Of a stretch of DNA of 29,900 nucleotides, positions 1 to 29,900 are shown one piece after another; the stretch's first letter is position 1, and each line of letters begins with the position of its first letter. The stretch is from Candidatus Helarchaeota archaeon (GTDB taxonomy: Archaea > Asgardarchaeota > Lokiarchaeia > Helarchaeales > HEL-GB-A): assembly GCA_016840125.1 (NCBI GenBank), contig JAEOSY010000617.1:1-29900 (forward strand). Direction: 5' to 3'. The notes beneath the pieces were generated by a model. That model was not told where the DNA came from. It made no database searches and saw only the letters and a list, made by a program, of their open reading frames with translations. Made by a program: the position numbers and the translations under genes.

Positions 1-412
1 AACTCGCCAAATGCAGTATTTCGAATGACTTCAAGTATTCATCAGAAAGATCCTCAGGTTGAAGAGCATTAGCTGCCCCACTAAAGGCATATAAAATGCG
101 GTTCCCTCTTTTATCTACTGCTGCATAACAAACTCCTGTAGGAATTTCTGAACTGAAAACAATGCCTTCCACTTCAACCTCTTCATTTTTAAAATCCCGA
201 ATTAACTTATCTCCAAAAGAATCCCCACCTAATTTCCCAATAAATCCCGTTTTTAGCCCTAATCTCGCACAGGCAATAGCAACATTTGCGGCTGTCCCCC
301 CACCCATCAATTCTAATTTTGGAACGAAGACCTCCTCATCGATCCCCGGAAATTTCTCAATCAGTGCTACCATGTCAACAAGGGCTGCCCCTATCGCTAC
401 GACATTTTTCAA
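1..412 (-). CDS. PfkB-family carbohydrate kinase, N-terminal part (cut by window edge)
   Basis: About 137 N-terminal residues of a ribokinase/PfkB-family sugar kinase, an ATP-dependent kinase of sugars or nucleosides in the cytoplasm. The reading opens with a VVAIGAALVDM strand, then the Gly-rich substrate-site stretch LMGGGTAANVAIACARLG and the GFIGKLGGDSFGD segment, all typical of PfkB N-termini. The later catalytic GAGD region lies beyond position 1, so the substrate cannot be assigned. I chose the TTG at 412 because GAGGTG (423-418) sits 5 bases upstream. A GTG at 418 is in frame but overlaps that site. An upstream in-frame TGA excludes longer starts. Family is fairly sure, specificity unknown. 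Confidence 0.8.
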   Translation of the reverse strand, partial: MKNVVAIGAALVDMVALIEKFPGIDEEVFVPKLELMGGGTAANVAIACARLGLKTGFIGKLGGDSFGDKLIRDFKNEEVEVEGIVFSSEIPTGVCYAAVDKRGNRILYAFSGAANALQPEDLSDEYLKSFEILHLAS

Positions 413-488
413 ACTCACACCTCAAATGTCATAATAAGAGGATTAAACAGATTTCTATTTAATTAAGTTCAGAAAAAGGTATAAATTT

Positions 489-500
489 AAAAAAAAAAAA
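489..500 (-). terminator. T-tract terminator after the membrane protein gene 511-954
   Basis: Read on the minus strand, a run of twelve T follows the stop codon of the 511-954 gene after about 10 bases. This is a usual archaeal termination signal; no hairpin is needed. Confidence 0.5.
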
Positions 501-510
501 GGGTATGCTT

Positions 511-954
511 TTAATCTCCACTAGCTGTGAGCCCAAGAATGCCACCGACTAAAACTAGAATGCCCTCAATTGTGAAAATCCAAATACCAATCCCGAGCAT
601 TGCGAAGAAGAACGAAGGGGGTTGAAGAAACGCTAAGAAAGGAACTTGAAACAAGATTAGAGGACTAAAAAGTAGCAGTAATCCAGGAATAATCCATATA
701 ATTGCTACAATTAATGCGATTACTCCACCCGCTTTCTTCTCCGCTAACGCTAGAATTCCACCGATTAAAGCTAAGGCTCCTAGTGCTAATGCTATAATGA
801 GATAGGTTGTGCTTGCTTGTAGCAATCCGTATTGTGTTGCCTCAAAAATGCTACCGAATATGGGGATACCAAGCATGCCTAAAATCGCTTCTAATAAAAC
901 CAGCGCGCCACCTATTAAGGCGAGAATGCCGCCAGCTTTTGCTGCGCCACCCAT
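511..954 (-). CDS. Small four-helix membrane protein with GG motifs (paralog of 1337-1771)
   Basis: 147 residues, almost entirely hydrophobic, with about four membrane segments near residues 8-28, 50-70, 75-98 and 118-143. Not recognised as a named family. Two motifs recur: GGI(L/F)-x-LIGG at the N-terminus, and a central ALIGGILALAEKKAGG followed by an IE-GILVLVGGI segment near the C-terminus. The gene at 1337-1771 has the same order of motifs and nearly the same length, so the two are tandem paralogs. The start at 954 follows GGTAAT about 5 bases upstream. A TATA box lies at 1007-1014. Function unknown; there is no catalytic signature, so a structural or channel-like role is only a guess. 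Confidence 0.7.
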   Translation of the reverse strand: MGGAAKAGGILALIGGALVLLEAILGMLGIPIFGSIFEATQYGLLQASTTYLIIALALGALALIGGILALAEKKAGGVIALIVAIIWIIPGLLLLFSPLILFQVPFLAFLQPPSFFFAMLGIGIWIFTIEGILVLVGGILGLTASGD

Positions 955-1006
955 TTTTCATTACCTTATTTAATTTTTCATTCAAATTTTTTGATTATTT
1001 TTTAAT

Positions 1007-1014
1007 TATTTATA
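1007..1014 (-). promoter_or_regulatory. TATA box for 511-954
   Basis: On the minus strand this reads TATAAATA followed by ATTA, about 55 bases before the ATG at 954. The same TATAAATAATTA string precedes the plus-strand gene at 1891. The remaining 955-1221 interval is AT-rich and shows no other gene. Confidence 0.4.
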
Positions 1015-1221
1015 CAAAACATTTTGAAGACTTCTCATATAAAAAGATATTTCATAACTGTAAAGGACTTTCTTTTTCAAGATTTTCCTAAATCTAAAAT
1101 AAAAATCAATAAAATTCCATCATTTCGTTGTATTTACTGGAGAATTTTTTTCTTCAGATGAATTATAGGGAAAAAATCTATGAATCTTTATAATTTTAGA
1201 TAGCAAAATCATAAAGGATAT

Positions 1222-1314
1222 TCAATAAGAGAGGTAAGTTACGGTCCATAGAATTTCAAAAACCATTGCAATAGTTCCCACAATCAGAGTGACAGTTCCA
1301 CCACCTTTAGAGGC
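1222..1314 (-). pseudogene. Decayed fragment of a third GG-motif membrane paralog
   Basis: Thirty codons and a TGA stop with no start codon of their own, lying between the two membrane paralogs. The reading begins ASKGGGTVTLIVG and continues through a hydrophobic helix with Trp to a YLSY end. It aligns with the central ASKKGGALALIAG helix of the 1337-1771 protein and the AEKKAGG helix of the 511-954 protein. Upstream in the same frame it runs into the T-tract and then the 3' end of 1337-1771 out of frame. This fits the leftover of a third copy truncated by recombination. It is short, so chance similarity of hydrophobic sequence remains possible. Confidence 0.4.
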
Positions 1315-1330
1315 AAAAAAAAGAGAAGAT
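1315..1330 (-). terminator. T-tract terminator after 1337-1771
   Basis: On the minus strand a TCTTCTC stretch runs into eight T directly after the stop codon of the 1337-1771 gene. Confidence 0.45.
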
Positions 1331-1336
1331 CTGGAA

Positions 1337-1771
1337 TTAATCCGAAGAGCTAGCGAGCATACTGATGCCGCCAACAAGAATTAAAACCGATTCTATGGTT
1401 ATTGTTAGAAATACGACTGGTGGCCCCATAACTGGTAATATATAAATATATAAGCCGAAAAATCCGACAAATCCTGATAACTGTGAAAACATCTGTGCTA
1501 TAGACGGATCTGCAATTAACCATGCTATAACAGGAAGTAATAACGCCATTAATCCAGCGATTAATGCTAAGGCTCCTCCTTTCTTAGAAGCAAGCCCCAT
1601 GATGCCTCCGATGAGTGCCAACAACGCAACTAGAAGATTAATAATCATTAATACTAATTCTTCGGTGTTACCTGGTGATATTAAGGAATTTATGTTCATG
1701 AGGACTGGGATTAAGACGAAAGTTCCACCGATCAAAGAAAAAATGCCACCAACAACTTTTCCTGCGCCCAT
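1337..1771 (-). CDS. Small four-helix membrane protein with GG motifs (paralog of 511-954)
   Basis: 144 residues with about four membrane helices. Motifs match the neighbour at 511-954: VVGGIFSLIGG near the N-terminus, LALIGGIMGLASKKGG in the middle, and TIESVLILVGGI before a short polar tail ASSSD. Function not recognised. I chose the ATG at 1771 over the in-frame GTG at 1780, because that GTG is part of GTGAT at 1780-1776, four bases before the ATG. This matches the archaeal Shine-Dalgarno consensus and the spacing seen at other genes here. The family looks locally amplified, with a decayed third copy just downstream. Confidence 0.7.
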   Translation of the reverse strand: MGAGKVVGGIFSLIGGTFVLIPVLMNINSLISPGNTEELVLMIINLLVALLALIGGIMGLASKKGGALALIAGLMALLLPVIAWLIADPSIAQMFSQLSGFVGFFGLYIYILPVMGPPVVFLTITIESVLILVGGISMLASSSD

Positions 1772-1827
1772 TTTTATCACTGATTTCTTTTTTTGAAAAT
1801 TTGTATTTATTTTAAACGCGAAACAGG

Positions 1828-1835
1828 TATAAATA
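1828..1835 (+). promoter_or_regulatory. TATA box for 1891-2616
   Basis: TATAAATA followed by ATTA, centred about 59 bases before the ATG at 1891. A start site near 1858 is expected, giving a leader of about 30 bases. Confidence 0.4.
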
Positions 1836-1890
1836 ATTACTTCAAAGAGATCGAAATGAGTTTAAATTCTATTAAGCTTCTTCATTGGAT

Positions 1891-2616
1891 ATGAGTTTTA
1901 TTGAATTAGAATCTCAGCACATCCCTCGGATTACAATTGGAACAAGCCCGTTTATGGGTGCCGGGCAGTTTGGGAGAATGGGCGGAATTTGGCGTGCTGA
2001 ATTTTTCCAAAATGCTGAAAAAATGGCAGAATTAATGGTGCATAGTTATAATCAGGGTGCACAAGGTGTGGAAGTTATTCCTGCAGGAGCGATGTTAAAA
2101 GCCGCATTAATCGCTCGAGATAAATGTTCTGATTTTACAATTCTTGGGAGCACTCTTTGGGAGCGCATTGAAAATTATTTTCATATCGATGATCTAGTTG
2201 AAGTGGATGCCAAAATTATTTTTCTCCATGGATCAATATCCGATAATCGCGAATATAACTTAATTAGGGCGCTTCTTAAGAAGATACGCTTAGCGGGAAA
2301 GATTCCCGGGATCGCAACGCATTATCCATTGAGAACAATCCCCTTTATCCAGGAGAAAAAACTCGATTGTCCTGCTATTTTGCTCCCGTTTAATTTGAAT
2401 GGGGAATTCATGGGGGACCAGAAAGCATTGGAAGAGTTGGTGGATTCCTTAGATTTATTTTTCGTGGCCATGAAAAGTTTAGCCGCCGGGAAAATTCCTC
2501 CGAATAAAGCGTTTCCATATCTTGGCGAACATAATATCTCTGCGGTAACGGTCGGAATGGTAACCAAAGAAGAAATTGAAGAAACCGTTGCTGAAGCTAC
2601 AAAAGTGTTTACCTAA
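1891..2616 (+). CDS. TIM-barrel protein, divergent aldo/keto-reductase-like
   Basis: 241 residues. The N-terminal RITIGTSPFMGAGQFG resembles the first strand and loop of aldo/keto reductases. The C-terminal HNISAVTVGMVTKEEIEETV matches their usual final strand and helix. Between lie alternating strands and helices such as GAQGVEVIPAG, KIIFLHGSISD and LDLFFVAMKSLAAGKIPP, as in a beta/alpha barrel. I cannot find the classical Asp-Tyr-Lys-His catalytic set: only an HGS at about residue 112 recalls the His region, so redox activity is doubtful. The ATG at 1891 is preferred to the TTG two codons upstream. No strong Shine-Dalgarno is visible. The gene converges with the HAD gene at 2617 with no gap. 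Confidence 0.6.
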   Translation: MSFIELESQHIPRITIGTSPFMGAGQFGRMGGIWRAEFFQNAEKMAELMVHSYNQGAQGVEVIPAGAMLKAALIARDKCSDFTILGSTLWERIENYFHIDDLVEVDAKIIFLHGSISDNREYNLIRALLKKIRLAGKIPGIATHYPLRTIPFIQEKKLDCPAILLPFNLNGEFMGDQKALEELVDSLDLFFVAMKSLAAGKIPPNKAFPYLGEHNISAVTVGMVTKEEIEETVAEATKVFT

Positions 2617-3705
2617 TTAACCGAGGGCTCCAAACCATCCTCGAACCGTTTTTCGCATTTCCTTTTGATATTTAATAATCTGATCCTTTTTCTCTTGCGA
2701 TGCATCCTTCAAATTATTTATTCTAGGAACGAAATTATTCTGGATATAATACTCTTTCAAAGATTTCTCAATTAAGTTCTCTGGGATTCTCTTCGGTTCA
2801 TCCATAAACTCAGGATACTGACGTTCCCAATTTTCCAAGAAATCCCACACTCGATCTTTATTCATAAAAATCGCCATAACTCCCATTAAATTCGGAGAGG
2901 TTACTGCAATATTTGCATGGGGAATTGAATACTGGTTTCCATTGAATGATATGGCAATGCCTCCCTCTTCCTTTAATCTCCGAAGCATGTCCTTATCTGT
3001 GATACTATCACCCGTGGCAATCATTTCGGAGATGGGCACGGCTAACTTCTCCGAGATTTCTACTACCGCCGCCTCTTTCCGATGCCCTCCACGCACGAAT
3101 ATCTTGTTCATAACTCGAACATAATCCGAGTCTTGTTTCCAGAAAAATTGGTTAAGATCATCAATGACTACATCTAACTGCGAATCTTTCTTCAGATACT
3201 TTGTAAAAACATCCTCGATTAAGATTTGGAGGTGATTTTCAATATTTTTAATTTCATCTTTCAACGAGACATCAAGCATAGTGCAATAAACATGATCGAG
3301 CGGTATTCCCAGTTCTTGAGCTACAATATGTGCGTGTTGTGTGTAACTTGTTGAAATAATCGAGACATCCCAATCCTTCTTCAATGTTTTTATTGTTTCT
3401 ATTGAGCCAGGTATTAATCCGATATTCTTCTTCGAAATCTCTACTAATTCAGGATCGGTGAAAAATGAAACGTAGATTGGAGCTAGGAGTTTCAATGTAT
3501 CGCCTGGCTCGTAAGCTCTAATCCTCAATTCTTTGATAATTTCTGGGTTCTCGATAAGATAATCATCATAATTACTGACCATCTGGAAAAATTCATCCAA
3601 TCTTTCGTATTTCAAACGAGGTCCCAACAACTTACATATTTCAGCCGCGAAATCCGTGAAACTTAACGGACCTTCCATATCAAACGCACAGACGTTCATA
3701 CCCAT
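2617..3705 (-). CDS. HAD-superfamily phosphatase, EhaR-like
   Basis: About 362 residues. The N-terminal CAFDMEGPLS carries the nucleophile motif of HAD hydrolases (DxE variant). DVSIISTSYTQHA is the second motif (Ser/Thr), and MIATGDSITDKDML is the acidic fourth motif that binds Mg. The order and the EGPLS motif match the archaeal proteins annotated as energy-converting hydrogenase subunit R (EhaR). A roughly 70-residue cap lies between motifs one and two, and there is a C-terminal helical tail of about 90 residues. No hydrogenase genes are nearby, so EhaR is a family label and the substrate is unknown. The start is uncertain among TTG 3714, ATG 3705 and ATG 3699; an AAAGGG lies just before 3705. 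Confidence 0.7.
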   Translation of the reverse strand: MGMNVCAFDMEGPLSFTDFAAEICKLLGPRLKYERLDEFFQMVSNYDDYLIENPEIIKELRIRAYEPGDTLKLLAPIYVSFFTDPELVEISKKNIGLIPGSIETIKTLKKDWDVSIISTSYTQHAHIVAQELGIPLDHVYCTMLDVSLKDEIKNIENHLQILIEDVFTKYLKKDSQLDVVIDDLNQFFWKQDSDYVRVMNKIFVRGGHRKEAAVVEISEKLAVPISEMIATGDSITDKDMLRRLKEEGGIAISFNGNQYSIPHANIAVTSPNLMGVMAIFMNKDRVWDFLENWERQYPEFMDEPKRIPENLIEKSLKEYYIQNNFVPRINNLKDASQEKKDQIIKYQKEMRKTVRGWFGALG

Positions 3706-3946
3706 CCCTTTCAATGGTTTTTAGTAAGTCTTTTTTTCTCATCTTAAAAAAATTTGTATTTATTGTCGAAGAGATGCTCGTTTTCCCTTTTTAGGGATTT
3801 TTGTTTTCACAAATAGCGAGTCCTCCTTATCTATGACATGGGGGTTGTGGCTTATAATTGTGATAAAAATATAGATGATCCTGCTCTTGTACCTCTATAA
3901 TCGACAGAGAAAGAAAAAGAAAGCTTAAATTATTCTCTTTTTTTAT

Positions 3947-5431
3947 CTAATTATACTTTAACTGCTTTTTCATTTGATTTTGGAATGTTTTTGCGTTGGT
4001 TGGAGGGGGAATTTCAATGTCTTCATCGGGTTTAAATTGGTCTCTCCAAACTCTAGCTGTTTTGATACCATTAATTACAAATTTTCGTGCCATCTTGAAG
4101 AACCACCACAGACGTGGATTTCGGATGAATTGAATGCCCCGTCGAAGAAAATAGAACCGATCAATTCTTTTGGTCAATTTAAAATAGAAGTCGTTGTAGG
4201 CTTCTTGAACAAGTTCGTAAATTTCTTGGGTTGTTAAATCTGGCGTGCGCATAATAGGTCGTACGAGATTCCAATGTGTATAATCCTCGTCAGTAATCCA
4301 TCCGTTTTTTAAAGCTTGGTCATGTAATTGAGTAGTAGGATAGGGGGTTAGAGGTGTGAATTGCATTACGTCTATGTTGAGATCTTCTGCAAACTTAATG
4401 GTTGCCCTTACATCCTCTTTAGTTTCTCCTAGATTTCCAATAATTATACTGCCAAAAATCGTAATTCCATAATCATGAAGAATTTTCACAGCTTGTTTTA
4501 TTTGTTCAATAGTAATTCTTTTTCCAATCACATCGAGGGATTTTTGATGTATACTTTCTATCCCTATAAACATCATTCTCCAACCAGCGCTTGCCATTTT
4601 CCCAACAATACGCGGATGCTTTACAACATCATCTACTCGACCTTGACATGATTTCCACTTTTTATGATAACCGTGTTCTTTAATTAAATGACATAATTTT
4701 TCAATGCGGTGCATATTGAGCGTTGATTCACTATCATTAAAGATAAACCAATTTTTTGTTTTATCCATATGGTTAAATTCTTCAATGATCCGTTCCGGTG
4801 ATTTATACCGCCAGCCCCGCCCCCAATGGGACGAGATACAACAAAAATGGCATTGATGCGGACATCCCCTAGCCGATTCTAGGGTATCAATTGTTGCCCA
4901 AAAGTAGTGATACTCATAATTTTTGACCAGATCTCGCCTTGGAAAGGGTGAATCATTAAGGTTAATGAGTGGTCGATTTTCTGTCTGAATTAAATTTGAA
5001 CCGTTTTTAAAGCTGAGACCCTGTATTGTTTTAAAATTTCCTCCATTTTCGAGATTAGATACAACCTCAGGAAAGGTAATTTCTCCTTCTCCACGGACTA
5101 CGATATCCACTTCAGGATAGAGTGCTGTTTCAGGAACTAGACTTCCATGAAACCCTCCTAAAATGGTTTTAACATCATGTTCTTTCGCAATGCGAAATAC
5201 TTTCAGAGCTCCATTGATCATCGATGTAGATGCAGATACTCCAACTAGATCAAATTTCTGAATCTTGTGCTCTATAAATTCGGGACTATATTCGAAATTT
5301 CGAAGATCTAAAATTTCCACTTTATGCTCTGGAACGGTCGCGGCTAAAATCATCAACCCCAATGGTGGGGCTTTTAAAAAATGATCCATACCGACTTTCA
5401 GACCTGTTGGATTGATTAACAAGATTTTCAT
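3947..5431 (-). CDS. B12-binding radical SAM protein, copy A
   Basis: 494 residues. Residues 1-130 form a cobalamin-binding Rossmann domain (MKILLINP, APPLGLM, DLVGVSAST, ILGGFHGSLVPE, VVRGEGE) without the DxHxxG histidine, so cobalamin would bind without a protein His ligand. Residues 180-400 form the radical SAM domain, with the 4Fe-4S motif CPHQCHFC at C190, C194 and C197. The last 100 residues form a helical tail with a Trp/Phe-rich stretch. This architecture is shared by class B radical SAM methylases and cyclases, including HpnP-type hopanoid methylases and the archaeal GDGT ring synthases GrsA/GrsB. The start at 5431 is set by homology with copy B, because upstream codons give no domain; AAGGA lies about 8 bases before it. 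It lies 43 bases after copy B. Confidence 0.85.
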   Translation of the reverse strand: MKILLINPTGLKVGMDHFLKAPPLGLMILAATVPEHKVEILDLRNFEYSPEFIEHKIQKFDLVGVSASTSMINGALKVFRIAKEHDVKTILGGFHGSLVPETALYPEVDIVVRGEGEITFPEVVSNLENGGNFKTIQGLSFKNGSNLIQTENRPLINLNDSPFPRRDLVKNYEYHYFWATIDTLESARGCPHQCHFCCISSHWGRGWRYKSPERIIEEFNHMDKTKNWFIFNDSESTLNMHRIEKLCHLIKEHGYHKKWKSCQGRVDDVVKHPRIVGKMASAGWRMMFIGIESIHQKSLDVIGKRITIEQIKQAVKILHDYGITIFGSIIIGNLGETKEDVRATIKFAEDLNIDVMQFTPLTPYPTTQLHDQALKNGWITDEDYTHWNLVRPIMRTPDLTTQEIYELVQEAYNDFYFKLTKRIDRFYFLRRGIQFIRNPRLWWFFKMARKFVINGIKTARVWRDQFKPDEDIEIPPPTNAKTFQNQMKKQLKYN

Positions 5432-5474
5432 ATTCTTTAATTCCTTATATTTAATAGGTTGGATGATGAGTGTC

Positions 5475-6887
5475 CTATTTTTTATGTTTTTGTAAGTCTT
5501 CGACCATTTTGAAAACAGCGGGGATACCAACGAGTAAAAAATCCGGTACCATCCGCCAGAACCACAGGAACTGATCCTTAGCCATGCGGTGTCCGCCACG
5601 CATTAAGAAACTAGTCCGAAATCCATCTAAATAAAAAGAACGATATGCTTGTATTACTAAATCTAAAATTTCCTCAACGGTAAGATCAGGCGTCGCCATA
5701 ATGGGACTAACCAGATTCCATTTATTGAAATCATTAATTTTAACCCATCCCTTCTCAAGAGCTTCCTCATACAATTTCGTTTTAGGGTAGGGTGTTAAAG
5801 GGGTGAATTGCATAATATCAATATCCAAATCTCTCGCAAATTGAATCGTTTTCATAACGTCCTCTTTGGTTTCCCCGACATTCCCAATAATAATCGACCC
5901 AAAAATTGTGATCCCTCGGTCATGTAACATTTTGACAGCTTCTTTAATTTGCTCGATGGTAATCTTTTTGCCGATTTTATCGAGACTTTTCTGGAAGATG
6001 GATTCGATACCGATAAAAAGCATTTTGAAGCCTGCCTTCTGCATCTTATCCACAATAGCTGGATTCTTTACAACTGAATCAACTCTCCCTTGCGCGCTAT
6101 ACCATCGCTTCTCCATTCCATGCTCAAGTATCAGATCACAAATTTTGTCAACTCGCTTCATATTCAATGTAAAGCTACTATCTTGAAAGATATGCCACAT
6201 CCTGCGTGTATTAAGTTGCTGTAGTTCTTGGATGACTCGTTCTGGCGATTTTGTTCGAAATCGGCGTTGGTGAAATTGAATAACACAACAAAAGTGACAA
6301 TCATGGGCGCAACCCCGGGAAGATTCCATTACATCCACAGATCCCCCGAAGTATGAGTAATAATTACCTCGAATTAAGTCTCGCCGTGGAAAGGGAAGTG
6401 TGTCGAGATCATCGATCAGGGGACGAGCGGGATTGTGATGAGCTGTTCCATTTTTACTATAACTCACACCCAAAACATCGTCTACTTTATGACCGTTATC
6501 CAAGGCTTTAATCAATGCAGGAAATGTCAGTTCCCCTTCACCTCGAACTGTATAGTCAATTTCAGGTCTTTCTACCAGTTCGGGGACTAAAGTTGGGTGA
6601 TAACCACCTACTATGGTTGGTACGCCCTCTTCCTTTGCCATTTGACAAAGTTTGACCGTCGCTGAATAGGATGGTGTTAAACAGGATATACAAACAACGT
6701 CCGCACGGGACATTTTTTTCCGAATGCTCCGATTTAGCAACTTCCGATATTTTAAGTCCATAATTTCGACATGGTGGTCCGGTACTGTCGCTGCAATGGA
6801 CATTAGACCCAGTGGGGGCGCTTTGATAAACCGATCCAGTCCTAATACTGGCGATGCTAAGGTCGGATTAATAAACAAAATTTTCAA
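5475..6887 (-). CDS. B12-binding radical SAM protein, copy B
   Basis: 470 residues with the same layout as copy A: cobalamin domain at 1-130 (MKILFINP, VGGYHPTLVPE), radical SAM domain with CAHDCHFC at C193, C197 and C200, then a helical C-terminus. Long blocks are shared with copy A, including the segment from GKRITIEQIKQAVK (GKKITIEQIKEAVK here) through IIIGN-GETKEDV to QFTPLTPYP. They are therefore tandem duplicates. Copy B is first in the transcript, with a TATA box at 6932-6940 and TGAGGA about 10 bases before the ATG. Substrate is unknown. The nearby Tes-like pair makes a membrane lipid a reasonable hypothesis, by analogy with GrsA/GrsB. Confidence 0.85.
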   Translation of the reverse strand: MKILFINPTLASPVLGLDRFIKAPPLGLMSIAATVPDHHVEIMDLKYRKLLNRSIRKKMSRADVVCISCLTPSYSATVKLCQMAKEEGVPTIVGGYHPTLVPELVERPEIDYTVRGEGELTFPALIKALDNGHKVDDVLGVSYSKNGTAHHNPARPLIDDLDTLPFPRRDLIRGNYYSYFGGSVDVMESSRGCAHDCHFCCVIQFHQRRFRTKSPERVIQELQQLNTRRMWHIFQDSSFTLNMKRVDKICDLILEHGMEKRWYSAQGRVDSVVKNPAIVDKMQKAGFKMLFIGIESIFQKSLDKIGKKITIEQIKEAVKMLHDRGITIFGSIIIGNVGETKEDVMKTIQFARDLDIDIMQFTPLTPYPKTKLYEEALEKGWVKINDFNKWNLVSPIMATPDLTVEEILDLVIQAYRSFYLDGFRTSFLMRGGHRMAKDQFLWFWRMVPDFLLVGIPAVFKMVEDLQKHKK

Positions 6888-6931
6888 AATTTGTTCCTCA
6901 ACAATATTTTAAAAAAATCAGAGTCATATTC

Positions 6932-6940
6932 CTATTTAAA
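6932..6940 (-). promoter_or_regulatory. TATA box for the B12 radical SAM pair
   Basis: On the minus strand this reads TTTAAATAG followed by G, centred about 49 bases before the ATG at 6887. The 6888-7136 interval holds this promoter and the terminator of the 7137 gene; I see no gene in it. Confidence 0.4.
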
Positions 6941-7110
6941 CTCTTTTCTCCACTCCTTCCATTTTCTAAAATATTTTATTATCCTAAAATAGAAGATATC
7001 TAATTTGATTATCGCCTCTGCTCTACATCAGTTACAAATTGATTAGGGAAAAATTACCTGAGATTTTTTAAATCCTGTTATATAACCGCTATAATAGATT
7101 ATGAATCGTG

Positions 7111-7138
7111 AATTTCTAAATAAAAAAAGAGAGAAATT
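7111..7138 (-). terminator. Short hairpin and T-tract terminator after 7137-8861
   Basis: Inverted arms AATTTCT (7111-7117) and AGAAATT (7132-7138) overlap the stop codon. On the minus strand the loop contains a seven-T tract. This is plausible as a terminator for the protease gene. Confidence 0.4.
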
Positions 7139-8861
7139 AGAAAAGTTCGTTCTTTCGTTTTGATTTAATGAATAAAACTAGCGTCAATGCTACTAGTGCT
7201 ACTGGGAATAGCCCAAAGGGTATTGGACTTGGCTGCGGAATTACGATAAACGCTTCGGTGTTGATATAAGCTGCATCGCCGTTACCGACTTCATCCATCA
7301 CTAGTAAAATAGCATTGTCTTTTGTGGCATTTGGAACTGTAATCGTGGTGCTGAAATTACCGCTTGGGTCGGCAGTTACCGAACCCAGATATAGCCCATC
7401 AATGTAGAGGGAGACATTTCCATTAGGCATATAAAGCATTCCAGTCACTTGCATCGTCTTAGTACCAGTCACGTTTTCACCGGATATTGAGAGGGTTCGC
7501 ACCCCTTGGCTGTTTAAATTTACTTCGACAGGTAGTGTTTGATCCAGGAAGCTTTCCGGCCCAGCCATGTCCCACCACTCTGAAACGATCCACATGTTGA
7601 ATATCCCTTCTAGATCACTGACTAACCAGGGCTCCGTGGTTTCAACGTCAAAATAGACATCGAAGAAGGAATCCACCCAACCTGAACCAGTATCATTATC
7701 ATAGCTAATAGTTTCATTCCTTGGTTTAATATTCTGGACGAAATCCCCGAAATTCAGCGTGAAGATCCAGTTAAGTGTTATGTTATTCCAAACGAACACA
7801 TATACCTCCCACCCGCCAGACCACCAGGTCGAGAATTCGACTCGGAGATCTGCATTGAGGAAGAAGGGATTCCCTAAATCTCCCGAACCCGGGATGTAGT
7901 CAAAGCATAAATCATAGGAGCAATTATCTATCGGCATCTTGGCGATCTGCAACCAGAACTTAAGCATCATGGTTGTATAATTTTTAATGAGACCTCCGCC
8001 GATTATATCGACGTAGGGTGCGAGCGCTGAATGCATGGTAGTATTCTTTACATCTGACTTTGGACCTGATGCAACTCCAGTTTTTGTCGTATTTTTTGGT
8101 TTGGTTTGAATGATTTGGGGTCTGTGCTTTACAACTGCTCCTGGGATCTCCTTGCTCGCATTAAATATTGCACCACAATTAATTGCATCTCCTGTTCGAT
8201 CGCTGGCTCTGCCCCAGAGGTTATACCCTTGATCAGCGCTAGTGACTCGCCCGTCTCCATTGACATCCCAGCCAGTCCCATTCCCGGGGGCGGCTCCATT
8301 GATGTCTTCATCCGCTGGCTGCGCAGGCCCGTGGCTCTGTCCGAGGGCATGCTGCATTTCGTGTGCCCAAGTATCCCCATTAGTGGAATTTGTAACTATT
8401 GGGCCATGGGCGCCACCTACCGTTGAGTAACCATTTATGTTAGGCCCTAGACCACTAGAGACCGTGATACTAACGCCACTTCCTCCGGCATTCGTAGAAG
8501 CGCTTCCCCTGACAGAACTCCGATTATCTGCTCCTGATACGGCCCCATCACCATTGCCATCCGGATCCGGGATCGTGTTGATGGTTCCATCCCAGACGAA
8601 GATAACCACTTCGCAATTGTAAATTTCATTCATTCTTTTGATATTTGCTTCGATAGTTTCTTTTGAAATGGTCGTTCCTTGTACAACATTGATTGAAATA
8701 GGTACCACGACATAATCTGACGTTCCTAGCTTATGAATTTGATTATTTTGGGTGATTTCCATACCGGGCACAACCGGTACGCCTGCCACCACTGGAACTA
8801 AGATTATTGCAAACAGTAAAAGCTGTAATAGAGGGTTATGTTTCCTAATTTTAAATTTCAT
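7137..8861 (-). CDS. Secreted, membrane-anchored metzincin-type metalloprotease
   Basis: 574 residues. A signal peptide covers residues 1-30 (basic start, then LLQLLLFAIILVPVVAG). The zinc site is AHEMQHALGQSHG at 166-178, giving HExxHxxGxxH with H167, E168, H171 and H177, the metzincin signature. Two acidic Asp/Asn/Gly loops flank it: DPDGNGDG near 99 and DVNGDG near 199, the second resembling a dockerin or EF-hand Ca site. Beta-rich segments with many N-x-S/T sequons follow, then an Ig-like stretch. The C-terminal helix (about 548-568) ends in KSKRK, so the enzyme is held on the outer face. I chose the start at 8861 because AAGGAG lies 9 bases upstream and the signal peptide begins there. 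The gene lies between the two radical SAM pairs; any functional link is unclear. Confidence 0.75.
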   Translation of the reverse strand: MKFKIRKHNPLLQLLLFAIILVPVVAGVPVVPGMEITQNNQIHKLGTSDYVVVPISINVVQGTTISKETIEANIKRMNEIYNCEVVIFVWDGTINTIPDPDGNGDGAVSGADNRSSVRGSASTNAGGSGVSITVSSGLGPNINGYSTVGGAHGPIVTNSTNGDTWAHEMQHALGQSHGPAQPADEDINGAAPGNGTGWDVNGDGRVTSADQGYNLWGRASDRTGDAINCGAIFNASKEIPGAVVKHRPQIIQTKPKNTTKTGVASGPKSDVKNTTMHSALAPYVDIIGGGLIKNYTTMMLKFWLQIAKMPIDNCSYDLCFDYIPGSGDLGNPFFLNADLRVEFSTWWSGGWEVYVFVWNNITLNWIFTLNFGDFVQNIKPRNETISYDNDTGSGWVDSFFDVYFDVETTEPWLVSDLEGIFNMWIVSEWWDMAGPESFLDQTLPVEVNLNSQGVRTLSISGENVTGTKTMQVTGMLYMPNGNVSLYIDGLYLGSVTADPSGNFSTTITVPNATKDNAILLVMDEVGNGDAAYINTEAFIVIPQPSPIPFGLFPVALVALTLVLFIKSKRKNELF

Positions 8862-8900
8862 TACATAAAACTCCTTATTATATAATAATTGTGCCACGAT

Positions 8901-8910
8901 TAATATATAT
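8901..8910 (-). promoter_or_regulatory. TATA box for 7137-8861
   Basis: An ATATATATTA stretch on the minus strand, centred about 45 bases before the ATG at 8861. Confidence 0.35.
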
Positions 8911-8959
8911 CAATATCGAACAACATGAAATGAGAGAATATCCATATATGGGGCGAATA

Positions 8960-8992
8960 TTCGCCGACCCATGAAAAAAGAAGGAAAAAAGG
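8960..8992 (-). terminator. T-rich terminator after Tes-like copy 1
   Basis: On the minus strand two runs of six T, separated by CCTTC, follow the stop codon of 8998-10695 within 15 bases. Confidence 0.45.
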
Positions 8993-8997
8993 AGATT

Positions 8998-10695
8998 TTA
9001 ATGGGGTGTTATAACTTTAACAGACATCTCTTGGTCCTGGTATTGGGCATTCTTCTTCTCTATACGTTCCCTATGGAGTGTATTCATCGTACAGAATGGT
9101 ACGCGAAAAACTTTCTTTAATTCCCGGTCATAATACCCATAATGGACTAAACATCGGGATACTCGTTCGACATCCATGTTATAGGCATCCTGAAAGTGCA
9201 TGCAACTAAGTAATAACCCTCGATCACGGAGGAAATTCGCGGCACTCTCCTCTCCTGGATTAAAAACGATAGCTCCAAGCTTTTTAAGGATATGAAGAAC
9301 AACATTTACATCTTTCAGCCCATTTGGGTTCAAATAGCGAAGAGCGCTAGCAAAATATCCCGCCTCTACACTCTTTTTAAATATGGAATGTACTGCTCCA
9401 TCTAGCCAGGAACCCATCCTTTTCCCTATTGAGGTAAGACCTAGGATACTTGAGAAGAGATTCTGCTTTCTATCGAGCTTATTTTCTTTAATAAAATCCC
9501 AAATCCGATTGGCCAAGTTTAAATATTTATGCACGTCAATGTATTCCTCGATTGCATGAAGTTTATTATTATTGGGATTTTTTGGGTCAACCTCAGCAAC
9601 ACAAAACGTTGCGAATCCGCAATCTTCATGGGCTGCAAGTTCAAATGCTTCAATGTCTTCAAACCAACTCACTAATTTCACAAAATTACTGAGCGTTGGA
9701 ACGGGATAGAGTTTCCCTTTAAAAGTTCCATTATTATAATCATTATTTATGGCATATTGTAAATCAGAGGCATTATAGCGCATTCGTAATACCTCTTCTT
9801 TCGTGATTCTACCGCATAGTGATACTGGCTGATAAACAACTCCATCGACAACATCCTCATTTTTAACAGCAAAATCTAAAATTGGAGCCACCTGATCATC
9901 ATTGATTCCACGTGCGATGGTAGGGACCAACACCAAATCGTTAAATCCGAGAGTTCTCATATTCTCGACGATCTGCATTTTTTTATCTAGGAGATCGACA
10001 CCTCTAGTTTTTTGATACACTTCTCGATTTGTCACGCTGTCCCACTGCATATAACAAGCGTTCATCCCTGCATCTATAATTTCCTGAAGATAATCTATGT
10101 CAAGAAATTTTAAGCCATTCGTCGTTATCATCCGATGATTGAATCCTAAGTCCTTTGCCATCTCAATGATTTCTGGTAACTCTTGTCGTAAAGTAGGCTC
10201 ACCACCAGATATTTGACACGACCCTGGTGGTATTGGCTTCGTCTCGCGGAAATGCTCCATTATCATCCGGATTTCCTCGAACGTGGGCTCCACAACATAT
10301 CCTGTCACATTGGCATTAGCAAAACAAATCGGACATTTAAGATTACAACGATTGGTTATATCTATAAGACAAATACATGTTGCGGATTTATGATTTTCAC
10401 AAATCCCGCAATCATATGGACAGCCCTTTAATCCATGCTTACCTCCATGGATTGAATATGGTCCCTTATCAAAAGCTACTTCCGGATCCTCGGAAAATTC
10501 ACGCGAATCTTGATGATAGAGCTGTCTCCAGTTATAATAGTCCGAATTTCCCGCCAATATATCCTGAAAATCCCCATGATCCGGACATTTCTTCTTCATA
10601 TATACTTTATTATTATCCTCATAAATTACAGCGTCGATCTGTTGCTTGCATTCAGGGTGTGGGCAAATACTTACGGTTTTCCGTATAATTTTCAA
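8998..10695 (-). CDS. tes: Tetraether lipid synthase-like radical SAM protein, copy 1
   Basis: 565 residues. N-terminal Cys pairs (C11, C16, C37 with H40) resemble the rubredoxin-like metal site of Tes. KGCPYDCGIC at 91-99 is an extra cluster motif. NRCNLKCPICF gives the radical SAM CxxxCxxC at C117, C121 and C124, followed by an SGGEPT SAM-binding motif. The C-terminal CMHFQDAYNMD, then C-x-VHYGYYD and VPFCTMN, form the terminal cluster region. This order matches Tes of Methanocaldococcus jannaschii (MJ0619), which joins phytanyl chains of two archaeol lipids. Start is TTG 10695 with GGAGGA about 7 bases upstream, inside a short leader ORF. The N-terminal site reads CPHPEC instead of CPEC as in copy 2. 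Family is confident; which C-C bond is made is inference. Confidence 0.85.
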   Translation of the reverse strand: MKIIRKTVSICPHPECKQQIDAVIYEDNNKVYMKKKCPDHGDFQDILAGNSDYYNWRQLYHQDSREFSEDPEVAFDKGPYSIHGGKHGLKGCPYDCGICENHKSATCICLIDITNRCNLKCPICFANANVTGYVVEPTFEEIRMIMEHFRETKPIPPGSCQISGGEPTLRQELPEIIEMAKDLGFNHRMITTNGLKFLDIDYLQEIIDAGMNACYMQWDSVTNREVYQKTRGVDLLDKKMQIVENMRTLGFNDLVLVPTIARGINDDQVAPILDFAVKNEDVVDGVVYQPVSLCGRITKEEVLRMRYNASDLQYAINNDYNNGTFKGKLYPVPTLSNFVKLVSWFEDIEAFELAAHEDCGFATFCVAEVDPKNPNNNKLHAIEEYIDVHKYLNLANRIWDFIKENKLDRKQNLFSSILGLTSIGKRMGSWLDGAVHSIFKKSVEAGYFASALRYLNPNGLKDVNVVLHILKKLGAIVFNPGEESAANFLRDRGLLLSCMHFQDAYNMDVERVSRCLVHYGYYDRELKKVFRVPFCTMNTLHRERIEKKNAQYQDQEMSVKVITPH

Positions 10696-10697
10696 GT

Positions 10698-10721
10698 TCA
10701 GGTCCTCCGAATTACGTTCAT
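10698..10721 (-). CDS. Seven-residue leader ORF coupled to Tes-like copy 1
   Basis: An ATG with GGTGAT (10731-10726) four bases upstream opens a seven-codon reading, MNVIRRT, then TGA. The stop ends two bases before the TTG start of the Tes-like gene. The Shine-Dalgarno of that TTG (GGAGGA) lies within this ORF, so ribosomes finishing the leader could restart at the TTG. The peptide resembles the first residues of the downstream protein (MKIIRKT), suggesting a local duplication. Whether it is translated is not known. Confidence 0.4.
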   Translation of the reverse strand: MNVIRRT

Positions 10722-10795
10722 AAAAATCACCACAAAAATTATTCCTTAATATATCCCGTGCATCATTTTATTAATCTAGCAAAACCCTCTGCTCC

Positions 10796-10805
10796 CTATT
10801 TAATT
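10796..10805 (-). promoter_or_regulatory. Possible TATA box for Tes-like copy 1
   Basis: On the minus strand AATTAAATAG followed by GG resembles the TTTAAATAGG box of the B12 radical SAM pair. A second AT box, GGATATATTAAGG at 10744-10755, is closer but would place transcription start at about the leader ATG. Confidence 0.3.
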
Positions 10806-10899
10806 GTTTGTATGTGCGCTAAAGCCTGAATTTACTTTATCTTCTGCATATATCAAGGAGTTCAAAATTTTAAATAAATAAAAAATGGATTGTTTCTCC

Positions 10900-12600
10900 T
10901 TACTGCGGTGTAATAATCTCGACCGGAACCTTTTGTTTTTGGTATTTAGCGTTTTTTCGCTCTATCCGTTCGCGATGGATTGTATTCATGGTGCAGAAGG
11001 GGATTCGGAAAACTTTTTTTGATTCCCGATCAAAATATCCATAATGAACCAGACAACGCGAGACTCGTTCTTGATCCATGTTGTAAGCATCTTGAAAATG
11101 CATGCAGGACACTAATAAGGCTTGATCACGGAGAAAATTCGCAGCTTGGTCCCACTCAGGTTGGGTAATGAGGTTTGATAACTTACGAATTGTATTGGTA
11201 AAAGAACCCACTTTGGTGGGGTTTTTAATCAGTTCAGAAAATTTGATATATCGTGCTGTATTTGCCAATAGACCATATTTTAACCCTTTCCGGAGTAAAA
11301 AGTGTCCAATTCCATCTAACACGGACCCTACTTTCTTGCCAGCAGAGGTGACTCCAAATAGTTTTGAGAAGAGTTCGGGCTTTCCCTCTAAATTATTCTT
11401 CTTTAGAAAGTCCCAGACGATATCCGCAGCCTTTACGAATTTAGTTACATCCACGTATTCATCGATTGAGTGTAATTTGTTCTTCATCCGGTCCTTAGGA
11501 TCAACTTCAACGACTCCGATGGTGGCAAAGCCGCAATCTTCATGGCTCGTCATTTCAAAGCCCTCGACCCCGTCAAACCAGGTCACTAACTTCACAAAAT
11601 GGCTTAACGTAGGGATAGGATAGAACAATCCCTTAAAAGTATTATTTGTGTGCTTGTCAATGTCTGCAAAGAGATCCGAGGCATTATAGCGTAATTGTTT
11701 AATTTCCTCCTTCGTTATTCTCCCACAGAGTGAAATAGGTTGATAAATGATACATGAGATGACATCTTGATTTTGTACCGCAAAATCTAAAATCGGACCC
11801 ACTTGGTTATCATTTACGCCGCGCGCGATTGTAGGTACCAGGGCCAAATCACGATACCCCAGCTCTCTCATATTTTCCACAATTTTCATTTTCTTTGCTA
11901 ATAAATCTGCCCCACGAGTTTGTTTATATACATTGGGATCCGTAACACTATCAAATTGCATATACGTCGCGTTCATGCCCGCATCAATGATCTCCTTCAA
12001 GTAATCAATGTCTGTGAATTTCAACCCGTTTGTGGTAACCATTCTATGCTTGAAACCCAAATTTTTTGACATCCGAATAATTTCGGGAAGATCACCCCGA
12101 ATTGTAGGCTCACCGCCTGAGAGTTGGATTGCAGTGGGGGGCATGGGTTTCGTATCCCTGAAGTGCCCCATAATTTGTTCCAACTCCTCCATAGTTGGCT
12201 CAACTACATAGCCCGTAACATTCGCGTTAGCAAAACAAATTGGACATTTCAAATTACACCGATTCGTAACATCAATCAAACAGATACAAGTAGCGGACTT
12301 GTGATTTTCACAAATACCACAATCATATGGACAGCCTTTTAATCCAAACTCGCCCCCTTGTGATGAATGGGGACCCGCGTTAAATTTAGTTTCCGGATCT
12401 TCAACTATCTCCTTTGAATCATGGTGATATTCCCGACGCCATAGGTAAAATTTGGTATCTTTTGCTAAAATATCCTCAAAATCCCCATGGTTCGGACACT
12501 TCTTCCTCATGAGTATAGTATCTTGATCTTCAATAATTTGAGCCTCAATCTGCTGCTTGCATTCAGGACAGATTGAGATCGTCTCACGAATTACCTTCAA
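10900..12600 (-). CDS. tes: Tetraether lipid synthase-like radical SAM protein, copy 2
   Basis: 566 residues from TTG 12600. N-terminal metal site SICPECKQQ and KKCPNHGDF (CxxC plus C/H), GLKGCPYDCGICENH cluster motif, radical SAM motif NRCNLKCPICFANAN, SGGEPT SAM motif, and a C-terminal CMHFQDAYNMD and IPFCTMN cluster region: the complete Tes layout. Strongly similar to copy 1 over its whole length, with a longer linker near residues 440-480. I prefer TTG 12600 to ATG 12606, because GAAGGA abuts that ATG but lies six bases before the TTG, and the TTG aligns with the start of copy 1. The 10696-10899 gap suggests copy 1 is transcribed separately. Likely acts on archaeal lipids in the membrane. 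Confidence 0.85.
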   Translation of the reverse strand: MKVIRETISICPECKQQIEAQIIEDQDTILMRKKCPNHGDFEDILAKDTKFYLWRREYHHDSKEIVEDPETKFNAGPHSSQGGEFGLKGCPYDCGICENHKSATCICLIDVTNRCNLKCPICFANANVTGYVVEPTMEELEQIMGHFRDTKPMPPTAIQLSGGEPTIRGDLPEIIRMSKNLGFKHRMVTTNGLKFTDIDYLKEIIDAGMNATYMQFDSVTDPNVYKQTRGADLLAKKMKIVENMRELGYRDLALVPTIARGVNDNQVGPILDFAVQNQDVISCIIYQPISLCGRITKEEIKQLRYNASDLFADIDKHTNNTFKGLFYPIPTLSHFVKLVTWFDGVEGFEMTSHEDCGFATIGVVEVDPKDRMKNKLHSIDEYVDVTKFVKAADIVWDFLKKNNLEGKPELFSKLFGVTSAGKKVGSVLDGIGHFLLRKGLKYGLLANTARYIKFSELIKNPTKVGSFTNTIRKLSNLITQPEWDQAANFLRDQALLVSCMHFQDAYNMDQERVSRCLVHYGYFDRESKKVFRIPFCTMNTIHRERIERKNAKYQKQKVPVEIITPQ

Positions 12601-12651
12601 AAGCATTCCTTCTTTTATTAGTCCTGTAAGTCTTATTGTAATACCCCATGC

Positions 12652-12662
12652 ACCATATTTAT
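12652..12662 (-). promoter_or_regulatory. TATA box for Tes-like copy 2
   Basis: On the minus strand CATAAATATGG lies centred about 58 bases before the TTG at 12600. Confidence 0.35.
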
Positions 12663-12741
12663 GTGTTCTTTTTTCTCAGTATAAAATACAAAAGCCACCG
12701 AGATATGGTTTTAAACTGTAAATTATATGAATTCATTACAA

Positions 12742-12747
12742 GGTGAT
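12742..12747 (+). promoter_or_regulatory. Shine-Dalgarno GGTGAT for 12752-13003
   Basis: GGTGAT four bases before the ATG is a perfect complement to the ATCACC of archaeal 16S rRNA 3' ends. It supports this short ORF as a real gene. Confidence 0.6.
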
Positions 12748-12751
12748 TTAG

Positions 12752-13003
12752 ATGCTCTCTGAAGATATCCGATCCGCTTTAGCGATCATTAGTTTGGGAT
12801 TAGTATTTTTTGGTTTTTGGTACGGAATGATTTTTTTTGGTCCTCCCGCCATTGCATGCGCTGTATTAGCACTGTATACAGCTCCGGAGGAGAAAGTTAT
12901 TGAAACTCCATATAAAGTTTGCGCGTTTATTGGACTAGCACTCGGAGTTTTAGAGACTGTCGGTGGTATCTTAGTTTTAACAGGCGTAGTAGTTCCAGGT
13001 TAA
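12752..13003 (+). CDS. Small membrane protein, three helices
   Basis: 83 residues, unrecognised. Helices lie near residues 8-28, 30-43 and 55-80. The second loop is acidic (TAPEEKVIETPYK). The last helix, GLALGVLETVGGILVLTG, carries a GG motif reminiscent of the paralogs at the left end of the window, although overall similarity is weak. The perfect Shine-Dalgarno supports translation. A TATA-like GTATAAAATAC lies at about 12678-12688. The gene is divergent from Tes-like copy 2 and converges with the LarA-like gene, 40 bases away. Confidence 0.65.
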   Translation: MLSEDIRSALAIISLGLVFFGFWYGMIFFGPPAIACAVLALYTAPEEKVIETPYKVCAFIGLALGVLETVGGILVLTGVVVPG

Positions 13004-13043
13004 TAAAAACTTTGTCCATTAACCCATAAACCTCAATATGAAA

Positions 13044-14300
13044 TTACAGCGAAGGAAGCGTGATTGTCCCGTGGGGCATAAACGTGACCTTTGCATCACG
13101 GCCGACATGGGAATAGGCTAACTCCATGGCATCATCAACGGTCTTTGCCGGTTCTAATGCATATAAATCCCTCAGTTCTTTTGGATCCATTTTAGAAATA
13201 AGGATTATTTTTGCTTTCTGTTGAACTTTCGCAATGTAATACGCTTTATGACCTCCCATCACAAAATTCGTTTTCACTTGCTTTTCCAAATTCTCATAGG
13301 TCCTATATTTCTTCGCCCAATCAACAAAAACCGGATGCCCATGCCCCTCACGACACTCTAGCGCGCTAACAATTACGCCACCAGGTCGCACAATCATCTG
13401 AGCATTGTCAATTGCTTTATAAGCTTGATATAAATCAATATCCTTCGGGTACCCTGCTCCTACTAGCACAATATCCGCTAATCCCCTGACTTTTACGCGA
13501 TAGATGGAATCATAAAATCTGGCAGCCTCTTCATGTGCTGCAAACAGGTCCCCTGCAAAGGCACGAATGAGTTTCTTCTTTGTATTTCGCACCAAGTTTA
13601 GCATAAATCCTGCTTTTGTCCTCTTCGCAGCTTCAACCATATCTTCATGGATGGGATTCTCAATTAATTTACCTGTCACCGCCTTATCATCGATCAAATA
13701 GGCATGGTTTTGGTTAATACTCGTTCGCCCACTAATACCGGGAAGTATGCTTTTCCGCCCTCCTGAGAAGCCTGCATAGTAATGATATCCCACTTTCCCT
13801 GTCACAATAATATAGTCCGCCTTGGCTGCGATAGCATTAATTGCTACCTCTGTTTTCCGCGATGTCATCCCAAGCTTCACTAAATCTGGCGCATTGCAGT
13901 CGTGACTTACACAATTCACGCGTTCTATTACTTCTTTTCCCACTAGCTTCAGCTGTTCCTCAGGTTTTACGGATCGATGGGTACCACATGCAAAAAGTAC
14001 CGTTATATTCTCATCTGGCACTCCGCAGGCGTTTAAAGTGCCAAGTAACGGTGGGATCATTAAGTACCCTGGTGTCCCTCGCGTATGATCTTCCTGAGTA
14101 ATTACCACCGTTGAATTCGATTTGATAACTTGCGATAATTTTGGTGATCCAATTGGATTTTGCATCGCCCTCTGAATTTCTTTTGCTGGATCACTCGCTC
14201 CCGCTGGCTCATTCTTTGTTTTTACCACGTCGAATAGATTTTTCTCTGAAATCTCATAGAGGATCTCAGATTCTCCGTATTTAATGCGGATTTCAACCAT
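13044..14300 (-). CDS. LarA-family nickel-pincer racemase (lactate racemase-like)
   Basis: 418 residues from ATG 14300. LarA enzymes interconvert lactate enantiomers, or racemise/epimerise other 2-hydroxyacids, with a nickel-pincer cofactor. Visible residues match the family: DHTR at 71-74, GTHR with H108, GYHYYAGFSGGRKSILPGIS with H173 and K183, and NHA with H199. These correspond to the catalytic His pair, the cofactor-bound Lys and the Ni-ligand His of the Lactobacillus enzyme (H108, H174, K184, H200). No LarB, LarC or LarE cofactor genes are in the window. It lies 74 bases after the acyl-CoA dehydrogenase gene on the same strand. A longer start at 14327 adds nine residues with no family match. 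Substrate could be another hydroxyacid. Confidence 0.8.
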   Translation of the reverse strand: MVEIRIKYGESEILYEISEKNLFDVVKTKNEPAGASDPAKEIQRAMQNPIGSPKLSQVIKSNSTVVITQEDHTRGTPGYLMIPPLLGTLNACGVPDENITVLFACGTHRSVKPEEQLKLVGKEVIERVNCVSHDCNAPDLVKLGMTSRKTEVAINAIAAKADYIIVTGKVGYHYYAGFSGGRKSILPGISGRTSINQNHAYLIDDKAVTGKLIENPIHEDMVEAAKRTKAGFMLNLVRNTKKKLIRAFAGDLFAAHEEAARFYDSIYRVKVRGLADIVLVGAGYPKDIDLYQAYKAIDNAQMIVRPGGVIVSALECREGHGHPVFVDWAKKYRTYENLEKQVKTNFVMGGHKAYYIAKVQQKAKIILISKMDPKELRDLYALEPAKTVDDAMELAYSHVGRDAKVTFMPHGTITLPSL

Positions 14301-14374
14301 CCTTGCATCGCCATTAGAACATAACAATCTAGAATTTTAAAGCTTACTGGTCGAAACCACAAGGATTGGTAACC

Positions 14375-16105
14375 TTATGTGGATTTTTCCCTCTTCTTAA
14401 ATTCTCGGAGTAAGCTCGTAAATTTCAGAGTTTTTCCTTGGTAGTTCAGCTCTGCAAGAGCCTGATCTTGATAGGCATGAAAGAGTTCTATTGAAAGATT
14501 TTCCCAATCTCGGCATATAGTTAGGGTTTTTGCGTCGTTTTTCAAGAGGCTATCGTGGGACATGATTCCAAGAAATTTCGCAGCAAGAGGTTCGATAATG
14601 TCTGAATCAGCGGCTATTAGAACATCTCGGACAAATTCGTCTGGAGCGTACCATTCTTTTACCCGCTGGAAATCCCGATGAATTTGAGTTAGCAATACAT
14701 TTTTGGGACCCTCCCACAATTCCATTATCATTGAATCACGATGGAAGCGAGCGAGTGGAGTGAAATCTTCCATAATGCCATGACCCCCAAAAAATGAGAT
14801 AGCAAGTCTTATCAGTTCTGGACTTTCATAGCACGTTACAATTTTTTGCAACATAATCAATTCACGCAATCTGAATCGTCGCTTCCGCTCAGAGAGATCT
14901 TTAATCTGGGTTAATTCTTTCATTCCTGCAGCGAGCTGTTCCCCTAAAGCGATGAATTCCGCAAAAATCTTAAATGTGGCTGCCGCGGTTCTCTTTGCTG
15001 AAAGATTCAGATGATTAATTTGATTTATCATTAATGGAAAGAGTGCAATATTAATTCCAAAAGCAGTTCTAAATTGTGCATACAAACTAGCTTCACGAGC
15101 ACACCGTAAACCTGCCGCACCAGCGCCAATTCCGATGTTGAGCCTTGATAAAGAAAGGACAACCCCCACAATATCTGCGAGACCGTTTTCCAAGGCGCCA
15201 ACTTGGTAGCCAATCGCCCCATTATACGTCACTTCGGCAGTTGGAAGCTCCGCGGTCCCTAGCTTCTGTTTAAGTCGATCAATCGTATAAGAATTCCTAA
15301 TCCCCCGCTCTTTATTACCTGGGAGCCATGAAGGAACCACAAAAACAGCTATTCGCGTTGACGAGGGAGTTCCTTTAGGTTTTGCTGAAACAAGGGCATA
15401 ATCACATGTCATGGCTGAACAGAAGAATTTCTTTCCATAAAGACGCCAACAATTCGAAATTCCATCAGCTCCCTCTGCTTCTTCGAATACAGCTTCAACG
15501 AGACTCTCTGGGACGTCGCTACCCCCTTGGATCTCAGTAATAAATTGAGCCCCTCTTCCATACGTACCATTATTTCCATTTCGGACGTGTTTAAGTATAT
15601 TCTGCGCTTCAGGGTCGAGTATATTTTTTCCCGTTTCATATTTCTCTAAGAGTGCTACCATTCCATGAGTGCAGACTATGGGACACATAACACCCATTTC
15701 TCCTAACTCAAAGAGCAGAAATAATTTGCAAAAGCGACTCCAGGATGTATTCCTACTTGGATCAAATAAGCCTAAACCGAAAATTTCTCTTTCTAACGTT
15801 TCTGTCTCGGCACACCTCTCTAACCTATCAATTCTATGATTGTGAGCGTCATAATGCTGTAAGATTGTACATTTAATCCGATTCTCGAGTCTTGTTGCTT
15901 CATTGGCAAGTGGACTCCATTTAAATGACACGGTCTTAGAGAGCTCTTTGAGCTCCTTATCAATCTTCTCGAATTCATCTTTGGTATAGTGTTTCACTAA
16001 CGTCTGAAAAAATCCATCATCCTTATAGAAATCAAAATGGTCCCGGACGAACAGATAATCATCAAACGAGTATAAATTATTTCTATTGCCTTCTTGAGCA
16101 CACAT
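14375..16105 (-). CDS. Acyl-CoA dehydrogenase family protein, AidB-like
   Basis: 576 residues, longer than the usual 380 of classical acyl-CoA dehydrogenases and close to the AidB-type group. An N-terminal helical region covers about 1-150. The FAD/beta domain includes QFITEIQGGSDVPES and KKFFCSAMTCDYALVSA. KLGTAELPTAEV leads into the C-terminal helical domain with R-x-AFG. Near the end, FFGGHGIMEDFTPLARFHRD and MELWEGPKNV match the AidB consensus (GG-GY-EE--LAR, then WEG-NV). It would oxidise an acyl-CoA, or act as an AidB-like flavoprotein. The catalytic Glu cannot be placed with certainty. AGAAGGA lies six bases before the ATG. It is probably cotranscribed with the LarA-like gene. Confidence 0.8.
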   Translation of the reverse strand: MCAQEGNRNNLYSFDDYLFVRDHFDFYKDDGFFQTLVKHYTKDEFEKIDKELKELSKTVSFKWSPLANEATRLENRIKCTILQHYDAHNHRIDRLERCAETETLEREIFGLGLFDPSRNTSWSRFCKLFLLFELGEMGVMCPIVCTHGMVALLEKYETGKNILDPEAQNILKHVRNGNNGTYGRGAQFITEIQGGSDVPESLVEAVFEEAEGADGISNCWRLYGKKFFCSAMTCDYALVSAKPKGTPSSTRIAVFVVPSWLPGNKERGIRNSYTIDRLKQKLGTAELPTAEVTYNGAIGYQVGALENGLADIVGVVLSLSRLNIGIGAGAAGLRCAREASLYAQFRTAFGINIALFPLMINQINHLNLSAKRTAAATFKIFAEFIALGEQLAAGMKELTQIKDLSERKRRFRLRELIMLQKIVTCYESPELIRLAISFFGGHGIMEDFTPLARFHRDSMIMELWEGPKNVLLTQIHRDFQRVKEWYAPDEFVRDVLIAADSDIIEPLAAKFLGIMSHDSLLKNDAKTLTICRDWENLSIELFHAYQDQALAELNYQGKTLKFTSLLREFKKREKST

Positions 16106-16186
16106 ATTAGTTCCTTCTAAAAATTTTTGATTGATTAAACTCTAGATTCATTATTGCTTAAATTTGTTAAGTCAGTTGAAAAGTTG

Positions 16187-16197
16187 TATTTAAATAG
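16187..16197 (+). promoter_or_regulatory. Possible TATA box for the TIR-LRR gene
   Basis: TATTTAAATAG lies about 110 bases before the TTG start at 16301, which implies a long leader. The stretch lies between divergent genes. Confidence 0.3.
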
Positions 16198-16300
16198 CAA
16201 GATAGACCATAGAATAAACGAGCGAACGCAAAATCCATTTTTCGGGTTTTGTTGAATAGAAATCTAAAATTACTAAACTTAAAAATAAGAGGGAAATGAA

Positions 16301-18211
16301 TTGGATACGGAATTAACAATTTTCGTTAGTTACGCGATGGCGGATGCGCGAAAGCTAAAAATTAGTGAAGTCTCAACGGAGCTAGAGCTACAGGACGGTA
16401 TAGACAAAGTACATTTTTGGGAAGGGTGGCATGGATATTTAGATGGCGATATTATCAGTTTCATGGAAGATAATATTAAGATCTCTGACATTTTCATCGC
16501 AGTATGTACAGAAGCCTCCAATGCATCAGAGAATTGCGGAAAAGAAAGAAAAATGGCGGTTTTCCAGAATAAACGGCTCATTCCTCTGTTCGATGATTTC
16601 ACTCAAGTTCCCGCTACATTTCAACCCTATATGGGGGTAAATCTCACAGGAAAGAGTGTAACCGATGTGGTTGAAGAAATACATGAGTTGATACTGAAGG
16701 GAAGAGAAGAGGTCATTCAAGGTCCAACCACTTTAAAAAAGGCTGCATTCTTCACGAAACAAGTTAACATTGATGAAATCCAAGTACTTAAGGCAATTCA
16801 AAAAGAGATGAATCATATTATCAAAGGGTGCTTTAAAGTTGATGCGCATGGATACGTAACTTCCTTGAATTTCACTAATATAACTCTTGATTCCATTCCT
16901 AAATCTATTTATTCGCTCAGAAACTTGGTCGCAGTGAATTTTTCAGGAGAATCTTTTGAAACGGATCAAGAAGTAAAAGAACTCCTTTATGATGGGAAAG
17001 AAATATTCATTAATGGGAAACCTTATATCGAAGGGCAGATCGAGGAACGGGTTAGAATTGATTCACAGAGAAGTCACAGGTTACGAGAGAAGTTTAAGGT
17101 AAGGCCCGACCAAATCGAAGTACTCGAGGAACTACAAAAGTTGCTGGATAAAGAACTTCCTAATGAAGATGAAATTGGCTGGAGTGATTATGGTGTAAAA
17201 GTGGAAAATGAGGGGGTCGTTACCTTAGGATTAGCTTCTCGCGATTTACCTCGTATTCCAGAAAATATAGGAAAATTAGATACATTAGCTGATCTATTTA
17301 TGAAGTTTAATAATCTATCAGCTCTGCCTGACTCGATAGGGAACTTGATTAAATTGAGACGATTATCGTTCATGGAAAATCAACTCACTGTTCTCCCGGA
17401 AAGTTTTGGTAATATGATATCGCTCCAGGAGTGTAGTATTAGCCGGAATCACTTTAAAACCCTGCCAGAATCTTTTGGCAACTTAAAATCGATACTCACC
17501 CTCTGGCTTTACTCAAATGAATTAGAATCCCTCCCCGCGTCCTTTGGAGAGCTAAAGACACTTGAACGACTATATATCTACGAGAACAACCTTACTCATC
17601 TTCCTAAATCTTTTGGGAATCTTAAATCCCTTCAAGAACTTGACATTTGCAGGAATCATTTGACCACTTTACCTGAATCCTTTGGCAATTTAGATTCTCT
17701 TCTTAAGCTTGACCTCTCTCGAAATGCGCTAGAAAGTCTTCCGGAATCGTTTGGTAACATGGATTTACTCATGAAGCTTGATCTATCATATAATCAGCTT
17801 AAATCGCTTCCTGCGTCCCTAGGAGGTTTAGAATTACTTGTAGACTTAAATGTAAGTGAGAATTATGATATTACACATCTACCCGAATCCATTGGAACCT
17901 TAAAATCACTTGTTGAGCTAAATATACAATATCTTGGATTATTGGAACTTCCGGCATCCTTTGGAGGGCTTGAATCACTACGTATATTAAGCATGATAGA
18001 TAACAAACTAACAACTCTCCCAGAGTCTTTCGGAGACCTCAAATCTCTTATAATGCTGAACTTAAAAGGTAATAAATTTGAGAAACTCCCTGAATCCTTG
18101 CTGGACCTTCCAAATCTGAGGGTTCTGAACGTCCAGAACAATCCTTTAGATTCAAGTGCCGATCAAATCATCCAAAAATTAATAAAAAAAGGAGTTAAAA
18201 TTATTCGATAA
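16301..18211 (+). CDS. TIR domain fused to leucine-rich repeats
   Basis: 636 residues. The TIR domain covers about 4-130: TIFVSYAMADARKLK, the strand KVHFWEGW, an SDIFIAVCT strand, and ENCGKERK, whose E82 sits where the NADase Glu is found in enzymatic TIRs. One degenerate repeat lies at about 187-215. A charged linker (220-305) precedes about thirteen tandem 23-residue repeats (308-620) of the type LPESFGNLKSLxxLxLxxNxL, the SDS22-like/PIRIP class. TTG start with GAGGG upstream; the next in-frame ATG would cut the first TIR strand. Such proteins act in innate immunity of plants and in bacterial defence, and are common in Asgard genomes; the role here is inference. Fifteen bases separate it from a small membrane protein gene. 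Confidence 0.85.
   Translation: MDTELTIFVSYAMADARKLKISEVSTELELQDGIDKVHFWEGWHGYLDGDIISFMEDNIKISDIFIAVCTEASNASENCGKERKMAVFQNKRLIPLFDDFTQVPATFQPYMGVNLTGKSVTDVVEEIHELILKGREEVIQGPTTLKKAAFFTKQVNIDEIQVLKAIQKEMNHIIKGCFKVDAHGYVTSLNFTNITLDSIPKSIYSLRNLVAVNFSGESFETDQEVKELLYDGKEIFINGKPYIEGQIEERVRIDSQRSHRLREKFKVRPDQIEVLEELQKLLDKELPNEDEIGWSDYGVKVENEGVVTLGLASRDLPRIPENIGKLDTLADLFMKFNNLSALPDSIGNLIKLRRLSFMENQLTVLPESFGNMISLQECSISRNHFKTLPESFGNLKSILTLWLYSNELESLPASFGELKTLERLYIYENNLTHLPKSFGNLKSLQELDICRNHLTTLPESFGNLDSLLKLDLSRNALESLPESFGNMDLLMKLDLSYNQLKSLPASLGGLELLVDLNVSENYDITHLPESIGTLKSLVELNIQYLGLLELPASFGGLESLRILSMIDNKLTTLPESFGDLKSLIMLNLKGNKFEKLPESLLDLPNLRVLNVQNNPLDSSADQIIQKLIKKGVKIIR
17224..18160 (+). repeat. Leucine-rich repeat array, 69-bp units
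   Basis: About thirteen consecutive 23-codon units within the TIR-LRR gene. The core LPESFGNLKSL is near identical in many units, while codons differ between units. This suggests old duplication with protein-level conservation rather than a recent DNA expansion. Confidence 0.7.
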
Positions 18212-18212
18212 A

Positions 18213-18218
18213 GGTGAT
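18213..18218 (+). promoter_or_regulatory. Shine-Dalgarno GGTGAT for 18227-18481
   Basis: GGTGAT begins one base after the TIR-LRR stop codon and lies eight bases before the ATG. It supports cotranscription and independent translation start. Confidence 0.6.
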
Positions 18219-18226
18219 TAAAAAAA

Positions 18227-18481
18227 ATGGCAAGTTTGGTTGGCAAGGCATCAATAATTGTTGGCGTTGTTGGTGTTATTCTAACCATCTTTACTGCAAT
18301 ATATAAGGCCTATGGGAGCATAGATGTTTTACTACCAATCTGTGATGGATTTGGAATAGTCGCGATCGTCCTTGGAGTCACCACATGGATCTTTTCTGAA
18401 TTGAGAATGAATATAGGAATTTTTGGAATTATGATGGGAATTAACATTATATTATTTTATTACCTTATTCCCTTATTCTAA
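18227..18481 (+). CDS. Small three-helix membrane protein downstream of TIR-LRR
   Basis: 84 residues, unrecognised, with hydrophobic segments near residues 8-26, 33-53 and 60-82. Only short polar loops are present, so it is an integral membrane protein with no visible catalytic motif. It follows the TIR-LRR gene by 15 bases and has a perfect Shine-Dalgarno, so the two form an operon. Defence operons often pair a sensor or NADase with a small membrane effector, so an effector or anchor role can be proposed, but nothing in the sequence proves it. Confidence 0.65.
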   Translation: MASLVGKASIIVGVVGVILTIFTAIYKAYGSIDVLLPICDGFGIVAIVLGVTTWIFSELRMNIGIFGIMMGINIILFYYLIPLF

Positions 18482-18573
18482 ATATACCCGAAAAATATAC
18501 TTTTAAACAGTAAGTGAAATAATAATTTCATCAACTTTGTGATCGAAATCTATCTTAAACTGAGGTCGTATTA

Positions 18574-19293
18574 ATGCAATTCGATATTGTTATAGAACCG
18601 ATTCTATGGTTTATCGCAGTAGGCGTTTTCTTTATTTTAGGGGTTTTTTTCTTTAAAAAGTATCGAGAAAGTGAAACTGAAGCACGGGCATTCTTTTCAG
18701 GGACGGCTGTATTCATGTTTGCCTATGTTATTTTTAGAACAATTGAGGTTGTTCGCCGCTATTTTATTATTTCTGATTATTATGATATTGAGAATTGGTG
18801 GTATGTCACCTTTAATCCAATAAGTGATATCAGTTTATACATGCGCTTGGCTTTTCTGGTTGTTTCATGGATTGGAATTGCGTACTTCTATTTCCGAATC
18901 GAGGGCACGATCTTACAAAGAAAAACGTTCTATATTTTGACTATCGGTGCTGTGCTTAAGTTCTTTCTTAATCCTATGATGTATTTCCCTGACGTATTTC
19001 CATTTAGTACGATCGAAATTATTAATACTATCTTATTTATCATTGCAGGATTTTTCCCTGTCTGTCTTTTCGCCTATTTTGCCATCGCTAACTATGTGGA
19101 TAAAGGAAAAGTATGGGGCGTATTATCATTGGGAATGTTCACCTTTATCCTTGGAGAAGCCCTCAGCAATCCAGAGGCATACATGATTACTTCAGGTCTA
19201 CCAGCTGGTTTGGTGGCCATCGGCGCCCCCTTAATGGTCATCCTTGGTGGTGGATTACTATTTGCAGCTTTGAGGCGGTTGTACGGTGACTGA
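18574..19293 (+). CDS. Seven-helix membrane protein
   Basis: 239 residues with about seven membrane segments (near 8-27, 41-60, 87-108, 116-133, 145-168, 178-198 and 205-232). Length and topology resemble the 7TM sensor regions attached to archaeal histidine kinases, but here no kinase or other cytoplasmic domain follows. Conserved-looking features are a RTIEVVRRYF loop and a GG-rich last helix (VILGGGLLFAALRR). An upstream AT box at about 18488-18508 suggests its own promoter, although it lies 92 bases after the previous gene. Its stop overlaps the next small ORF by eight bases. Function unknown. Confidence 0.65.
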   Translation: MQFDIVIEPILWFIAVGVFFILGVFFFKKYRESETEARAFFSGTAVFMFAYVIFRTIEVVRRYFIISDYYDIENWWYVTFNPISDISLYMRLAFLVVSWIGIAYFYFRIEGTILQRKTFYILTIGAVLKFFLNPMMYFPDVFPFSTIEIINTILFIIAGFFPVCLFAYFAIANYVDKGKVWGVLSLGMFTFILGEALSNPEAYMITSGLPAGLVAIGAPLMVILGGGLLFAALRRLYGD

Positions 19294-19402
19294 AGAAATA
19301 AAAGAATTAAAAGAAGAAATAAAGCGGCTTAAATATTATATAGTAATTCTAATAACACTCCTAGCGGTGGCACTCTTTGCTCTAATGTACATTCTTTTAT
19401 AA
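19286..19402 (+). CDS. 38-residue coiled-coil plus single-helix membrane microprotein
   Basis: A GTG start overlaps the end of the seven-helix gene by eight bases. The reading begins VTEEIKELKEEIKRLKYY, a charged heptad-like amphipathic helix. It then runs into one hydrophobic segment (IVILITLLAVALFALMYILL) and a TAA stop. The clean division into charged helix and membrane helix, with stop-start overlap, makes a real coupled gene likely. It could be a small subunit or regulator of the seven-helix protein. No family recognised. Confidence 0.6.
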   Translation: MTEEIKELKEEIKRLKYYIVILITLLAVALFALMYILL

Positions 19403-19407
19403 AAAAT

Positions 19408-19423
19408 CCCTTTCTCTTTTTAA
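19408..19423 (+). terminator. T-rich terminator after the TIR-LRR/membrane cassette
   Basis: A CCTTTCTCTTTTT stretch follows the microprotein stop codon within ten bases. Confidence 0.45.
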
Positions 19424-19483
19424 AAAGAAATATATCTTTAAAACCTACTAGTTTAGATATCACTGATTAGGATTAACCGTTAT

Positions 19484-20311
19484 ATGAAACGACTTGCTTT
19501 CAGTTCAGATCTACATGGGGATGAAGAGAAATATCAGAAATTTTTCTCGATAGAAGCGGATTTCCATGTTATTGGGGGCGACCTATTACCAAAGCGAGGG
19601 ACACTTAAGACTATTTACAAAAAACAGAGGACTTTTGTGAGTGAATTCCTAAAAGAAATTCTAGAAAAGCATAAAGGAAAAACAAGGACTTTCCTCATGC
19701 TGGGTAATGATGATTTAGATCCATTTGAAAAGGATATTCTGAAATTTGAAAGTGAGGGACTCTGTCATCAGTTACATGGGAACAAATTTGCCATAGACGG
19801 CTTCGAACTGATTGGTTTCAAATACATCCCTCCCACTCCCTTCTCTCTGAAAGGAATTGAGCGTCGCGATTCACGAGGCGTTATTGATCCCCTGCATCGG
19901 TTATATTCATCGTTTATATTCGAGGATGATGGAACTCCCATAAAGATTGATTTTCAATCCTATTTAAAGTCTCAACCATCAATAGCAGAGTTACTGGATG
20001 CACTTCCGAAACCGGTGGACTATTCCAAGACAATATATGTAATGCATACCCCCCCATATAATTGTGAAATTGATCTGACCATAAGTTGTGACCCTGTTGG
20101 TTCCCTTGATGTGAGAGATTTTCTTTTTGAACATCAACCTGCTCTTTTTCTTTGCGGACATATTCACGAGGCTCCCGGGACTTATTACCTTGGAAAAACC
20201 CCGTGTATAAATCCAGGACAACTCCATGAATTTGCCTATAGCTTATTCGAACTGGATAAACATACCATAAAATTCTTGAAAATACCTCCTATTCTCAATG
20301 AAAAAACATAA
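19484..20311 (+). CDS. Calcineurin-like metallophosphoesterase
   Basis: 275 residues. The metal-site motifs appear in order: SSDLHGD near residue 8 (DxH), VIGGDLL near 30 (GD), MLGNDD near 73 (GN-D variant of GNHE), MHTPPYN near 187 (H), and LCGHIHEAPG near 225 (GHxH). The layout fits small archaeal phosphoesterases that cleave phosphomonoesters or diesters with two metals. GNDD in place of GNH(E/D) replaces the usual catalytic His, a variation seen in some members. An AT box at about 19427-19440 precedes it, with no clear Shine-Dalgarno. A ten-T tract at 20342-20351 may end its transcript before the Fe-S gene. Substrate unknown. Confidence 0.75.
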   Translation: MKRLAFSSDLHGDEEKYQKFFSIEADFHVIGGDLLPKRGTLKTIYKKQRTFVSEFLKEILEKHKGKTRTFLMLGNDDLDPFEKDILKFESEGLCHQLHGNKFAIDGFELIGFKYIPPTPFSLKGIERRDSRGVIDPLHRLYSSFIFEDDGTPIKIDFQSYLKSQPSIAELLDALPKPVDYSKTIYVMHTPPYNCEIDLTISCDPVGSLDVRDFLFEHQPALFLCGHIHEAPGTYYLGKTPCINPGQLHEFAYSLFELDKHTIKFLKIPPILNEKT

Positions 20312-20366
20312 TAAGATAATTTTTGATAAAGGGTAACGATTCTTTTTTTTTTAGGATGGTAACGGG

Positions 20367-21554
20367 ATGGATGAAATTAAAGAAGAACTTGCGAAGTATC
20401 AATCGGAATTTAATCATTGCATGCATTGTCATCTTTGCTATGCAGCAAATTGGCATAAAATCGATGATTGGCGTATTTCATGCCCCCAAGCTGCTAAGTT
20501 TGGCTTTGAATCGTTTTATGCATCTGGCAAAATCGAACTTGCACGTGCATTTCTCGAAGGAAAGATTAAAGAAAGCACTCCTCGCTTGTTAGAAGTTCTC
20601 TATACTTGTACGGGGTGCGGTGCGTGTAGAGAACATTGTCATGAACTCTCTGGATTCAAGGCTGATCATGTTGAATTATTTGAAACTCTGAAAGCACTCG
20701 TCGTTGCCAAAGGTTGGGGCCCCCTACCCAAGCACCTTGAATTTGCAGAGAGCATCACGAAAAACCACAATCCATATCATGAAGATCATGATAAACGGTT
20801 TGCGTGGTTCCCAAAGGATCTTCCAGCTGATAACTCAGTTGTGTATTTTGTGGGCTGTACATCCTCCTACCGCCAGCAAAAGATTGCCGAGGCGACCGTC
20901 AATGTATTGAAAGCATCTGATACCCCCTTTTCGGTGCTTGGCTCCGAAGAGCGGTGTTGTGGGTCGCCCCTAATTCGTACAGGTCAACTAGAGATAGTCA
21001 AAGACCTTGCGTCTCATAATATTGAAGCAATTAAAAATTTAGGTGCGAAGACAGTTATATTTTCTTGCGCTGGCTGTTATAAAACTTTTAAAGAGGACTA
21101 CCCCAAACTTGGATTTTCCCTTCCATTCAAAATTCGTCATACCACTCAGTACTTTTTGGATCTTTTACGAAATAAAAAACTAAAAATCAAACCCCTTCCT
21201 CTTGACATTACTTATCATGATCCCTGTCATTTAGGAAGACATGCTCGAATTTACAAACAACCCCGGAAGGTACTTAAAAAATTACAAGTGAGGCTTCATG
21301 AGATGCCTCGGAACATGGAAGAGGCGTTCTGCTGTGGTGCGGGAAGTGGTGTCAGGTCTGCCTATCCAGAATATTCCCATTGGGTTTGCAAAGAGCGGTT
21401 AGATGAAGCTATTGAAGTAGATGCTTCGGTCTTGGCTTCTGCCTGTCCATTCTGTAAAAATAATTTTGAAGAAACCATAAAGGAGTTTCCTGAGCTAAAA
21501 CTGCGTATTGTTGATATTAGTGAACTCATTAATGAGAGTTTGGAGGCTGAATAG
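20367..21554 (+). CDS. Fe-S oxidoreductase subunit, HdrD/GlcF-like
   Basis: 395 residues. N-terminal ferredoxin-like cluster motifs are CMHCHLC (followed by a later Cys-Pro) and CTGCGACREHCH. Two cysteine-rich CCG domains follow: CCGSPLIRTG with CAGC, and CHLGRH with CCGAGSGV and CPFCKNNFEE. This is the arrangement of HdrD, GlcF and LutA-type proteins, which take electrons from a flavoprotein partner to quinone, thiol or other carriers. The FAD subunit gene begins two bases after its stop. The first motif is slightly unusual, with CP following after about 18 residues. It most likely forms the electron-transfer half of a lactate or glycolate dehydrogenase. The start follows a weak GGATGG site. 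Confidence 0.85.
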   Translation: MDEIKEELAKYQSEFNHCMHCHLCYAANWHKIDDWRISCPQAAKFGFESFYASGKIELARAFLEGKIKESTPRLLEVLYTCTGCGACREHCHELSGFKADHVELFETLKALVVAKGWGPLPKHLEFAESITKNHNPYHEDHDKRFAWFPKDLPADNSVVYFVGCTSSYRQQKIAEATVNVLKASDTPFSVLGSEERCCGSPLIRTGQLEIVKDLASHNIEAIKNLGAKTVIFSCAGCYKTFKEDYPKLGFSLPFKIRHTTQYFLDLLRNKKLKIKPLPLDITYHDPCHLGRHARIYKQPRKVLKKLQVRLHEMPRNMEEAFCCGAGSGVRSAYPEYSHWVCKERLDEAIEVDASVLASACPFCKNNFEETIKEFPELKLRIVDISELINESLEAE

Positions 21555-21556
21555 AA

Positions 21557-22966
21557 ATGGCTATTTTAGATACTAGCACCATAGAATTAGAATTAGCGAA
21601 AATTGTTGGTAAAGAACATGTTTCAAGTGATATAGTGGATTTGGTTGCACATGAGAGAGACGACCAATTCTTCTTAGTTGCTCCTCACCTGCCCGACTTT
21701 GTGGTCCGCCCCGAAACCAAGGGGCAAATTCAAAAAATTCTCCGATTCGCAAACGATCAGAAAATCCCTATTGTACCGTATGGGGCCGGGATTAATCGAA
21801 AAGGTCTTTGTATCGCCTCGGAGGGTGGAATTATTCTAGATATGCGTCGAATGATTCAAATTGAGATCGATGAGGAAATGATGATCGCCAAAGTGGGACC
21901 TGGCGTGAATTTTGCCCAAATAGTGATTGAATTAAATAAATATCCTGCTTTACGATGTCTTACTCCCGATGCCCCTGCGACTGCATCAGTGCTGGCAAAT
22001 TATATGTTACGTGGAATTTATCCCACTTCAACCCGGTATGGAATTGATCATTTAATTACGATGGAGATCGTCCTTCCTAACGGAGACGTATTGGATACTG
22101 GTTCTGCAGCCACCCCAAACTCCCCCGCCCCGTATTGTGGAATAGTTAATGGTCCTGATTTAACGAAACTCTTCCAAGCGAATGTCGGTACCATGGGGGT
22201 CGTCACAGAGGGGCGGATTAGACTCTATCCCATGCCAGAGAAAATCGACGTGCTCATGGTTCGCTTTCCAAATTTCAAATCAATGATGGAACCCGCAAAA
22301 CAATATGCTCTCCAAGATCTCGTGGCAGGGGTTTGGGTGATGACGTTCGCCCCCATTGCTATGGAGCTTTTTATGAATACAAAAGGGGTTAAAGATGAAC
22401 TCTTTGCAGCTCTTTGCTTCCTAGAAGGAACAAACGAAGAGGTTGAAGATCAAAAGAACCAGGTACTCCAGATTGCGGAAGCTTCAGGGGGTGAAGATCT
22501 GGGTTTACCAAACTTCACTAAAAAAGAATTCATCCTTGACCATAAGTACATGCGAACCTTCATTAGAGGTTGGCGTATGGGGAACCTCTGGGGAACTTCT
22601 TGTTACGGTCCTCTCACGAATGTTCCGAAATATTATGAAATTTCAAAAAAACTGTGTAAAAAGAATAAATTGGAAGCATTGCATTTTGAAGCAATGCCAG
22701 TTCATCCTTTTCAAGGACAACTTACGTATGTAGACCCGTGTGTCATGTGGGACGGCGGAGATCCTGAACAAGTCAAGAGAGCCCGTCAATTATCAGCGGA
22801 TATTCGTAAAGCGTTCCTTGACATAGGTATCTATGGATTTTTCAGGCCGTTTCCCGGCACAGTTAACTCTGAAGAATTAGGTATGTATGGTGAGATCTGG
22901 CGGAAAATCAAACGGCTCATCGATCCCAATAATATTATGAATCCCGGGAAACCACCACTTACATAA
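21557..22966 (+). CDS. FAD-linked oxidoreductase, GlcD/D-lactate dehydrogenase-like
   Basis: 469 residues. The FAD-binding type 4 (PCMH) domain covers about 45-225: VVRPETKGQIQKIL, IPIVPYGAGINRKG, GIILDMRRM, AKVGPGVN, and VGTMGVVTEGRI. The C-terminal FAD-oxidase domain ends in a segment running into IDPNNIMNPGKP, the classic GlcD ending. The substrate is probably a 2-hydroxyacid such as D-lactate or glycolate, oxidised at FAD with electrons passed to the adjacent Fe-S subunit. GGAGG at 21542-21546 lies ten bases before the ATG, inside the end of the upstream gene, so translation is probably coupled. The LarA-like gene at 13044-14300 could supply the right enantiomer. The usual GG loop after the PYGAG strand is altered to INRKG. 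Confidence 0.85.
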   Translation: MAILDTSTIELELAKIVGKEHVSSDIVDLVAHERDDQFFLVAPHLPDFVVRPETKGQIQKILRFANDQKIPIVPYGAGINRKGLCIASEGGIILDMRRMIQIEIDEEMMIAKVGPGVNFAQIVIELNKYPALRCLTPDAPATASVLANYMLRGIYPTSTRYGIDHLITMEIVLPNGDVLDTGSAATPNSPAPYCGIVNGPDLTKLFQANVGTMGVVTEGRIRLYPMPEKIDVLMVRFPNFKSMMEPAKQYALQDLVAGVWVMTFAPIAMELFMNTKGVKDELFAALCFLEGTNEEVEDQKNQVLQIAEASGGEDLGLPNFTKKEFILDHKYMRTFIRGWRMGNLWGTSCYGPLTNVPKYYEISKKLCKKNKLEALHFEAMPVHPFQGQLTYVDPCVMWDGGDPEQVKRARQLSADIRKAFLDIGIYGFFRPFPGTVNSEELGMYGEIWRKIKRLIDPNNIMNPGKPPLT

Positions 22967-22975
22967 TCTTGACGT

Positions 22976-23902
22976 TTAATTTATTTTATCCTCTACTTTT
23001 ATTTCTTCCAGCTGCGCTTGGCGTCTGGCGAGGAATATCGAACTTACAAGAATAAGGATTACTCCCACAATCATAACAGGTAAGGAATATGATTTGGGAG
23101 GAGCAAGCATGAATATCACAAAATAAACAAAAACAGGGCCAACTTGAATGGGGACAAGCTGAACTGGAACTAATCTGCTCACATCTCCATGTAGGAATGC
23201 CTGTTGTAACTTAAAGATTCCCAAGACATTGGTAACTATTAATATTACACAGGTAATTGCAAATAATCCAAGATATTGGCCAGCACCAAAAACAGGTCCA
23301 AAGAGCGCCATTACCACAGCTACCCAAAGATTGGAAGCTGCGAACATGGAACCTGAAAAGATAGCTAAGAACAATCCTCTATGTCGTTCATTTTTCCTTT
23401 GAAAAAAATGACAGAAGAGCGCTATCGAAACCAAAATAGTAGAAAAAATTGTAGCTCGTAAAAAAAACCCTAGTTCTAATGAACCGGTATCTATTTTTAT
23501 TTCTAATTCGCTGAAACCTAATAATGTTATCCCTCCGATCATTAAGAGAATTCCGAGAACATCTTGCCTATTAATACGCTCATTTAGAATTTTAAGGGAG
23601 CCAATCGCTAGGATTATTAAACCAAATGCACTCAATCCTGGGACCAATCCCGCCCCAACACCCCATTCGGGTGTATTAGCTAAAAAAAATAACACTGCTC
23701 CAAGAATCACTCCGATAAAAATGCCTAATACCCAAATCGGGTTTCTTAACAACTTCTTCCCTATTGTCTCTCCTTTGGGTAATTCATTGATCGCTTTTTT
23801 TTGCATCAGCATTCCAATATTAGCTGCTATACCCGCAGAGATCGCGATGAAAACCCCTAGTAAATATCCCCAATCCTGCACGTCGGAGGCTCTCCCGCCC
23901 AT
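22976..23902 (-). CDS. NIPA/EamA-like multi-helix transporter
   Basis: 308 residues with about nine or ten membrane helices. The N-terminal SAGIAANIGMLMQKKAI resembles the first helix of NIPA-type Mg transporters and the EamA drug/metabolite superfamily. SLKILNERINRQDVLGILLMIGGI is the mid-protein EamA motif region, with the same pattern returning in the second half (VSRLVPVQLVPIQVGPV). The substrate cannot be told from sequence. The start is ATG 23902 or GTG 23905, both embedded in GGTGATG just after the stop of the site-2 protease gene (eight bases). The ribosome site and start thus overlap, which implies translational coupling. It converges tail to tail with the GlcD-like gene, nine bases apart. 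Confidence 0.7.
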   Translation of the reverse strand: MGGRASDVQDWGYLLGVFIAISAGIAANIGMLMQKKAINELPKGETIGKKLLRNPIWVLGIFIGVILGAVLFFLANTPEWGVGAGLVPGLSAFGLIILAIGSLKILNERINRQDVLGILLMIGGITLLGFSELEIKIDTGSLELGFFLRATIFSTILVSIALFCHFFQRKNERHRGLFLAIFSGSMFAASNLWVAVVMALFGPVFGAGQYLGLFAITCVILIVTNVLGIFKLQQAFLHGDVSRLVPVQLVPIQVGPVFVYFVIFMLAPPKSYSLPVMIVGVILILVSSIFLARRQAQLEEIKVEDKIN

Positions 23903-23910
23903 CACCTATT

Positions 23911-25179
23911 CTAGATCCAGAAACTCCCCATGGGAACCGTCAGCAGGAAGACAATAAAGAAGGTGATACTCACTAGCCTTCGTTTCTTGCTGAGAGGACT
24001 CACATCATTCAACGGACCGGGGTGTTCAAACCTCATGCCACTTAAGATGAGAACTAGGAATGCCATCAACCAGTTGATGAAGATCATTCCGACAAAGGCA
24101 ACATAACTCACATATTTATAGTATTTATCACCAAACATTGCCCGCGAAACATGCCCCCCATCCAATTGCCCAATTGGAAAGAGATTCAAACCCGTTACAA
24201 AGCAGCCAATCCATCCAGCAAAGGCGAAAATATGTAACATATAGACCATACTTCCCCCTGGTGCCGTAACAAAAACATTATAAGGGATATTCTGTAGCAT
24301 AAGTGGCTCTAATAACCAAAAGAGAAGTGGGTCGGGAAACTGCGCCCCCGAGAGCTGTTCGATCGTTGCTCCAGTCGTTCCATAGATTTGGGCGTTGGTA
24401 AAGGCAAATGTGAGGTAGAATCCAATAATGGTGACGATGACAGTCACCAAAAAGCCAAAATACGGTCCTGTCAAGCCAACATCAAACAGTTCATCCTTGC
24501 TTTTAGGAGGTGATTTTTGGACGATGAGTGCTCCCATTGTGCCTAAAGGTGGGAAAAACGGAATGAAATAGGGGAAAGAACTTTTAATTTTGTTCTTACG
24601 ACATGCTACTATGTGTCCCGTTTCGTGAATCCCTATTATCAACATAATTGCAATTGTGTAACCAAAAATTAATAATATAAAGTATCCGAATGAGGTATCG
24701 AAGAATGTAATATATAAATCTGAAGTTAGAAGGAAAATAGCAGCACCCATGACCGTTCCAATCGTTATAATTAACAAAATCGCATTCAGATTAATCCGTT
24801 TCTTCTTTGGTTTTTCTGGCTTCTTCGGTAATAAGCGCAGAATCAGTTCATCTGATTTTTCTGGCTTCGCGGAGGGAACATTACTCCCCATCCCAAAAAC
24901 CGGAACTGATCCCTGACGGCGGAGAAACGGATAATGCTTGTATTCATCTAACTCATCCGCTAGAGCATTAAAAATCGGCTTTAATTTCTTATCCACCCAC
25001 TCTTTCATGAATTCTGGTGATTGTATACCTTCAAGTGGTTCGATTGTAAACGTCGCAATGCCAGTCCCAGGCGCAATGAAGCTTTTTACTATTTTAAAAT
25101 AATTCCCCACGATTTTCTTGAACTCTTCAAAAGTTGGTTCCTTTGGTTCTTCTTCCCAATACACACCATATTCTGTCAT
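23911..25179 (-). CDS. Site-2 protease family (M50) intramembrane metalloprotease
   Basis: 422 residues. The zinc motif HETGH lies at 185-189 within a membrane helix. The second catalytic region NLFPIGQLDGGH has its Asp and His at about 340-343. Around these are six or more membrane helices. Residues 1-128 are a soluble N-terminal domain ending in a Lys/Pro-rich linker (KKPEKPKKKR). This domain plus the PPLGTMGA loop recalls the long S2P homologs of archaea and chloroplast EGY proteins. It would cut membrane-bound substrates such as anchored regulators. It lies between a surface protein gene (13 bases upstream) and a transporter gene (eight bases downstream), forming a tight operon. Confidence 0.85.
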   Translation of the reverse strand: MTEYGVYWEEEPKEPTFEEFKKIVGNYFKIVKSFIAPGTGIATFTIEPLEGIQSPEFMKEWVDKKLKPIFNALADELDEYKHYPFLRRQGSVPVFGMGSNVPSAKPEKSDELILRLLPKKPEKPKKKRINLNAILLIITIGTVMGAAIFLLTSDLYITFFDTSFGYFILLIFGYTIAIMLIIGIHETGHIVACRKNKIKSSFPYFIPFFPPLGTMGALIVQKSPPKSKDELFDVGLTGPYFGFLVTVIVTIIGFYLTFAFTNAQIYGTTGATIEQLSGAQFPDPLLFWLLEPLMLQNIPYNVFVTAPGGSMVYMLHIFAFAGWIGCFVTGLNLFPIGQLDGGHVSRAMFGDKYYKYVSYVAFVGMIFINWLMAFLVLILSGMRFEHPGPLNDVSPLSKKRRLVSITFFIVFLLTVPMGSFWI

Positions 25180-25192
25180 ATCTTTCCGACTC

Positions 25193-26329
25193 CTACATCA
25201 TCTTTGGGGGTTTTTTTATCGTAAATATAAAAATCAGTCCAACGAGTGCTATGCCTAGCCCTATAAATAGAAATTGAAACCCAGGAATTGGAGTAGAAAT
25301 TTCCCAGTTTAGATCATTCGGAAGCGCATCCCAATAATGATAATCTGCTTCCATTTTTAATGTCCATACTGAATATTCTACAGATGCCGTTAAATTTACG
25401 AGAAATGAAGGAAACGTAATATTCAACATATTCACTGTAAGATTTCCCAAATCCTTTGTCAATCCCGCGGTGGATTCTGACCACTCGATCCCTGTCCAGT
25501 ATTTTTTCAACTCGCCGGTCCAACTGCCATCGGTCCAAAAGGAACTCGGGAGTATCTCATATAAAACAGCTTGGTCACCGTAAATCCACCGAATCGCATA
25601 ATCTACTACATCATCTGCATCAGTATCTAGGAAGATCCACGTCTTAACCTGATCGTTCAGTGCGGCATTTCCCGGAGCTAAAGACGCGAAATTAACCGAA
25701 ATAATTTGATCCACAGAGTACCAAAACTCTAATGATAGATTATACGAGAAGGTAAAATTTACCGTGTGAGTTATATTAAAATGAATCAGGATTTCCTGTC
25801 CCTGTGCTGACTTATTATAAAAATCAAGTACAATCGGTGTTTTTGTTACATTTGTAATAATGGATTGATTGACAAACGTCGAAGAGGTCCAATTAAAGAA
25901 CTCGATGGACGAATTGCCATAGGTCTGGTTTGTCATGAATGTATAAGTCACATTTATTAAACTAATAAGGGGCAGATTAAAACTATAAGTAAGATTATGG
26001 TCGATCGTAGCATTTGTAGTCGTGATATTTGCAGCGCGAGATTCTTTGTACCAATCTTCCCCATTTACACCTCTAGTGACATTTAATCCCGTCAGATCGA
26101 TTTCAGGTTTTGATACGCCGTTTGCTGTGTAATAATATTTCCATGCATCCAACTGCCAAACATCATTAGTTCCATCAGTACCCACCTGTGCTTCACTACC
26201 AAACTGAATCCCATAGTACGCCGCCATCGACGATACTGAAAACACTTGAATCGATATCAACATACTCAACATGAAAACTAAAATAATATTTCTGGCAGAA
26301 ACGTGCTTATCTCGCATCTTCCACATCAT
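25193..26329 (-). CDS. Surface protein with signal peptide and C-terminal membrane anchor
   Basis: 378 residues, no named family. A signal sequence covers about 10-35 (ARNIILVFMLSMLISIQVFS). The exterior region is rich in N-x-S/T sequons (more than ten) and beta-strand patterns. A segment WIFLDTDADDVVDYAIRW and a later Trp/Gly-rich FWTDGSWTGE resemble a piece of the surface protein at 28987-29658. The C-terminal helix FQFLFIGLGIALVGLIFIF ends in KKPPK. It is therefore glycosylated and held in the membrane with its bulk outside. The DTDAD motif suggests a Ca-linked beta-sandwich like DOMON or CBM9 folds, as inference. It is first in a likely operon with the site-2 protease, which might process it. 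Confidence 0.7.
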   Translation of the reverse strand: MMWKMRDKHVSARNIILVFMLSMLISIQVFSVSSMAAYYGIQFGSEAQVGTDGTNDVWQLDAWKYYYTANGVSKPEIDLTGLNVTRGVNGEDWYKESRAANITTTNATIDHNLTYSFNLPLISLINVTYTFMTNQTYGNSSIEFFNWTSSTFVNQSIITNVTKTPIVLDFYNKSAQGQEILIHFNITHTVNFTFSYNLSLEFWYSVDQIISVNFASLAPGNAALNDQVKTWIFLDTDADDVVDYAIRWIYGDQAVLYEILPSSFWTDGSWTGELKKYWTGIEWSESTAGLTKDLGNLTVNMLNITFPSFLVNLTASVEYSVWTLKMEADYHYWDALPNDLNWEISTPIPGFQFLFIGLGIALVGLIFIFTIKKPPKMM

Positions 26330-26530
26330 TTTCGACGCACCCTTGGCATCTCATTTCTTCTCTCAATAGATGATTGAAATAGTCAAAATTCACTTTAAAA
26401 CTCTTTGGTAAATTTCAATCATAAATGCGCATTTTTACCCTCCATTATCAAGGAAGTATATTTTTCTTATTCTAATTATCGCCGATTTTTTCTAAAAATA
26501 AGTGCATGGAACCGTCCATCCTTTCTACAA

Positions 26531-27127
26531 TTATATGTTTTTCCGGAATGTCTTGGAGATTAATACTCTCGGGTATATTACGCGACAGATTGGGCAGAAT
26601 TCCCTCCTTTCCGTCCAAGGTTTGATATGCCTGACATGGGCAAGATGATCATTCTCACAGGTGATAATTTCCTCCCCATCTTGTAATTCTTGCATGCAAA
26701 TTACACATACCTCCTCATTTGTCACCGCATAATAGATCTTATCTCCAGGTGAAACCTCTGCATATCCTTCCTCATTGTTCTCGTCTGTGGAGTTCGATTG
26801 TGAATCACTTGGTTTCCGCTTGAAGAAGGGGAATTCCATACTTATAAGAGGATTTCGAGGCTCATTAACCGCGGAAATCTTCACAATCATATAGATAACA
26901 AACAGCGGGATAAGATCAACAAATGGTATTAATTCTATCAAGAGAATGAGGGCATCCACATCATAAAAGAAGATTAATATCAGGATAAATAACAAGTCCA
27001 ACCCCATCTCGATCAGATCTCCCATTATAAAAAACGTAAACTGAAAGACCATTGTGGCGATTTCATACACCAAAAAACCAATGATGACCGCGATGATCGC
27101 CCATCCGGTTTGGGGCTTTTCCGACAT
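26531..27127 (-). CDS. Membrane-anchored RING-H2-like zinc finger protein (candidate E3 ubiquitin ligase)
   Basis: 198 residues. Membrane helices cover about 8-35, 40-58 and 62-84. A polar linker (90-135) leads to a C-terminal RING-like finger with eight ligands: C141, C144, C157, H161, H164, H167, C178, C181. The layout CVIC-x12-C-x3-H-x2-H-x2-H-x10-CPIC matches RING-H2, except that the sixth ligand is His instead of Cys. I143, W171 and R182 sit where eukaryotic RINGs contact E2 and hold the linchpin. Asgard archaea are known to have ubiquitin systems with RING-type E3 proteins, so this is a candidate membrane E3. The gene follows the UroD-like gene by 52 bases. AAGGGA is about 20 bases upstream, so the start is less sure. 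Confidence 0.75.
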   Translation of the reverse strand: MSEKPQTGWAIIAVIIGFLVYEIATMVFQFTFFIMGDLIEMGLDLLFILILIFFYDVDALILLIELIPFVDLIPLFVIYMIVKISAVNEPRNPLISMEFPFFKRKPSDSQSNSTDENNEEGYAEVSPGDKIYYAVTNEEVCVICMQELQDGEEIITCENDHLAHVRHIKPWTERREFCPICRVIYPRVLISKTFRKNI

Positions 27128-27179
27128 GCCAATTCTAAGAAGAAAATTCTCCCTTAAAAAGCTAAGTCATACATCTCCT

Positions 27180-28838
27180 TCAAGCTACAAATTTCTTCAT
27201 AGCTCGCTTGATCGCAAAAACATTTTGAATGGGCGTATCGAAAGGGAATTCGCATCCACTCGAAATAATTAAACCGTCTTCACCAATATTTTCAATATAC
27301 CGTTTCGTGGCAGCCTCCACTTGCTCCGATGAACCCTGTACAAGCAGCGAGGGAGACATTCCTCCCATCAAACAAAAATGGTCACCGATAAGATCATGGA
27401 TTTTGACTAAATCTACCTGATCTAGGTGAAAAATGCAGCTTCGTTTAGGAAGTTTTTCTGCAAATAATACCATATTTTCGGTCCAATCGTTATCGAGGTG
27501 GCAGAGTGGAATGATTTCATTCTTGAAGCACTGCTCAAAGGTATATTTCATGGAGGGCCAAAAAATCTTTTCGAACATTTTCGGTGAGAGGAAGGTGTTG
27601 GATCCCCGGGAAACACCGATGAGCGCGAATTTTGCCTTAAGCAGATTCGCTACTCGAATCATGAAATCGGTATAAGGCTTGTTCACGTATTCAAAAGCTT
27701 CTATTATCGCCTCCGGATTCCTCTTCGTATCCAACATGAATGGTACTACGCTTCGCCACATCGGGATAATATCCCAGACCGGAAAAATAGCAGAAACGCC
27801 CGGGGGAAATTGTTTTTGATATGGTCCAAAATAATGGTTAGTAACTTTGAAAGCGTAATACATTTCCCGAGGCAACAAGGCCAAATCTCTAATCATCCGC
27901 TTAGTGATTTCTAACGCCTGACCCTTCAACCCATAATCATAAAGGTCTTCATAAGACTTGAGTAATTCCGTCTCATGAAATTGTGCGGGAATAGTATCAC
28001 TGGGATAACTCCAGTCGAAGAAAAATCGGGAGTGCGCTTCCGGCAATGGGTGTGTATAGGCACTAATCCCCGATGAGAAGGGTAGCCAATCTGATCCACC
28101 TGTGCGTATCCAGACGTTCACCGCCGCCCAACCAGTCTCGATCCCATCATAACAGAACTTCCATAGATTCGATCCCCCCATAAATGGTACGCCCCAGTCC
28201 CAATCTAGCCAGAGCCCCACACGATCAGCTTCCTTTCCTCTGATAATACGCTCGATCCTTTCTTTTGGGGTCATCGAATCCTCTGGCAGAATCTTTACTG
28301 TAGTTTTCGGATCTTTTGGGAACACTTCCCAACCGGGCTGGACCGAATCCCGTAGCTGTTTCCATCCTTGATACGTCTTTTTTAACTTCCCGAATTTCCG
28401 TATAGGTGGACTAATTACAATGTTCTGTTCTTGCCGTCTAGCCCAATCTCCGACATATTTGCGCAATATCTCCCAAATAAAGCCGCCCATCCACGACCTA
28501 TAATTTGAACTGGAAAATCTCCCTAATAATACCTTCTTCATCTTGTGTGGATTACTAGATAACCTTCTATCAATAAGCATCCCCAACGTATCTATCAAGA
28601 TCTTAGGGATTTTAACGATCTTTCCTCCCGCCGCATGTCTCGCGATATTGAGCATCCGATCACTTGTGGTAACTTTAATTAGGAGGTCAAAGAACTTATT
28701 GACGAAACCACTCTGAAATGCTTGCTCCATTTGCGGTCCGTAGTGTCCCGAGTGTTCCATCAATCCTGTGGGTGCTCGTTCATCGTACCCACACCCTTGG
28801 CGGTGCTTCTTTTGCTTAAGATGCTTCATGAACTTCAT
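27180..28838 (-). CDS. UroD/MtaA-family protein with long N-terminal extension (corrinoid methyltransferase-like)
   Basis: About 552 residues. The UroD-fold domain starts near residue 189 (MTPKERIERIIRGKEADRVG) and runs to the end. PLCHLDND and the C-terminal SGCEFPFDTPIQNVFAIKRA lie where MtaA/MtbA-type methyltransferases place zinc ligands (His, Cys, Cys). These enzymes move methyl groups between corrinoid proteins and a thiol. The 190-residue N-terminal extension is helical and basic, without recognised domain. A CxC (residues 27-29 counting from 28871) lies at its start. No corrinoid-protein gene is nearby. A TATA box centred at about 28889 would start transcription near 28863, inside the longest ORF (ATG 28871), so I chose ATG 28838; ATG 28829 is also possible. 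Confidence 0.7.
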   Translation of the reverse strand: MKFMKHLKQKKHRQGCGYDERAPTGLMEHSGHYGPQMEQAFQSGFVNKFFDLLIKVTTSDRMLNIARHAAGGKIVKIPKILIDTLGMLIDRRLSSNPHKMKKVLLGRFSSSNYRSWMGGFIWEILRKYVGDWARRQEQNIVISPPIRKFGKLKKTYQGWKQLRDSVQPGWEVFPKDPKTTVKILPEDSMTPKERIERIIRGKEADRVGLWLDWDWGVPFMGGSNLWKFCYDGIETGWAAVNVWIRTGGSDWLPFSSGISAYTHPLPEAHSRFFFDWSYPSDTIPAQFHETELLKSYEDLYDYGLKGQALEITKRMIRDLALLPREMYYAFKVTNHYFGPYQKQFPPGVSAIFPVWDIIPMWRSVVPFMLDTKRNPEAIIEAFEYVNKPYTDFMIRVANLLKAKFALIGVSRGSNTFLSPKMFEKIFWPSMKYTFEQCFKNEIIPLCHLDNDWTENMVLFAEKLPKRSCIFHLDQVDLVKIHDLIGDHFCLMGGMSPSLLVQGSSEQVEAATKRYIENIGEDGLIISSGCEFPFDTPIQNVFAIKRAMKKFVA

Positions 28839-28883
28839 CTTCCTAAAGGTAAAATAAACTTTGTCTTTCATAAAAAGAAAAAC

Positions 28884-28894
28884 TATTTAATAAC
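28884..28894 (-). promoter_or_regulatory. TATA box for the UroD/RING transcript
   Basis: On the minus strand TTATTAAATAG, centred near 28889, lies only about 18 bases before the ATG at 28871. This argues for a downstream start. Confidence 0.35.
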
Positions 28895-28972
28895 CCTCTC
28901 CTCTTTTTTTTAAGCACTAAAAATAAAAATCCTTTAGTTCCTAATTTATTTCAAACCTTATTACACCATTTA

Positions 28973-28978
28973 GGTGAT
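28973..28978 (+). promoter_or_regulatory. Shine-Dalgarno GGTGAT for 28987-29658
   Basis: GGTGAT eight bases before the ATG, which fixes the start. Confidence 0.6.
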
Positions 28979-28986
28979 AAATCCAA

Positions 28987-29658
28987 ATGAAAAAAAAATC
29001 TACTTATCTCTGTGTAATGTGTGCTTTGGTGATTAGTCTCTACTGTGCTACTCCAGTTTTTGCGGTCATCCCCCCTGTACCTTGGGCAAACCTACCATAC
29101 ACCGATACCGTGGATGATGTCCATCAATACACTGACGGAAGCGACCCTACAAGAGGGTTTCAGGGTGATTACCATGATGAAATTGATATCAAATCAGTTT
29201 CTATTCAGGGACTAAACCTCACTTTAGAATTTTCTGCAAATATCACAATAAACAGTAGCTATGATTACACCATCTATATGAACACTGATGCGGACAATGA
29301 TGCTGAATATAAACTCTACACAATGGGTGGTGGAGGTTTTAGTTTAAAGCGTTTAAATGATAGTACTTACTGGAGTGGGAGTATATGGGATGGTAGTAAC
29401 AGCATAGGACTTTCATATGTAGTCAATGGTACTACCATAACCTTTATAAATATCAGTAAGCCAATCCCCGCCTACCTCTCAATGCAAGTTGCAGTCATTG
29501 CTAAATACATCGGGGATAGCCCAACCATCTATGTAGATTTCGCACCCAATCCCCCTGGTGGGGGTAGTCTTCTCTTCCTAATCATTCTCTTTCCCCTCAT
29601 CGGATTAGGGATCGCCCTCGTCATCATCTACTTTCGCAGAGACGTAATTTTTGATTAA
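28987..29658 (+). CDS. Small surface protein with signal peptide and C-terminal anchor
   Basis: 223 residues. A basic start (MKKKS) and hydrophobic core end at about residue 27 (PVFA, a typical cleavage site). The exterior part has TVDDVHQYTDGSDP, HDEIDIKSVSIQG and IYMNTDADNDAEYKL, a beta-sandwich-like pattern with Asp-rich possible Ca sites and several N-x-S/T sequons. A Gly/Pro linker then leads to a C-terminal helix (LLFLIILFPLIGLGIALVIIYF) with a short basic tail. Likely a CBM9/DOMON-type surface protein; the fold is inference. It shares the (D/N)TDAD-x-D-x-x-Y segment with the protein at 25193-26329. It is divergent from the UroD gene, and a T-tract at about 29677-29685 follows it. Confidence 0.7.
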   Translation: MKKKSTYLCVMCALVISLYCATPVFAVIPPVPWANLPYTDTVDDVHQYTDGSDPTRGFQGDYHDEIDIKSVSIQGLNLTLEFSANITINSSYDYTIYMNTDADNDAEYKLYTMGGGGFSLKRLNDSTYWSGSIWDGSNSIGLSYVVNGTTITFINISKPIPAYLSMQVAVIAKYIGDSPTIYVDFAPNPPGGGSLLFLIILFPLIGLGIALVIIYFRRDVIFD

Positions 29659-29676
29659 TTCTCCTTCTTCAATCCT

Positions 29677-29685
29677 TTTTTTAAA
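29677..29685 (+). terminator. T-tract terminator after 28987-29658
   Basis: CC followed by seven T, about 20 bases after the stop codon. Confidence 0.4.
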
Positions 29686-29721
29686 AAAGAATTCTCACAA
29701 ATTAAAGAAAAAGAAAGGGTA

Positions 29722-29900
29722 TTATAAAATAAAAAGGAGTTTTTGGGTTACTTCATGGACGATGTTATCGATATCCTGCATGATGCAGAGATAAGTGACC
29801 GTATCCAGCTCACCATGGTCTTGCCGCTCTTTGAGGTTGCGTAACCCGCGGATGCATGCAATTGCAAAATCTACCATATTAATTTCTTGTGCCGCTTCTT
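29722..29900 (-). CDS. C-terminal part of an unrecognised protein (cut by window edge)
   Basis: Fifty-eight codons and a TAA stop, open to the window edge. The reading includes EAAQEINMVDFAIACIRG, LRNLKERQDHGE and YLCIMQDIDNIVHEVTQK, all helix-like with mixed charge. The family is not recognised. On the minus strand a T-rich stretch (about 29719-29704) follows the stop and may end transcription. This is the only frame on this strand that stays open to the edge. Confidence 0.5.
   Translation of the reverse strand, partial: EAAQEINMVDFAIACIRGLRNLKERQDHGELDTVTYLCIMQDIDNIVHEVTQKLLFIL

Follow-up and report, generated by a model that had tools for sequence, protein, structure and literature searches.

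Old tandem tetraether synthase-like genes and a separate cobalamin radical SAM pair at a Helarchaeota locus

Genes at the locus

Helarchaeota are uncultured relatives of the ancestors of complex cells. The window analyzed here, a stretch of 29,900 nucleotides, belongs to one of them, which bears out the Asgard setting assumed in the original prediction. Four radical SAM genes occupy positions 3947-12606, all on the minus strand as predicted (Table 1). However, they do not form an unbroken block, because a fifth gene on the same strand separates the two pairs. A profile scan found Zn_ribbon_HMPTM and Radical_SAM domains in TesA and TesB. A cobalamin-binding domain had been proposed for two of the genes, and B12-binding and Radical_SAM domains were indeed found in 3947-5599 and 5475-6887. 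Aligned relatives of B12-2 begin at a position matching 5431, most likely the true start. Therefore, the two B12 genes would not overlap.

Table 1. Features of the locus, in window coordinates.
Feature	Position	Strand	Description
TesA	10900..12606	minus	568 aa; NF045702 447.4 bits; MJ0619 ligands kept
TesB	8998..10695	minus	565 aa; layout as TesA; NF045702 439.5 bits; PDB 7tol E 3.1e-105
Repeat in 5' part of TesB	10274..10656	no strand	counterpart in TesA, 12185-12567
Intervening metzincin-like gene	7137..8897	minus	between TesB and B12-1
B12-1	5475..6887	minus	470 aa; B12-binding and radical SAM; Asgard family
B12-2	3947..5431	minus	494 aa; tandem paralog of B12-1; open frame reaches 5599

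The gaps between the five genes, read from TesA to B12-2, are 204, 100, 249, and 43 bases, and for this reason a single transcript is not evident. The repeat shared by the 5' parts of TesB and TesA consists of two blocks with 76% and 70% DNA identity, and reads as the mark of a tandem duplication. The product of the intervening gene has a signal-like start, a hydrophobic C-terminal end and the motif HEMQHALGQSHG (HExxHxxGxxH), presumably of the metzincin type, and matches no Pfam family at 0.001. It is apparently secreted and is not part of the pathway proposed below. In another genome, Hel_GB_A, two tandem homologs of this product adjoin TesB.

Scans of the window for tRNAs and Rfam families gave no matches, and a bacterial promoter and terminator scan stayed near chance level. 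No gene for isoprenoid-lipid synthesis and no Mcr gene was recognized among the scanned window genes, several of which match no family. The gene at 14375-16105 is acyl-CoA dehydrogenase-like. With PADLOC, TesA weakly matched viperin models and B12-2 weakly matched PDC-M51A, which was read as reflecting the shared radical SAM core.

Family membership and origin of the Tes pair

The original prediction that two of the genes are Tes-like and carry the Tes cysteine layout holds up well. The ligand residues of the Tes protein MJ0619 (taken from PMC9433317) are C9/C12/C33/H36, C73/C77/C80/H83, C98/C102/C105, and C338/C455/C470, and all have identical counterparts in TesA and TesB, as do M439 and Y459. 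Nearly all tested SAM-site residues are kept as well. The rubredoxin-type site C9-X2-C12-X20-C33-X2-H36 recurs in TesA with unchanged spacing (C13, C16, C37, H40), and in TesB as C11, C16, C37, and H40, where the first spacing is C-X4-C rather than C-X2-C. The N-terminal [4Fe-4S] site lies at C92, C96, C99, and H102 in both proteins, and the radical SAM motif CX3CX2C at C117, C121, and C124. Conservation of the histidine suggests that H83 of MJ0619 is the His ligand of the N-terminal cluster. By the same reasoning, C338, C455, and C470 would be the Cys ligands of the C-terminal [4Fe-4S] cluster, a site that corresponds to C358/C518/C538 with M502 and Y522 in TesA, and to C359/C515/C535 with M499 and Y519 in TesB.

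The pair thus shares its domain layout, metal-ligand residues, M439 and Y459 with Tes/GDGT-MAS proteins (MJ0619, Saci_0703, MA_1486, Maeo_0574). However, it differs from known Tes in a stretch around residues 400-480 that varies, in its tandem arrangement, and in an identity to Sulfolobales Tes of only 28-30%. Both copies also score slightly below the 450-bit cut-off of the NCBIfam Tes model NF045702, and therefore they are filed here as Tes-family paralogs and not as assigned Tes. That cut-off is a curator's threshold and not a biochemical feature. Points counted against Tes function were these sub-cut-off scores, the 28-29% identity to Sulfolobus Tes, and the C-X4-C spacing of TesB. In addition, expression of MA_1114, the second homolog of M. 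acetivorans, yielded macrocyclic archaeol only in traces (PMC8941075), so that a Tes paralog may be without GDGT activity.

How old is the duplication? TesA and TesB are 64% identical. Ka is 0.26 between them and 0.13 between TesB and its Hel_GB_A ortholog, with synonymous sites saturated. In a Tes tree that omits one fragment (P0021), the pair falls in a 24-row clade (100/100), sister to and separate from Lokiarchaeal Tes, where the aligned non-Helarchaeota rows show 45-48% identity. Within this clade TesA (6 rows, 100/99) and TesB (8 rows, 100/100) each form a sub-clade, and the nesting is unchanged in a 40-row tree lacking the Sulfolobales rows. By their sequences, TesA and TesB are old, constrained tandem duplicates in a Helarchaeota-type Tes clade. 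Of the 52 other loci examined, 3 of them from Helarchaeota, 51 have a Tes place at 1e-40 and none has a second one within flanks of up to 10 kb. A limited search on Helarchaeota tetraether lipids and Asgard Tes paralogs found no published description of a tandem Tes pair, and the main text of the Helarchaeota genome paper (PMC6478937) mentions neither lipid, ether, isopren nor radical SAM.

The B12 pair and the company it keeps

B12-1 and B12-2 are 52% identical. They score 71 and 62.5 bits with PF02310 and 80.2 and 82.5 bits with PF04055, respectively, and have the class B architecture of an N-terminal B12-binding domain followed by a radical SAM core (CX3CX2C at C193, C197, and C200 in B12-1). 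This domain order is shared with BchE, HpnJ, and HpnR, and with a Sulfolobus protein placed as Saci_1785, to which identity is 30%. One feature sets the pair apart from the BchE/HpnJ/HpnR class, namely an extra Cys directly after the CX3CX2C motif that is invariant in 32 aligned rows. The NCBIfam scores of B12-1 all fall below the cut-offs (BchE 222.7 of 481 bits, HpnJ 189.3 of 578, HpnR 147.1 of 650, MgmA 112.3 of 360), and assignment of the pair as any of these enzymes, or as a ladderane enzyme, was rejected.

It had also been suggested that the pair might act like the ring makers GrsA/GrsB. The N-terminal domain and radical SAM core are indeed common to both groups (hhalign probability 98.3% over 306 columns), but the identification fails. 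GrsA and GrsB are about 31-33% identical to each other, whereas their identity to the window pair is 22-23%, with 34-65% of the query covered (11 proteins; E 2e-6 to 1e-9). A profile of the B12 family gives GrsA/GrsB 21-35 bits and the protein placed as Saci_1785 291 bits. The NCBIfam model that GrsA/GrsB match best is TIGR04013; the window pair matches BchE best. In the tree, ten Asgard Grs homologs join the four Grs rows on a side of their own (100/100) with the window pair opposite, and a second tree containing the four Grs rows agrees. Moreover, Grs homologs are found away from the locus in all four Helarchaeales genomes of the comparison set, in which the order numbers only these four. 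As judged from sequence, the B12 pair therefore belongs to an Asgard family of its own, made up of radical SAM enzymes with predicted cobalamin binding, and not to GrsA/GrsB.

Are the two pairs neighbors in related genomes? Largely not, and this is an outcome that the original prediction had itself named as refuting it. The Hel_GB_A locus is collinear (LarA-TesB-metzincins, then B12-1-HAD) but spread over two contigs, and other genes fill the places of TesA and B12-2. The missing genes could lie elsewhere, as this genome is 82.4% complete (PMC6478937). In LW55_61 the Tes gene is on a separate contig, and 248 kb lie between B12-1 and B12-2. A conserved operon of four genes was accordingly rejected.

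Part of the neighborhood claim nevertheless survives. Among the best 120 rows listed, the five other contigs above 40 kb with a Tes of the TesA/TesB clade (146433, 107475, 74746, 60829, and 40682 bases) all apparently carry B12-1 too, as judged from equal contig sizes rather than from DNA, with the longest contig taken per 90% cluster. This argues for some shared use of Tes and B12-1. The 40682-base contig is labeled Candidatus Deferrimicrobium, a bacterium, but was read as mis-binned because its proteins group with those of Helarchaeota. In addition, 3 of the 52 other Tes loci contain B12 radical SAM genes, though from different subfamilies: L003 in the Helarchaeales genome G003, and the two Lokiarchaeal loci L014 and L045. 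These last two are orthologous, with a tandem B12 pair about 4-5 kb from Tes. The remaining 49 have no such gene within at most 10 kb per side, many flanks being shorter.

Helarchaeales genomes are rich in radical SAM genes (57-79 matches in each of four). In LW55_61, 17 of the 46 listed positions (79 in total) lie within 9 kb of another, whereas random placement of 46 genes gives a mean of 6.0, and no 9-kb group among these 46 exceeds four. Radical SAM groups are thus above random expectation, yet not rare in this lineage.

Possible functions and their meaning

The reading that probably accounts best for these data combines two parts. TesA and TesB, as old Helarchaeota tandem duplicates, would be tetraether synthases, and the B12 pair, as a separate non-Grs Asgard family, would owe its position beside them to a lineage-specific arrangement rather than to a conserved pathway. 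Tail coupling by TesA and TesB is likely because the MJ0619 metal ligands and nearly all tested SAM-site residues are kept. Given the observed domains, ligand residues, trees and synteny, catalysis and substrates can be proposed by analogy with MJ0619. In each enzyme a SAM radical would probably abstract hydrogen from a phytanyl tail at its terminal carbon, and the carbon radical would then be held on sulfur of the C-terminal [4Fe-4S] cluster. Joining of a second tail would yield biphytanyl lipids (GDGT, trialkyl tetraether or macrocyclic archaeol).

Why two copies? The duplication had been taken to provide for a second bond or bridge. This requirement was rejected, since MJ0619 is described as forming biphytanyl chains in macrocyclic archaeol as well as in GDGT (PMC9433317); as one Tes can make both GDGT bonds, a second copy does not have to imply another bridge. 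Instead of serving one bond each, the copies most likely diverged in their substrate preference or in how they are regulated.

The first alternative to the reading of Tes-family couplers beside a separate B12 family is that all four genes remodel lipids together, TesA and TesB making the tetraether core and B12-1 and B12-2 modifying it by C-methylation, a head-group change or a non-Grs ring. This is rather doubtful. The five contigs, the Hel_GB_A collinearity and the three Tes loci with B12 genes speak for it, as do the second and third NCBIfam models of both B12 proteins, the hopanoid enzymes HpnJ and HpnR, although below cut-off. However, the top model, BchE, is no lipid enzyme, every score is far below its cut-off, and the protein placed as Saci_1785, which is of the kind that serves as a Grs outgroup (PMC8473941), has the identical top three models. 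Perhaps the aromatic-rich C-terminus of B12-1, its most hydrophobic stretch, points to lipid, but in B12-2 that stretch is elsewhere, and an analysis of C-terminal helices did not separate lipid enzymes from others. Nor does the neighborhood help much: no isoprenoid-lipid synthesis gene was recognized among the scanned window genes, Tes and B12 genes are apart in LW55_61, the B12 pairs of L003, L014, and L045 reach only about 24-33% identity with the window pair or with their nearest rows, and radical SAM genes cluster generally.

An unlikely second alternative is that TesA and TesB have acquired a new function on another hydrophobic chain, leaving housekeeping synthesis to a further paralog. 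Repeated Tes-like matches across the host's class, counted below, speak for it. Each of the four Helarchaeales genomes has 2-4 Tes-family genes from several clades, and copies of the MJ0619-side clade in LW55_61 and G003 score 568.6 and 562.2 bits, well above the cut-off that the window copies slightly miss. However, in the LW55_61 copy Y459 is replaced by Met, D199 by Asn, and T238 by Ala, whereas TesA and TesB keep all three. An observation that also does not fit is that the sister clade is Lokiarchaeal and that Lokiarchaeon MK-D1, whose own Tes lies outside the tree, is described as probably containing biphytanes (PMC7015854). Finally, modification of a protein or small molecule by the B12 pair, e.g., an MgmA-like action on an active-site residue of alkyl-CoM reductase, is very unlikely: MgmA (PDB 9ccb; PMC11796369) ranks second by sequence among solved relatives and Helarchaeota have been proposed as hydrocarbon oxidizers (PMC6478937), but the MgmA model score is low and the window holds no recognized Mcr gene.

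What does a Tes pair of probable couplers mean for Asgard archaea? The makers of their membrane-spanning lipids bear on the change from archaeal to eukaryotic membranes, and an Asgard survey reports what share of genomes carries tes (PMC12042123). By our own count, at least two Tes-like matches are listed in 56 of 83 genomes of the host's Asgard class, and Helarchaeota have intact tandem copies. Therefore, the presence of "tes" is a coarse marker, and the Helarchaeota paralogs are a testable set. With Grs ruled out for the B12 pair, the Grs homologs elsewhere in the four Helarchaeales genomes give lipid chemists better candidates. What if, in one Helarchaeota sublineage, TesA and TesB are sub-functionalized couplers (e.g., archaeol-archaeol versus archaeol-trialkyl, or divided by tail type) and a tetraether modification outside Grs, Gms, and Cds comes from B12-1, together with B12-2 where that gene occurs? 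This scenario is improbable, but if true it would mean an undescribed Asgard membrane lipid.

The Tes-family tandem

Judged from sequence, TesA and TesB, the tandem Tes-family (tetraether synthase-like) radical SAM pair, form an intact tandem of Tes-family enzymes in Helarchaeota and are likely tetraether synthases. Their NCBIfam Tes scores (447.4 and 439.5 bits) are just under the cut-off of 450, with the next-best model, TrsS, far behind (310.5 and 293.7 bits; cut-off 490). TesB matches the solved reference Tes, MJ0619 (7tol), at E 3.1e-105. The ligand sets in that structure are C9-X2-C12-X20-C33-X2-H36, C73/C77/C80 plus a His, and the CX3CX2C core; the C-terminal cluster carries the labile M439, and M439 and Y459 are reported to be completely conserved across 1000 archaeal homologs (PMC9433317). 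A 58-row alignment with MJ0619 bears out the original prediction of a full Tes cysteine layout in both copies. TesA and TesB have the MJ0619 residue at all these ligand positions and at M439 and Y459, and also keep F106, N108, A109, G145, Y195, D199, R210, V236, T238, Q268, S271 and R275. However, T273 is Cys in both, and the first two Cys of the TesB rubredoxin site are separated by four residues, not the two of MJ0619. Ka is 0.26 between TesA and TesB and 0.13 between TesB and its Hel_GB_A ortholog, with synonymous sites saturated. Therefore, both genes are under strong constraint.

The window copies fall in a 24-row clade (100/100), the sister of which is Lokiarchaeal Tes plus one Bathyarchaeota row. 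All named rows in this clade but P0009 belong to Helarchaeota or Promethearchaeota. Among named proteins, the best relatives are likewise Candidatus Helarchaeota, with one high row (P0009) labelled Candidatus Deferrimicrobium, and the three genome contigs closest to the window are Helarchaeota. TesA (6 rows, 100/99) and TesB (8 rows, 100/100) sub-clades nest in a group of 14 (97/93) beside 10 other rows (99/96), and the identical nesting is recovered in a 40-row tree with Sulfolobales rows left out. By this nesting, the duplication is older than the species sampled. Matches at the level of the 24-row clade (998-1026 bits) come only from G001 (Hel_GB_A), G002 (LW55_61) and G003 among 83 genomes of the G001 class; the next is at 897. 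Besides the window copies, the TesA and TesB sub-clades have 11 full-length rows (P0001-P0011). Among the matches listed, and comparing the longest contig per cluster only, no two of these rows agree in contig size, so the Tes tandem of this clade is seen in the window only. Adjacent Tes pairs in opposite orientations also occur in two Asgard genomes (see table).

Does the duplication point to a second bridge, as had been proposed? It does not need to. There is a Tes-like match at 1e-80 in 78/83 genomes of the class and at least two in 56/83 (a hand count from a table in which some are fragments). Multiple Tes genes per genome are common there, and therefore a tandem copy is by itself no evidence for a second bridge. 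Among four Helarchaeales genomes, G001 and G002 have four Tes-family genes each, G003 three and G007 two. In addition, MJ0619 makes the chains found in macrocyclic archaeol as well as those of GDGT (PMC9433317). Tes paralogs can differ, since MA_1114, the second Methanosarcina homolog, yields macrocyclic archaeol in traces only (PMC8941075). G002 and G003 each have one MJ0619-side copy (568.6 and 562.2 bits), and in that of G002, Met replaces Y459 of MJ0619, Asn replaces D199 and Ala replaces T238.

In both G002 and G003, the gene immediately downstream of the Helarchaeota-type Tes encodes a member of an orphan protein family. The MJ0619-side Tes of G002 is followed, at a distance of about 2.3 kb, by a distant homolog with 26-29% identity. 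Five members were found, four of them on contigs matching in size the G002 Tes contig or those of Tes rows P0018, P0014 and P0019. The two members tested have no Pfam match, and the window holds no homolog at 1e-3.

Features of the window and of compared loci
Feature	Location	Strand	Description
TesA	10900-12606	minus	Zn_ribbon_HMPTM + Radical_SAM (Pfam)
TesB	8998-10695	minus	Zn_ribbon_HMPTM + Radical_SAM (Pfam)
Fifth gene, between the pairs	7137-8897	minus	signal-like start, HEMQHALGQSHG motif, hydrophobic C-terminal end
B12-1	5475-6887	minus	B12-binding + Radical_SAM (Pfam)
B12-2	3947-5431 (open frame back to 5599)	minus	B12-binding + Radical_SAM (Pfam)
Nickel-pincer racemase	13044-14327		475.8 bits; LarAH6 malate racemase cut-off 500
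TIR protein	16301-18211		TIR domain, then leucine-rich repeats
CCG/FAD oxidase pair	20367-22966
RING-finger protein	26531-27127		eukaryote-like feature
563-aa protein	27180-28871		last third similar to MtaA/uroporphyrinogen decarboxylase
Metzincin-like tandem, Hel_GB_A	L214:134-3844
B12 radical SAM genes, L003	2241-5219
Tes, L003	6635-8344
Tandem B12 radical SAM pair	L014:15424-18422
Tandem B12 radical SAM pair	L045:9521-12102
Orphan family	L209:9840-10505
Orphan family	L003:8373-9077
Orphan family, distant homolog	L215:10937-11656
Adjacent Tes pair	G007:C115:5040-9627		opposite orientations
Adjacent Tes pair	G379:C67:2077-6997		opposite orientations
Saci_1785-like gene	G075:C1:1491613-1493986		broken copy

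The B12 pair and GrsA/GrsB

The tandem B12-binding pair, B12-1 and B12-2, had been likened to GrsA/GrsB. The Sulfolobus acidocaldarius references were read at 1,353.8 kb (GrsA, 505 aa) and 199.7 kb (GrsB, 528 aa), in a genome recognised as this species by its Sac7-type genes and its 18 radical SAM matches, the number also given in PMC8941075. They are 32% identical (published value 31%; PMC8473941). GrsA/GrsB of two genomes score 21-35 bits against the profile of the window B12 family, with 22-23% partial identity to the pair by BLAST. In contrast, a third Sulfolobus B12 protein, at 1,551 kb, reaches 291 bits and 30% identity. By order this is Saci_1785, a kind that serves as outgroup to Grs (PMC8473941). 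Four Grs rows and ten Asgard Grs homologs form one side of the tree (100/100) and the window pair the other, nearer the Saci_1785-like protein; a second tree concurs. The NCBIfam ranking is different too, TIGR04013 being top for GrsA and GrsB, whereas both window proteins, and the Saci_1785-like protein too, have BchE on top, followed by HpnJ and HpnR. Together, these scores, identities, tree split and rankings rule out the pair as GrsA/GrsB. Common homology with Grs is still visible between profiles (98.3% over 306 columns). In a close Sulfolobus relative, the Saci_1785-like gene is broken.

The sequences place the pair as B12 radical SAM enzymes of a family other than Grs. The nearest NCBIfam models (BchE, HpnJ, HpnR) are all far under cut-off, and the nearest solved chains are 6fd2 (AprD4-type) and 9ccb, which is MgmA (PMC11796369). 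A Cys immediately follows the CX3CX2C motif in 32/32 aligned B12-family rows. The most hydrophobic 18 residues, aromatic-rich, are at the C-terminus in B12-1, not in B12-2.

Gene neighbourhood

The original prediction of four radical SAM genes on one strand stands, but it missed a fifth same-strand gene between the pairs. Gaps along the strand are 437 bases (LarA-TesA), then 204, 100, 249, 43 and 232 bases, and of these neighbours just the two B12 genes seem closely coupled. The HEMQHALGQSHG motif of the fifth protein is of the metzincin type. Such metzincin-like, secreted-looking proteins, one in the window and a tandem in Hel_GB_A, evolve faster (Ka 0.53) than the adjoining radical SAM genes. 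The racemase and CCG/FAD oxidase pair, both also found near TesB in Hel_GB_A, are likely a 2-hydroxyacid module. The TIR protein has an immune-receptor-like layout, here in an Asgard archaeon, with a weak bSEFIR match in PADLOC.

Could the Tes pair make a tetraether core that the B12 pair then modifies, without being GrsA/GrsB? That they act in one lipid pathway is unlikely. Hel_GB_A contig C79 (LarA, a C25-type peptidase on the opposite strand, TesB and two metzincin homologs up to the contig end) and contig C20 (B12-1 first, two secreted-looking genes, a HAD gene and a homolog of window 1885-2616) are collinear with the window. However, TesA and B12-2 are lost there, and other genes occupy both places. 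The genes are also dispersed in G002: Tes lies on C2, and C3 carries B12-1 (at 1209 kb) and B12-2 (at 1457 kb), the latter adjoining a third paralog. G003 has Tes on one contig and B12-2 on another. The expectation that the four would be neighbours in related genomes therefore largely fails. Nor did family scans recognise isoprenoid-lipid synthesis genes nearby, where several genes are without a family match.

Among the matches listed, Tes and B12-1 have a common contig, read from identical contig size, in five cases (146433, 107475, 74746, 60829 and 40682 bases). This is 5/11 of the other TesA/TesB-clade rows and 5/5 of those on contigs >40 kb. Two of the five (146433, 107475) also have a listed B12-2 row, and a 27714-base contig has B12-1 and B12-2 with no Tes row among the matches listed.

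A second Tes place occurs in 0/52 fetched Tes loci, and a B12 radical SAM place (1e-15, window pair as query) in three. In L003 (Helarchaeota, G003) two B12 genes, 25-32% identical to their nearest rows, adjoin Tes on the opposite strand. The orthologous Lokiarchaeal L014 and L045 have two B12 genes in tandem, at about 4-5 kb from Tes and again on the opposite strand; these share 30-33% identity with the window pair and do not resemble Grs. There are thus three settings in which Tes is found near a B12 pair, with a different B12 subfamily in each. The four Helarchaeales genomes have 71, 79, 60 and 57 radical SAM matches. Among the G002 matches listed (46 of 79 positions), 17 have a neighbour no more than 9 kb away, where random placement of 46 gives 6.0 on average, and the largest group in a 9-kb stretch is four. 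Groups like that of the window are above random expectation, yet not rare in this lineage. Since 49/52 Tes loci are without a B12 radical SAM gene and radical SAM genes cluster generally, the co-location is not distinguishable from chance, which also counts against a common lipid pathway.

Candidate ring synthases and host lipids

The literature searched, including the Helarchaeota genome paper, yielded no Helarchaeota lipid data. The cultured Lokiarchaeon MK-D1 probably contains biphytanes with 0-2 rings (PMC7015854; PMC11316595), and tes is reported in most Asgard lineages (PMC12042123). Grs homologs occur in 4/4 Helarchaeales genomes and 9/79 others of the class, so other candidates exist for ring formation, if it takes place at all. 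One group of Asgard Grs homologs (L217-L220, L222-L224; 7 rows, 100/100) has members in all four Helarchaeales genomes compared, and its proteins are candidate Asgard ring synthases.
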